In this document: piece by piece, positions 1 through 64,000 of the stretch
Layout of the letters: the number at the start of each line of letters is the position of its first letter
Numbering within the stretch: the stretch's first letter is position 1
DNA from: Closterium sp. NIES-65
Taxonomy: Eukaryota; Streptophyta; Zygnematophyceae; Desmidiales; Closteriaceae
Direction of reading: 5' to 3'
DNA: 64,000 bases
NCBI GenBank assembly: GCA_948144175.1
Contig: CANXME010002187.1
Location: 175,001 to 239,000, forward strand
Program-made: the position numbers and the translations under genes
Notes under the pieces: model-generated
Database searches by the model: none
What the model was told of the DNA's origin: nothing
Seen by the model: the letters and a program-made list of their open reading frames with translations, nothing else

Positions 1-94
1 GTGAGTAAGTCACATAGTAGTGAGTAAGTCACATAGTAGTGAGTAAGTCACATAGTAGTGAGTAAGTCACATAGTACTGAGTAAGTCACAACAT
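1..94. repeat. 19-bp tandem repeat, about five units
   Basis: The unit GTGAGTAAGTCACATAGTA repeats head to tail four times with almost no change, and a fifth partial unit follows. It starts at the window edge, so the array may continue to the left. There are no unique spacers between units, so it is a minisatellite. It lies just downstream of the 3' end of the minus-strand MYB-like gene. Confidence 0.9.
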
Positions 95-110
95 GCCAGC
101 ATTCAATCAC

Positions 111-2674
111 TCACCCTTTGAAGATTTCTTTAATTTCCGGCTTTGACTCGTGCCCGCTTTCTCTCCCTCCTCCTCCTCCTCCTCCTCCTCGCCCTCCTCC
201 TTGCCTTCCTCCCTGCGCCCCTCCTCCTCCAGACACCATTGGGTCTCCACCATACCCCACAGATATCCGGCTGTCTTCCCTCAAAGAGCCTGACCTTCTT
301 CCTTCTCCTCCCACCCTGTCGCCGCCGCCCCCGCTTCCCCCTCCACTCTCCTTTTCTCGCCCCCCTCCCTCCCTCCTCCGTTTCCTCTTCTCCTCTTCTC
401 CTCCCCCGCCCTTCCCAGCCTCCTCCCGATCTCCCCCTCTCCCTTCCCCCCCCTCACTCCCCCCCTCTTGCAACTCGGCCCATTCTCTCGCCTCCCCCTT
501 CCCCAGAAACAGCCACTCACACGCCTCCAGTGACAGGTGTCCGAACGTCATTGGCTCCTGCCCGCTTGCTGCCTTTTTCCCTTCCCTCGTGCTGCTGCCC
601 GCACGCTTAGAACCAAGATCATAAGGAGGGCTTCCTCTGCCCGTTCCTCTGCCCGTTCCTCTGCCCGTTCCCCTGCCCGTGCTGCTGCTGCCGCCCATTG
701 TTCCGTCTCCGCTGCTCTTCCGAAAAGCTTTGCCTCCTGCCCCTCCCCCTCCTCCTGCCCCTTCCCCTCCCCCTCCCCCTCCTCCCTGCTCCCCCTGTTG
801 CACTTGCGCCCAGAACTGTGGGTCAGGGGTGGCTGAAGATTGGTGCCATTTCCGGTGAATCTCCACGAATTTTCTGACCAGAATCGGAAAACACCCACGA
901 AAAGGGAAAGGGGAGACGAAAACGAAGAGGGGAGAAGCGTGGAGAGGAGTAAGCGTGGAGAGGAGTAAGCATGGAGAGAAGATATCGGCTAGGCGAGAGG
1001 CGAGAGGCGAGAGGCGAGAGGCGAGAGGCAGTGACAGCACAGCACACATTTTCAGAAAGATGTTTTGGCTGCCCCGGTTGAGTGCGGTGTGGCTCACTTT
1101 TTGAGGAAGATGAAGCGGTTGCAGCACGCCTTGTTGTCGCGCAGAGGCAGGCGCCCGCTCTTCTCTAACGCGCCCCACTGCTTCGTGCCCGCCCTCAGGG
1201 CATGGCGCAGCAACACCGCGTCCTCCTGTGCGGAAGAAGACAGGGGGGAAAGGGGTTGGGGGAAGGTTGGGGGAAGGTTAGGGGAGTGGGGGAGGGGGCA
1301 GAGCATCCCGCCCGCTCTTCTCCAGCGCGCTCCACTGCTTCGTGCTCGCGCGCAGCGCATGGCGCAGCAGCACCGCGTCCTCCTAGGGGAGAGGAGACGG
1401 GGGAGGGATGGAAGAGGGGAGAAAGAGAGTGGGAGAATGGTGGGGGAGGCGTTATGCGCGGGGTAGATCTAATGCGTTTCGTCGTCTCCTGCCTTTCGTC
1501 ACGCCGCGCTTCTGCGCAACGCGCAAGCCGACTATTGCTGCTGACGGCAGCCTTCATGATTGAATCTCGCGGCGCCTCCTAGCTTGCGGCAATCGTTCTC
1601 CTGTTGTGGATCGACACGACACGACACGACACGACACGACATGACATGACATGACATGATGCAAAATCGTCCAGTTTTGAGGCGCCTCAAAACTCGACAC
1701 CACTTGATGCAAAATCGTCTTCCGCGGAAACGATGGACGGCGGAACGATCTGGGGTAAGGCGGCGGAAGGGGGAGGGGAAGGTCCGCGGAAGGCTCGTTG
1801 TTGCGGCGTTGCGTTGTCGCAAAAGCCTATCAGCGCAGTGCACGGCGCAACAGCCCGCCCAACGGAGGTTCGCAGCCGCACGCGCGGGCGGGCGGAAGCG
1901 CGGGAGTCCTAAGGGGAGTACAGGCGGCGGGCGCGCAGGCGGGGACAGACGAGATTCACATCCGCGCGCTGCGGAAGCGCGGGAGCAAGTGCGGCCGAGT
2001 TAGTGACGGCGTTCTATCCGTCGGATTCAGACAGGCACTACCCACCGTTCGATTCTAACCCCTACGCGCCGCGTAGAACCATTGTGGATAGTCTTCCGCA
2101 GTGAATAATCGCCGATCTAGGGGTGCTGGGGAGATAGAATCTGCCTCCTCGACGAGGAGGTGATCCGCGGAGGAAGCGGAGGCGCGGGGAAAGGTTGGCG
2201 GCGGGAATGACGCGCAGCGCGCCTTTGACTATGCGACGGACTATTGCGTCGAAGCGGAGCCACGGAAGCGACAAGATAGTGCGTTGTCGCGGCGTGATTA
2301 AAAAAAAAAATCGTCGGGGCTTGTGACGGCGCGGTGCGACAAATGGCTGTATTGTGAACTCTCAGAAACGCATGCGCTACTTCGTTGCCGCATCGAGCCG
2401 GCATTACCCCGCTACGGCAGTATAGTTACTAAGGCTCCTGGCTACTAGGAGTAAGAATATGGGGAGGCGGAGGAGTAGGAGCGCAGCGACAGGCGGATGA
2501 CGTGTCCGCGGCATCGCGGCCCAGGCGCACCTCTTTGGTCCACATGCGCGACGTCTGAATGAGCTGCAGCAGCGGGTCAAACTGCGCCTCGTCGTCGTCG
2601 TTATCATGGCTGTCATGGCCATAGACGTTCCCGCCGCCGCCGCCGCCGCCGCCGCAGCCGCCGCCACCCGCCAT
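111..2674 (-). CDS. MYB/SANT-domain protein, three exons (predicted)
   Basis: I predict exons at 2674-2531, 1225-1098 and 873-111. Introns start GTGCGC and GTGAGC and end in CAG; phases agree and give 344 residues. Exon 1 encodes a Gly-rich start, an acidic stretch, then RMWTKE. Exon 2 continues EDAVLLRHALRAGTKQW, so the joint makes the WTKEED opening of a MYB repeat, followed by RDNKACCNRFIFLKK, the expected third helix. Exon 3 adds KFVEIHRKW and then a long Gly/Glu/Arg-rich, probably disordered tail. Only one MYB repeat is visible, so this is a single-repeat MYB-like, probably nuclear DNA-binding protein; its targets are unknown. The chosen start is the first ATG of the open frame ahead of WTKE. 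The MYB joint is well supported. The end of exon 3 is less sure because low-complexity purine-rich DNA stays open easily. Transcript data could move the last intron. Confidence 0.62.
1309..1382 (-). other. Duplicated 5' part of MYB exon 2 with its own splice acceptor
   Basis: On the minus strand this 74-bp stretch repeats the first part of exon 2 (1225-1152) with a few changes, reading EDAVLLRHALRASTKQW. It is preceded by its own pyrimidine tract and TAG acceptor, as the true exon is by CAG. The similarity stops inside the codons for EKSGR, and the frame then runs into a stop. It lies inside intron 1, upstream of the true exon. It may be a decoy acceptor giving a truncated protein, or an inert exon duplication. 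Confidence 0.6.
1612..1660. repeat. Pentanucleotide repeat (CGACA/TGACA)n
   Basis: Perfect CGACA units pass into TGACA units without a break. It sits in intron 1 of the MYB-like gene and is a simple microsatellite. Confidence 0.9.
1673..1694. repeat. 22-bp perfect palindrome between direct repeats
   Basis: The sequence centres on GAGGCGCCTC with flanking AGTTTT and AAAACT and equals its own reverse complement. The 14-bp direct repeat GATGCAAAATCGTC flanks it at 1658-1671 and 1706-1719. It lies in MYB intron 1. It could be a dimeric protein site or a small insertion footprint; nothing in the sequence decides. Confidence 0.7.
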
Positions 2675-3524
2675 CGCCGCGCCAGTCTGGAGTGCCGCGT
2701 CGCGTTCGATCTGGGATAGTCTTTGTCACTGAACCTAGAAATAAACAATGTCTAGAGTGCTGCGTCGCGTACTAACGTCGATATACAAATCTATACACTG
2801 GGATCGTTCTTGCTGGTTTGACAGCGACCTCTCGACTTGGTTGCTGAGATTATGCCGCAGCCGCGCTTCTCGCGATTGCCTGCTGGAGGAAACACTAATC
2901 GAAGGATCTGCGCACATGATAGCCCGTCGGAATCGGACCGCAAGAAGGCTATGTGGAGCTAGCGTAATGACCAAGACGCGTTTGCAGGAAACAAGAAGCC
3001 CAATTCGTGGCAAATTGACAGCTTTCGAGAGACGGTTATGGCAGAAGGAATAGTAAACTTGCAGGTCCGTCCTTTTCCGTCATTCGTGGTTTCTACCTCA
3101 CTGCTGGCCTTGGTTCTAGAGGGGTGAAATGATGCCGCTGGTGGCAGCGGGAATAGGAAGAGAAAGAATGGTGGGCCAGATATAGAGACTTCACGGTTCA
3201 GATCGAGTGGAAGTCCGACATGGACGGACAGGATGAAGTTAGAAAGCGCCGACGCGATGCACGATACGGGTGCTTGATGGCGCGCTTCGAATACACCAGA
3301 GGACCGTGCGAGTGGGCCATTCCAGACGGTGATTTTTTTCGCCATCAACAAGACGGTCATGGCGTGACGAAAAACATTTCTGCTCTTCGCTTGCTCGCCA
3401 CCTGTCGTCGAGCCCACGTCATGGCTCGACGCTGAGGTTCGCGACAGAGGTTGCAGCGATAACAGTGATCTCTCATGGCCAGCCTCGTCTTTTCTCCGCG
3501 AGGTTCTTCGTGAGTTGTGTGAGA
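2675..3524. other. Upstream flank of the MYB-like gene, no gene recognised
   Basis: Both strands hold open frames of up to about 150 codons (for example 2959-3417 minus and 2748-3053 plus), but none has a recognisable domain. A short imperfect repeat (around 2690 and 2754, sharing GTGCCGCGTCGCGT-like sequence) is present. The first part probably holds the promoter and 5' leader of the MYB-like gene. Confidence 0.4.
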
Positions 3525-3533
3525 CCAGTCACC

Positions 3534-4721
3534 GAGAGAATTGCTCCAAACCCTTGTTTGGAGATTCAGCGGCGCCCACGTGGCCACCATTTGCTCGCGT
3601 GGTTCTCAAATTCAGTGATAATTGCTCGAGTGGCCTTGCCAGCAGGCCTGTCGATGTTCCTGGGGCCCATACTTGGAGCCCCCAGCTCCTCCCTATCTGA
3701 CCCTGTATTGGCCGTAGCTGAGTGTTTTGGCGCCCTTAACGGTCACGGGCGCAGGCCAAAGTGGTAACTTGATATCCGGGCTTGCACCTACACTCTCTTA
3801 GCTAAGGGAAAGTTCGGCTGCTCCAAAGCTGACTAAGAGAGATCACAAACACGGGATTGGCTAGAAAACGCTAAGGGAAAAAATCCCCTTGGCGCGCTCT
3901 CGTGCAACCAAGGAGAAAGGGGAGGGGGGTGGAGTGGGGACACAGGCAGAATTTCTTGGGGGGGGGGGGCTCCCTAGAACCAGAAATCAGAACTTCGTGG
4001 GTGGGGAAGGCCTGTTTGGAGCACTTAACGCATCCGGGGAAGGGTCGAACGAAGCACTTAGTGGCACGGGTGCAGGGCGACCCTAACACTTTATGCAGTC
4101 GAGCTGGAGCGAAAGTAGCCCGGAATTTCAGGGCATTAAGGGCATATGCCCGTCAATCGACAGGCCTGCTTGCCAGGGGATTCCCACTGGCTTTTTTTAA
4201 CCCGTCACATTACCCTACTCGGGTTTCTATCCCCGAAACTTCTGTACTGGTTACTGCGCGATCTTCAGTATCCAAAATCTATGTTCGTGACCCTATATGA
4301 CAGCCCTTGATTGGACGCGCAATTCAAAAAATGGCACCGCGCATATAATTGGCCAATCATGCGCGGTCATTAAGGGCATTGCAGTTTATAACTGCGGAAA
4401 TATATGATCGGGCATAAAAATATGATGCGCGCCACCATTAATGGCCGCGCAGGATTGGTCGATTATATGAGCGTCCAATCAGGCGCGGTCATATAGGGTG
4501 ACGAACATAAATTTCGGATATAAAAGATCACGCAATAACCAATACAGAAGTTTCAAGGATAGATACCCCTGAAGGGTAATGTTCATTCTAAAAAAAAGAC
4601 TATGAGAATCCACAGGCGAGGCCACTCGAGCAATTATCACTGAATTTGAGAACCACTCGAGCAAATGGTGGCCACGTTTGCAACAACGAATCCCCAAACA
4701 AGAGTTTGGAGCAAATCTCTC
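3534..4721. mobile_element. Non-autonomous Mutator-like (MULE) element, copy 1
   Basis: The left end starts GAGAGAATTGCTCC and the right end is its inverted match ending GGAGCAAATCTCTC. The 9-bp direct duplication CCAGTCACC lies at 3525-3533 and 4722-4730. A GAGA-AATTGC terminus, long inverted arms (over 200 bp) and a 9-bp duplication are the pattern of Mutator-like elements. No transposase reading frame is present. The left arm is split by a hAT-like element at 3643-4168; without it and its duplication the element is about 650 bp. A second family member lies at 48776-49308. Confidence 0.85.
3643..4168. mobile_element. Non-autonomous hAT-like element nested in the MULE
   Basis: Its ends are the inverted pair CAGGCCTGTCGAT and ATCGACAGGCCTG. 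The 8-bp duplication CTTGCCAG flanks it at 3635-3642 and 4169-4176. Taking out the insert plus one duplication restores the MULE arm as seen in the copy at 48776. An 8-bp duplication and a CAG start point to the hAT superfamily. At 526 bp with no transposase frame it is non-autonomous. The right end has extra short GGGC-type inverted units. Confidence 0.85.
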
Positions 4722-4828
4722 CCAGTCACCACTGACCTGTGTTGGTCAGTCAATGAAATCACCTGATGCCAATTCGACCCAATCTGCCGTAACACGCAAC
4801 CCATTTCTATTCTTACATAATTCCTTAT

Positions 4829-5154
4829 TGTAAGGATTTTTCTCGACATTCCTTGCTGCGTCCTGCAACATCTCGTACAACAGCAGCCGTTGTTCGCTCG
4901 TTACTGCTAACAGGGCTTCGCCGACTTCGCGCGCACTCTTTCACCAAACCTCGCACTGTTGGCCCAGCCGTATCGGCCTACGCTTCGGGACTAGCCAGAT
5001 GCTCGCTGCCAGTGTAGCACTAGCTAGCTCGCACGCACCGCGTTACTGTTTGCATGTTTCGCGTATAAATGTTCGCTCATGCCTTCGCTCACATTTTGTA
5101 CTCGTTTGACACTTAGTGCAATCCTCGCTACCTCGATTCTTTGCACCCGCAGCA
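4829..5154 (+). repeat. 5' LTR of the gypsy remnant
   Basis: It starts TGTAAGGATTTT and ends CAGCA directly before the primer site. Length is 326 bp. Its start resembles the TGTAAGGAAATT start of the young gypsy LTRs at 51534. Confidence 0.85.
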
Positions 5155-8075
5155 CTTGGTATTCAGAGCCTCTTTCTTTTCGGACCGCGCATCTCCGCAC
5201 GCCAGGAAATCAACTTTCAAATTTTCACTCGAAGGGACTCACGCACCTTAGCCCCTAGGAGCCGCTGTCCTTGCGTTCTCTCGTAAACGCGTGCAGTCAC
5301 GATTGCGCCTAGACTAAGCTGAGTCGACGCCCTTCACAATGGCCGAGCACATCGACGTCACCACCCTCACGCATGAGCGTCTGAACGAACTGCTGCAGCA
5401 ACTTTGCGAAAGCTCTGAAGAAATCGCGGCGCTGACGGCAGAACGCAAGTCCCTGCAAAACGACATCGCACGAGCACAGCAAGCACAATCCCAAGCACCT
5501 GGCACTCCAGTACAGCCCGCACCACAAACATTGCAACACAGGAGTGTGGGGCAACCCGCGAGCACGGCCAGTGATGGCGTCGTCCGCCACGATGGAGAAG
5601 ACGACCATGGCGCGACACACCCCGAAGCGATGAATGCGATCCGAAGCCAACCGCGCGTCACGATTTCGGCACCGATCAACGATTCAGCACTGCCGTCACC
5701 GATGTCGCTGAAGCTGCAGCGTCCGCCATGCTTTGACCCGAGTCAACGGGGTGGTCCTACCGTTCAGGCGTGGCTGTTCACGATGAATGTCTTCTTCGAC
5801 GCCAACTACTTCTCGGAGGATACGCCAAAAATCCGTTACGCCGTGTCGCTGCTGCGAGGACCCGCCATAGACTGGTGGCGCGTCATCGTCATGAAGCCGA
5901 ATGACTACGCGACTCCACCGACACGGGAAGGACAAACCGGACCCTAGGCGCCGTCGTATTTCGTGGAGGTGCCCCTATATCGCACGTGGGACGCGTGGTG
6001 CGCAGGTCTGTCCGCTCGATTTGAGCTAATTGCGGCTTCGATCGCGGCGCGACAGAAGCTCTGCACTTGGCGCCGACTCGGCTCCGTCCAGTACTACACC
6101 AGCGGGTTTCTGGCGCTATGCGAGCAAGTGGGTTATATGCACGAGGGCGAGCGCATCGACCGCTACATCGGCGACCTGAAGCAGGACATCGCTCAGGAAA
6201 TCCAGCTTCACAGCGTCACCGATTTTCAAGAGATTCTCGCTATGGCGGGAAAGCTTGATTTCTTCCGCCGACCGAGACCGGGGTCCTATGGAAGCAGTAA
6301 CTGGGGACATCGGTCTCGTGGGACGAACGAGGGCGCTACGATACGTGCCGTCGCCGCGAATGCCGCTGCCGCACCGTTCAAGGGGCGCTGCTTCGGGTGC
6401 AATCGGCCGGGACACCGTAAGAGCGAATGTCCGGAAAACGCTAAGGGAAAGGGGGAAGCTGAGCACCAGAAACAAACCAAGCAGCAAAGAAACGCTGGGA
6501 GTCAGTAGCAGACGGGCCCTCTACTGACAAGTCATGCCGCTCGCCCGACCCAACGGACCCTCACCGAGTGATTGTGCCGGTTCACGTAATCGACCACACC
6601 CGGCCGGATAAGGAGGGTACTACGGTAGACAGCCCCATACTGCTTAGTGGGATAATCGGGATGGACTTAGTTAGAATCTTCGTAGACGGGGGAGCCAGCC
6701 GCAACCTTATCAATACGACCACGGAAACTTAAACTACCACTCGATAGATGCTTACCTAAGATCGACGCAAGGCTGGTTGACGGCACGCCACTGGCGATAC
6801 GGGAACGCGTAGACCGGGTTCGGATTCGATGCGGGGGTAACTTCACGTTAAGCCAGGAAATGCTCGCAACAACCCTCGACGGAACCGACATTTTACTCGG
6901 TCGTGATTGGCTGCGACGACACAATCAGCGAATCGACTTGACGACGGGTGACTGCACCGTGCGAGTGAACGGTAACAACATCGCCTTACCTCGCTGGGGC
7001 TCGCCCGAGTCTTCGTTGGTGCATGTCAACACGATCACGATGAAACGCGCCGTAGCGGCAGGAGCTGACGTGTGCGCGGTCGACATTCGGGAGGCCGAGG
7101 CAGGAGACAAAGAGGGGGGATTTACAGAAACTGCTAGCCGACATACCAGATGACTTGGTAGCACTCCTGAAGCAGTACAGTGGGATAATTCTGGATGACC
7201 TGCCGACGGGACTGCCACCTCAGCGACTGCACGACCACAGGATAGAATTAGAACCAGGGGCACAGCCGACAGTGCAGCGACAATTTAGACTGACCCAACC
7301 CGAACTAGACGAACTGAGGAAGCAGCTGTATTACCCGCTCGAAAAAGAGTTCATTTGTCCGAGTTCGTCACCCTTCGCAGCACCGATACTGTTCACACCA
7401 AAAAAAGACGGGGGGTTTCGCATGTGCATCGACTACAGAGCACTGAACAGGGTTACCATCAAGTCCCATTACCCCATCCCATGAGCCGACGAACTGATCG
7501 ACCAACTGCGCACATCCCGGGTTTTCTCGAAAATCAACCTTCGAGGAGGCTACCACCAGATCCGAGTCAACCCACCCGACTGCCCGAAAACAGCTTTCCA
7601 AACACGCTACGGATCCTTCGAATACATTGTCATGCCCTTCGGACTGACCAACGCCCCCGCCACTTTTCAAATGACCATGAATGAAGCCTTCCGCCCGCTT
7701 TTAGATAAGTGCGTCATCGTGTACCTCGACGACATACTAATTTACATCCCCGACAGAGCACAACACTTACAGGACATCGAAGCAGTTTTTAAAATACTGA
7801 GTGAGAACCGCCTACTGACCAAAGCCTCTAAGTGTGAGTTTCTACAGGACAGACTGGAGTTTTTAGGGCACATAATTTCAGCTGACGGAGTGGAAATAGA
7901 CCCGAAAAAGATCGTGACGATTCAAGCATGGCACGCGCCGACAAACTTGACTGAGTTGCAGAGCTTTTTGGGGTTCGTCAAATATGTGCGCCAGTTCGTC
8001 CTCGACATGGCGAATTTGACTGCCCCGTTGACCGACCTGCAGAGACAGCACCTGACAGCACCTGCCCAGTTGTTG
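4829..8075 (+). mobile_element. Ty3/gypsy remnant (5' LTR, gag, protease, RT)
   Basis: A 5' LTR (4829-5154, TG to CA) is followed two bases later by TTGGTATTCAGAGCC, a primer site close to the initiator-Met type. Gag lies in about 5339-6508 and ends in a zinc knuckle read as CFGCNRPGHRKSEC. An aspartic-protease region (about 6650-6950) and reverse transcriptase with YLDDILIY (about 7725) follow. RNase H, integrase, chromodomain and 3' LTR are absent here. It is broken in several places and belongs to the same broad family as the pair at 51534-63055, but is much older. No right-hand target duplication could be found because its 3' part is lost at a junction with copia DNA near 8075. Confidence 0.9.
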
Positions 8076-8367
8076 AGCTTTTTGGGGTTCATTCCTCCTG
8101 TGCGGGAATGTACCGCCTTCACTTCAGCGGCGACTACATTCTCCTGACAGTCTTCGTCGATGACCTGCTGTACACAGGCACCTGCAACAAAATCCTTAAC
8201 TAGTTTGAGGAGAAGCTGGCGCAGAACGTTGACATCACCATCAACCACAACGTCAAGCAATCTTAAAGCTGAACATCACCTATGCGCCAGAAGCAATCCA
8301 TCTGTCAGCCTCCAAGCACGCAGAGCAACTAGGGGAACGTTTCAACATTTCACCCGCACCACTCTCA

Positions 8368-9174
8368 TGATAGAATCATAAGAAAGAAAGAGGAATGAAC
8401 TAGCAGAAATGGGGATACAAATAGCAAACCCTAGAAGGGTTGTACTCGCTATAGAGCACCCCACTACAGGCTAGAACATAAGAATAATATTCTGACACAC
8501 CCCCATAGCCAAAGTGGGGTGTAATCAGCAGAGCAGGCAAAGCAAAACAAGCTCAGGGTGGATCACAATGTCACCACACATTCTGAGCACAAGTTCAAGA
8601 AGAAATAGTTTAGAGTTCACAATTATAAGCAAAGCTAGTGGTAGTCACAACGGGCAAGTGAGGAGGAGGAGGGAGAGTGAGGGAAGAGGAGACAGGAGGC
8701 GACGGCTGAAGCTGCAGACACACGGGCAACAGGAGGCAGACTGGCACAGCGGCTACCGGACAGCGCCCGGACTACAGGAGTAACAGGCCCCGCGGCTCAA
8801 ATAGCGGCGGACGGGCAACGGACCCACGGGCGGCTGGCACAGCTGGCTACGACTGGGCTACCGGGACAGCGCCCCGGACTACAGGTGCTGCGGACGACAA
8901 GCCGGCAGCCTCCGCTCAACCTCCCGCAAACAGTCCCACCCCCCTGATACACACCCACTGCTACACCGCTAGCTCTACTCCCACGCACCCCCCCTTAAAC
9001 CCTAAACCCCAGTCTCCCACACAACCACCCCCCTCAGCGACAGCTGCAGCAGTGGGAGACGAAGGAGGAGGAGGAGCAAGGGAGGAAGGCACACCGGCCA
9101 CCCCCATACCCGCCACCCCACAGCTCGCGGCCCCCGAAGGAGCCGCGACGGGCGACGGGAAATGGCAGGGGGAA

Positions 9175-9206
<32 letters not shown>

Positions 9207-9830
9207 GTGGTGAAAGGGGCCCACCACGGGCCTGGTTGGAGGGCGGGGCCGCGACAAGGGGCGGGACCGCGACGGTCGGGGCGGGGCCGCGATGAGGGGC
9301 GGGGCCGCGACGTAGGGCGGGGCCGCGTCGAGGGGCGGGGCCGCGACGGTCGGGGCGGGGCCGTGACATAGGGCGGGGCCGCTTCGAGGGGCGGGGCCGC
9401 GACGCAGGGCGGGGCCGCGACGTAGGGCGGGGCCGCGTCGAGGGGCGGGGCCGCGACGGTCGGGGCCGCTTCGAGGGGCTGGGCCGCGACGCAGGGCGGG
9501 GCCGCGACGTAGGGCAGAAGCCCGCCGCGCGCCTCGGGGCGCACAGCGGGCAAAGAACTGCCGCGCGCCTCGGGGCGCACGGTGGGCAGAAAACCGCCGC
9601 GCGCCTCGGGGCGCACGGCGGGAGGAAAAAGTAGCAGCGGAAGCGAGGTGGTAACCCACCCATAGGATTGATCCAAGGGGATCGACATGCTCTGATAGCA
9701 TGATAGAATCAGAAGAAAGAAAGAGGAATGAACTAGCAGAAATGGGGATACAAATAGCAAACCCTAGAAGGGTTGTACTCGCTATAGAGCACCCCACTAC
9801 AGGCTAGAACATAAGAATAATATTCTGACA
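8368..9830 (-). mobile_element. Short non-autonomous LTR element (TRIM/LARD-like)
   Basis: Two 130-bp terminal repeats (8368-8497 and 9701-9830) differ at one site by eye. The 5-bp duplication TCTCA flanks them at 8363-8367 and 9831-9835. On the minus strand the left LTR is followed by TGCTATCAGAGC, a primer site, and the right LTR is preceded by the purine tract CTATGGGGGTG, so the element reads right to left. It has no gag-pol frame; inside are a GC-rich tandem array (about 9230-9530), a G run and unclassified sequence. Its 3' non-coding end matches that of the large copia elements in this window, which suggests it borrows their proteins. It looks structurally whole and young. Confidence 0.88.
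9230..9530. repeat. GC-rich tandem array in the non-autonomous element
   Basis: Units of roughly 18-20 bp of the form GGGGCGGGGCCGCGACG repeat with small changes. All frames stay open, giving Gly/Arg- or Ala/Pro-rich translations with no domain. It matches in style the arrays found in the 5' leaders of the copia elements. Confidence 0.8.
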
Positions 9831-10610
9831 TCTCAACCCCTTACCGCAACCCCAGCGCGAACTACAAACCGGAAAACAAACCTCTGTCCCCTGTGGCACT
9901 TCAACTGTATCAGTAGCAACTGGGTTGCCTAGTGTTCGCCTCTGTCACCTGCCGACCCGACCTTTCGTACATTGCCAGCCAACTGGCGCGGTACTCACGC
10001 AAGCCAGTAGCTGAGAACCAGCCGGACCTGGAGCGCGCCCTGCAGTACTTCATCTCCGCACCTGACATCGGACTCTCTTACTCCATGCTGACAACAACCT
10101 GCTTCAACCTCAACGGCTACGTGGATGCAGATCACGTCGCTGATCCCGCAAATCGACGGTCCCGAACCGGCTTCGTTTTTTGCCTAGAACGAACTGGGCC
10201 AATCTCCTGGAACTTACAGAAGCAGGAGCTGGTTGCCCTGTCATCGGCTGAAGCAGAATACATCGCTGCGACAGCAGTAGTTCGCGAAGGCCTGTACCTG
10301 CAGGAGCTGCTACAGGAGGCAAAAATTCCAACTTCGCCCACTTTTCACATCCACTGCGACAACCAGAGCGCCATCAAGATCGCGAACAAGCCAGATTTTG
10401 TGAACCGCACGAAGCACATCGCGTTTCGGTACTTTTTCGTCAAGGACAAAATTGACCAGGGGAAAGTTGACCTCGCGTACCGCCCAACGACCGAAATGGC
10501 AGCAGATTTTCTCACCAAGCGACTGCCACGTCAGCAGTACAAGCACTGCTCTGATCTCACCGGAGTAGTCAAGCAAGTCAGCTCCTCCTGCGCCCAATAA
10601 TGAAGGGGAG

Positions 10611-10850
10611 TGTTACGATATGAAGTTGTATGAGAAGGCATTCATGTATGTTGCGGGAGCCGACTCTACCGAGTACGAAGTCGAGGAGTCAGAAGAGTCG
10701 AAGCGACGCAACAACCGTCTGACCAAGACCGATGCAGACAGAAACATTTGAAATGAAAAGAGCGGTAACAGGTTTGAAACAGGTTCCCGCGTCGCACGAT
10801 TTTGAATTCGCTGCAATAAGGGAATGTACCCCTTAGTGTACAGTGGCTGC
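10611..10850 (+). repeat. Copia 3' LTR (partial)
   Basis: It starts TGTTACGATATGAAG after a purine tract. About 240 bp align with the minus-strand LTR at 21519-21910 at roughly 90 percent identity by eye. The match stops just after the CCCCTTAG block, at the junction with the minus-strand half-element. Confidence 0.85.
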
Positions 10851-12262
10851 CGAGCGCACGAGGGCACCGAACTACGGGAGTATCTGGCTCCGCGGCTACG
10901 ACGAGCGGCAGGAGCTTGGGTGTTCGTCAGTGTCATCGCGGTCTAGTGCCGCTGCTGCTGCTTTGTCTTATGGAGATGCGAAGCTGCGGCCGCTGTCGAC
11001 GTAGCCGCGTGCCTCGTTGTGACGTTCGTCCTCGATCCACTGCTTCAAGGTACGCCGCTCGTAGAAGAGAACATCACGCGCGGGAACAACCTCCTTGCTG
11101 TCGATGTCGAAAATAAGCCAGCCTTAATACTAATTGCTGAGGCCCAAATGAATGCCCCAGCGCGCGCGATGAGCGAACTTGCCGATTATGGCTGAAGTCG
11201 GTCGGTACTGCACCATGCACCCCCAAACCCTCAGCATGGAGGGATCTCCCTTTGAGCCGGTCCACTTCATGTGGGGGGAAAGATTGTTCCTGTTGGCTGT
11301 GGTGGAGAAAAGGTTGTGTAGGCGCACTGCACGGTTCATGGCGTAGGGCCAAAACTTCTTGGGTAGGCCGGACAAATTCATGAGGGCGCGCACTTTCGTC
11401 ATGAGGGTGCGGTTAACTCTCTCTGCGGCGCCTTGCTGGTGGTGGGCGTAGGGGAGAGAAATCTCATGCTTGATTCCCTTCTCAGTGAGAACGCTCTACA
11501 GTTCGTTGCTGCAAAATTCCTTGGCCGCGTCACTCTGCCAGATCTTCAGCTTCCTCCCTGATTGTCGTTGCGCGAGCGCGAGGAAGATGCGAAATACTTT
11601 TGGAGCCTTGGAGCGGGCGTCGACATTGGCGATCCACACATGGCGCGAGTAAGCGTCAATAAAGGTGAGTGTGTATTTTTCACCGTTGATCCCGTCGTGG
11701 GTGAGCACAATGAAGTCACTGTACACCTTCTGCAGCTTCTTATAGCGATTGATGCTTGGCTCCAGAGAGGGGTAGGCGCTGTGGGAGAGCGAAGCTGTGG
11801 GGCAGACGGTGCAGGTGATCGGGTGTGGGGTGTTGTGGGGTTCCGTGCCGCCGGGACGCAGCAGTGCTCCCGGAGGAAAGACTTTAGTGTGCAGACAGTT
11901 GGCGAGAGTCTAGCGCGAGGGGTGATCCAGCCGCTGATGCCCGAGATGCCACAGGTGCGCTTATAGTGAGCGTAATGCTCAGCTACTTCTGCCTCCATTT
12001 CTTGCGGGATCTGTAGTGGAGGTTCTTCCTCCTCTCTTGGTTCTGCTTCGTTGTTCGGCTCCTCTGCTTCTGCTTCTGTTGTTGTCTCCTCTTTTGCAGG
12101 TGCTGTTGCTAGGTAGAGGGCAAGGAAATCGCGGTCGAGGATGATGTTAAGCGGGAATTTGGTGCCTTCGATGAAGCGGGCGAACGGGTCTGGGCGGGAG
12201 ATTGGACCAAGTGAATCACGCGGAGTTGGCGGTATATTCCCATCCTCAATCTTCGTCTGTGG

Positions 12263-12394
12263 TGTCAGATTATTATAGCTGATGCATGTTTGTAGGCTAT
12301 AGTGGGGTAGCACATATGGGGTACAGCTTTCTAGGGTTGTATTTGTACCCAACTCTGACTTAGTCATTCTCATTCCTGTTCATTTATTCTCACA
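12263..12394 (+). repeat. 5' LTR of copia 12263-18678
   Basis: It runs from TGTCAGATTATT to CTCACA, 132 bp, with the primer site directly after it. Confidence 0.92.
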
Positions 12395-12479
12395 TGGTAT
12401 AGAGCGGGTTCCCTGTGGGAACGTCGCCTAGGGCCCACCGAAGCGCGCCCCGAGGCGCGCAACTTTTTTTTTTTTTAGC

Positions 12480-13400
12480 GACTCTCCGAGTCGCACTTCC
12501 TCTCGCGGCTCCGCCGCCCTTACTAGCGGCCCCGCCGCCCACCCTGTCGCGGCCCCGCCCTCTAGCGGCCCCGCCCCGTTGCGGCCCCACCCTGACGCGG
12601 CCCCGCCCTTTTGCGGCCCCACCCTGACGCGGCCCCGCCCTTTTGCGGCCCCTGCCCCGTCGCGGCCCAGCCAGCCCCGTCGCGGCCCAGCCGCCCCGTC
12701 GCGGCCCCGCCCCGTCCCGGCCCAGCCGCCCTGTCGCGGCCCCGCCCCATCCCGGCCCAGCCGCCCCGTCGCGGCCCGGTCGCCCCCTCGCGGCCCCACC
12801 CAGTCGCGGCCCCGTCGCCCCGTCACGGCCCAGCACCGTCGCGGCCCGGTCGCCTCCTGACGGCCCCGCCGTCCCTTCGTGACGGCCCCGCCGTCCCTTC
12901 CTGACGGCCCCGCCGTCCACTCCTGACGGCCCCGCCGTCCCCTCCTGACGGCTCCTGCCGTCCCCTTCTACCGGCCCCGAAACTGCACCTGCTGGCCCCG
13001 CCGCTGCACCTACCGGCCCCCACCACCCCCCCTTTTCCCGTCGCCTGTCGAGGCGACCTGAGGGGGCCGCTTGCGGAGGGGTGGCAGGTGTGTGGCCACC
13101 AGAGGGGTGGCAGGTGTGTGGCCTCCCCTGCTTCTCCTCCTCCTTCATCTCCCACTGCAGCAGCCGAGCCGCCCCACCGCCGAGCCGCCCTGCACCCGAA
13201 CCGCCCAGCAGCCGAGCCGCCCTGCCGCCGAGCCGCCGGGTCGCTGAGCTGCTGAGCTGCAGTTGCTGCCGAGCTGCCTTGCCGCCGAGCCGCCGAGTCG
13301 CCAAGCTGCTGAGCTGCAGTTGCTGCCGAGCCGCCTTGCCGCCGAGCCGCCCGAGTCGCCCGAGCCGCCGAGCCGCCGAGCTGCCGAGCCGCTGAGTCGC
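12480..13400. repeat. Two-part GC-rich leader array
   Basis: The first part (to about 13020) is built of CGCGGCCCCGCC-type units, the second (about 13150-13400) of GCCGAGCCGC-type units. The same two-part arrangement recurs in the leaders at 24550-25280 and 37330-38230. Long frames on both strands result from base bias, not coding. Confidence 0.75.
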
Positions 13401-13534
13401 CGAGCCTACTCTTCCCACCACTGGTGAGCTCTTGCCCTGCTAGCACGCTGCGCGTCGCCTGCTTGCCTGCCTGCCTGCCTTTTGGCTTGCCTGGCTGCCT
13501 GCCTTCCTGCTGCTAGTCCTGCTCCTGCTTCTAC

Positions 13535-16500
13535 TTGCGGAGCCAGATGCAGCCCCAGCGACGCCTGCGTAAGTCCCTCACGCCCCAGCAGCTGCGTGAG
13601 TGGTACGCTGGTTGGGGCTGTAGGGGTGGCGGCGCTACTCCTGCTACCACTCCTGCTGCTTCTACTCGTGGTGGCGGCCAGATGCAGCTCCCGCGACCCT
13701 CTCGCGTGTCTCTCACGCCTCGCCAGCTTCGTGAGTGGTACGCTCAGAGTGGAGGGTCTCTCAGTGCTGTTCGCTGCTCTTACGTGATTCGCACTGGTAC
13801 TCGGACTGGTCAGCCCTGTGGGACACCTAGTCATACACAGTCCCGCTGCTTCGCCCGTCTGAGCGACGCCTGGCGTACCGTGTTTGGCGACGAGGCTGAG
13901 CTTCCCGACTGGGTGGAGTTGCTTAGGCAGAGGGTAGATATATATGCTCTTGACTATGATGCTATTCTCACTGCCATGTATGCGTTGCCTACTAGTGCTG
14001 ACCGTGGCAGTCACCTGTGCGTCCCGCCTGACCCAGGTATAGGACCTGCTGCTCTAGCTACTGGTGAGGCTGCTGCTCTGGGTGCTAGTGAGTCTCCTGC
14101 TCCAGGTACAGGTGCGGCTGCTGCTCTAGGTGCTAGTGAGTCTGCTTCCTCAGGTGCGGGTGAGGCTGCGCTCTCAGGTACCGCGTTGGCTTCGGCCTCC
14201 CTCACCTTTACACTTGACTCTGGGGCTTCTCGCTCCTTCTTTCGGGACCGCACCACACTCACGCCGCTTGGTCGGCCGGTTGCAGTCTCCCTGGCTGACC
14301 CCTCTGGGGGTCCTGTCCTCGCTCACTTTTCCACTGTCCTCCCGTGTCCGGCTGCCCCCTCGGGCATCCTGTCTGGCCTGTACCTCCCCTCGTTCTCGAC
14401 GAACTTGGTGAGTGGTGCAGACCTACAGGATGCGGGGGTTCACCAGTTCACTCCTGCGAGTCAGCGGGTGACCCACTGCACGGACGCACGCACAGGCCGG
14501 CACCTGGCCACGTTCTCGCGTCGGCCGGGGTCGAGCCTCTACACCCTGACCACTGAGTCTCCTCCTGTCCCCGCGTCCGGTCAGGTAGCAGCGTCGGGTC
14601 AGGTGTTTGCTACTGCGTCCAGTTCTGGTCCTGAGTCTGCCCCCTGTTCGTGTCGCCTCCTGTCTCACGAGACTCTCCTGTGGCACCACCGTCTAGGCCA
14701 CCCCTCCTTGCCCCGTCTTCGGGGCATGGCTTCCCGTGTCCTTGTCTCTGGTCTTCCCCAGTCTCTCCCTCCCCTTCCTTCGGGACCAGGACCTTCCTGT
14801 GTCCCCTGTGTTGAGGGGCGCCTCAGGGCTGCTCCTCACTCCTCCCAGTTTCCCCCGACAGAGGCTCCTCTGCAGACGCTTCACATGGACGTGTGGGGCC
14901 CGGCCCCCGTCCGTGGGCAGGGTCACGAGCGCTACTTCCTGTTGGTGGTTGACGACTACTCGCGTTACACCTCAGTCTTCCCCTTGCGCAGCAAGGGTGC
15001 TGTCACTGAGGTGCTGATCGACTGGATCCGCGAGGCTCGTCTCCAGCTCAGGAGGAGCTTCGGCTCGGACTTTCCTGTTCTGCGTCTGCACTCTGGCCGA
15101 GGTGGGGAGTTCTCCTCTCGCCTTCTGCGAGACTACTGTCGTGCACAGGGGATCCGCCACACCTTTACGCTTCCGGACTCTCCACAGCAAAATGGGATTG
15201 CTGAGCGCCGCATTGGCATGGTCATGGATGTCGCTCGTACGTCCATGATGCATGCGGCTGTCCCCCATTTTAAGTGGCCGTTTGCGGTTCGGTACGCGGC
15301 GCATCAGCTCAACCTTCACCCCAGGGTCTCTCGGCCCGCGATGTCCCCAGTGTTACTGTGGACGGGGAAGGTCGGCGATGCGTCTGCGTTCCGTGTCTGG
15401 GGATCTCGGGCGTTTGTCCGCGACTTGTCTGCGGACAAGCTGTCCCCCCGTGCTGCTCCCTGTGTCTTCCTTGGCTTCCCCCCTGACGCTCCAGGGTGGC
15501 AGTTCTACCACCCCTCCTCTCGTCGTGTTCTGTCCTCCCAGGACGTCACGTTCGACGAGTCAGTCCCCTTCTACCGCCTCTTCCCCTACCGTACTCCTTC
15601 CCTCCCCCCCCCACCGGACTTTCTGGTACCAGTTCCCCCCCCGGTAGACCCCCTCCCCCCTCAGGTTCCTGCCCCTTCAGGTGTGTCCCAGGTAGACACG
15701 GTCGAGCCAGTCGAGGTTGCTGCTGAGTCTGGTCCTGCTGCGGGTGCTGAGCCTGGGGGTGCTGCTGCTGAGGGTGCTGAGCCTGGGGGTGCTGAGCCTG
15801 GGGGTGAGAGGCCGGGGGGTGCTGAGTCTGGGGGTGCTGAGCCGGGGGGTGCTGAGCCGGAGGGTGCTACGTCAGGAGCTGCTGAGCCTGGGAGTGCTGG
15901 GCCTGGAGGTGCGGAGCCTGCGCCTGCTGGACCTGGGGGCTCTCCGGTTCTTCCGTCTCGGCGGGAGCCGCTCTCTCCACAGGAGCTGCGCGAGTGGTTT
16001 GCTCGCCGCTGGAGGCGTGCTGCTGGAGCTGGAGCTTCTTCGCCTGCTGAGGGTGCTGGTGCTGTCCCTGCTGAGTCTGGAGCTGCCGCGCGGCCTCGGC
16101 CGTACTTCGTTCCGCTCCTACAGCAGGTTCTTGGTCTTTCTCCTTCGGTAGAGTGTCCACAGCCTGTCCAGTCGCAGTCACTGTTGGAGCCTTCCTCTCC
16201 TCTGCCTGCTCCTTCACCTTACACTGGTCCTACTGGAGGTCTTGCTGAGCGTCGTGAGCCTGCGTCTCGTCCCGCGTCGCCTGTTCGTGCTGCTCGCGCT
16301 AGTGGTCGCGGTTCGCGTCAGCGTCCTCCTCCTGTCCCTGGCACGCACCGGATGTCTCTGCGTCCGTCTACTGCTCCTCTGCGTGCCCCTTTGCCTTCTC
16401 CTCCTGAGTCCTCTCTTCCTGCGCTTGCCGACCCTGAGTCGGACTCTCTTCGTGCTGCCAGTCCTACTGTCACGCGTCTGCTTGCTACTGTCGTCACTGA

Positions 16501-18337
16501 CCCCTCTTTTGTGTCCACTGCTGCGTCTGCTCTTGTCGCTGAGCTCGTCGACTTTGCTGCTCGCTGTCATCTAGACTACGCTGCTAGTCTGGTTGCTGAG
16601 TCTACGTCTGTCTGTCCTCCGTCCGTCGGGGGTGAGTGTGCTCTTGGCACGGACGTCCTAGAGGACAGGCAGGAGGAGTTCCAGTGTCTAGCGGCTGCTT
16701 CACCTCATCTCGCGTCTGTACTGCTTGCTCCTGAGGGAGACCCGGATGCACTAGACATCCCGACTCCGCGCTCTTACGCGGAGGCCGTAGAGGGTCCCTA
16801 CTCCTCTCAGTGGCAGGCAGCTATGGATGCAGAGATGGCTTCCTGGAAGTCCACAGGCACCTACGTTGACGCAGTTCCCCCTCCTGGGGCGAACATCGTC
16901 AGTGGCATGTGGATCTTCAGGGTGAAGTGGCCGCCGGGCTCTCCACCTGTCTTCAAGGCGCGGTACGTTGCTCGTGGCTTCAGTCAGCGGCAGGGAGTTG
17001 ACTACTTTCAGACCTTCTCTCCCACCCCGAAGATGACCACTCTTCGGGTACTGCTGCACATAGCCGCTCAGCGCGACTACGAGCTTCACTCTCTCGACTT
17101 CAGCACTGCGTTCCTGCAGGGTAGCCTGCACGAGGAGATCTGGCTGCGCCGTCCGCCTGGCTTCACTGGGACTTTCCCTCCTGGCACCCAGTGGAGCCTC
17201 CGACGGCCAGTCTACGGTCTCCGCCAGGCACCGCGTGAGTGGCACGACACACTGAGGACTACGCTTGCGGCTCTTGGGTTTGCTCCCTCTACTGCTGACC
17301 CGTCGCTGTTTCTGCGCACCGACACTTCACTGCCGCCGTTCTACATCCTCGTGTATGTCGACGACTTGGTCTTTGCCACAGCGGACACTGCTGGACTCGC
17401 CTACGTGAAGTCCGAGCTGCTGAAGAGACACACGTGCACAGACCTGGGTGAACTGCGCAGCTACCTTGGCTTGCAGATCACCCGGGACAGAGCACGCCGC
17501 ACCATCACCTTGACTCAGTCACACATGGTGCAGCAGGTCCTTCAGCGCTTCGGCTTCACGTACTCCTCGCCTCAGGCCACTCCTCTGTCTACTCGCCACT
17601 CGCTCTCAGCTCTGCCTTCGGATGAGTCCGTAGAGCCGAGTGGCCCGTACCCAGAGCTTGTTGGCTGCCTCATGTACCTGATGACCTGCACTCGACCTGA
17701 CCTTGCATACCCTCTGAGCATTCTTGCACGCTATGTTGCTCCTGGGAGACACAGACCAGAGCACATGGCTGCAGCGAAGAGGGTATTGCGCTACCTGTGC
17801 AGTACGTCGGGCATGGGGCTAGTGCTTGGAGGGCGGAGTCCAGTGGTCCTTACAGGCCACGCGGACGCTTCTTGGGCTGACGACCAGGCTACGCAGCGGT
17901 CGTCACAGGGTTACACCTTCAGTCTTGGTTCCGGCTCTGTCTCGTGGCGGTCTACTCGTTCGTCTTCGGTTCTCGGCTCCAGTTGTGAGGCTGAGATCTA
18001 CGCCGGGGCCATGGCTGCACAGGAGCTTCGCTGGCTCACCTACCTGCTGACTGACCTTGGAGAGCCGCCTCGTTCTCCTCCAGTGCTGTACGTAGACAAC
18101 AAGGCCATGCTGGCCTTGTGTCGAGAGCAGCGCTTGGAGCACAGAACGAAGCACATTGCTCTCCGCTACTTCCTTGCTCGTGAGCTGCAGCAGCGTGGTC
18201 AGTTGCGACTTGCGTACGTGGCCTCTGAGGCCAACACTGCTGATGTGTTCACCAAGGCACTCGCGCCTTGTGACCATCAGCGCTTTTGCACCCAGTTGGG
18301 TCTTGTTCCTGTCTTGCCTCACTTGCTCTCCTCTTGA
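13535..18337 (+). CDS. Copia polyprotein (gag C-terminus, protease, integrase, RT, RNase H)
   Basis: A 1600-residue frame in a retrotransposon. Near its start are two LTPxQLREWY motifs and a Cys module (CSYVIRTG...GQPCG...RCFARL). Then come protease (LTFTLDSGASRSFF, about residue 225), GAG-pre-integrase (LLWHHRLGHPSLPRL, about 383), integrase core (LHMDVWGPAPV about 449; PQQNGIAERR about 550), a long Gly/Ala/Glu/Pro repeat linker with another LSPQELREWF motif, RT (FKARYVARGF about 1140; YVDDLVF about 1274) and RNase H (HADASWADD about 1441; TKHIALRYF). Order and motifs are those of Ty1/copia pol. It is 90 percent or more like the frame at 39684-44219. Fossil element protein. Confidence 0.9.
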   Translation: MRSQMQPQRRLRKSLTPQQLREWYAGWGCRGGGATPATTPAASTRGGGQMQLPRPSRVSLTPRQLREWYAQSGGSLSAVRCSYVIRTGTRTGQPCGTPSHTQSRCFARLSDAWRTVFGDEAELPDWVELLRQRVDIYALDYDAILTAMYALPTSADRGSHLCVPPDPGIGPAALATGEAAALGASESPAPGTGAAAALGASESASSGAGEAALSGTALASASLTFTLDSGASRSFFRDRTTLTPLGRPVAVSLADPSGGPVLAHFSTVLPCPAAPSGILSGLYLPSFSTNLVSGADLQDAGVHQFTPASQRVTHCTDARTGRHLATFSRRPGSSLYTLTTESPPVPASGQVAASGQVFATASSSGPESAPCSCRLLSHETLLWHHRLGHPSLPRLRGMASRVLVSGLPQSLPPLPSGPGPSCVPCVEGRLRAAPHSSQFPPTEAPLQTLHMDVWGPAPVRGQGHERYFLLVVDDYSRYTSVFPLRSKGAVTEVLIDWIREARLQLRRSFGSDFPVLRLHSGRGGEFSSRLLRDYCRAQGIRHTFTLPDSPQQNGIAERRIGMVMDVARTSMMHAAVPHFKWPFAVRYAAHQLNLHPRVSRPAMSPVLLWTGKVGDASAFRVWGSRAFVRDLSADKLSPRAAPCVFLGFPPDAPGWQFYHPSSRRVLSSQDVTFDESVPFYRLFPYRTPSLPPPPDFLVPVPPPVDPLPPQVPAPSGVSQVDTVEPVEVAAESGPAAGAEPGGAAAEGAEPGGAEPGGERPGGAESGGAEPGGAEPEGATSGAAEPGSAGPGGAEPAPAGPGGSPVLPSRREPLSPQELREWFARRWRRAAGAGASSPAEGAGAVPAESGAAARPRPYFVPLLQQVLGLSPSVECPQPVQSQSLLEPSSPLPAPSPYTGPTGGLAERREPASRPASPVRAARASGRGSRQRPPPVPGTHRMSLRPSTAPLRAPLPSPPESSLPALADPESDSLRAASPTVTRLLATVVTDPSFVSTAASALVAELVDFAARCHLDYAASLVAESTSVCPPSVGGECALGTDVLEDRQEEFQCLAAASPHLASVLLAPEGDPDALDIPTPRSYAEAVEGPYSSQWQAAMDAEMASWKSTGTYVDAVPPPGANIVSGMWIFRVKWPPGSPPVFKARYVARGFSQRQGVDYFQTFSPTPKMTTLRVLLHIAAQRDYELHSLDFSTAFLQGSLHEEIWLRRPPGFTGTFPPGTQWSLRRPVYGLRQAPREWHDTLRTTLAALGFAPSTADPSLFLRTDTSLPPFYILVYVDDLVFATADTAGLAYVKSELLKRHTCTDLGELRSYLGLQITRDRARRTITLTQSHMVQQVLQRFGFTYSSPQATPLSTRHSLSALPSDESVEPSGPYPELVGCLMYLMTCTRPDLAYPLSILARYVAPGRHRPEHMAAAKRVLRYLCSTSGMGLVLGGRSPVVLTGHADASWADDQATQRSSQGYTFSLGSGSVSWRSTRSSSVLGSSCEAEIYAGAMAAQELRWLTYLLTDLGEPPRSPPVLYVDNKAMLALCREQRLEHRTKHIALRYFLARELQQRGQLRLAYVASEANTADVFTKALAPCDHQRFCTQLGLVPVLPHLLSS

Positions 18338-18546
18338 CTTTACTTGTACTGTGACATATATATACCTGCTCCTGCTTGTCTAGTTTTATATATATGCCTG
18401 TACTCCTGCATGTGAACTGGCCTCTGGCCTTACTCTTGTGCTCGGACTGTGTGGTGACTTTGTGATCCACCCTGAGCTTGCTTTGCTTTGCTTTGCTTGA
18501 CTGGTCTTGTGACCCCTTGTTCTCCCCCACTTTGCCTATGGGGGTG

Positions 18547-18678
18547 TGTCAGATTATTATAGCTGATGCATGTTTGTAGGCTATAGTGGGGTAGCACATA
18601 TGGGGTACAGCTTTCTAGGGTTGTATTTGTACCCAACTATGACTTAGTCATTCTCATTCCTGTTCATTTATTCTCACA
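18547..18678 (+). repeat. 3' LTR of copia 12263-18678
   Basis: 132 bp, directly after the purine tract CTATGGGGGTG, matching the 5' LTR except at one site. Confidence 0.92.
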
Positions 18679-21518
18679 TATGGGTCGTCCCATCGATAAG
18701 GTGAGCTGGGAGGTGAGCGAACACGTGGGGGCCATCCGAGTGGAATGGCGACACGGGGTGATTCCTCTCCGCGCTCAGCTTTCATCTCCCGTTCAGCTTC
18801 CTCCAATTCCTCTTGTGTAAGCTCACCCTCGTCGGGTTCGGCAGTTCTCCAACCTCCCGTAGTAACCATGCCGCTGGCGCTGGATCCCCATGCTCCAGTG
18901 GCGGATCCCCAGGTTGCGCCGTCTTCTAGTTCGTAATCTTCATCCCCCCAAGCCTCGCGTCGCGCTGATGCTTCGTCCCAACTGTCCGCTATGCGCTCCT
19001 CATAGAGCTTCTGCTTCTTCTCCGCCTTGGCCTTGTCTCGTTCTTCCTTGACGCTGAGCTCTCCCTTTGCGTTAGGATCTTTCCAGGCCGGGTCAATCTC
19101 CGTGCGATAGACGTCGCGGGTGTAAGGGCGCAGACGGCCTTTTTCGTCGAGAGTCCCGGTGTTGGCTCTGAGGACGAAGTGAAGCGTGTTGGGGCGCGGC
19201 GTGGGCCGTTCTTGCGGCGTGAAGCCGCGGACGTCGTCGCCTTTGCCGAAGATGCGGTGAGTGGTAACTGTAAGTTCCATGTCAGTCATGCCCGTGGGTT
19301 CTGCCTCGGCATTCTCTGCCTCCTGAATTGCCGCATAGTTTTTCTCCACTTGCTCTGTGCGGCTTGCCGTGGGTGTGTGGCAGGTGGTGCAAAGACCATT
19401 GATGTCGGGCTCGTGCAGGTTGATCTCGCGGGGATGAGGGCTGCGGCGTATCCACGGCCGTCCGTCTGGGTGCTGCCATGACTCCTAGCTCATGAAGGGG
19501 AAGTCAAGGGGAATGAGGTCCACGAGCTCGTATGAGGAAGCTTGACAGCTCAGGATGTCGAAGTCTAGGACGTAGATGCCGTTGATCGACCGAGCTCGTC
19601 CCGAGATATTTATGCGACTCGGGAGGGGTATCCGGCGGGGCGTAGGTAAGGAGGAGGTCGCGTGTGTCTGGATCCGTGGCGATCATGATTCCGTAGTCTC
19701 TGAGTTGCCCTGCTGAGAGTAGGTTGAAGCGAAGGTTCGGGACGTAGAGCACGTCGTTAAACGAGATGTGTATGGTGCTGTCTCATGCTTGCAGGACCAC
19801 GATGCCTTGTGTGTTGGCGCGCAACTGCTCATTGTTGGCGACGGTGACGTAGGTGGCGGGGGCGCGGCTGAGGTTCGAAACGTAGCGAACAGAACCCACC
19901 ATATGTTGCCCGCAAGAGCTGTCCAGGTACCAGGTGTTGTAGTTGTCGGTGTTGTTTCTGCGCAGGAGTAGCGCGAGTCGCGGAGTCACAAGGATTGCTT
20001 TGTAGCGTCTGTGGAAGAATGGATCTTCGTCTTCTTTCCATCCCACATGTACGTAACGCTGATTGTCATGTGGCGGGCTTTCCCGCAGCGTTATTGGCAG
20101 ATGCCAATCCTGCTCGTCTTCGTCATACTGATAGTAGTGGTCTTCTGTGAGGGGATTGTTCCATCCCTCTTCTGGTTCAAGGAGTCTTCCTTGAAGTTCG
20201 TCCTCCTCGTCAGGTTCAGCAGTGCGATGGTGACGCATCGCCATGTTTGCAATAACGCTCCTAGGAGCTCCTGATTGAGGTCCTTGAGTCTGGTGATGTT
20301 GGTGTTGTGTAGGGGGACGAGATGTCTGATGTTGAGTAAAAGAATGACGAGCGTCTTGTCGGCCGACCCAGTTGTTATGGTGAGTGGAATCTGGGAGGCG
20401 ATAGTTGGATCGGGATTTGCATTGATCCGTTGAATGTCCGAAGACTTTGCATATTTTGCAATAGTGGCACCTTGGTTGTCGTCGCTCCTCACGGTTCTCG
20501 GCGCGGCACGGAGCTTGTTCTGCTCGAGTCCATGTCCTGCTGTTCAGTCAAGAGGGCGGCGCATAGTGCGGCTTCTGAGAGGATTCCTCGCTGTCGGAGT
20601 AGCGCTTTACAGGGCTTTCACTCTGGCTCGAGTTCTTGAAGGACTATGTTGATGAAGATTTCTTCTGAGATTGCGCTCCTATGCTTTGTGATCTGGTCAT
20701 CGATATTCCGACATCGGTTAATATAAGAATTCACTTTCTCCCCGTGCCCCATCTTTGTCTCCATGAGTTGCTGCAGGAGCCTGCTGGCGGTAACCGAATC
20801 TTTTGGCTGGTAAACCTCAACGAGATGCTTCTAGGCTTCCAAGGCTGGAGTGGCGCTCTCTTTGTAGGAGCGAATGCTGGGTTGTTCCGTAGGTGTCATG
20901 TTGCGTAGCAGCACACTGTATGCCATGAGGGACTCGCTGTAGTACTCAGCCCTGGCGTCCTCGGTGTTTTCCATCGGTTTAGGGTAGGAGTTGTCGAAGT
21001 AATGGTAGATCTGCGCTGTCTGTAGGAGGAGCTCAAGCTCAAAACTCCAAGTGTAAAAATCCTTGCCGTCAAATGCGGCAGTAGTCTTGATCTTTGAAAC
21101 GCCGAGGAAGCGTGCTTGCGCAGAATTGATAACTTCATCACTTGGACGGGGGGCTGTGGTTGTTGATTTGCCTGTGTCGAGGGAGAAGGTATGCGCGGCG
21201 GTATCACGGCCTTTCGCAGCCGGTTGTTCAGGTTGAGTTGGTTGGAAAGAGGTTCTCGCATCGCCTTTGCGCAATTCTTGGAGTTCATTCTCCATAGTAG
21301 AAAGTCGAGCGAATAACTGCTCAAGTGCGGCAGTGCCGATCATGGTTGTTGCCTCATTTGTCGAAGCCGGGTTGGTTTGTCCTTCAGCCGTTAAATTTGC
21401 TTGGCCTCCGGATCCTCCGACCATCTTGGTCTTGGAGCGTGTGCCGCTCGCGAGATCTTGGTTGGGCGAATTTCACGGAGGTGATATCGCGAATAATCCC
21501 TGAGTAGCTCTCATACCA

Positions 21519-21910
21519 TGTTACAATCCCAAGTGGGACTTAGCGAAAGGATCGCTCAGGGTTGATCGCTGGATAGTGTTGCAGCGGAAGTAGTGAACTC
21601 AGGTCAGAGTGAATGTAAATGACTGAGATTGATAATAGCATGCGCTCCAAGGGAATACGAAAATACCTAGGCTAGCCATGTACTCTAAGGGGTACATTCC
21701 CTTATTGCAGCGAATGCAAAACCGTGCGACGCGGGAACCTGTTTCAAACCTGTTCCCACTCTTTTCATTTCAAATGTTTCTGCCTGCATCGGTCTTGGTC
21801 AGACGGTTGCTGCGTCGCTTCGACTCTTCTGACTCTTCGACTTCGTACTCGGTAGAGTGGGCTCGTGCAGCCTATAGGAATGCCTTCTCATACAACTTCA
21901 TATCGTAACA
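21519..21910 (-). repeat. 5' LTR of the minus-strand copia half
   Basis: It is 392 bp, TGTTACGATATG to GATTGTAACA on the minus strand, with the primer site TGGTATGAGAGC immediately inside it. Confidence 0.85.
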
Positions 21911-23110
21911 TGACTAACTATTCGTTGCACAAAAGTGCAGGGTTTGGCAAAAGTAGCGCGCGAAGTGGTGAATGACGTTTAACCGCTAACGGGCGAAGAA
22001 CGTTCAAGCCTGGAAAGGGTGTTGTACGCGGTGGAATTAGGTCTAGTAAGGATTTCAGAAAAAATCCTTATACTACCACCATCTTCAAGGATGCCCCCCG
22101 TTCGGTCAGTGCGGATACGTTGTGGAATTTGCAGATCCTAAGATGCTCATGAAATACATGGTGTCTTTTGATGTTGTTGGGGGGCACCCAGTTATCTCCA
22201 ATTGGTATTGAATCCGATGACTGATAATCTTTTTGGCTTCGATGCATCATTTTACGCAATGCACTCACTTTCCCACAGTTTGCTGCTAGGAGTTGTTGGT
22301 GAAGAATGGGTTGGTGCAAAATTTGAAGGTAAATAGGCCCTCAATTAGTGGGTTGGATTGGGTGAGTGGTATGGTACGAAGTTGGGCAATAGGGTGGATG
22401 AGGGTGTCACCGATGTTCGAAGCTCCTCGTTTGCACGTAATGGTGTCATGAAAGTTGGACTAAAGGTAATACAACCAACGAATCTGTCATGGGTTCTGAT
22501 TCGGTTGGGCACGTAGGTTCTACAGTGATTGGTATGTTGTTCGTACCGTCACGTCTGTGCCCTTTAAGTAGCAGTGCCAGACGTTGAACACGTACACGAG
22601 GGCGAGCATATGCCTATCATGTATCGGGTAGAGCTTACGAGTCTCGGGCAGTCTATTTTTGAAATCCTGCAACAATACTTCTCCGATGGCGACATTGTCG
22701 TCGTCTGTGACCTGCTCAAAGGCAAACATACTTTTATTTATAATTTTCTTCAGGGCAGAGAAGGCAACCTACTCTTTCTTCCTCCAAGTTTTGTCAAACC
22801 TATTTCTTCGCAATCCTTTCTTCCTTCAAGTTTTGTCTAACCTATTCCTTCACAAGTCCGACAGAAGGGCAGTCAACTTTGCCGCATTGAGACGAACTGA
22901 CGGACGTTGTTGACAAACCCTAAAACAGATTGTTGCTCAGGGTAAGGTTTGTCGATGCGTGCCATACTCGAACCGTCGCAACCTTATTTGGGTATGTTTC
23001 CACTACGTTAACTGAAATAACGTGTCATGAAAATTAGGATTCCCCACTTTGAGTCTTTTGTTAGTAAGCGGTCGTCTAAGGTCTTGAAAACAACGTCGCG
23101 ATCATGTAAG

Positions 23111-23236
23111 TGTGAAAGAACGAGGAATGAATGCACTAGGAAGCAGGTGGGTACAAGTAGGAAAACCTAAAAGTGTTGTACCCCATATTATCTACCCCAC
23201 TACAGCCTACACAGACTATAGCATAAAAGTTAAACA
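23111..23236 (-). repeat. 3' LTR of copia D
   Basis: It reads TGTGAAAGAACGAGG to AAACA on the plus strand. The duplication GTAAG lies just outside it and the purine-tract complement CACACCCATAGG just inside. Confidence 0.88.
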
Positions 23237-24341
23237 CACACCCATAGGCAAAGTGGGGGAGAACAAGAGGTCACAAGACCAGTCAAACAAAGCACAGCAA
23301 GCTCAGAGTCGATTACAACGTCACCACACATTCCGAGCACAAGTTCAAGGCCACAAGGCCAGTTCACATGCAAGATTATATATAAAGGTAAACAAGCAAG
23401 TGCAGGTATAGATAGATCACAGTACAAGCAAGGTCAAGAAGTGAGCAAGTGAGGCCAAGTAGGCACAAGACCTAGCATCGTACAAAAGAGCTGATGATAA
23501 CAAGGCTGAAGTGCCTTGGTAAAGATATCAGCAGTGTTGGCCTCAGAGGCCACGTACGCAAGGCGCAGCTGACCACGCTGCTACAACTCACGAGCAAGGA
23601 AGTAGTGAAGAGCAATGTGCTTCGTTCTGTGCTCCACTCTGTGCTCTCGACACAAGGCCAACATGGCCTTGTTGTCTACGTACAGAACTGGAGGAGAACG
23701 AGGCGGCTCTCCTAGGTCAGTCAGCAGGTAGGTGAGCCAGCGTAGCTCCTGAGCATCCATGGCCCCTGCGTAGATCTCAGCCTCACAGCTGGAGCCGAGA
23801 ACAGAAGACGAGCGGGTAGACCGCCACGAAACAGAGCCGGAACCAAGGCTGAAGGTGTAACCCTGTGACGACCTCTGCGTAGCCTGGTCATCAGCCCAAG
23901 AAGGGTCTGCGTGCCCAGTGAGGACCACTGAACGCCGCCCTCCAAGCACTAGCCCCATGCCCGACGTACTGCACAAGTAGCGCAACACCCTCTTCGCTGC
24001 AGCCATGTGCTCTGGTCGGTGTCTCCCAGGAGCAACATAGCGTGCCAAGATGCTAAGAGGGTATGCAAGGTCAGGTCGAGTGCAGGTCATCAAGTACATG
24101 AGGCAGCCAACAAGCTCTGGGTACGGGCCACTCGGCTCTATGGACTCATCCGAAGGCAGAGCTGAGAGCGAGTGGCGAGTAGACAGAGGAGTGGCCTGAG
24201 GCGAGGAGTACGTGAAGTCGAAGTGCTAAAGGACCTGCTGCACCATGTGTGACTGAGTCAGGGTAATGGTGCGCTGTGCTCTGTCCCGGGTGATCTGCAA
24301 GCCAAGGTAGCTGCGCAGCTCACCCAGGTCTGTGCACGTGT

Positions 24342-24473
24342 TGTCAAACATTATATATGTTGTGTTAGTTTAGGCTACAGTGGGTTAGCCTATAGGGGGT
24401 ACACAATTCTAGGGTTAGGTACTTGTACTCATTTCACTGCTAGTTCATCCATTCCTGTTCAGTGATTCCAACA
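24342..24473 (+). repeat. 5' LTR of copia E
   Basis: It runs from TGTCAAACATTATATATG to GATTCCAACA, 132 bp, identical to the 3' copy. Confidence 0.93.
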
Positions 24474-24549
24474 TGGTATAGAGCAGGTCCTTCCTAGGAC
24501 CGAAATTTTCTAAGGGCCCACCACTACGTAACTACCTACCTACCTACCT

Positions 24550-25280
24550 ACCTGTGCCCTAGGGCGCCTCGACGTGTCACGCCCCTAGAGGCCCCTCTTG
24601 ACGGCCCCGCACTAGCCCCGTTCAGGCCCCGTCGGCCCCACGCCCGCTCTCCCTAGCGGCCCCGTTCAGGCCCCGTCGGCCCCTTTAAGGCCCCGTTCAG
24701 GCCCCGCGCTAGCCCCTCTCAGGCCCCGTCGGCCCGCGCTAGCCCCGTTTCAGGCCCCGTCGGCCCCGTTTCAGGCCCCGTCGGCCCCGCGCTAGCCCCT
24801 CTCAGGCCCCGTGGGCCCGCGCTAGCCCCGTTTCAGGCCCCGTCGGCCCCTTTAAGGCCCCGTTCCGGCCCCGCGCTAGCCCCTCTCAGGCCCCGTCGGC
24901 CCGCGCTAGCCCCGTTTCAGGCCCCGTCGGCCCCGTTTCAGGCCCCGTCGGCCCCGCGCTAGCCCCCTTCAGGCCCCGTCGGCCCCTTGCTAGCCCCGTC
25001 AAGGCCCCGTTTGGCCCCGCGCTAGCCCCGCTCAGGCCCCGATCGGCCCCGCGCTCGCCCCTCTAGGGCCCCAACCGGCCCCGTGCCGACCTCGCCGACC
25101 CGTGCCCACCACCTAGAGGCCCCGGGCGGCCCGTTCACGCCGCAACACACGAGGGAGAGCGGGCGGCCCGTCCCCGCCGTGACCCGAGCCGCGCGACCCG
25201 AGCCGCGCGCCCAGAGCCGAGCCGCGCGCCCTGAACCGAGCCGCGCCACCCAGCCGAGCCGAGACCCGACCTGAACCGAG
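24550..25280. repeat. GC-rich leader array of copia E
   Basis: Units such as AGGCCCCGTCGGCCCCG and GCGCTAGCCCC alternate up to about 25060. A GAGCCGCGC-type part follows to about 25280. No domain is encoded. Confidence 0.75.
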
Positions 25281-25354
25281 CCGCGCCGCCCTGCCCTACC
25301 TGGTTCGTCCTACCTGCTTCTCCTACTGCTACTGCTGCTATTTCTACTGTTCCT

Positions 25355-27106
25355 ATGGCTAGCCCACAGGTTCTCGTGTTTGATGCTGAGGGCCGCCCTG
25401 TGAAGTTTGACACCTGGCTCGATGACCTGCACCTCTACCTACAGCTCACAGCCAAGGATGACATCTCACTGTACGATCACGCCCTAGGCCATGTCACTGT
25501 CCCTGCTGCTACTGCTGACAGCACTGCTCGCTCACAGTGGCAGACTCGTGATGCCCACGCTCGCTTCGCCATTCGCAACTCCCTGCCGATAGACGAACGC
25601 GAGCACTTTGGTCAGCACAAGACTGCACAGGCACTGTACACAGCTGTAGTTGCTCGCTACTCCTCACCTGCCTCTGCCGCACTAGGCCGTCTCTCCCTCC
25701 CCTACCTGTTTCCCGACCTGGCCTCCTTTCACACAGTCGCTGACCTCATCACGCACCTCCGTACTAGTGAGGCCCGCTTCCGTGCCGCCATGCCTGCTGA
25801 GTTCCTTGCCACGCACCCCCCTCCACTCTGGCTCACTCTCTACCACCTAGTCACCCGCCTCCCTGACACACTGCGTGCTGTCAGGGACCACATCCTAGCT
25901 CGTTGCCCCACTGAGCTCACCATTGCCCTCCTCGAGAAGGAGCTACTTGCAACTAAGACTAGCATAGTTGCTGTAGGTGCCTCTCGTGGCGGCCCCCGTA
26001 CCCCGTTCTTTGAGGGGTGTTCTCCTTCCCCCCTTCTTCCCTCTGTCGCCTCTGCTGCTGTTGTCGACCTTCTTGGTACTGAGAAGGTCGGCGCTGCGTC
26101 TGCCTCGAGCGGACGCCGCAGCGGCAAGGGCAAAGGGGGCAAGGGTGGTGGCGGTGACGGCGGGGGAGGCGGCAGTGGGGGCGGTGGAGGCAGTGGGGGT
26201 GGTGGCTTGGCTGGAGGGGCGAGTGGTAGCGGTGGGGGTGGTGGCGGCAGCGGCGGGGGAGGTGGCAGGAGTGGAGGCGGCGGTTGGGGTGGCGGTGGAC
26301 GAGGCGGCGGCAGGGGTTGGGGTGGTCGAGGAGGTGGCAGCGGTGGTGGTGGCCGTGGAGGCACTGGCGGTGGCCAGGGCCAGCAGCACACTCCCTCGCC
26401 CCAGGAGGTCCGTGAGTGGTACTCTCAGCACGGGGGTGGGGGTGGTCTTAGCTGCACGTACGTCATTCGCACTGGTGACCACACTGGTCAGCAGTGTGGA
26501 CGACCGCACGCCACACAGCGCTGCTTCACTCGTCTCGACGACGCTTGGCGTGTTCAGTTCCCTCAGGCCACTGAGCTGCCCCGCTGGCTTGATCTCCTGA
26601 AGAAGTGGATTGATATCTATGCTCTAGACTTTGATGCTATTCTATCTGCCATGTATGTGATGTCTACTAGTGGAGAGGGTGCTGAGTACTTGTGTGTGCC
26701 GCCCGACCCGGGCATTAGGGCCAGTGCGTCTGCCGCTCCATGTACTCGCGTGTCGGCTACCCCAGGTGCTGGTGAGGCTGCTGCTCTAGGTGCTCGTGTG
26801 TCTCCCCCCCTTGGTACTGCGTTGACTGCCGCACTGCACACCTTCACACTGGACTCAGGTGCTTCTCGCTGCTTCTTTCGTGACCGCACTGCCCTGCCCT
26901 GCGGTCCCGTTGGGCACACTGTCAGGTCTCCACCTCCCCTTGTTCTCTACGAACTTGGTGGCAGGATGTGCACTCCAGGACAGGGGTGTTCACCAGTTCA
27001 TCCCTGCCTTCGAGCGCGTGACACACTGCACGTGTGCTCGTACGGGCCGTCACTTGGCTACCTTCACTCGACAGCCGGGGTCGGACCTGTACACACTGAC
27101 TACTGA
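25355..27106 (+). CDS. Copia E gag region with Cys module
   Basis: A retrotransposon gag frame starting MASPQVLVFDAEGRPVKFD. The first 200 or so residues (WLDDLHLYLQL, HFGQHKTAQALYTAVVARYS, YLFPDLASFHTVADLITHLR) have the pattern of copia gag (UBN2/DUF4219-like) domains, inferred to form the particle shell. A Gly-rich tract follows, then SPQEVREWY and the Cys module CTYVIRTG...QQCG...RCFTRLDDAW in place of a CCHC knuckle, then the start of protease (FTLDSGASRCFF). Fossil element protein. Confidence 0.85.
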   Translation: MASPQVLVFDAEGRPVKFDTWLDDLHLYLQLTAKDDISLYDHALGHVTVPAATADSTARSQWQTRDAHARFAIRNSLPIDEREHFGQHKTAQALYTAVVARYSSPASAALGRLSLPYLFPDLASFHTVADLITHLRTSEARFRAAMPAEFLATHPPPLWLTLYHLVTRLPDTLRAVRDHILARCPTELTIALLEKELLATKTSIVAVGASRGGPRTPFFEGCSPSPLLPSVASAAVVDLLGTEKVGAASASSGRRSGKGKGGKGGGGDGGGGGSGGGGGSGGGGLAGGASGSGGGGGGSGGGGGRSGGGGWGGGGRGGGRGWGGRGGGSGGGGRGGTGGGQGQQHTPSPQEVREWYSQHGGGGGLSCTYVIRTGDHTGQQCGRPHATQRCFTRLDDAWRVQFPQATELPRWLDLLKKWIDIYALDFDAILSAMYVMSTSGEGAEYLCVPPDPGIRASASAAPCTRVSATPGAGEAAALGARVSPPLGTALTAALHTFTLDSGASRCFFRDRTALPCGPVGHTVRSPPPLVLYELGGRMCTPGQGCSPVHPCLRARDTLHVCSYGPSLGYLHSTAGVGPVHTDY

Positions 27107-30100
27107 GTCCCCTCAAGTTGCTGCGACTGCGTCCGCGTCCGCATCAGGTCAGCTGTCCGCCCCCTGCTGGTGTCGCTCTTTGCCACACGAGACTGTCCTC
27201 TGGCACCACCGCCTTGGCCACCCGTCTGTGCAGCGGCTTCGTGCCATGCACTCCCGGTACCTTGTCTCTGGCCTGCCCAGGGTCCTTCCTGCCCTCCCAC
27301 CCTCGCCTGCTCCTACCTGTCTCCCCTGTGTCGAGGGACGGTAGCGCGCCGCTCCTCACTCCTCCTCGTTCCCCCCGACGACTGCTCCCTTGCAGACACT
27401 CCACATGGACGTGTGGGGCCCAGTCCGCGTCCGTGGTCAGGGTCAGGAGAGGTACTTCCTGATAGTTGTTGACGACTACTCGCGCTACACCTCGGTCTTC
27501 CCCTTGCGCACCAAGGGTGAGGCCCCTAATGTCTTGATCCCTTGGATCCGCAGAGCCCGTCTCCAGCTCAGCGAGCGTTTTCACTCGGACTTTCCTGTCC
27601 TGCGCTTGCACTCTGACAGAGGTGGTGAGTTCTCCTCCGACCTCTTGGCAGCCTACTGTGCTGAGCACGGCATTGAGCAGTCGTTCACGCTTCCGGCTTC
27701 TCCACAGCAGAATGGGGTTGCGGAGCGCCGCATTGGCCTGGTCATGGAGGTCGCCCGTACCTCCTTGATCCATGCGGCTGCCCCCCACTTTCTGTGACCG
27801 TTTGCGGTCCGGTACGCTGCGCATCAGCTCAACCTCTGGCCCCGTGTCTCCTTGCCGGAGACCTCGCCCACGCTGCTGTGGATGGGGGAGGTTGGCGATG
27901 CGTCGCATTTCCGTGTCTGGGTGTCTCGAGCTTTTGTCCGCGATTCGTCTGCGGACAAGCTCTCCTCCCGTGCTGTTCCCTGCGTCTTCCTCGGCTTTGT
28001 CCCGGAGGCGTCTGGTTGGCAGTTTTACCACGCCACCTCGCGCCGAGTCTTGCCCTCCCAGGATGTCACTTTTGACGAGTCCGTCCCCTACTACCGCCTC
28101 TTCCCATACCGCACTGCCCCGCTCCCCCCCCCGCCTCTCTTCCTCGCGCCAGGTGCTGCTGTTGCAGACCCCCTCCCCCCTCAGGGTGCCGCTCCCTCAG
28201 GTGTGTCTCAGGTAGACCCGGTTGAGCTTGTTGAGGTAGCTGTCGAATCTCGTCCTGCTGGGGGTGCTGAGCCTGGGGGTGCTGAGCCTGGGGGTGTGGA
28301 GCCTGGGGGTGTGGAGCCTGGGGGTGTGGAGCCTGGGGGTGTGGAGCCTGGGGGTGTGGAGCTTGAGGGTGCTGAGCTTGGGGGTGTGGAGCCTCGTGGT
28401 GCTGAGCTGCGGAGTCCGGAGTCAGGGGGTTCTGAGTCTGGAGGTACTAGGCCTGGGAGTCCTGCACCTGGAGGAGCCCTCTCCTCGGAGCAGCTGCGTG
28501 CGTGGTACTTAGAGTACTGCAGCCTCCGGAGAGGTACCGCTCGAGCCGGACGTACTACTGGGACTGGTGCTAGTGATTCTTCTCCCGTTCGGGAGCTCCC
28601 CTCCCGCGAGCAGATCCGTGAGTGGTACGAGCGGCGCTGCACTCTTCGGAGTGGCGTGCCTCGTGTTACGGACCCCGCTGCTGTTGGAGCTGCTGCTGGT
28701 GCTGAGGACCCGGGCGTTGGAGCTGCTGCTGGTGCTGAGGACCCGGGCGTTGGAGCCGCTGCTGGTGCTGAGGACCCGGGCGTTGGAGCTGCTGCTGGTG
28801 CTGAGGACCCAGGCGTTGGAGCTGCCGCTGGTGCTGCGGACCCGGGCGTTGGAGCTGCTACTGGTGCTGAGGACCCGGGCGTTGGAGCTGCCGCTGGTGC
28901 TGAGGACGTGGGCGCTGGAGCTGCTGCTGGTGCTGCGGACCCTGGTGCGGGTGTCCCTGCTGGCTCTGGTGTCGCTGCTCGGTCTCGGCCGTACTTTGTT
29001 CCGCTCCTTCAGCAGGTTCTTGGTCAGCTTCCTCCTCCTTTTCCTCCTCCCTCCTTAGCGTGTCCTCCGCTTGTCCAGCTGCAGTCGGCGTTACCGTCTG
29101 CCTCCTCTCTCCCTGGTCCTGCTCCTTACACTGGTCCGACTGGAGGTCTTACTGAGCGGCGTGAGCCTGCGTCTCGTCCTGCGTCGCCTGAGTCTCGTCC
29201 TGAGTCGCCTGTCCGCACTGCTCTCTCTAGTAGTCGAGTCCAGCGTCAGCGTCTTCCTGCTGTCCCAGGCACTCACCGGATGGCGCTTCGTCCGTCCACT
29301 GCTCCACATCGTGTCCCACTGCCGTCTCCTCCTGCTTCCTCTCTTCCTGCTCTTGCTGACCCTGGGTCAGACTCTCTTCGTGCTACCAGTCCTACTGTCA
29401 CGCGTCTCCTGGCTACTGTTGTCACTGACCCTTCCTTTGAGTCTGCTGCTGCGTCTGCCTTAGTTGCTGAGCTTGTCGACTTTGCTCCTCGCTGGCGTCT
29501 AAACTACGCTGCTAGCCTAGTTGCTGAGTCTGAGTCTGTCTGTCCTCCGTCCGTCGAGGGTGAGTGTGCTCTTGGGACTGACGTCCTTGAGGACAGGCAG
29601 GAGGAGTTTGAGTGCTTTGTTGCCGCTTTGCCCCATCTCGTGTCCATGCTTGTTGCCCCTGAGGGAGACCCGGATGCACCAGACATCCCGACCCCACGCT
29701 CTTACGCAGAGGCGATGGCCGGTCCCTACTCCTCTCAGTGGCAGTCAGCCATGGACACAGAGATGGCTTCCTGGAAGTCCACAGGCACCTACGTCGACGA
29801 GGTTCCCCCACCTGGGGCGAACATCGTCAGTGGCATGTGGATTTTCAGGGTGAAGCGGCCGTCGGGTTCTCCGCCTGTCTTCAAGGCGCGTTACGTTGCA
29901 CGAGGCTTCAGTCAGCGAGAGGGAGTTGACTTCTTCCAGACCTTCTCCCCGACCCCGAAGATGACCACTCTTTGGGTTTTGCTGCACGTCGCCGCTCAGC
30001 GTGACTACGAGCTCCACTCGCTTGACTTCAGCACTGCTTTCCTGCAGGGCAGCCTGCACGAGGAGATCTGGCTGCGCCGTCCACCTGGCTTCACTGGGTC

Positions 30101-31498
30101 GTTCCCTCCTGGTACCCAGTGGAGCCTCCGACGGCCAGTCTACGGTCTCCGCCAGGCGCCTCGTGAGTGGCACGACACACTGAGGACTACGCTTGCGGCT
30201 CTTGGGTTCGCGCCTTCTACTGCTGACCCGTCGCTGTTTCTACGCACCGACACCTCACTGCCGCCGTTCTACGTCCTTATGTACGTCGACGACTTGGTCT
30301 TTGCTACTGCTGACACTGTGGCACTCGCCCACGTGAAGTCGGAGCTGCAGAAGAGACACACGTGCACAGACCTGGGTGAACTGACAAGCTATCTTGGCTT
30401 GCGGATCACCCGGGACAAAGCACGCCGCACCATCACCTTGACTCAGTCACACATGGTGCAGCAGGTCCTTCAGCGCTTCCACTTCACATACTCCTCGCCT
30501 TAGCCCACTCCTCTGCCTACCGGTCACTCGCTCTCAGCTCTGCCTTCGGATGAGTCCGTAGAGCCGAGTGGCCCGTATTTAGAGCTTGTGGGTTGCCTCA
30601 TGTACCTGATGACCTGCACTCGACCAGACCTTGCATACCCTCTCAGCATTCTTGCACGCTATGTCGCTCCCGGCCGTCACCGGAAGGAGCACATGGATGC
30701 AGCTAAGAGGGTGTTGCGCTACTTGTGCAGTACGTCGGGCATGGGGCTAGTGCTTCGAGGGCGAGTCCCAGTTGTTCTCACTGGGCACTCAGACGCTTCT
30801 TGGGCAGACGACCAGGCTACTCAGCGGTCGTCTCAGGGTTACTCCTTCAGTCTTGGCTCTGGTTCTGTTTCTTGGCGTTCTACTCGCTCTTCTTCTGTTC
30901 TCAGCTCCAGTTGTGAGGCTGAGATCTACGCCACAGCCATGGCGGCCTAGGAGCTACGCTGGCTCACCTACTTGCTGACCGACCTTGGAGAGCAGCCTCG
31001 TTCTCCTCCAGTGCTGTACGTCGACAACAAGGCAGCCATTGCCTTGTGTGAGGAGCACAGACTGGAGCACAGAACGAAGCACATTCCTCTGCGTTACTTC
31101 CTTGCTCGAGAGCTGCAGCAGCGTGGTCAGCTTCGCCTGCGTTACGTGGCCTCTGAGGCCAACACTGCTGATGTGTTCACCAAGGCGCTTCAGCCTTGTG
31201 ACCATCAGCGCTTTTGCACTCTTCTAGGCCTTGTGCCTACTGGACCTCACTTGCTTACTTCTTGAGTCTGTTTGTACTGTGATCTCTATATATATACCTG
31301 CATGTTTACTCTTGTTAGGTTGTGATCATTGTACCTTTTGCTCTATTATAAACCTACATGTGAACTGGTCTTGTGACCACTTGCTTGTGCTCGGAATTTG
31401 TGTGGTATCCTTGAGATCCACCCTGAGCTTGTTTTGCCTTGCTTTGCCTTGACTGGTCTTGTGACCCCTAGTTCTCCCCCACTTTGCCTATGGGGGTG

Positions 31499-31630
31499 TG
31501 TCAAACATTATATATGTTGTGTTAGTTTAGGCTACAGTGGGTTAGCCTATAGGGGGTACACAATTCTAGGGTTAGGTACTTGTACTCATTTCACTGCTAG
31601 TTCATCCATTCCTGTTCAGTGATTCCAACA
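31499..31630 (+). repeat. 3' LTR of copia E
   Basis: 132 bp, following the purine tract CTATGGGGGTG. The target duplication CGTGT follows. Confidence 0.93.
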
Positions 31631-34600
31631 CGTGTGTCTCTTCTGCAGCTCGGACTTCACTTGGGCGAGTCCAGCAGTGTCAGCAGTAGCAAAGACCAAG
31701 TCGTCGACGTACACGAGGGTGTAGAACGGCTCCAAAGAGGTGTTGGTGCGTAGAAATAGCGACGGGTCGGCAGTAGAAGGAGCAAACCCAAGAGCCGCAA
31801 GTGTAGTCCTCAGTGTGTCGTGCCACTCACGGGGCGCCTGGCGGAGACCGTAGACTGGCCGCCGGAGGCTCCACTGGGTGGCAGGAGGAAACGACCCAGT
31901 GAAGCCAGGTGGGCGGCGCAGCCAAATCTCCTCGTGCAGGCTGCCTTGTAGGAAAGCAGTGCTGAAGTCAAGGGAGTGAAGCTCGTAGTCGCGCTGAGCA
32001 GCTATGTGCAGCAGCACCCGAAGAGTGGTCATCTTCGGGGTGGGAGAGAAGGTCTGAAAGTAGTAAACTCTCTGCCGCTAACTGAAGCCTCGAACCATGT
32101 AACACGCCTTGAAGACAGGCGGAGAACCCGGCGGCCGCTTCACCCTGAAAATCCACATTCCACTGACGATGTTCGCCCCAGGTGGGGGAACCTCGTCAAC
32201 GTAGGTGCCTGTGGACTTCCAGGAAGCCATCTCTGCGTCCATGGCTGAATGCCACTGAGAGGAGTAGGGACCCTCTATCGCCTCTGCTTAAGAGCGTGGA
32301 GTCGGGATGTCTGGTGCATCCGGGTCTCCCTCAGGGGCAATCAGCATGGACACGAGATGAGGCAAAGCAGCAGCAAAACACTGGAACTCCTCCTGCCTGC
32401 CCTCAAGGACGTCCGTGCTAAGAGCACACTCACCCCCGACGGACGAAGGACAGACAGACTCAGACTCAGCAACAAGACTAGCAGTGTAGTCTAGACGACC
32501 GTGAGCAGCGAAGTCGACAAGCTCAGCAACTAAGGCAGACGCAGCAGTGGACTCAAAGAAAGGGTCAGTGACAATAGTAGCCAGGAGTCGCGTGACAGTA
32601 GGACTGGCAGCACGAAGAGAGTTAGACTCCGGGTCAGCAAGAGCAGGAAGAGAGGACTCCGGAGGAGACGGCAAAGGGACACGCTGCGGAGCAGTGGAAG
32701 GACGCAGTGCCATCTCGTGCGTGCCCGGGACCGCAGGAGGACGCTGACGCGGAACACGACGGCTAGTGCGAGCAGCACGAACAGGCGACGCAGGACAAGA
32801 CGCAGGCGCACGAGGCTCAGCAAGACCTCCAATAGGATCAGTGTAGGGAGAAGGAGCAGGCAGTGTGTCTGCGACTGGTCAGGCTGTGGACACTCTAAGG
32901 GAGGAGCAGGACCACTAGAAGGCGGGAGACCAAGAACCTGCTCAAGGAGCGGAACGAAGTATGGCCGCGGCCGCGCAGCGCCTCCAGAAGCAGCAGGGAC
33001 AGCACCAGTACCCCCAGCGGCAGCACCAGCGCCAGCAGCACCTCCAGCTCCACCAGCGCCAACTCCAGCACCCTCAGAAGGACCAGCGCCAGCAGCACCT
33101 CCAGCGCCAACACCCCCAGCAGCTCCAGCTCTAGCAGCTCCAGCAGCACCTACTCCAACAGGACCGCCATCTCCAGCACCGCCAGCAGCTCTAGCACCAG
33201 TAGCACCTCCAGGCCCAGCAGCTCCAGTACCCCCAGCAGCACCAGCAGCTCCAGTACCTCCAGCAGCACCAGCACCACCTCCAGCAAGACCAGCTCCAGC
33301 AGCCTTAGCAGCACCCCCACTCCCAGCAGCTCCAGTACCGCCAGTAAGAGCACCTCCAGGACCAGTGGCTCCAGCACCTCCAGTGCCGACCCCAGGGTCA
33401 GCAGCAACACCAACTCCAGTAGGCTCAGCGCCCTCAGCTCCAGCTCCAGCAGCACCACGGAGGCTGCGACAGTACCGAGAGTACCACTCACGCAGCTGCT
33501 GGGAAGAGAGAGCGCCCCCAAGCGCAGCACCCCCAGGCTCAGGACCTCCAGACCCAGCACCCCCAGGGACAGCACCCCCAGGCTCAGCACCTGCAGTCTC
33601 TGCACCCCCAGGCTCAGCACCCGCAGTCTCCGCACCCCCAGGCTCAGCACCCCTAGTCTCCGCACCCCCAGGCTCAGCACTCCGAGTCGCAAAACCTCCA
33701 GACCTAGCACCACCAGGCTCAGCACGCTCAGTACCTCGCGCAGGACCAGAACCGACAGCTACCTCGACAGGCTCGACCGGGTCTACCTGGGAAACACCTG
33801 AAGGAGCAGGACCCTGGGGAGGCAAGGGGTCTACCAAGGCAGCACCTGGCGTGAGGAAGAGCGGCTGAGGGGGGAGCGGGGCAGTGCGGTAGGGGAAGAG
33901 ACGGTAGAAGGTGACCGACTCGTCAAACGTGACGTCCTGGGAGGACAGAACACGACGCGAGGTGGGGTGGCAAAACTGCCAACCAGGCGCGTCAGGGGGG
34001 AAGCCAAGGAAGACGCAGGGAACAGCACGGGGAGACAGCTTGTCCGCAGACAAGTCGCGGACAGAAGCTCGAGATCCCCATACACGAAACGCAGACGCAT
34101 CGCCAACCTTCTCCGTCCACCGCAGAGTAGGGGAGGTCTCCGGCAAGGAGACCCGGGGCTGAAGGTTGATCTGATGCGCCGCGTACTGAACCGCTAACGG
34201 CCACAGAAAATGGGGAGCAGCCGCATGGATCATGGACGTACGAGCGACTTCCATGACCATGCCAATGCGGCGCTCAGCAATCCCATTTTGCTGTGGAGAG
34301 TCCGGAAGCGTGAACGTCTGGCGGATGCCTTGTGCACGACAGGGCTCGCAGAAGGCTTAGAGGAAAACTCACCGCCTTTGTCAGAGTGCAGACGCAGAAC
34401 AGGAAAGTCCGAGCCGAAACTCTCTCGGAGTTGGAGACGAGCTGCGCGGATCTAGTCGATCAACACCTCAGTGACCTCACCCTTGATGCGCAAGGGGAAG
34501 ACTGTGGTGTAACGCGAGTAGTCGTCAACCACCAGCAGGAAGTAACGCTCGTGACCCTGTCGACGGACGCGGGCGGGGCCCCACATGTCCAGGTGAAGCG

Positions 34601-37021
34601 TCTGCAGCGGAGCCTCTGTCGGAGGAAACTCGTAGGAGTGAGGAGCGGCGCGCTGCCGCCCCTTGATGCAGGGAACGCAGGTGGGGGCAGGCCCCGAAGG
34701 AAGAGGAGGGAGGGACCGGGGGAGACCAGAGACAAGGAAACGAGAGGCCATGCCTCGGAGACGAGGCAGGGAGGGGTGACCAAGGCGGTGGTGCCAGAGG
34801 AGAGTCTGGTGAGACAGGAGACGACACGAGCAGGGGGCAGACTCAGGACCAGACCTGGACGCTGCAGCAAGCATCTGACCCGACGCAACTACCTGACCAG
34901 ACGCAGCAACCGGAGGAGACTCAGTAGTCAGTGTGTACAGGCTCGACCCCGGCTGATGGGTAAACGTGGCCAAGTGTCGGCCCGTCCGAGCACACGTACA
35001 GTGGGTCACTCGCTGACTCGCAGGAGTGAACTGGTCAACCCCTCCATCCTGTAGGTCAGCACCACTCACCAAGTTCGTAGAGAACGAGGGGAGGTAAAGA
35101 CCTGACAGGGTGCCAGAAGGGGCCGCCGGACACGGTAAGACAGTGGAGAAGTGGGCAAGGATAGGACCCTCGGAGGGGTCCGCCAGGGAGACTGCAACCG
35201 GCCGACTAAGTGGCGTGAGTGTGGTGCGGTCTCGAAAGAAGGAGCGGGAAGCACCCGAGTCAAGGGTGAAGGTGTGCAAAACCTGAGCCGACGTGGTGCC
35301 TGAGAGAGTAGACTCACTAGCACCTGGGGCAGCGGACTCACCAGTACGTGGAGTAGCAGACGCACTGGCTCCTAGAGCAGCTGCCTCACCAGCACCTAGA
35401 GCAGCAGCCTCAATGCCCGGGTCAGGCGGAACACACAGGTAACAGTCGCCCTCATCACTAGTAGGCAATGCATACATGGCAGTGAGGATAGCATCATAGT
35501 CAAGAGTATAGATATCTACCCTCTGCCCAAGCAGCTGCACCCAGTCGGGGAGCTCAGCCGCGTCGCCAAACTCCGTACGTTAGGCGTCGCTCAGACGGGC
35601 GAAGCAACGGGACTCTGTGCGACCGAACGTCCCGCAAGGCTGACCAGTCCGAGCACCAGTGCGAATGACGTAAGGACAGCGAGCAGTAGTCCGTGACCCT
35701 CCACGCTGAGCGTACCACTCACGAAGCTGCTGGGGCGAAAGGACCGCGCGCGGACGACGCTGCAGCTGCACCTGGCCACTACAAGCAGCTCCCGAACTAC
35801 GCACTCCAGGACGACTCCCACTACGGCCACCCCGACAACCCTAAGTAGCGTACCACTCACGAAGCTGCTGGGGCGTGAGGGACTCACGCGGACGTCGCTG
35901 GAGCTGCATCTGGTCACCGTCAGGAGCAACAGTAGCAGTAGTAGCAGTGCGGCCACCCCTACAACCCCAACTAGCGTACCACTCACGAAGCTGATGGGGG
36001 GCGAGGGACTCACGCGGACGGCGCTGGAGCTGCATGTGGCCACGCCAGGAGCAGCAGTAGCAGTAGAAAGAGCGGTAGCAGCAAGAGCAGCAGTAACAGT
36101 AGTGCTCACCAGTGGCAAGAAGGGCAGGTGTATGACAGCGGCAATTGCGAGGCCGCTACTACCGCAGGGCGAGGGCTCCGCGGCTGCTGCAGGGGCTGCT
36201 GCTCCAGGGGCCAGGGGCGGCTGCTGCAGGGGCGGCTGCTCCAGGGGCCAGGGGCGGCTGCAGCAGCGGCGGCTGCTCCAGGGGCCAGGGCGCCACGGCG
36301 GGTAGGGGCGGCGGCAGCTGACACGGCAGCGGCGGCGGCGGCTGCTGTTGTCGGCGGCAGCGGCGGCTGCTCCTGTCGGCGGCGGCGGCTGCTGCTGTCG
36401 GCGGCGGCGGGTGCTGCGGCCGGGGCAGGGGCGACGGCGGCTGACACGGCAGCGGCGGCGGCGGCTGCTGTTGTCGGCAGCGGCGGCGGCTGCTGCTGTC
36501 GGCGGCGGCGGCTGCTGTTGTCGGCGGCTGACACGGCAGCGGCGGCGGCGGTTGCTGTTGTCGGCGGCGGCGGCGGCTGCTGCTGTCGACGGTGGGGGCT
36601 GCTGCTGTCGGCGGCGGTGGGGCGGCAAGGCCGTGAAGGGGCCTCGAAGGGGCCGCTAAGGGCGGCGAAGGGGCCGATTAGGGGCCGCGAGGGGCCACTA
36701 AGGGGCCGCGAGGGGCCACGAAGGCGCGGCGACGGGGTTGAGAAGGGGCCGTGAGGGGCCACAAAGGGGCCGCGAGGGGCCGCAAGGGGCCGCGAGGGGC
36801 AGCGAGGGAGTCGCGAAGGGGCCGCGAGGGGCCGTGAGAGGGGCCGCTACGAGGGCCGTAAGAGGGCGCGACGGGCCGCTAAGGGCAGGGGACGCGACGG
36901 GAGGGCAGGCACATGGGGCGCGACTCGGGCAGGGGCGAAGCGCGCCACGGGCAGGAAAAAAAAAAAACGATTTTCGGTGGGCCCTAGGAAACATTCCCAC
37001 TAGGGAACCTGCTCTATACCA

Positions 37022-37102
37022 TGTGAAAGAACGAGGAATGAATGCACTAGGAAACAGGTGGGTACAAGTAGGAAAACCTAAAAGTGTTGTACCCCATATT
37101 AT
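37022..37102 (-). repeat. 5' LTR of copia D, first piece (second piece 44557-44601)
   Basis: It starts TGTGAAAGAACGAGG next to the complement of the primer site. The LTR is interrupted by copia F at ATTAT and resumes at 44557 to end TTTGACA, followed by GTAAG. Confidence 0.88.
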
Positions 37103-37231
37103 TGTCAGATATATATGACATAGCTGTTGTAGGCTATAGTGGGGTAGCACATATGGGGTACAGCTCTCTAGGGTTTGTATTTGTACCAAACGTTCACTTA
37201 GTCATTTCATTCCTGTTCTACTATTCTCACA
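37103..37231 (+). repeat. 5' LTR of copia F
   Basis: It runs from TGTCAGATATATATGAC to ATTCTCACA, 129 bp. Confidence 0.93.
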
Positions 37232-37329
37232 TGGTATAGAGCGGGTTCCCTGTGGGAACTTCGCCTAGGGCCCACCGAAGCGCGCCCCGAGGCGCGCTAA
37301 CCTTTTTTTTCTCTCTCTCGAGCGACCCT

Positions 37330-38230
37330 CCGTGTCGCCCTTCCCTCGCGGCCCCGCCGCCCTTTCAGACGCGGCCCCGCCGCCCCTTTCGAATGCGGCC
37401 CCGCCGCCATTTCAGACGCGGCCCCGCCGCCCACTTCGGACGCGGCCCCGCCCGCCCCTTCAGACGCGGCCCCGCCGCCCGCTCCGACGCGGCCCCGCCG
37501 CCTGCTCAGACGCGGCCCCGCCGCCCGCTCAGACGCGGCCCCGCCGCCTGCTCAGCCGCGGCCCCGCTGCTCGCTCCGACGCGGCCCCGCCGCCTGCTCA
37601 GACGCGGCCCCGCCGCCCACTCAGACGCGGCCCCGCCGCCTGCTTAGCCGCGGCCCCGCCGCCCACTACGACGCGGCCCCGCCGCCTGCTCAGCCGCGGC
37701 CCCGCCGCTCACTCAGACGCGGCCCCGCCGCCTGCTCAGCCGCGGCCCCGCCGCCCGCTACGACGCGGCCCCGCCGCCTGCTCAGACGCGGCCCCGCTGC
37801 CTGCTCAGCAGCGGCCCTGCTGCTTGCTCCGACACGGCCCCGCCGCCTCCTCAGCCGCGGCCCCGCCGCCCACTCAGACGCGGCTACCCCGCCCTTGCGC
37901 GGCCCCGCCGCCTCCTACCTGCGGCCCTACGGCCGCCGCTACTGCGGCCCTTCGCCGTCCCTGCAACCAGGCCCCGCCGCCCCTTCCTCTCGCGCCGCCC
38001 AACTGCAGCAGCTGAGCCGCCCACCTGCAGCAGCCGAGCCGCCCACCTGCAGCAGCCGAGCCGCCCACCTGCAGCAGCCGAGCCGCCCACCTGTAGCAGC
38101 CGAGCCGCCCACCTGCAGCAGCCGAGCCGCCGGAACACCGAGCAACAGTGCACCCGAGCCGCCCTTTCTCCGAGCCGCCCGGGAGCCGAGCCGCCCAGTA
38201 GCCGAGTCGCTGAGTCGCCGAGCCGCCCCT
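37330..38230. repeat. Two-part GC-rich leader array of copia F
   Basis: The first part (to about 37960) has 18-24-bp units around GACGCGGCCCCGCCGCC. The second part (about 38000-38230) has 19-21-bp units around CAGCCGAGCCGCCCACCTG. Frames in every phase stay open for lack of AT. Confidence 0.8.
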
Positions 38231-38326
38231 CTGCAGAGCTGCCCGACCTGCCCTGCCCGGTGAGCACAGTACCGCTGTCACTGCGTGCTCTTCCCCTACC
38301 GCTTACACTGCTTCGCTGTCGTCGTC

Positions 38327-39620
38327 ATGGCTACCCCTAGTGTCCTAGCTTTTGACGCTGAGGGTCGCGCCATTGACTTTGAGGTCTGGGTAGACGACCT
38401 GCAGTTGTTTTTACAGTGCGATAGGGCAGACGGCCTCTCTCTCTTTGACCTCACTTCTGGCGCCTCTCCTGCCCCTGCTGGTGATGCTGATCCCACTGTG
38501 CGCTCTCAGTGGGCCACCCGCGATGCTGCTGCACGTCTTGCTGTGCGTTGCCACCTCCCTACCTCTGAGCGCGCGCACTTTAGTCAGTACAAGAGTGCTC
38601 AGACCTTGTACGACGCTGTAGTTGCGCGCTACTCCTCCCTTGCCACTGCTGCACTGAGCCGTCTCATGCTTCCCTACCTCTTTCCTGACCTCTCTGCCTT
38701 TCCCACTGTCGCTGACCTCATTACGCACCTCCGCACTAGTGACACTCGCTACCGCGCCGCCCTTCCTGCTGAGTTCTGCGCTAAGAACCCCCCCCCCCAT
38801 GTACATCACTCTCTACTACGTAGTCGCGCGCCTCCCTGACTCTCTTCGCGTAGTCAGGGACCACTTTCTCGCAGTCTGTCCCACCACCCTCACCGTCGAC
38901 GTCCTCGAGAAGGCCCTCCTCGCGGCGGAGAAGAGCATCGTCGCTGTCGGAGCTTCTCGTGGTGACCCTCGCACCCCCATCTTTGAGGGGTGCTCTCCTT
39001 CCCCCCTCCTGCCCTCTGTTGCCTCTGCTGCTGCTGCCGACCTGCTTGGTCTCGAGTCGGTTGGCGCGGCGTCTGCCCCTAGTGGGAGACGCCGCTCTGG
39101 CAAGGGCAAGGGGGGCAAGGGCGCTGGTGGAGCTGGAGGGAACGGTGGAGGTGGCGGTGGAGGCGGCGGAGGGAGTGGGGGTGGCGGCGGGAGTGGTGGC
39201 GGGGGTGGTGGTGGTAGTGGTGGCAGCGGCGGAGGAGGCGGCGGTGGTGGCGGCGGCGGTGGTGGTGGCGGCAGTGGTGGCGGTGACGGTGGGGGAGGCG
39301 GCGGCGGAGGAGGCGGTGGTGGCGGAGGAGGTGGAGCTGGTCGAGGCGGTACTCAGCAGCGGAGCGGCGGTGGTGGTGGTCAGCGCTCGCAGCAGCAGCA
39401 GCAGCAGCGTTCGCGTGACGTCCCTTCGCCCCAGCAGCTCCGTGAGTGGTCCACTCGGCGTCAGAGGGGTGGGGGTACTGGTCCTTGTACCTACGTCCTT
39501 CGCTCTGGCGACCGCGCGGGTGAGCAGTGTGGGGGTGCCCACTCCACCCAGCGCTGCTTTGGCCGCCTGACGAACGCTTGGCGTCAGCAGTTCCCCGGGG
39601 CTAGTGAGATCCCTCGCTGA
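38327..39620 (+). CDS. Copia F gag region
   Basis: Retrotransposon gag starting MATPSVLAFDAEGRAIDFE, parallel to the gag of copia E. Visible blocks are WVDDLQLFLQC, HFSQYKSAQTLYDAVVARYS and YLFPDLSAFPTVADLITHLR, then a very long Gly tract (about 39120-39350), SPQQLREW and the Cys module CTYVLRSG...EQCG...RCFGRL. The function, inferred from family, is particle formation. The region is broken. Confidence 0.8.
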
Positions 39621-39683
39621 GATGAGCTTCTTAGGGCTGGTGTAGCGATCTTTGATCTTGATTTTGATGCTATCCTTGCTGCT

Positions 39684-42600
39684 ATGTATGCTGTGACTAT
39701 TAGTGAGGAGGGTGACTGTTACCGGTGTTTCCCGCCCGACCCGAGCATTGGTACTGCTGCGCTAGGTGCTTGTGAGGCTGCTGCTCTAGGTGCCAGTGCG
39801 TCTGCGCTCTCAAGTGCTGGTGAGACTGCGCTCTCAGGTACTGCGTCGCCTCCGTCCTCCCTCACTTTCACACTTGACTCCGGGGCTTCTCGCTCCTTCT
39901 TTCGAGACCGCACTACCCTCACGCCGCTTGGCCGGCCCGTTGCGGTCTCCCTGTCTGACCCCTCTGGGGGTCCTGTCCTCTCTCACTTCTCCACTGTCCT
40001 CCCGTGTCCGGCTGCCCCTTCGGGCACCCTGTCTGGTCTGTACCTTCCCTCGTTCTCTACGAACTTGGTGAGTGGTGCGGGCCTGCAGGATACGGGGGTT
40101 CACCAGTTCACTCCTGCGAGTCAGCGGGTGACCCACTGCACGGACGCACGCACAGGCCGACACCTGGCCACGTTCTCGCGTCGGCCGGGGTCGAGCCTCT
40201 ACACCCTGACCACTACGTCTCCTCCTGTCCCTGCGTCTGGTCAGGTAGCTGCGTCAGGTCAGGTGCTTGCTGCTGCGTCCCGGTCAGGTCCTGAGTCTGC
40301 CCCCTGTTCTTGTCGCCTCCTGTCTCACGAGACTCTCCTGTGGCACCACCGTCTTGGCCACCCCTCCTTGCCCCGTCTTCGGAGCATGGCTTCCCGTGTC
40401 CTTGTCTCTGGTCTTCCCCAGTCTCTCCCTCCCCTTCCCTCCGGGCCAGGACCTTCCTGTGTCCCCTGTGTCGAGGGGCGCCTCCGGGCTGCTCCTCACT
40501 CCTCCCAGTTCCCCCCGACAGAGGCTCCTCTGCAGACGCTTCACATGGACGTGTGGGGCCCAGCCCCCGTCCGTGGGCAGGGTCACGAGCGCTACTTTCT
40601 GTTGGTGGTTGACAACTACTCGCGTTACACCACAGTCCTCCCCTTGCGCAGCAAGGGTGCTCTCACTGAGGTGCTGATCGACTGGATCCGCGAGGCTCCT
40701 CTCCCGCTCAGGAAGAGCTTCGGCTCGGACTTTCCTGTTCTGCGTCTGCACTCGGACAGAGGCGGAGAGTTCTCCTCGCGCCTTCTGCGAGACTACTGTC
40801 GTGCACGGGGGATCCGCCAGACCTTCACGCTTCCGGACTCTCCACAGCAAAATGGGATTGCTGAGCGCCGCATTGGCATGGTCATGGATGTCGCTCGTAC
40901 GTCCATGATGCATGCGGCTGCCCCCCATTTTCTGTGGCCGTTTGCGGTAAGGTACGCGGCGCATCAGCTCAACCTTCACCCCCGCGTCTCTCGGCCCGCG
41001 ATGTCCCCAGTCTTGCTGTGGACGGGGAAGGTTGGCGATGCGTCGGCGTTCCGTGTCTGGGGATCTCGGGCGTTTGTCCGCGACTTGTCTGCGGACAAGC
41101 TGTCCCCTCGTGCTGCTCCCTGTGTCTTCCTTGGCTTCCCCACAGACGCTCCAGGGTGGCAGTTTTACCACCCCTCCTCTCGTCGTGTTCTGTCCTCCCA
41201 GGACGTCACGTTCGACGAGTCATTCCCCTTCTACCGCCTCTTCCCCTACCGCACTCCTTACCTCCCCCCTCCGCCGGACTTCCTTGTGCCGGTTCCCCCC
41301 CCGGTAGACCCCCTCCCCCCTCAGGTTCCTGCCCCCTCAGGTGTGTCCCAGGTAGACGCAGTTGACCCGGTCGAGGTTACTGGTGACTCTGGTGCTGCTG
41401 CGGGTGCTGAGCCTGGGGGTGCTGACTCTGGGGGTGCTGTGCGCGGGGGTGCCGAGCCTGGAGGTGCTGCTACTGGGGGTGCTGAGCCGGGGGGTGCTGT
41501 GCCTGGAGCTGCTGAGCTAGGTGGTGCTGGGTCTGGGGGTGCTGGGTCGGGAGCTGCTGAGCCTGGGGGTGCTGCGTCTGGAGCTGCTGAGCCTGGGGGT
41601 GCTGAGTCTGGAGCTGCTGAGCCTGGGGGTGCTGCGTCTGGAGCTGCTGAGCTTGGGGTTTCTCCTGCTGCTGCGTCTCGCCGGGAGCCCCTCTCTCCAC
41701 AGGAGCTGCGCGAGTGGTTTGCTCGCCGCTGGAGGCGTGCTGCTGGAGCTGGAGCTTCTTCGACCGTCGAGGGTGCTGGTGCTGCCGGTCCCGGAGCTGC
41801 TGGGCCTGCGGGTCCTAGTGGAGCTGGAGCTGCTGAGGGTGTTGGTGCTGAGACTACTGCTGTCTGTCCTGACGGTGGTTCTGCTGCTGGTGCTGCTGGA
41901 GGTCCTGCCGCTGGAGGTGTTGGTGGCGCTGGTGCTGTTGCTGGGGGTGCTCGGGCTGTCCCTGCTGCCGCGCGGCCTCGGCCGTACTTCGTTCCGCTCC
42001 TACAGCAGGTTCTTGGTCTTTCTCCTCCGGTAGAGTGTCCACAGCCCGTCCAGTCGCAGTCACTGTTGGAGCCTTCCTCTCCACTGCCTGCTCCCTCTCC
42101 TTACACTGGTCCTACCGGAGGTCTTGCTCAGCGTCGTGAGCCTGCGTCTCGTCCCGCGTCGCCTGTTCGTGCTGCTCGCGCTAGTGGTCGCGGTTCGCGT
42201 CAGCGTCCTCCTCCTGTCCCTGGCACGCACCGGATGTCTCTGCGTCCGTCCACTGCTCCTCTGCGTGCCCCTTTGCCTTCTCCTCCTGAGTCCTCTCTTC
42301 CTGCGCTTGCCGACCCTGAGTCGGACTCCCTTCGTGCTGCCAGTCCTACTGTCACGCGTCTGCTTGCTACTGTCGTCACTGACCCCTCTTTTGAGTCCAC
42401 TGCTGCGTCTGCTCTTGTCGCTGAGCTCGTTGACTTTGCTGCTCGCTGTCGTCTAGACTACGCTGCTAGTCTTGTTGCTGAGTCTGCGTGTGTCTGTCCT
42501 CCGTCCGTCGGGGGTGAGTGTGCCCTTGGCACGGACGTCCTAGAGTACAGGCAGGAGGAGTTAGAGTGTCTGGCGGCTGCTTCACCTCATCTCGCGTCTG

Positions 42601-44219
42601 TACTGCTTGCTCCTGAGGGAGACCCGGATGCACTAGACATCCCGACTCCGCGCTCTTACGCGGAGGCCGTAGAGGGTCCCTACTCCTCTCAGTGGCAGGC
42701 AGCTATGGATGCAGAGATGGCTTCCTGGAAGTCCACAGGCACCTACATTGACGCAGTTCCCCCTCCTGGGGCGAACATCGTCAGTGGCATGTGGATCTTC
42801 AGGGTGAAGCGGCCGCCGGGCTCTCCACCTGTCTTCAAGGCGCGGTACGTTGCTCGTGGCTTCAGTCAGCGGCAGGGAGTTGACTACTTTCAGACCTTCT
42901 CTCCCACCCCGAAGATGACCACTCTTCGGGTGCTGCTGCACATAGCCGCTCAGCGCGACTACGAGCTTCACTCTCTCGACTTCAGCACTGCGTTCCTGCA
43001 GGGTAGCCTGCACGAGGAGATCTGGCTGCGCCGTCCACCTGGCTTCACTGGGACTTTTCTTCCTGGCACCCAGTGGAGCCTCCGACGGCCAGTCTACGGT
43101 CTCCGCCAGGCACCGCGTGAGTGGCACGACACACTGAGGACTACGCTTGCGGCTCTTGGGTTTGCTCCTTCTACTGCTGACCCGTCGCTGTTTCTGCGCA
43201 CCGACACTTCACTGCCGCCGTTCTACATCCTCGTGTACGTCGACGACTTGGTCTTTGCCACAGCGGACACTGCTGGACTCGCCTACGTGAAGTCCGAGCT
43301 GCAGAAGAGACACACGTGCACAGACCTGGGTGAACTGCGCAGCTACCTTGGCTTACAGATCACTCGGGACAGAGCACGCCGCACCATTACCTTGACTCAG
43401 TCACACATGGTGCAGCAGGTCCTTCAGCGCTTCGGCTTCACGTACTCCTCGCCTCAGGCCACTCCTCTGTCTACTCGTCACTCGCTCTCAGCTCTGCCTT
43501 CGGATGAGTCCGTAGAGTCGAGTGGCCCGTACCCAGAGCTTGTTGGCTGCCTCATGTATCTGATGACCTGCACACGACCTGACCTTGCATACCCTCTGAG
43601 CATTCTTGCACGCTATGTTGCTCCTGGGAGACACCGACCAGAGCACATGGCTGCAGCGAAGAGGGTATTGCGCTACCTGTGCAGTACGTCGGGCATGGGG
43701 CTAGTGCTTGGAGGGCGGAGTCCAGTGGTCCTTACAGGCCACGCTGACGCTTCTTGGGCTGACGACCAGGCTACGCAGCGGTCGTCACAGGGTTACACCT
43801 TCAGTCTTGGTTCTGGCTCTGTCTCGTGGCGGGCTACTCGTTCGTCTTCGGTTCTCAGCTCCAGTTGTGAGGCTGAGATCTACGCCGGGGCCATGGCTGC
43901 AAAGGAGCTTCGCTGGCTCACCTACCTGCTGACTGACCTTGGAGAGCCGCCTCGTTCTCCTCCAGTGTTGTACGTAGACAACAAGGCCATGCTGGCCTTG
44001 AGTCGAGAGCAGCGTCTGGAGCACAGAACGAAGCACATTGCTCTTCGTTACTTCCTTGCTCGTGAGCTACAGCAGCGTGGACAGTTGCGGCTTGCTTACG
44101 TGGCCTCTGAGGCCAACACTGCTGATGTGTTCACCAAGGCACTCGCGCCTTGTGACCATCAGCGCTTCTGCACCCAGCTGGGTCTTGTGCCTGTCTTGCC
44201 TCACTTGCTCTCCTCTTGA
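39684..44219 (+). CDS. Copia F polyprotein (protease, integrase, RT, RNase H)
   Basis: A 1511-residue retrotransposon frame. Protease FTLDSGASRSFF is near residue 62, GAG-pre-integrase LLWHHRLGHPSLPRL near 220, integrase LHMDVWGPAPV near 285 with LHSDRGGEFSS and PQQNGIAERR. A repeat linker of GGAEPGGA/AAEPGGA units carries LSPQELREWFARRW. RT follows with FKARYVARGF and YVDDLVF, then RNase H with HADASWADD, SCEAEIYAG and DNKAM. It looks whole over its length. It is close to the frame at 13535-18337 although the two elements have different LTRs, so the families are sisters. Confidence 0.92.
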   Translation: MYAVTISEEGDCYRCFPPDPSIGTAALGACEAAALGASASALSSAGETALSGTASPPSSLTFTLDSGASRSFFRDRTTLTPLGRPVAVSLSDPSGGPVLSHFSTVLPCPAAPSGTLSGLYLPSFSTNLVSGAGLQDTGVHQFTPASQRVTHCTDARTGRHLATFSRRPGSSLYTLTTTSPPVPASGQVAASGQVLAAASRSGPESAPCSCRLLSHETLLWHHRLGHPSLPRLRSMASRVLVSGLPQSLPPLPSGPGPSCVPCVEGRLRAAPHSSQFPPTEAPLQTLHMDVWGPAPVRGQGHERYFLLVVDNYSRYTTVLPLRSKGALTEVLIDWIREAPLPLRKSFGSDFPVLRLHSDRGGEFSSRLLRDYCRARGIRQTFTLPDSPQQNGIAERRIGMVMDVARTSMMHAAAPHFLWPFAVRYAAHQLNLHPRVSRPAMSPVLLWTGKVGDASAFRVWGSRAFVRDLSADKLSPRAAPCVFLGFPTDAPGWQFYHPSSRRVLSSQDVTFDESFPFYRLFPYRTPYLPPPPDFLVPVPPPVDPLPPQVPAPSGVSQVDAVDPVEVTGDSGAAAGAEPGGADSGGAVRGGAEPGGAATGGAEPGGAVPGAAELGGAGSGGAGSGAAEPGGAASGAAEPGGAESGAAEPGGAASGAAELGVSPAAASRREPLSPQELREWFARRWRRAAGAGASSTVEGAGAAGPGAAGPAGPSGAGAAEGVGAETTAVCPDGGSAAGAAGGPAAGGVGGAGAVAGGARAVPAAARPRPYFVPLLQQVLGLSPPVECPQPVQSQSLLEPSSPLPAPSPYTGPTGGLAQRREPASRPASPVRAARASGRGSRQRPPPVPGTHRMSLRPSTAPLRAPLPSPPESSLPALADPESDSLRAASPTVTRLLATVVTDPSFESTAASALVAELVDFAARCRLDYAASLVAESACVCPPSVGGECALGTDVLEYRQEELECLAAASPHLASVLLAPEGDPDALDIPTPRSYAEAVEGPYSSQWQAAMDAEMASWKSTGTYIDAVPPPGANIVSGMWIFRVKRPPGSPPVFKARYVARGFSQRQGVDYFQTFSPTPKMTTLRVLLHIAAQRDYELHSLDFSTAFLQGSLHEEIWLRRPPGFTGTFLPGTQWSLRRPVYGLRQAPREWHDTLRTTLAALGFAPSTADPSLFLRTDTSLPPFYILVYVDDLVFATADTAGLAYVKSELQKRHTCTDLGELRSYLGLQITRDRARRTITLTQSHMVQQVLQRFGFTYSSPQATPLSTRHSLSALPSDESVESSGPYPELVGCLMYLMTCTRPDLAYPLSILARYVAPGRHRPEHMAAAKRVLRYLCSTSGMGLVLGGRSPVVLTGHADASWADDQATQRSSQGYTFSLGSGSVSWRATRSSSVLSSSCEAEIYAGAMAAKELRWLTYLLTDLGEPPRSPPVLYVDNKAMLALSREQRLEHRTKHIALRYFLARELQQRGQLRLAYVASEANTADVFTKALAPCDHQRFCTQLGLVPVLPHLLSS

Positions 44220-44422
44220 CTTTACTTGTATATATATACCTCCTCTTGCTTGTCTAGTTTTATATATATATGTCTGTACTCCTGCATGTGAACTGGCCTC
44301 TGGCCCTGCTCTTGTGCTCGGACTGTGTGGTGACTTTGTGATCCACCCTGAGCTTGCTTTGTTTTACTTTGCTTGACTGGTCTTGTGACCCCTTGTTCTC
44401 CCCCACTTTGCCTATGGGGGTG

Positions 44423-44551
44423 TGTCAGATATATATGACATAGCTGTTGTAGGCTATAGTGGGGTAGCACATATGGGGTACAGCTCTCTAGGGTTTGTAT
44501 TTGTACCAAACGTTCACTTAGTCATTTCATTCCTGTTCTACTATTCTCACA
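44423..44551 (+). repeat. 3' LTR of copia F
   Basis: 129 bp, identical to the 5' LTR, preceded by CTATGGGGGTG and followed by ATTAT. Confidence 0.93.
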
Positions 44552-45135
44552 ATTATCTACCCCACTACAGCCTACACATACTATAGCATATAAGTTTGAC
44601 AGTAAGCGCTATTTTTATAAGGGTTATAAATTAGTATGTTTGCCGAGTACACGATGAAACACTTATTCATCAAGGAAAGAAATACTCTGTTCAGCGTCAT
44701 CTAGAATGTCGTTGGGGCATTGGTCAGACCAAAAGGCGACAGAGTGTATTTGAATGATCCGTCGCGGTTCAAAAGGATCCTCACATTCGGTAGGGTTGAC
44801 ATGTCCGGTTGGTAGCTCCTTCAATATCTGGTCGATACTTAAGACGACCCGGGCAGTGCGGAGTTGGTCGATTGGTTCAGCTGCGCGCGGTGTCGAATAA
44901 CAAAACTCGGTGGTTCCGTTCAGTGCGCGGTAATTTATGCAAATGAAAAAAACTCCTTTTTTTTCCACCGTGAACAGTGTTGTTGCGGCGAGTGGTGGCA
45001 ATGTTAGGCAAATGTTGTTGTTATTTTGTATATACATGTATATACATATCGAGCATATAGTCCAGCTTCTGGTGTAGTGCGTCAAGTTCGGGTCGTGTCA
45101 GCCATAACTTTTGCTGTGCTGTTGGTTGTGCCCTG

Positions 45136-45935
45136 TGTCAGAATGTTATATTTGTCTAGCCTGCAGTGGGGTACTCTATAGCGAGTACAACCCATATTAG
45201 GGTTTCCTATGTGTACTCAACTGCCTGCTACTGCAAAGCCTCTTCACTGTTCTAACTTTCTGCCTACTATTTCTGACATGCTATCAGAGCAGGTTGACCC
45301 TCCCTGGTCGATCCTGTGGGTGGGCCCACCACCTGCCTCCGCTGCTGTCCTGTCTGTCGCGCGCCCCGTGGCGCGCGACGTTTTTTCTTCCCGCCACGCG
45401 CTCGAGGCGCATGGCGGTTTTCTGCCCGCCGTGCACCCCGAGGTGCGCGGCGGTTTTCTGCCCTGTCGACCCGCGCGTCGCCCCCCGTCGCCTGTCGCAG
45501 CGCCCCTGGGGACCCGCGCGTCGCCCTCTGTCGCCCGAAGCGACCCGCGCGACCTGCGCCAGGCCCGTACAGCTCGCGCGCGGCCCGTACAGCTCGCGCG
45601 CGGCCCGTATGGCCTGCGCCAGGCCCGCGCGCGGCCCGTACAGCCTGCGCCAGGCCCGCGCGCGGCTCGTACGGGCTGCGCCAGGCCCGCGCGCGACCTG
45701 TACAGCCCACGCGCGGCTCGTACGGCCTGCGCCAGGCCCGCGCGCGGCTCGTACGGGCTGCGCCAGGCCCGCGCGCGGCCAATTCAGCCCGCGCGCGGCT
45801 CGTACGGCCCGCGCCAGGCTCGTGCTCGGCCCGTACAGCCTGCCCCAGCCGTCCCGCTTCACCACGAGCACCGCCCCCGCTGCTGCACGCTCTCCTGCCC
45901 CGTGCTGCCTGTGCTAGGGTTTGGGGGTGGCGATT
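45136..45935 (+). mobile_element. Short non-autonomous LTR element piece H1
   Basis: A 143-bp LTR (45136-45278, TGTCAGAATGTT to TTTCTGACA) is followed by the primer site TGCTATCAGAGCAGG, the same as in the element at 8368-9830. The inside (about 45540-45850) is a tandem array of roughly 33-bp CGTACGGCCTGCGCCAGGCC-type units with no domain. It ends at a purine tract GGGTTTGGGGGTGGCGA, where a second related LTR starts, so 45936-46109 may be its 3' LTR or the start of a second element. Confidence 0.6.
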
Positions 45936-46690
45936 GTCCGAATGTTATTATCTAGCCTGTAGTGGGGTGCTCTATAGTGAGCACAACCCTGTTAGGGTTT
46001 GCTATATGTATCCCAACTGCTGCTAGTAAAACCGCTCCTTTCTTCATTTCTCTCTTGCCTAGCTAGCTAACCCTAGCTATGGCTCCTCACTCTGCTTACT
46101 ATCTTAACATCGATTATGGTGGTGACGGGTGTGTGAGCCGTCCCCTGCTCCTCCTCCTACTCCGTCTCCCACTGCTGCAGCTGCCGCTGAGGGGGGTGGA
46201 TGTGTGGGAGCCGCGGGTGTGGCGCTAGGGGGGTGTCATGGGTGCAGTGCTAGAGGAACAGCAGGGAGTGTGTGAACGGGAGTTTTGGGACAGTGGGGGA
46301 GGTTGAAGGGGGGTGGCCGCCGTGAAGCCAGCAGCTCCAGTTGCCCGTGAGACCGTTGCGCCAGTCGCGCGTGAGCCCGTCGCTCCAGTCGCCTGTGAGC
46401 CCGTTGCTCCAGTCGCCCGTGAGCCAGTTGCTCCTGCCGCCCATCTAGCCGCGGAGCCAGTTGCTCCAGTTGTCCGTGTGCCAGTTGCTCCAGTTGCCAT
46501 TGTGCCAGTTGCTCCAGTTGCCCGTGTGCCAGTTGCTCCAGTTGCGCCGTGTGCCGGCAGCTTCAGCTGCCGCCCACCACGTCCTCTCCTCTCATAGTCC
46601 CTCCTCCTCTTCACTTGCCCTCTGTGATAGCCTCTAGCTTCGCTTATCATTGTGAACTATTACTATGCCTGCTTGTTATGCTGATTGCTG
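45936..46690 (+). mobile_element. Short non-autonomous LTR element piece H2
   Basis: An LTR-like stretch starts TGTCCGAATGTTATT and resembles the LTRs at 8368 and 45136 (CTAGCCTGTAGTGGGGTGCT). The sequence after it (CCCACTGCTGCAGCTG...GAGGGGGGTGG) and again near 46560-46650 matches the inside of the 8368-9830 element read on its own sense strand. A 24-bp tandem array (GTTGCTCCAGTTGCCCGTG-type, about 46324-46556) lies within. No 3' LTR follows; the match fades near 46690. Confidence 0.55.
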
Positions 46691-46962
46691 GTGTTTGAGG
46701 TCGAAACTCAATTCGCCCTCGAATCATATTGAGCCAAAGGGTGTGCACTTAGATTAGACCCAGAAAATCACTTTTACAATGTAGACCGCATTATTAAAGG
46801 CGCGGCATGCGAAAGTTTAGACGTAGTAGGACGTATGTTCGGATGCGTACGAAGAATGCGACGTAAGGTCACACGTCGACGCAGGAGACATCGCACGGAC
46901 GCAATTCGTCGTCCGGACCAATAAGATCGAAAATATTTCACGCATAATGAATTGGAACCTCA

Positions 46963-47399
46963 GGACGCGTCACCTGAAGCGGATCGGCCGAAGATCGGCC
47001 GATCCGCACCAATCGTCATTTCAAGCCCAGGCTTGGCAGAGATCGGTGCCCATGACTGCGCAACTACGGCGCACCGATATACATGTGGTACACCCAACCT
47101 GCGAAAACAGCTCCGTTGTCGTGCGCAATTTTCGCTAAACAAAACTTACTGTTTGCGACGTCGTGCAGTTACAATGCAACTGCAAGCGAAGACGATCGAT
47201 CTTGACTGTCACTTGTGGCGGAAATTCCACACTGGGCCAACCAAATTCCCGTAGGTGACAGGTTCGTGGGGACATTTTTACTGTACATTCGTTAACCCTG
47301 GCGAGACTTTGTTACCTTGTGGATTACGACGCTACAGTGCTAAACCCCGGGCGCAAAACCGATCTTCCAGCCGATCGATCCGCTTCAGGTGACGCGTCC
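46963..47399. mobile_element. Possible inverted-repeat element with TCA duplication (PIF/Harbinger-like?)
   Basis: The ends GGACGCGTCACCTGAAGCGG and its reverse complement match over about 27 bp and then imperfectly for about 20 more (GAAGATCGG shared). The flanking triplets are TCA at 46960-46962 and 47400-47402. Start G and a 3-bp duplication fit PIF/Harbinger MITEs, but the duplication is too short to prove it. A further short palindrome (CGGATCGGCC...GGCCGATCCG) lies in the left arm. No coding region. Confidence 0.5.
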
Positions 47400-47402
47400 T
47401 CA

Positions 47403-48766
47403 TTGTGCTGAAGTATCCTCTCCATAATTGATCCAGGCCAGATCGTGTCGATACGACGTGTGAAAATGTAGGACCAGCACGTGCGACTCATTCGGGGTTT
47501 GCCGCAGGTGCTTCCATTCCATTGGATGGAAGGGCAATGCTGCTTTGGACACCGAACAGTTTTTTCAGGAGCATCTATCTTGGTGGATTGTCCCAAATCC
47601 ACGTGCTGGCGGGGGGTACATCGTGGGGGAACGAGGTTAGCGAAAACTTTCCCTATCAATTGGGTGTATCAGTATGGTTCCGTTTAGTGGATGGCTCGTG
47701 AGAAGCAGGAGGACCCTTTGGATGGCTAGAGTACAGACCCCATCAGCGTGTGCTTTTTTTATGACACATACCGACGGAATGGAGTTCGTTTGCGGGGCTG
47801 GGTTGGAAGTACTCCTTTGGCTCACGTGTGTGCCCCCCCAAGCATGGGCTCACGTCGCTGGACACACCACCAGTCACCGCCTCACTGTGCTGTTCGCGTC
47901 AGGGAGGGTTGCATGGTGTACTGTATGGGTAACGCAGCAAGCAACTCCTGGCAATTTGCGGTGGGCTGAGGTGGGTCGGTCTCAGTTTGAGTGGGATTGG
48001 GTAGGTTGAGACGGGTAGGAGGGCGGGCGGAGTTGGGTATGGAATGGATTGACAGTGGTTGTGTTATGGATGGTACTGTACGGTGGCAGACGTTAGGGCA
48101 GTGGTAAAATATGGTGCTCCAGATTGTTCAGAACTTTATGAATTATTCGATATATGTCAATATAATAAAGATCAAGCTCTTAACTCTCACCGCAGAGCGG
48201 ATCAGGACGCTCGCGATATTCTTCCTGGTGGTGTGTGTTTTCTACAGAACTGTATTCTTCCTGTGGGACTAATACTTCCTCTGTGACTATAATCGCGCAA
48301 TTACATAAACATTTTTATGAATGAAAAACTCACGCGTTTGGAGACAATCATTGGGCAGATGTGCCTGTCAGGCCACGCGTTTTCGTGTTGCGGGCAGCTG
48401 TTCTGTTCATTCAGCATCGCTTCGGTGCTTGCTGCAGCAGTTTCCTCGTCCAGAATACAGTTGATTTGTGTTCAAAAGGGAGATTACCTTGGTTTTTGTG
48501 AACAAATCGTATTTTTCTTTTGTGGGTGTTGAAGGATCTTGGTGCAGTGCAATCCAGTGATGAAGCAAAGTTTCAAGATGCACCAAAGCCAAAGCCACAA
48601 CTCCAAAGGCGAAACTCGGCAACCTCGTGCATTGCTGTATCGAAGTCTGCCCAGCCTAATCTCAGGCTTGGCCCATGTGGCATTGCATGCACAGAACTCC
48701 CTTTTCCGAACCTCGATTTCTGCCTGGTTTGTCGTGCCCCAGTGGCTTTGTGAATCAGGGGCCAGT
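47403..48766. other. Unassigned stretch, possible decayed fragments
   Basis: No gene could be supported. AT content rises toward 48060-48540. Open frames of 60-110 codons lack recognisable domains, apart from the weak helicase-like reading at 48059-48286. No inverted repeats or LTRs were spotted. Confidence 0.4.
48059..48286 (+). pseudogene. Weak helicase C-terminal-like fragment
   Basis: The frame includes VADVRAVVKYGAPDCSELYE, which loosely resembles the region before the conserved arginine motif of RecQ-type helicases (DIR-VIHYGAP). Nothing else of the domain follows; the expected GRAGRD motif is absent. If real, it is a short remnant of a host gene or of a helicase-bearing transposon. 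The match is short and may be chance. Confidence 0.15.
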
Positions 48767-48775
48767 CATGAATGG

Positions 48776-49308
48776 GAGAGAATTGCTCCAAGCCCATGTT
48801 TGGAGATTCAGCGTTGCCCACGCGGCCACCAGTTTCTCGCGTGGCTCTCGAATTCAGTGACAATTGCTCGAGTGGCCTTGCCAGGGGATTTCCACTGGCT
48901 TTTTTTTTAAACCGGCACATTGCCCTACACGGGTTTCTATCCTCGAAACTTATGTACTGGTGATTGCGCGATCTTCATTATCCAAAACTTATGTTCATGA
49001 CCCTATATGACCGCGCCTGATTGGACGCGCATTTCAAAAAAAGGCACCGCGCATATAATTGACCAATCATGCGCGGTCATATAGGGCCACGAACATAAAT
49101 TTCGGATATAAAAAGATCGCGCAATAGCCAATACAAAAGCTTCGATGATAAATACACATGAAGGGTAATGTGCCTTCTAAAAAAGACGTTGAGAATCCCC
49201 TGGCGAGGCCACTCGAGCAATTATCACTGAATTTGAGAACTACTCGAGCGAATGGTAGCCACGTGTGCAAAAACGAATCTTTAAACAAGGGTTTTGAGCA
49301 AATCTCTC
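48776..49308. mobile_element. Non-autonomous Mutator-like (MULE) element, copy 2
   Basis: It starts GAGAGAATTGCTCC and ends with the inverted match AAATCTCTC. The 9-bp duplication CATGAATGG lies at 48767-48775 and 49309-49317. The two arms are about 250 bp each and meet around an A-rich centre near 49040, so nearly the whole 533 bp can fold on itself. It is the same family as 3534-4721 but without the hAT insert. No transposase. It lies about 560 bp upstream of the bHLH start codon. Confidence 0.88.
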
Positions 49309-49317
49309 CATGAATGG

Positions 49318-49871
49318 TATGGATGGACGGGAAGAGAAGGCAAGTGACATGTACGTCTCCCGAAGCCGAGGCTGAGGCCGAGCCCGACCACACACACACG
49401 AATGTCCTGTGGCATGCCAGTGGGAAGGAAGGACGTCGCACCTCGATTCGAGTCGAGCAAAACGACAGACGGACGTTTCTTGCCTTGGTTTGCGGTGTGC
49501 GTGTGAGCCAATCGGAGGAGTTCCTCGAGTCCCACATGTGCCATGGTCCCTCCATCAAGTGGCTAACGACAAAGACGGTTCAGTTGAGTTGAGTTTATCA
49601 CTGCCTGGCTGACTGCCTGCCTGCCTGCTTGCCTGCCTGCCCTCACCTATTCGACCCACCCACCCCATGCAATGCAATCCCCTCTTCCCATCCCAAACCA
49701 AACGCTTCTTCATGAGTCAAGATTCCACAGCAATATTCCTTAGTCGAATTCCAGAGTGCTCCAGCTCGAGAGTGTTGGTTTATTTTGGGAGTCACTTGAG
49801 TGACCAGAAACCTGCTTGGGCAATCGTATCGAGTGCGGCTGCTTTTGACGACCAACCTGGTCAATAGTGTG
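49318..49871 (+). promoter_or_regulatory. Upstream region of the bHLH gene
   Basis: This 550-bp stretch between the MULE and the bHLH start codon must hold the core promoter and 5' leader. A CCAAT box is at 49508-49512, and a (CCTG)n-type pyrimidine-rich run at about 49601-49645. No clear TATA box was identified. The MULE insertion sets the distal boundary. Confidence 0.4.
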
Positions 49872-51405
49872 ATGGCTGGAAGGCCGTTATCTCCGTTTCT
49901 CGCGATGAACGACGCGCAGCAGCCTGCTAATCCCGCGGCAGTTGTCGTCGCCGCTAACCATCACGGCGGATCTCTTTCGACGATTCAGCAGCAAGCGTTG
50001 ACGTCCGCGCTTATCCAGCACATGCAACAACAGCAACTACAGCAGCAGCAGCAGCAGCTTCTGCTTCAGCTTCAGCTGCAGCAGCAAACTCATCCGCCGC
50101 CACAACTTGCGGGATTTGAAGACCCTCAGCAAGTCGGTGTCTCGCTACAGCTCTTCCCTTCCGCGCCGCCCGCATGTCCCGGGAACGACGCGGAACTCCC
50201 TCGCGGCGGAGCTTCGGCGCGCGCCACTGAGCCCGACCTGCGCCTCAGCGTAGGCTTGTCGCTGGGCGGCGGCGGGGCGGCGGCGGTTGAAGTCGGCGCT
50301 AATAAGCCAGCGAAGCGGAAGAGAGCAGATGAGGTGCGATTCTTATATTGCAAAATCACTCGAGCTATGGTTCGTGTTTGAAGCGTCCGTATCGTCGCTT
50401 ATTCGAGTCCTTCGTCTTCAGGCGTTTTCAACTGTTTTCAAGTGTCGTCAGATGTTCTGTCTCGAACCTCTTAAGAGGTTTTGCGATGTCATCCTGTGTC
50501 GATCGACGCGCTCTTCTCAATTCGACACCTCCCCTCCCGTTCGCGTCGCCGCATGCAGCTCCGTCTGATCTTGTCCCTTTGGCTGTCTTTTTAACCCTGC
50601 ACGTGCAGCTTCCTCGCGCGCGAACTCCCGCGAGTTCGGGGGAGAACAGCAATCTAGACACCGCGGCCCCGCCTCCGCCCCCCGCCGCGCCGCGCCCCGT
50701 CTTCGCCTTTCCCCCTGGTGGCGCTGCTTCTGCCTCCCCGCATTGGTTGGCGACCGTCCCTCCCGGCAATACCGCGCACAAAACCGCGCCCCGTGCCCTC
50801 CAGTCCCCCCATCAAGCTGGTGGCGCAGCGCTACCCGCCACTCCGTCTCCGGACGACGTCCCAGGCGGGGGATGGATGGGCGCGGGGGATCGTCGCGTCC
50901 CGTCCGGCGCGGGTTCCCCTGGGGAGGGACGTGCTGGAGGGTTGAGCGGGCCTGGAAGCGCGGGGGGATCTGGAGGGGAGCAGGACGAGGGCTTGGACGC
51001 GCAGGAAGCGGGGGGGAAGTCGTCCCGGCCGCGGACTGTTGCAGAGAGGAAGAGACGAAATGGAATTAGGTAAGCTTTGTGGAGCTCACTCTGACCAGAG
51101 CAACATAATAAATCACTTGGCTTGTTGTTTGTTGCATACAGGAGTCTGCTTATTGTAAATTCATGATTCCTTATCGTCTCAAACCTGTCTCTTATTGGTG
51201 GTGCGTGTTTGGGTGAATGTGCAGCCTGAAGCTAGAACAGCTGAAGAGGGCCATACCCCAGTGTAACACACGGGTGACGACGGAAACCCTTCTTTGTGAG
51301 ACTTTGACTTATATCCAAGCACTCAAGGCTAAGGTTGAGGTGCTTCAAGCAGAAAAGGCTGAACTTCTTTCCCAAGCATTAGGAAGACAGGGGGAGGGCA
51401 ATTAA
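49872..51405 (+). CDS. bHLH transcription factor, three exons (predicted)
   Basis: Exons 49872-50333, 50609-51069 and 51225-51405 join in phase (introns GTGCGA...CAG and GTAAGC...CAG) to give 367 residues. Residues 1-154 hold a Gln-rich activator-like tract (about 50-75, QQQLQQQQQQLLLQLQ) and end KPAKRKRADE, a possible nuclear signal. Exon 2 is Pro/Gly/Ala-rich. The exon 2-3 joint creates the basic region and helix 1, RTVAERKRRNGIS then LKLEQLKRAIPQ; exon 3 adds the loop and helix 2 (TETLLCETLTYIQALKAKVE) and a short leucine-heptad tail. The basic region has E and R at the E-box-contacting positions but R where plant bHLHs often have H, so E-box binding is likely but not certain. Subfamily not assigned. 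A 128-bp stretch after the stop is followed by an 11.5-kb insertion, so its 3' UTR or polyadenylation may be changed. Confidence 0.82.
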
Positions 51406-51528
51406 AGATCTATAACGGATGTAATTTTTCAGTGAAATATAGATGTCCGGTTCATCTAGTAAAGTATTTATATATTCACTGAGCTACTAAGAGCTCCTGA
51501 TCATAACACGTATCGTGGCATAAGATTG

Positions 51529-51533
51529 CACAT
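51529..51533. repeat. Target-site duplication CACAT, left copy
   Basis: CACAT precedes the LTR start TGTAAGG. The matching CACAT is at 63056-63060, after the LTR end GTAACA. The pair brackets the whole composite insertion. Confidence 0.9.
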
Positions 51534-51875
51534 TGTAAGGAAATTCCCTTTTCCTTACTTCGCGTCCCTGCCCAGCGCGTACGTCACTGTAGCACCTCAG
51601 TCAGCACCGTTACCACTCGCGACCATCGCATCATTCATCATCCCGCCTTTTTCGCACATTGCATCCCGACCTCACGGCTCGGCTGGTAACCCGCGCTCCG
51701 GGCCTACGCTTCGACACTTTCCCAACCTCAGTCTCAGGCTCGACGCGCGACAACCACAGTCCATTACCGTTACCACTATTGTTTCGCTATATAATCCTTC
51801 GCTCATGCCTTCGCTCATTGTACTTTTGCTTCGATAGTGCAATTCTCGTTCGTTCACTCAATTGCACACGTAACA
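51534..51875 (+). repeat. 5' LTR, plus gypsy copy
   Basis: It runs from TGTAAGGAAATTCCC to ACGTAACA, 342 bp, and carries TATATAAT near 51788 as a possible core promoter. Confidence 0.92.
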
Positions 51876-52056
51876 CTTGGTATTCAGAGCCTACGATCTC
51901 ATCTCGGACCGCATCCACACCTTCGCTTCCCACTATCTCAATTTTTGGGGGGGGTAGACGTCTCTCAGCGACACAGCACCGCCGCTCGAAGTGCTCTCTC
52001 GCAAGCACGCACGGCCACGACCGAGGCTCTCGCTGAGCTTGCCCGACACCCCCGCC

Positions 52057-53235
52057 ATGGCCGACCTCAATCTCGCCACGTTGACGCAGGAGCAACTCGA
52101 TCGTCTCGTGCGACAATTGGAGGATTCGGCGCTTGAAATCGCGACGCTCACGGCGGAACGTGACTCCGCCCGTCAACAGTCAGCGGTGAATGCTCCGACA
52201 ACATCCCACGCACCAACCAATGTCTCTGTACATTCGGAGGAGCCGATTATCATTTCATCCGGCACACCGACGCAACACAACAGCACGGGACAGCGCTCAG
52301 GCGCAGCCAGTGACGGCGCAGCCCAACCGATGCCCGGCATGGGAGGGAACAGGAGCACGCTAAGCCCACGGGAGCCCCGAGAAGCCCGTCGGCACGTGGA
52401 GTTTGCGACGACAAGTGGTGAAAACGCCATGATGGCCCCAATGCCACTCAAGCCGCAACGCCCGCCCTGCTTCGACCCAAGCCAACGCGGCGGCCCGACA
52501 GTTCAATCATGGGTCTTCACGATGAATGTGTTTTTCGACGCCAACTACGTCGAGTCGGACGCCGCCAAGATTCGGTATGCGGTTTCACTACTCAGGGGCC
52601 CCGCCATGGACTGGTGGCGAGTCATCGTGACGTCGCCACGCGCCTACGAGCCACCGCCGCACGAGGAAGGGCCCTCGGGTCCAGCTGTCACCTGGAGTTC
52701 GTTCTGCGAAACAGCCCAATACAGCACGTGGGATGCGTGGTGCGCAGGGCTTCGGGCGCGTTTTGAGCCGATCGCGGCTTCGATTTCGGCGCGTCAGAAA
52801 CTGCGCACTTGGCGCCAGCTCGGGTCGGTTCAAGACTACACCAGCGGTTTTCTCGCACTTTGCGAACAGGTCGGCTACATGCACGAGGCGGAGCGGGTGG
52901 ACCGTTACGTCGGAGGGCTGAAGCCGGACATATCGCACGAGATAATGCTACGCGGGCTATCGAATTTCAACGAAATCCTCGCGCTCGCCGAGAAAATCGA
53001 TATCCTACGCCGACCGAGACCGGGGTCCTATTTCGGACATCGCCCTCGGGGACCGATCGAGCACGCCACTGTACATGCCGTCGCAACGAATGCAGCTGCC
53101 ACGCCATTTAGAGGGCGCTGCTTTGCTTGCAACCGGCCGGGCCATCGCAAGAGCGAATGTCCAGAGGAGCTGAGGCGTCGAGGAGCAGAGCAGGGGAAGG
53201 AGTCTCAGAGGCAGGGAAACGCCAGCAGTCAGTAG
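52057..53235 (+). CDS. Gypsy gag, plus copy
   Basis: A 392-residue gag from MADLNLATLTQEQLDRL. A short coiled-coil-like N-terminus is followed by a low-complexity stretch, then the retrotransposon gag domain (PTVQSWVFTMNVFFDANY; IRYAVSLLRGPAMDWWR; YTSGFLALCEQVGYM), and ends in a zinc knuckle CFACNRPGHRKSEC (about residues 356-369). By family it forms the particle and binds element RNA. The ATG at 52057 is preferred over the in-frame one at 51991 because the remnant at 5339 starts at the equivalent place. Confidence 0.9.
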   Translation: MADLNLATLTQEQLDRLVRQLEDSALEIATLTAERDSARQQSAVNAPTTSHAPTNVSVHSEEPIIISSGTPTQHNSTGQRSGAASDGAAQPMPGMGGNRSTLSPREPREARRHVEFATTSGENAMMAPMPLKPQRPPCFDPSQRGGPTVQSWVFTMNVFFDANYVESDAAKIRYAVSLLRGPAMDWWRVIVTSPRAYEPPPHEEGPSGPAVTWSSFCETAQYSTWDAWCAGLRARFEPIAASISARQKLRTWRQLGSVQDYTSGFLALCEQVGYMHEAERVDRYVGGLKPDISHEIMLRGLSNFNEILALAEKIDILRRPRPGSYFGHRPRGPIEHATVHAVATNAAATPFRGRCFACNRPGHRKSECPEELRRRGAEQGKESQRQGNASSQ

Positions 53236-56200
53236 AAGTTGGGCCAACTACTGACGAGACTGCCTGCTCGCCCAACCACACCGACCCTCACCGAGTCACA
53301 GTACCGATTCACGCCATCGATCGGGCTCGGATGAATAAGGAGGGTACAGCGACGGATTGCCCGGTACTGATCTACGGGAAAATACAGGGAGCAGCAGTGA
53401 AAATCTTCATTGACGGAGGAGCAAGTCACAGCTTAGTTAATACTGCAACCGCACGGAAATTACAGTTAACACTTAACCGATGTTTACCTGAGATAGATGC
53501 ACGCTTAGTCGAAGGCACGCCATTGGCCATACGAGAAAAAGTGGAGCGAGTAAAAGTCCGCTGCGGGGGAAACTTCGGGTTTACACAGGAAATGCTCGCA
53601 ACGACGCTGGATGGGCACGACATTTTACTGGGACGTGATTGGCTGCGACGGTACAACCCACGGATCGACTGGACGACGGGGAGCTGCACAGTGCGAAGTA
53701 GCGGTAACTGGGTCGTCCTACCTCGCTGGCGGCCACCCGAATCTTCGACAGTCCAGGTCAACGCCATCGCGATGAAACGAGCTGTCGCTGCTGGAGCTGA
53801 CGTGTACGCAGTGGATATCGCAGTGGTAGAAAAAGACGAGCAGCAGAACGATTTTCAGAAACTGCTAGCAGCCGTACCGACCGAATTACAAGCACTACTG
53901 AAACGGTTCCCGGGGATATTTCCGGATGATTTACCACAGGGACTGCCACCTCAGCGAGTGCACGACCATAGGATCGAGCTAGAACCGGGGGCACAGCCAA
54001 CAGTACAGCGGCAATTTCGACTGACACAGCCCGAGCTCGACGAGTTAAGGAAGCAGTTAGATTACCTGTTAGAGAAGCAGTTTATTCGACCGAGCTCGTC
54101 ACCGTTCGCCGCACCCATACTGTTCACACCGAAAAAAGACGGAGGTTTTCGCATGTGCATCGACTACCGAGCGCTTAACCGAGTAACAATCAAATCGCGA
54201 TACCCCATCCCCCGCGCCGACGAACTCATTGACCAACTGCGAACAGCACGTGTCTTTTCGAAAATAGATTTACGGGGAGGTTACCATCAGATTCGGGTCG
54301 AACCATCGGACTGCGCAAAAACAGCATTTAGGACTAGGTACGGGTCATTCGAGTATACAGTAATGCCTTTCGGATTGACGAACGCGCCTGCGACTTTTCA
54401 GATGACCATGAACGAGGCGTTTAGACCACTTTTAGATAGATGCGTGATCGTTTACCTCGACGATATCCTCGTTTACAGTCGGGATAAGCAGCAACACTTA
54501 GCAGATCTCGAAGCAGTTTTTAAGGTTTTAGAGGAACATCGGCTGCTCACCAAGGGCTCCAAGTGCGAGTTTTTTAGGGATAGGCTAGAGTTTTTAGGTC
54601 ACGTCATTTCCGAGGCTGGGGTTGAGATCGACCCAAAGAAGCTGGATACGGTAAAAGCGTGGCGCCCCCCGACAAACATCACGGAACTGCAGAGTTTTTT
54701 AGGGTTTGTTAATTACGTTCGACGGTTCGTGCCCGACATGGCACGTTTAACAGCCCCACTAACTGATTTACTGCGTAAGGGGGTCGCTTTTACGTGGGGG
54801 GAGAAAGAGCATGCTGCCTTCTCTGCCCTAAAAAACGTCCTCTGTTCACCACCCGTTCTACGTATCGCTGATCCCCACCGCCCTTTCGAAGTGGTTACCG
54901 ACGCAAGTGACATCGCCATCGGAGCTGTACTGTTACAGGACTTCGGCAACGGCCTCCAACCCATCGCCTACGAATCACGCAAACTACATCCGCCTGAGCG
55001 AAATTACCCGATACACGACCGCGAAATGCTCGCGATCGTGCATGCATTCAAAGTTTGGCGCTGCTACTTGACTGGCGCAGACGTGACAGTACGGACAGAC
55101 CACCGATCTCTACAGTACCTCCGCGCACAGCCCCACCTCAACCCACGACAGATTCGATGGCTCGATTTCCTCGAGTCGAATTTTCACTATACGGTCACAT
55201 ACAAAAAAGGAGCATCGAATATCGCCGACGCACTGACCCGCCCCACTGCCCAGATCCACGCGATACTACTCGCCCAGACCAGCCCACTGCTTACCGGCCT
55301 ATTTACCCACGGATATCAAACAGACTCGTTCTTTACAGGAGGCAACTCACAGCAATTCGCAGCGGCAAAAGGAGTCTATTACGTAAAAACTGGAACCGAC
55401 CGCATCTGGGTACCGGGATACACGCTACTGCGGGAACTACTGTTACAGGAAGCACACGATGGAGTTACCTCGGGACATTTCGGGGTAGAAAAAACACGGC
55501 AGCAGCTGCAGCGGTACTACTACTGGCCAGAAATGTTGACCGATGTGCAACGACATGTGGCATCGTGTCCCACTTGCCAGCTCATGAAGTCAAGCAGGAA
55601 GCGACCAGCGGGGCAATTACAACCCATCCCGCCTCCAGAGCGTGCTTGGCAGCAGGTGACGATGGACTTCGTCACGGGGTTACCAGCTGGGGCGAGTGGG
55701 AATGACGCGATCCTGGTCGTCGTCGATCGACTAACGAAAATGGCTCATTTCGCAGCATGCAGGAAATCCATCACAGCCGAAGAAACCGCCCGACTATTCA
55801 TCTCCACCGTCGTACGACTGCACGGGATACCCGCGTCGATCATCAGCGACAGGGACACGAAATTTACCAGCAACTTCTGGCGGAACCTGTGGCAGCAGTT
55901 CGGCACACGCTTACAGTTCAGTTCATCCTATCACCCCGAAACCGACGGACAGACGGAACGAACAAATCAGACCATGGAGCAGCTGATTCGAGCCACGTGC
56001 GACGACCCGAATACGTGGGAACAGCAGCTGCCACTTATCGAGTTCGCATACAATAACGCACCATCAGCCACGACGCAACAGTCGCCGTTTTATCTAAATT
56101 ACGGACAGGACCCAACAGTACCCATGACACCGAATCCCGACAACCCCGTCCCACGAGCACAACAGTTCGCCGAGATTCTGCAGGCAGCACGGACCAGGGC

Positions 56201-56723
56201 AGCAGAAGCAATAAAAAAATCAAACATCATCGCTAAACGCAACGCCGATCGACATCGCCGACCCGTTACTTATCAGCCCGACGACCTCGTTTTACTCGAC
56301 ACTCAGAACCTTCGCCTGCCCATCACTCCAAAACTTCGCCCCCGATATTGTGGGCCATTTCGCATCAGCCACATGATCACACCAGTTACCGCCCACCTCC
56401 TCCTCCCCGCTGACTGGTACGTCAGCCCGTCATTCCACGTCAGCCTACTTCGCCCTTACATCCCATCCACGAGCCAACTGCCACGACATCGCCCAGCCAG
56501 CATGACACGTCCCCCAACCGAACCACTCATCACCCCTGACAAAATCCTCAGCCACCGCGTCCGCGACCCTCGGGGAGCCCGAAGGATCGAGTTCCTAATT
56601 CGCTGGAAGGACCGAACGGCCACAGAAGACAACTGGGTCCCCATGGATAAAATTGAGAACCACCCTGTCTTCACCGAGTATCTGCGAAGCCGAAATTTCC
56701 GCGACGTCCATGCGCTCTCGTAA
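53127..56723 (+). CDS. Gypsy pol, plus copy
   Basis: A 1198-residue frame. Aspartic protease IFIDGGASHSLVN is near residue 93; RT has CIDYRALN (about 345) and YLDDILVYS (about 443); RNase H has FEVVTDASDIAIGAVLLQ (about 586) and the HxxxH...CPTCQ zinc region of integrase follows (about 780-820). The integrase core shows MDFVTGLP, SDRDTKF and SSYHPETDGQTERTNQ (about 843-950). A chromodomain closes the protein (IEFLIRWKDRTATEDNWVP, about 1152-1171), which in this family steers integration to modified chromatin. The upstream part overlaps gag in another frame. Confidence 0.92.
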   Translation: MQPAGPSQERMSRGAEASRSRAGEGVSEAGKRQQSVEVGPTTDETACSPNHTDPHRVTVPIHAIDRARMNKEGTATDCPVLIYGKIQGAAVKIFIDGGASHSLVNTATARKLQLTLNRCLPEIDARLVEGTPLAIREKVERVKVRCGGNFGFTQEMLATTLDGHDILLGRDWLRRYNPRIDWTTGSCTVRSSGNWVVLPRWRPPESSTVQVNAIAMKRAVAAGADVYAVDIAVVEKDEQQNDFQKLLAAVPTELQALLKRFPGIFPDDLPQGLPPQRVHDHRIELEPGAQPTVQRQFRLTQPELDELRKQLDYLLEKQFIRPSSSPFAAPILFTPKKDGGFRMCIDYRALNRVTIKSRYPIPRADELIDQLRTARVFSKIDLRGGYHQIRVEPSDCAKTAFRTRYGSFEYTVMPFGLTNAPATFQMTMNEAFRPLLDRCVIVYLDDILVYSRDKQQHLADLEAVFKVLEEHRLLTKGSKCEFFRDRLEFLGHVISEAGVEIDPKKLDTVKAWRPPTNITELQSFLGFVNYVRRFVPDMARLTAPLTDLLRKGVAFTWGEKEHAAFSALKNVLCSPPVLRIADPHRPFEVVTDASDIAIGAVLLQDFGNGLQPIAYESRKLHPPERNYPIHDREMLAIVHAFKVWRCYLTGADVTVRTDHRSLQYLRAQPHLNPRQIRWLDFLESNFHYTVTYKKGASNIADALTRPTAQIHAILLAQTSPLLTGLFTHGYQTDSFFTGGNSQQFAAAKGVYYVKTGTDRIWVPGYTLLRELLLQEAHDGVTSGHFGVEKTRQQLQRYYYWPEMLTDVQRHVASCPTCQLMKSSRKRPAGQLQPIPPPERAWQQVTMDFVTGLPAGASGNDAILVVVDRLTKMAHFAACRKSITAEETARLFISTVVRLHGIPASIISDRDTKFTSNFWRNLWQQFGTRLQFSSSYHPETDGQTERTNQTMEQLIRATCDDPNTWEQQLPLIEFAYNNAPSATTQQSPFYLNYGQDPTVPMTPNPDNPVPRAQQFAEILQAARTRAAEAIKKSNIIAKRNADRHRRPVTYQPDDLVLLDTQNLRLPITPKLRPRYCGPFRISHMITPVTAHLLLPADWYVSPSFHVSLLRPYIPSTSQLPRHRPASMTRPPTEPLITPDKILSHRVRDPRGARRIEFLIRWKDRTATEDNWVPMDKIENHPVFTEYLRSRNFRDVHALS

Positions 56724-56750
56724 GAGGGGCCTCCTTGGGGAGGGGGGTAG

Positions 56751-57046
56751 TGTAAGGAAATTCCCTTTTCCTTACTTCGCGTCCCTGCCCAGCGCGTACG
56801 TCACTGTAGCACCTCAGTCAGCACCGTTACCACTCGCGACCATCGCATCATTCATCATCCCGCCTTTTTCGCACATCGCATCCCGACCTCACGGCTCGGC
56901 TGGTAACCCGCGCTCCGGGCCTACGCTTCGACACTTTCCCAACCTCAGTCTCAGGCTCGACGCGCGACAACCACAGTCCATTACCGTTACCACTATTGTT
57001 TCGCTATATAATCCTTCGCTCATGCCTTCGCTCATTGTACTTTTGC
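56751..57046 (+). repeat. 3' LTR, plus gypsy copy (main part)
   Basis: 296 bp match the 5' LTR except one site. The final 27 bp of the LTR sit at 63029-63055, on the far side of the inverted copy. Confidence 0.9.
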
Positions 57047-57512
57047 AAAAGTACTGGACTGAAGCAAAAGTACAATGAGCGAAGGCATGAGCGAAGGATT
57101 ATATAGCTGAAGAGGGCCATACCCCAGTGTAACACACGGGTGACGACGGAAACCCTTCTTTGTGAGACTTTGACTTATATCCAAGCACTCAAGGCTAAGG
57201 TTGAGGTGCTTCAAGCAGAAAAGGCTGAACTTCTTTCCCAAGCATTAGGAAGACAGGGGGAGGGCAATTAAAGATCTATAACGGATGTAATTTTTCAGTG
57301 AAATATAGATGTCCGGTTCATCTAGTAAAGTATTTATATATTCACTGAGCTACTAAGAGCTCCTGATCATAACACGTATCGTGGCATAAGATTGCACATT
57401 GTAAGGAAATTCCCTTTTCCTTACTTCGCGTCCCTGCCCAGCGCGTACGTCACTGTAGCACCTCAGTGTAACACCTTATACTGGACTGATTATATAGCAA
57501 AAGTACTGGACT
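57047..57512. other. Scrambled junction block between the inverted gypsy copies
   Basis: In order: 14 bp of filler; an inverted 47-bp LTR piece (57061-57107, reverse complement of 51786-51832); a direct copy of host sequence 51239-51533 (57105-57399); the first 68 bp of the LTR again (57400-57467); and filler ending at the minus copy. TACTGGACTGA occurs three times in the filler (near 57051, 57479 and 57503). Short shared bases (AGC near 57105; CAGTGTAACAC near 57464) mark the joints, as in template-switch repair. Confidence 0.8.
57105..57399 (+). pseudogene. Copy of the bHLH last exon and 3' flank
   Basis: It repeats 51239-51533 without visible change: most of bHLH exon 3 from the codons for LKRAIPQ through the stop, the 3' flank, and the CACAT-LTR joint. 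It lacks exons 1 and 2 and the start of exon 3, so it cannot encode a bHLH domain by itself. Because it contains the host-LTR joint, it was copied from an allele that already had the gypsy insertion. Confidence 0.9.
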
Positions 57513-57811
57513 GAAGCAAAAGTACAATGAGCGAAGGCATGAGCGAAGGATTATATAGCGAAACAATAGTGGTAACGGTAATGGACTGTGGTTGTCGCGC
57601 GTCGAGCCTGGGACTGAGGTTGGGAAAGTGTCGAAGCGTAGGCCCGGAGCGCGGGTTACCAGCCGAGCCGTGAGGTCGGGATGCGATGTGCGAAAAAGGC
57701 GGGATGATGAATGATGCGATGGTCGCGAGTGGTAACGGTGCTGACTGAGGTGCTACAGTGACGTACGCGCTGGGCAGGGACGCGAAGTAAGGAAAAGGGA
57801 ATTTCCTTACA
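57513..57811 (-). repeat. 3' LTR, minus gypsy copy (main part)
   Basis: It carries the same C at LTR position 127 as the plus 3' LTR, and one further private difference. Confidence 0.9.
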
Positions 57812-57838
57812 CTACCCCCCTCCCCAAGGAGGCCCCTC

Positions 57839-60800
57839 TTACGAGAGCGCATGGACGTCGCGGAAATTTCGGCTTCGCAGATACTCAGTGAAGACAGGGT
57901 GGTTCTCAATTTTATCCATGGGGACCCAGTTGTCTTCTGTGGCCGTTCGGTCCTTCCAGCGAATTAGGAACTCGATCCTTCGGGCTCCCCGAGGGTCGCG
58001 GACGCGGTGGCTGAGGATTTTGTCAGGGGTGATGAGTGGTTCGGTTGGGGGACGTGTCATGCTGGCTGGGCGATGTCGTGGCAGTTGGCTCGTGGATGGG
58101 ATGTAAGGGCGAAGTAGGCTGACGTGGAATGACGGGCTGACGTACCAGTCAGCGGGGAGGAGGAGGTGGGCGGTAACTGGTGTGATCATGTGGCTGATGC
58201 GAAATGGCCCACAATATCGGGGGCGAAGTTTTGGAGTGATGGGCAGGCGAAGGTTCTGAGTGTCGAGTAAAACGAGGTCGTCGGGCTGATAAGTAACGGG
58301 TCGGCGATGTCGATCGGCGTTGCGTTTAGCGATGATGTTTGATTTTTTTATTGCTTCTGCTGCCCTGGTCCGTGCTGCCTGCAGAATCTCGGCGAACTGT
58401 TGTGCTCGTGGGACGGGGTTGTCGGGATTCGGTGTCATGGGTACTGTTGGGTCCTGTCCGTAATTTAGATAAAACGGCGACTGTTGCGTCGTGGCTGATG
58501 GTGCGTTATTGTATGCGAACTCGATAAGTGGCAGCTGCTGTTCCCACGTATTCGGGTCGTCGCACGTGGCTCGAATCAGCTGCTCCATGGTCTGATTTGT
58601 TCGTTCCGTCTGTCCGTCGGTTTCGGGGTGATAGGATGAACTGAACTGTAAGCGTGTGCCGAACTGCTGCCACAGGTTCCGCCAGAAGTTGCTGGTAAAT
58701 TTCGTGTCCCTGTCGCTGATGATCGACGCGGGTATCCCGTGCAGTCGTACGACGGTGGAGATGAATAGTCGGGCGGTTTCTTCGGCTGTGATGGATTTCC
58801 TGCATGCTGCGAAATGAGCCATTTTCGTTAGTCGATCGACGACGACCAGGATCGCGTCATTCCCACTCGCCCCAGCTGGTAACCCCGTGACGAAGTCCAT
58901 CGTCACCTGCTGCCAAGCACGCTCTGGAGGCGGGATGGGTTGTAATTGCCCCGCTGGTCGCTTCCTGCTTGACTTCATGAGCTGGCAAGTGGGACACGAT
59001 GCCACATGTCGTTGCACATCGGTCAACATTTCTGGCCAGTAGTAGTACCGCTGCAGCTGCTGCCGTGTTTTTTCTACCCCGAAATGTCCCGAGGTAACTC
59101 CATCGTGTGCTTCCTGTAACAGTAGTTCCCGCAGTAGCGTGTATCCCGGTACCCAGATGCGGTCGGTTCCAGTTTTTACGTAATAGACTCCTTTTGCCGC
59201 TGCGAATTGCTGTGAGTTGCCTCCTGTAAAGAACGAGTCTGTTTGATATCCGTGGGTAAATAGGCCGGTAAGCAGTGGGCTGGTCTGGGCGAGTAGTATC
59301 GCGTGGATCTGGGCAGTGGGGCGGGTCAGTGCGTCGGCGATATTCGATGCTCCTTTTTTGTATGTGACCGTATAGTGAAAATTCGACTCGAGGAAATCGA
59401 GCCATCGAATCTGTCGTGGGTTGAGGTGGGGCTGTGCGCGGAGGTACTGTAGAGATCGGTGGTCTGTCCGTACTGTCACGTCTGCGCCAGTCAAGTAGCA
59501 GCGCCAAACTTTGAATGCATGCACGATCGCGAGCATTTCGCGGTCGTGTATCGGGTAATTTCGCTCAGGCGGATGTAGTTTGCGTGATTCGTAGGCGATG
59601 GGTTGGAGGCCGTTGCCGAAGTCCTGTAACAGTACAGCTCCGATGGCGATGTCACTTGCGTCGGTAACCACTTCGAAAGGGCGGTGGGGATCAGCGATAC
59701 GTAGAACGGGTGGTGAACAGAGGACGTTTTTTAGGGCAGAGAAGGCAGCATGCTCTTTCTCCCCCCACGTAAAAGCGACCCCCTTACGCAGTAAATCAGT
59801 TAGTGGGGCTGTTAAACGTGCCATGTCGGGCACGAACCGTCGAACGTAATTAACAAACCCTAAAAAACTCTGCAGTTCCGTGATGTTTGTCGGGGGGCGC
59901 CACGCTTTTACCGTATCCAGCTTCTTTGGGTCGATCTCAACCCCAGCCTCGGAAATGACGTGACCTAAAAACTCTAGCCTATCCCTAAAAAACTCGCACT
60001 TGGAGCCCTTGGTGAGCAGCCGATGTTCCTCTAAAACCTTAAAAACTGCTTCGAGATCTGCTAAGTGTTGCTGCTTATCCCGACTGTAAACGAGGATATC
60101 GTCGAGGTAAACGATCACGCATCTATCTAAAAGTGGTCTAAACGCCTCGTTCATGGTCATCTGAAAAGTCGCAGGCGCGTTCGTCAATCCGAAAGGCATT
60201 ACTGTATACTCGAATGACCCGTACCTAGTCCTAAATGCTGTTTTTGCGCAGTCCGATGGTTCGACCCGAATCTGATGGTAACCTCCCCGTAAATCTATTT
60301 TCGAAAAGACACGTGCTGTTCGCAGTTGGTCAATGAGTTCGTCGGCGCGGGGGATGGGGTATCGCGATTTGATTGTTACTCGGTTAAGCGCTCGGTAGTC
60401 GATGCACATGCGAAAACCTCCGTCTTTTTTCGGTGTGAACAGTATGGGTGCGGCGAACGGTGACGAGCTCGGTCGAATAAACTGCTTCTCTAACAGGTAA
60501 TCTAACTGCTTCCTTAACTCGTCGAGCTCGGGCTGTGTCAGTCGAAATTGCCGCTGTACTGTTGGCTGTGCCCCCGGTTCTAGCTCGATCCTATGGTCGT
60601 GCACTCGCTGAGGTGGCAGTCCCTGTGGTAAATCATCCGGAAATATCCCCGGGAACCGTTTCAGTAGTGCTTGTAATTCGGTCGGTACGGCTGCTAGCAG
60701 TTTCTGAAAATCGTTCTGCTGCTCGTCTTTTTCTACCACTGCGATATCCACTGCGTACACGTCAGCTCCAGCAGCGACAGCTCGTTTCATCGCGATGGCG

Positions 60801-61435
60801 TTGACCTGGACTGTCGAAGATTCGGGTGGCCGCCAGCGAGGTAGGACGACCCAGTTACCGCTACTTCGCACTGTGCAGCTCCCCGTCGTCCAGTCGATCC
60901 GTGGGTTGTACCGTCGCAGCCAATCACGTCCCAGTAAAATGTCGTGCCCATCCAGCGTCGTTGCGAGCATTTCCTGTGTAAACCCGAAGTTTCCCCCGCA
61001 GCGGACTTTTACTCGCTCCACTTTTTCTCGTATGGCCAATGGCGTGTCTTCGACTAAGCGTGCATCTATCTCAGGTAAACATCGGTTAAGTGTTAACTGT
61101 AATTTCCGTGCGGTTGCAGTATTAACTAAGCTGTGACTTGCTCCTCCGTCAATGAAGATTTTCACTGCTGCTCCCTGTATTTTCCCGTAGATCAGTACCG
61201 GGCAATCCGTCGCTGTACCCTCCTTATTCATCCGAGCCCGATCGATGGCGTGAATCGGTACTGTGACTCGGTGAGGGTCGGTGTGGTTGGGCGAGCAGGC
61301 AGTCTCGTCAGTAGTTGGCCCAACTTCTACTGACTGCTGGCGTTTCCCTGCCTCTGAGACTCCTTCCCCTGCTCTGCTCCTCGACGCCTCAGCTCCTCTG
61401 GACATTCGCTCTTGCGATGGCCCGGCCGGTTGCAA
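57839..61435 (-). CDS. Gypsy pol, minus copy
   Basis: A 1198-residue frame with the same protease, RT, RNase H, integrase and chromodomain blocks as the plus copy (YLDDILVYS, SDRDTKF, IEFLIRWKDRT visible on the minus strand). One residue near position 128 differs from the plus copy. Such near identity over 3.6 kb means either a very recent duplication or one locus assembled twice. Confidence 0.92.
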   Translation of the reverse strand: MQPAGPSQERMSRGAEASRSRAGEGVSEAGKRQQSVEVGPTTDETACSPNHTDPHRVTVPIHAIDRARMNKEGTATDCPVLIYGKIQGAAVKIFIDGGASHSLVNTATARKLQLTLNRCLPEIDARLVEDTPLAIREKVERVKVRCGGNFGFTQEMLATTLDGHDILLGRDWLRRYNPRIDWTTGSCTVRSSGNWVVLPRWRPPESSTVQVNAIAMKRAVAAGADVYAVDIAVVEKDEQQNDFQKLLAAVPTELQALLKRFPGIFPDDLPQGLPPQRVHDHRIELEPGAQPTVQRQFRLTQPELDELRKQLDYLLEKQFIRPSSSPFAAPILFTPKKDGGFRMCIDYRALNRVTIKSRYPIPRADELIDQLRTARVFSKIDLRGGYHQIRVEPSDCAKTAFRTRYGSFEYTVMPFGLTNAPATFQMTMNEAFRPLLDRCVIVYLDDILVYSRDKQQHLADLEAVFKVLEEHRLLTKGSKCEFFRDRLEFLGHVISEAGVEIDPKKLDTVKAWRPPTNITELQSFLGFVNYVRRFVPDMARLTAPLTDLLRKGVAFTWGEKEHAAFSALKNVLCSPPVLRIADPHRPFEVVTDASDIAIGAVLLQDFGNGLQPIAYESRKLHPPERNYPIHDREMLAIVHAFKVWRCYLTGADVTVRTDHRSLQYLRAQPHLNPRQIRWLDFLESNFHYTVTYKKGASNIADALTRPTAQIHAILLAQTSPLLTGLFTHGYQTDSFFTGGNSQQFAAAKGVYYVKTGTDRIWVPGYTLLRELLLQEAHDGVTSGHFGVEKTRQQLQRYYYWPEMLTDVQRHVASCPTCQLMKSSRKRPAGQLQPIPPPERAWQQVTMDFVTGLPAGASGNDAILVVVDRLTKMAHFAACRKSITAEETARLFISTVVRLHGIPASIISDRDTKFTSNFWRNLWQQFGTRLQFSSSYHPETDGQTERTNQTMEQLIRATCDDPNTWEQQLPLIEFAYNNAPSATTQQSPFYLNYGQDPTVPMTPNPDNPVPRAQQFAEILQAARTRAAEAIKKSNIIAKRNADRHRRPVTYQPDDLVLLDTQNLRLPITPKLRPRYCGPFRISHMITPVTAHLLLPADWYVSPSFHVSLLRPYIPSTSQLPRHRPASMTRPPTEPLITPDKILSHRVRDPRGARRIEFLIRWKDRTATEDNWVPMDKIENHPVFTEYLRSRNFRDVHALS

Positions 61436-62505
61436 GCAAAGCAGCGCCCTCTAAATGGCGTGGCAGCTGCATTCGTTGCGACGGCATGTACAGTGGCGTG
61501 CTCGATCGGTCCCCGAGGGCGATGTCCGAAATAGGACCCCGGTCTCGGTCGGCGTAGGATATCGATTTTCTCGGCGAGCGCGAGGATTTCGTTGAAATTC
61601 GATAGCCCGCGTAGCATTATCTCGTGCGATATGTCCGGCTTCAGCCCTCCGACGTAACGGTCCACCCGCTCCGCCTCGTGCATGTAGCCGACCTGTTCGC
61701 AAAGTGCGAGAAAACCGCTGGTGTAGTCTTGAACCGACCCGAGCTGGCGCCAAGTGCGCAGTTTCTGACGCGCCGAAATCGAAGCCGCGATCGGCTCAAA
61801 ACGCGCCCGAAGCCCTGCGCACCACGCATCCCACGTGCTGTATTGGGCTGTTTCGCAGAACGAACTCCAGGTGACAGCTGGACCCGAGGGCCCTTCCTCG
61901 TGCGGCGGTGGCTCGTAGGCGCGTGGCGACGTCACGATGACTCGCCACCAGTCCATGGCGGGGCCCCTGAGTAGTGAAACCGCATACCGAATCTTGGCGG
62001 CGTCCGACTCGACGTAGTTGGCGTCGAAAAACACATTCATCGTGAAGACCCATGATTGAACTGTCGGGCCGCCGCGTTGGCTTGGGTCGAAGCAGGGCGG
62101 GCGTTGCGGCTTGAGTGGCATTGGGGCCATCATGGCGTTTTCACCACTTGTCGTCGCAAACTCCACGTGCCGACGGGCTTCTCGGGGCTCCCGTGGGCTT
62201 AGCGTGCTCCTGTTCCCTCCCATGCCGGGCATCGGTTGGGCTGCGCCGTCACTGGCTGCGCCTGAGCGCTGTCCCGTGCTGTTGTGTTGCGTCGGTGTGC
62301 CGGATGAAATGATAATCGGCTCCTCCGAATGTACAGAGACATTGGTTGGTGCGTGGGATGTTGTCGGAGCATTCACCGCTGACTGTTGACGGGCGGAGTC
62401 ACGTTCCGCCGTGAGCGTCGCGATTTCAAGCGCCGAATCCTCCAATTGTCGCACGAGACGATCGAGTTGCTCCTGCGTCAACGTGGCGAGATTGAGGTCG
62501 GCCAT
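61327..62505 (-). CDS. Gypsy gag, minus copy
   Basis: A 392-residue gag identical by eye to the plus copy, from MADLNLATLTQEQLDRL to the CFACNRPGHRKSEC zinc knuckle. It overlaps the start of pol in another frame, as in the plus copy. Confidence 0.9.
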   Translation of the reverse strand: MADLNLATLTQEQLDRLVRQLEDSALEIATLTAERDSARQQSAVNAPTTSHAPTNVSVHSEEPIIISSGTPTQHNSTGQRSGAASDGAAQPMPGMGGNRSTLSPREPREARRHVEFATTSGENAMMAPMPLKPQRPPCFDPSQRGGPTVQSWVFTMNVFFDANYVESDAAKIRYAVSLLRGPAMDWWRVIVTSPRAYEPPPHEEGPSGPAVTWSSFCETAQYSTWDAWCAGLRARFEPIAASISARQKLRTWRQLGSVQDYTSGFLALCEQVGYMHEAERVDRYVGGLKPDISHEIMLRGLSNFNEILALAEKIDILRRPRPGSYFGHRPRGPIEHATVHAVATNAAATPFRGRCFACNRPGHRKSECPEELRRRGAEQGKESQRQGNASSQ

Positions 62506-62686
62506 GGCGGGGGTGTCGGGCAAGCTCAGCGAGAGCCTCGGTCGTGGCCGTGCGTGCTTGCGAGAGAGCACTTCGAGCGGCGGTGCTGTGTCGCTGAGAG
62601 ACGTCTACCCCCCCCAAAAATTGAGATAGTGGGAAGCGAAGGTGTGGATGCGGTCCGAGATGAGATCGTAGGCTCTGAATACCAAG

Positions 62687-63028
62687 TGTTACGTGTGCAA
62701 TTGAGTGAACGAACGAGAATTGCACTATCGAAGCAAAAGTACAATGAGCGAAGGCATGAGCGAAGGATTATATAGCGAAACAATAGTGGTAACGGTAATG
62801 GACTGTGGTTGTCGCGCGTCGAGCCTGAGACTGAGGTTGGGAAAGTGTCGAAGCGTAGGCCCGGAGCGCGGGTTACCAGCCGAGCCGTGAGGTCGGGATG
62901 CAATGTGCGAAAAAGGCGGGATGATGAATGATGCGATGGTCGCGAGTGGTAACGGTGCTGACTGAGGTGCTACAGTGACGTACGCGCTGGGCAGGGACGC
63001 GAAGTAAGGAAAAGGGAATTTCCTTACA
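62687..63028 (-). repeat. 5' LTR, minus gypsy copy
   Basis: 342 bp, carrying the same T at LTR position 127 as the plus 5' LTR. The primer site complement GGCTCTGAATACCAA lies just inside, at 62671-62685. Confidence 0.92.
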
Positions 63029-63060
63029 TTCGTTCACTCAATTGCACACGTAACACACAT
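63029..63060 (+). repeat. Plus LTR tail and right-hand CACAT duplication
   Basis: 63029-63055 is the last 27 bp of the plus LTR (TTCGTTCACTCAATTGCACA and onward to GTAACA). 63056-63060 is CACAT, matching 51529-51533. This marks where host DNA resumes. Confidence 0.9.
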
Positions 63061-63746
63061 GCATAGTCCGACAACGTGCGCAGCGGGTTCAGCTATGGTT
63101 CTGTGGCAAATGTAAGATTCGGTCTGTTTGGCTGAAAGAAGAACTAGTGTACTGTAGAAAAGGCAGTCTCCAGCTGTCACGGTGACGTGGTTTCACCCTG
63201 TCTCCAAGTCCTCGCAAAGGGGGTGGCCTGCCATCTGAGGTGGCATCATGACACGTGCATCAGCTTGTTATCCAGCAAGCACCAGCTCACGCTGCACAGA
63301 GATCGCATCCACGAGATTTTTCCACCGTTCATTTCAAGGACCTTGGAGTTCCCAATGGGTTGCTTGCATCTCCAGCAGTCCTGCCCACCGTTCATTCCCA
63401 AGGCTCCTTCCCCCCAAAATTTCCCTGTCGCTCGATTTCTTGGCAAGGCAATCCCCAAGCTTCCGCTTCCGCTTTCCCGCTTCCGCTTCCTTGCTCCCGC
63501 TTTCCCGCTTCCACTTTCCCGCTTCCACACATCCCCCAACCCCCATCCAGCTTCCGCCTTCCCTCCACTCCACATCCTTCCTTGAAAACTTATTTTTCCA
63601 GAAATCATTTCGGGTTCTTTCATTCGTTAGTCAGAAGAATCCGAGCGGTAAAGAAGACAGTTCCACAGTATTGCCGTTGCCGTCAACCTCCAGGTCCCGT
63701 GCGCTTCGTGCATACGTTAGCTCGGCTTTCCCGCCCGAGAAGCGCT
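63061..63746. other. Host DNA between the bHLH gene and the plastid-protein gene
   Basis: Original downstream flank of the bHLH gene, separated from it by the insertion. A pyrimidine-rich run of CCGCTTTCCCGCTTCC-type units (about 63463-63540) lies some 210 bp before the next start codon and may be part of that gene's promoter or 5' leader. No other gene seen. Confidence 0.5.
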
Positions 63747-64000
63747 ATGGCGGCATTCGTCGGAGCAGCTGCGGTTGCGGCTCCAGTGCAGGTCCCTACC
63801 GTAAAGCAACTATCGGGAGGGTCCAGTAGCAGCAGGAACAGCAGCGTTTCGGCGCGCTGTGCCGTGCCTAAGAAGCTCGGTTCCGAGATTCTGGGAACGC
63901 AGTTTTCCGCCACGTCAAGCGTGCAAGCAGCCTCGCAGAATGTTCGCGCGCGGTCGGTGGAGGTCCGAGCTGTGGCGACGGAAGCACCCACGAAGATGTC
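63747..64000 (+). CDS. N-terminus of a probable plastid-targeted protein (runs off the window)
   Basis: The frame opens MAAFVGAAAVAAPVQVPTVK and stays open for 84 codons to the window end. It is rich in Ser, Ala, Val and Arg, nearly lacks acidic residues for the first 45 positions, and has ARCAVPKK and VEVRAVATEAPTK stretches. This is the make-up of a chloroplast transit peptide, with a cleavage site plausibly near VRAVA (about residue 75). No catalytic domain is reached, so the product cannot be named. The start is the first ATG of the frame, preceded by a pyrimidine-rich leader. It is also possible that an intron begins beyond the window. Confidence 0.7.
   Translation, partial: MAAFVGAAAVAAPVQVPTVKQLSGGSSSSRNSSVSARCAVPKKLGSEILGTQFSATSSVQAASQNVRARSVEVRAVATEAPTKM

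Follow-up and report, generated by a model that had tools for sequence, protein, structure and literature searches.

A single Ty3/gypsy insertion in Closterium with two opposed copies and a junction seemingly patched from its own locus

Next to a bHLH-type gene of Closterium sp. NIES-65, a chromodomain Ty3/gypsy element has integrated once, 128 bp past the stop codon of the gene. Inside the inserted block lie two copies of the element, tail-to-tail, and the junction between them looks as if it had been broken and then patched with pieces of the same locus. Positions below refer to the window, by which we mean the whole stretch of 64,000 nucleotides that was analysed.

One target-site duplication around two copies

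The block (51534-63055) is bounded by the ends of a 342-bp LTR (TG...CA) and by a 5-bp duplication, CACAT, whose two copies abut the LTR ends TGTA... (51534) and ...GTAACA (63055). Pairs of 5-mers drawn at random from the window's first 51 kb were identical in 136 of 100000 cases. The final 27 bp of the full LTR at 51534-51875 (51849-51875) recur exactly at the right end of the block, and between LTR positions 296 and 316 the block's 3' LTR is interrupted by 5982 bp. The proper outer LTR ends and CACAT together support the preliminary description in reading the pair as the mark of one insertion of the whole 11.5 kb. The features of the flanks and of the two copies are as follows.

51226..51405, +: last exon and stop codon of the upstream bHLH-type gene; open frame to the stop
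51529..51533, no strand: left target-site duplication CACAT, abutting the LTR end
51534..51875, +: copy 1 5' LTR, 342 bp; TATATAA at LTR position 255, T at 127
51991..53235, +: copy 1 gag ORF with a Retrotrans_gag domain and a CCHC zinc knuckle
53112..56723, +: copy 1 pol frame, 1203 open codons; protease, RT, RNase H, integrase, chromodomain
56751..57046, +: copy 1 3' LTR, positions 1-296 (cut); C at 127
57513..57811, -: copy 2 3' LTR, bases 299-1; carries C at 127 and a change of its own at 201
57839..61450, -: copy 2 pol frame, 1203 open codons; Gly135Asp relative to copy 1
61327..62571, -: copy 2 gag ORF
62730..63028, -: copy 2 5' LTR, bases 299-1 of the complete LTR, with its end precisely on LTR base 1; has T at 127
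63029..63055, +: remaining 27 bp of the interrupted 3' LTR (positions 316-342), identical to 51849-51875
63056..63060, no strand: right target-site duplication CACAT, abutting the LTR end

Pfam matches in copy 1, from which the domain order was read, run from gag through protease-RT-RNase H-integrase-chromodomain, the order of the chromovirus branch of Ty3/gypsy, with a chromodomain match that barely passes (25.7 bits, cut-off 25.1). The TG...CA LTRs of 342 bp with their 5-bp duplication also agree with this branch. The frames of copy 2, judged by openness and by identity to copy 1, are as open as those of copy 1 and differ in one pol residue. After the 5' LTR, at the putative place of the primer-binding site, stands CTTGGTATTCAGAGC; no tRNA genes were found within the window. 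Two exons of the neighbouring gene, joined by hand at a splice joint placed by eye, give a match to Pfam HLH (PF00010) that clears its cut-off, with E 4.8e-8. A PDB search with the last exon gave no significant match, the best being Cdc42-interacting protein 4 (E 0.097), followed by plant MYC2 (E 0.47). Searches for relatives of the element have no bearing on the locus: the first 25 bases of the LTR had no matches in viral_contigs, and the RT stretch had no confirmed relative among 8 pattern matches in viral_contigs and one, 50% identical, among 109 in genome_contigs. The latter lies in the record of a gamma proteobacterium symbiont MAG of Bathyaustriella thionipta, and we suspect that it is DNA of the animal host.

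The inverted arms (51534-57046 against 63028-57516) show 3 differences in 5513 aligned bp. The copies had been described as two nearly identical full elements facing opposite ways; identity and orientation stand, but the 3' LTR is incomplete in both, being cut at position 296 in copy 1 and at 299 in copy 2, with positions 316-342 left alone at the far right. At LTR position 127, as had also been noted correctly, the two 5' LTRs have T and the two 3' LTRs have C. This position is a single CpG site. A separate mutation of it in each 5' LTR is unlikely, given that the first 296 bases of the copy 1 5' LTR contain 27 CpG sites and that one of the three arm differences is a CpG change. Polarity can be assigned to two of the three arm differences, with the derived state in copy 2 each time: the G of copy 1 at 53515/61047 is also found in a 74% relative at 5.7-8.0 kb, and T at LTR position 201 is present in three of the four LTRs. 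That both should fall in copy 2 by chance has P = 0.25.

From the common T/C state the preliminary description argued that the parent was already aged, and it called a fold-back event here datable. The first conclusion does not follow, since a newborn copy acquires a clean difference between its 5' and 3' LTRs when its plus-strand strong-stop DNA contains an error. In the relevant passages of one study (PMC9278108) asymmetric LTRs arise by deletions and not by point differences, a result that supports this point only in kind. As to age, there are four changes in total, and were insertion and duplication equally old, the LTR-LTR comparison would keep at least one of them with P = 0.19. Since a newborn copy may already carry an LTR difference, and with this P under equal ages, the event is not datable, and the dating of the duplication was rejected. 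It should be noted more generally that a single 5'/3' LTR difference in common is no means of dating an element and does not alone rule out a second transposition.

The centre of the palindrome

The features between the arms, together with the source of the largest of them, are listed here.

51239..51601, +: origin of the 363-bp piece, comprising the final part of the last exon, 3' flank, CACAT and LTR 1-68; 0 mismatches
57047..57063, no strand: 17-nt spacer of the putative first fold-back joint; found in the window here and at 57499-57515 only
57061..57107, -: inverted LTR positions 299 to 253, within the 63-bp repeat 57045-57107
57105..57467, +: direct copy of 51239-51601 (left flank, CACAT, LTR 1-68), 363/363 identical
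57466..57498, no strand: filler of 11-nt local pieces; first and last 2 nt belong to the adjoining pieces

A stretch of 63 bp is present twice (57045-57107 = 57497-57559) and contains the 17-nt spacer each time; the last 3 nt of the spacer also match inverted LTR positions 299-297. The repetition of the spacer within the 63-bp repeat suggests that a near-perfect palindrome probably existed first and that its centre was rebuilt later, the joint having been double-stranded before the 452-bp insertion was made. Local-source 8-mers cover 29 of the 33 nt of the filler, leaving 4 nt without a source (57475-57478), and this coverage was reached by none of 5000 composition-keeping shuffles. Coverage with 10-mers was equalled by none of 2000 random 33-mers from positions 1-50000 of the window. 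Adjoining pieces overlap by microhomology, of 3 nt at 57105-57107, 4 nt at 57464-57467, and 2 nt at each of 57488-57489 and 57497-57498. The centre therefore has what is expected of a repair scar, that is, several short templated pieces with microhomology, beyond chance. The scar may be of the MMBIR or polymerase theta type of template switching. The copying itself is plain from the identities, and the centre was probably made by a polymerase switching templates at the locus.

The preliminary description had proposed copying at the DNA level. For the centre this is established by the 363-bp copy, which spans the junction of flank and LTR; for the second copy the argument is still the state of LTR position 127. 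A template was also sought for TGGACTGA in the spacer, and the single 8-mer matches in copy 1 and in the right flank were taken as chance. The first joint on its own folds into a strong hairpin, as expected of any inverted repeat.

Origin of the second copy

We lean, tentatively, towards fold-back copying of the resident copy followed by revision of the centre. The 3' LTR would have broken or failed near position 296-316. Synthesis would then have turned back on itself and made a reversed copy of the element, starting at about LTR position 299 and running to base 1 of the 5' LTR, and this reversed end would have been joined to the leftover LTR end (316-342). The product would have been a near-perfect palindrome with 5.5-kb arms and a 17-nt spacer, placed before the present centre because of the repeated spacer. 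Later synthesis across the unstable centre would have switched templates, copying 363 bp of left flank and 5' LTR and then further 11-nt pieces, and re-entered at the start of the spacer, which would thereby have grown to the 469 nt that separate the arms today. The template strand would have ended at LTR base 1, like the unsealed 5' end of an integration intermediate.

The arms begin 3 bp apart, at LTR positions 296 and 299, a symmetry that fits what fold-back gives by itself. Arms starting at the same parental place with a short spacer are expected of it, and 296/299 with 17 nt is what the putative first joint has. To this extent the term fold-back, used from the start for this locus, agrees with the sequence; the outer joint fits it less well. 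A fold-back should close at an arbitrary place, by microhomology or end joining, whereas the end of the inverted copy falls precisely on LTR base 1 and is joined to LTR position 316 with no microhomology, although end joining is possible. A random template switch was thought unlikely here for that very reason, as it would stop exactly at LTR base 1 about once in thousands by our estimate. The exact end points instead to integrase joining or to run-off at the end of the element, and we conjecture that run-off at an unsealed end explains the stop. Copy 2 also has LTR positions 297-299, which are absent from the cut copy 1 strand, so that simple self-priming at 296 could not have supplied their template; the three matching bases may be due to chance, 1 in 64. 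Fold-back might, in a version that we consider distinctly improbable, have occurred on the unrepaired integration product (or on cDNA), with the plus strand ended at LTR base 1 and the flank copy made from the other, already joined strand. If true, the locus would record, strand by strand, the failed repair of a retrotransposon integration.

Ranked close behind fold-back copying, and nearly as likely, is a nested insertion homogenised by conversion between the arms, which we hold possible though somewhat doubtful. A near-identical second copy would have integrated in reverse in the U5 of the copy 1 3' LTR, at position 315/316; the tail-to-tail pair would have made a long palindrome that broke at its centre, with loss of both U5 ends and insertion of filler; and copy 2, position 127 included, would have been overwritten from copy 1 by gene conversion or gap repair. 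Integrase leaves just such a precise joint of LTR base 1 to 316 without microhomology, and palindromic junctions, in the passages of one report that treat them, are unstable and prone to secondary rearrangement (PMC10766186). A nested insertion should, however, have both inner ends at LTR termini and a 5-bp duplication of its own. The right end is exact, but the left stops at LTR 299, with the last 43 LTR bases of copy 2 missing and the predicted TTCGT not adjoining, a state that later loss could have produced. The conversion tract would also have to reach within 127 bp of the far end, a reverse landing at most 27 bp from an LTR end is unlikely, and nesting was least frequent in LTRs, along with the integrase domain, in the relevant part of one survey (PMC6911290). 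The statement that there was no second transposition is nevertheless unproven, given the exact end at LTR base 1 and given that arm-to-arm conversion could spread the T.

It is unlikely that an assembly or gap-filling error, or a chimera formed in vitro, added a reversed copy and a stray piece of flank to one ordinary insertion. Inverted repeats are difficult for assemblers, which join at overlaps, and whole-genome amplification yields inverted template-switch chimeras; the arms and the flank copy are indeed almost or fully identical (3/5513; 0/363). But the centre holds a chain of 11-nt local pieces and contains twice a 17-nt spacer that is absent from the rest of the window, and we know of no assembler that writes such chains or repeats a unique spacer. 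The three arm differences, one at a CpG, also speak against an error. A missed-adapter read would mirror the left flank, whereas the actual right flank differs and carries CACAT, and a simple fold-back read of this kind was rejected. The clear assembly fault that had been offered as the alternative is not demonstrated; the templated filler looks like the work of a polymerase, be it in the cell or in the amplification tube. Least probable, and very unlikely, is an origin before integration, in which cDNA would have attacked its own 3' LTR by its U3 end (autointegration) with the strands joined as a hairpin, and the opened 11-kb cDNA, made double-stranded, would have integrated with CACAT, the two arms being the two strands of one cDNA. 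This would account in one step for the joint of LTR base 1 to 316, for the T/C that both copies have, for their near-identity and for a single target duplication at proper outer LTR ends, and autointegration is, in the source passages, a known reaction (PMC2644782). Yet the second strand of an 11-kb hairpin would have to be completed before integration, no such hairpin product is described among the literature matches listed, and the flank-derived centre still demands a later event.

Comparison with known systems

Two facing copies in one target duplication call for inspection of the joints before two insertions are counted. Should reads confirm the locus, it would put in order the making and then the stabilising of a long palindrome, and nearly all sources of the copied DNA could be identified within 6 kb. 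The open-access literature matches listed include no case in which a full LTR element is folded back with its end at an LTR terminus. Foldback inversions from hairpin intermediates are described in passages on yeast (PMC10622511, PMC7467729), and are alike in that folded-back or hairpin-primed inverted copying is followed by secondary rearrangement; they involve dicentric or grossly rearranged chromosomes, whereas here an interstitial 5.5-kb copy ends at the terminus of an LTR.

Widening of palindrome spacers through later rearrangement has also been described, in a case where the arms of a near-perfect palindrome came to be spaced more widely through microhomology (PMC10766186). In the passages concerned the spacing went from 40-80 bp to 1.1-34.9 kb, as against 17 to 469 nt by added copied sequence here, and the palindrome in the present case, unlike that one, is a retrotransposon. 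The nested 'autoinsertions' in the part of the survey that describes them (PMC6911290) likewise have two Ty3/gypsy copies of the same family, nested, with one exact LTR terminus; here, in contrast, the inner copy is without a duplication pair, has lost its left end and has a 5'/3' LTR state in common with the outer copy. Short templated foldback and inverted insertions at breaks, as given in passages of another study (PMC11724301), resemble the present case in drawing their pieces from around the break, in microhomologies a few bases long (median 2 bp in that study) and in closure by end joining. The foldback inversions among them are mostly about 5-34 bp, whereas here 363 bp of flank-derived sequence and a 5.5-kb inverted copy are present.

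Ends and arms of the array

The Ty3/gypsy block at 51534-63055 contains two copies placed tail to tail, copy 1 forward and copy 2 inverted. It begins with an intact LTR:

51534-51875, forward strand: LTR of 342 bp, starting TGTA and ending GTAACA, then CTTGGTATTCAGAGC

CACAT directly adjoins 51534 on its left. LTR positions 1-296 are present again at 56751-57046, and positions 316-342 (27 bp) stand alone at 63029-63055, with CACAT directly after. Because LTR ends and CACAT are found on both sides, the outermost ends represent one ordinary integration, as the preliminary description had proposed (of 100,000 draws of two random 5-mers within the window's first 51 kb, 136 gave a match). The 3′ LTR of this integration is interrupted: 5982 bp (57047-63028) replace LTR positions 297-315.

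Copy 1 has the Pfam order gag, CCHC, protease, RT, RNase H, integrase and chromodomain (the last scoring 25.7 bits, its cut-off being 25.1), which is the Ty3/gypsy order. Read in reverse, the stretch 63028-57516 matches 51534-57046 except at three of 5513 aligned bp, and the reverse match of copy 2 to the 5′ LTR extends to LTR position 299 (57513). Open frames for gag (425 codons) and pol (1203 codons) are kept in both copies. At LTR position 127 both 5′ LTRs have T and both 3′ LTRs have C, so the earlier account of nearly identical, opposed copies sharing this difference holds. Its premise that the two LTRs of a new copy must be identical, from which DNA-level copying of an aged copy had been argued, is too strict. 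The 5′ LTR derives from plus-strand strong-stop DNA, which also serves as template for the minus strand of that LTR, while the plus strand of the 3′ LTR is newly copied from the minus strand. Owing to this different templating, a single error in strong-stop DNA would yield a 5′/3′ difference at birth. The rates in the LTR comparison (1/296) and the arm comparison (3/5513) do not differ significantly (P = 0.19).

Two of the three arm differences can be polarized. The first, at 53515/61047, is G in copy 1 and A in copy 2 (Gly135 to Asp); a decayed relative of the element at 5699-8011 (~74% identity) also has G there, in the protein context GTPLAI. At LTR position 201 the 3′ LTR of copy 2 alone differs, T being present in three of the four LTRs. 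The third is:

56675/57887: synonymous change, copy 1 reading CpG and copy 2 TpG, not polarizable

The derived state is in copy 2 both times, a polarity that agrees weakly with copy 2 as the product (P = 0.25).

The centre of the array

Between the arms, 57045-57107 and 57497-57559 are an identical 63 bp with exact limits (57044/57496 and 57108/57560 differ). The repeat comprises the final two bases of the LTR 1-296 segment, a 17-nt spacer, which in the window occurs only within these two repeats, and inverted LTR. Between them, 57105-57467 is identical to 51239-51601 across all 363 bp, carrying the end of the last exon of a bHLH-type gene with its 3′ flank, CACAT and LTR 1-68. The gene itself (49800-51405; HLH domain, E 4.8e-8) stops 128 bp short of the LTR. 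Overlaps at the joints of the 363-bp piece are 3 nt (AGC) at entry and 4 nt (CAGT) at exit. There follow the 11-nt pieces CAGTGTAACAC, TACTGGACTGA and GATTATATAGC, the first two separated by 4 nt of no source and the last sharing 2 nt with each neighbour. In this filler (57466-57498), local 8-mers cover 29 of 33 nt against a mean of 3.9 in shuffles preserving base composition only (reached in 0/5000), the first and last 2 nt belonging to neighbouring pieces and so matching by construction. At k = 10 coverage is 20/33, and none of 2000 random 33-mers from window positions 1-50000 is as high.

For a polymerase to write the spacer twice, a complementary strand with the spacer must pre-exist, so the simple joint (LTR 296, 17 nt, inverted LTR 299) was probably already double-stranded when the 452-bp insertion was made. 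A palindrome with this joint would thus have been made in a first step, and the 452 bp inserted into the already double-stranded joint in a second. With the simple joint first, the flank copy shows DNA-level copying at the locus for the second step only; the palindrome itself could have formed sooner, even pre-integration.

The outer joint and the origin of the inverted copy

At 63028/63029 copy 2 ends at LTR base 1 and LTR position 316 follows, with no base in common. ATGTG is expected from the inverted flank and TTCGT is present; TCTCG precedes LTR 316. Reaching the exact terminus by a random switch over 5.5 kb would be, by our estimate, a coincidence of order one in thousands; such a terminus is what integrase leaves in a nested insertion, or what run-off at a strand end gives.

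We tentatively favour fold-back copying as the source of copy 2, since the symmetry (296/299) and the shared T/C are its direct consequence, although it accounts for the exact terminus only where the template strand ended there. Insertion of a second copy into the first explains that terminus directly, TTCGT then being a duplication with a lost partner, and is only slightly less likely as an origin: it requires the second copy to have landed 27 bp from the LTR end, in the region least often nested in 12 plant genomes (PMC6911290, in excerpt), the left duplication to have been lost, and copy 2 to have been converted up to 127 bp short of its far end. An artefact of assembly or amplification is less likely but a real possibility, and a hairpin formed before integration highly improbable. 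These gradings are judgements, not calculated; the second step is common to all readings save the artefact.

Excerpts from the literature record foldback inversions via hairpin intermediates (PMC10622511, PMC7467729), short foldback insertions (PMC11724301) and secondary events that widen the centre of a palindrome (PMC10766186). Among the open-access matches listed, as excerpted, none describes a whole LTR element folded back with its end point at the LTR terminus.

Other repeats in the window

Several Ty1/copia-type elements and fragments lie in both orientations at 13500-44550, with long matching stretches of ~71-97% identity; one pair (16082-18678 and 41964-44551) has 96.5% identity. Local repeat arrays occur at 37347-38131, 24589-25084, 9241-9629 and 12503-12979, the latter two matching each other in reverse. 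An imperfect inverted repeat of 535 bp (48775-49309), parts of which recur at 4169-4737 with 81-89% identity, is possibly a foldback or MITE-like element.
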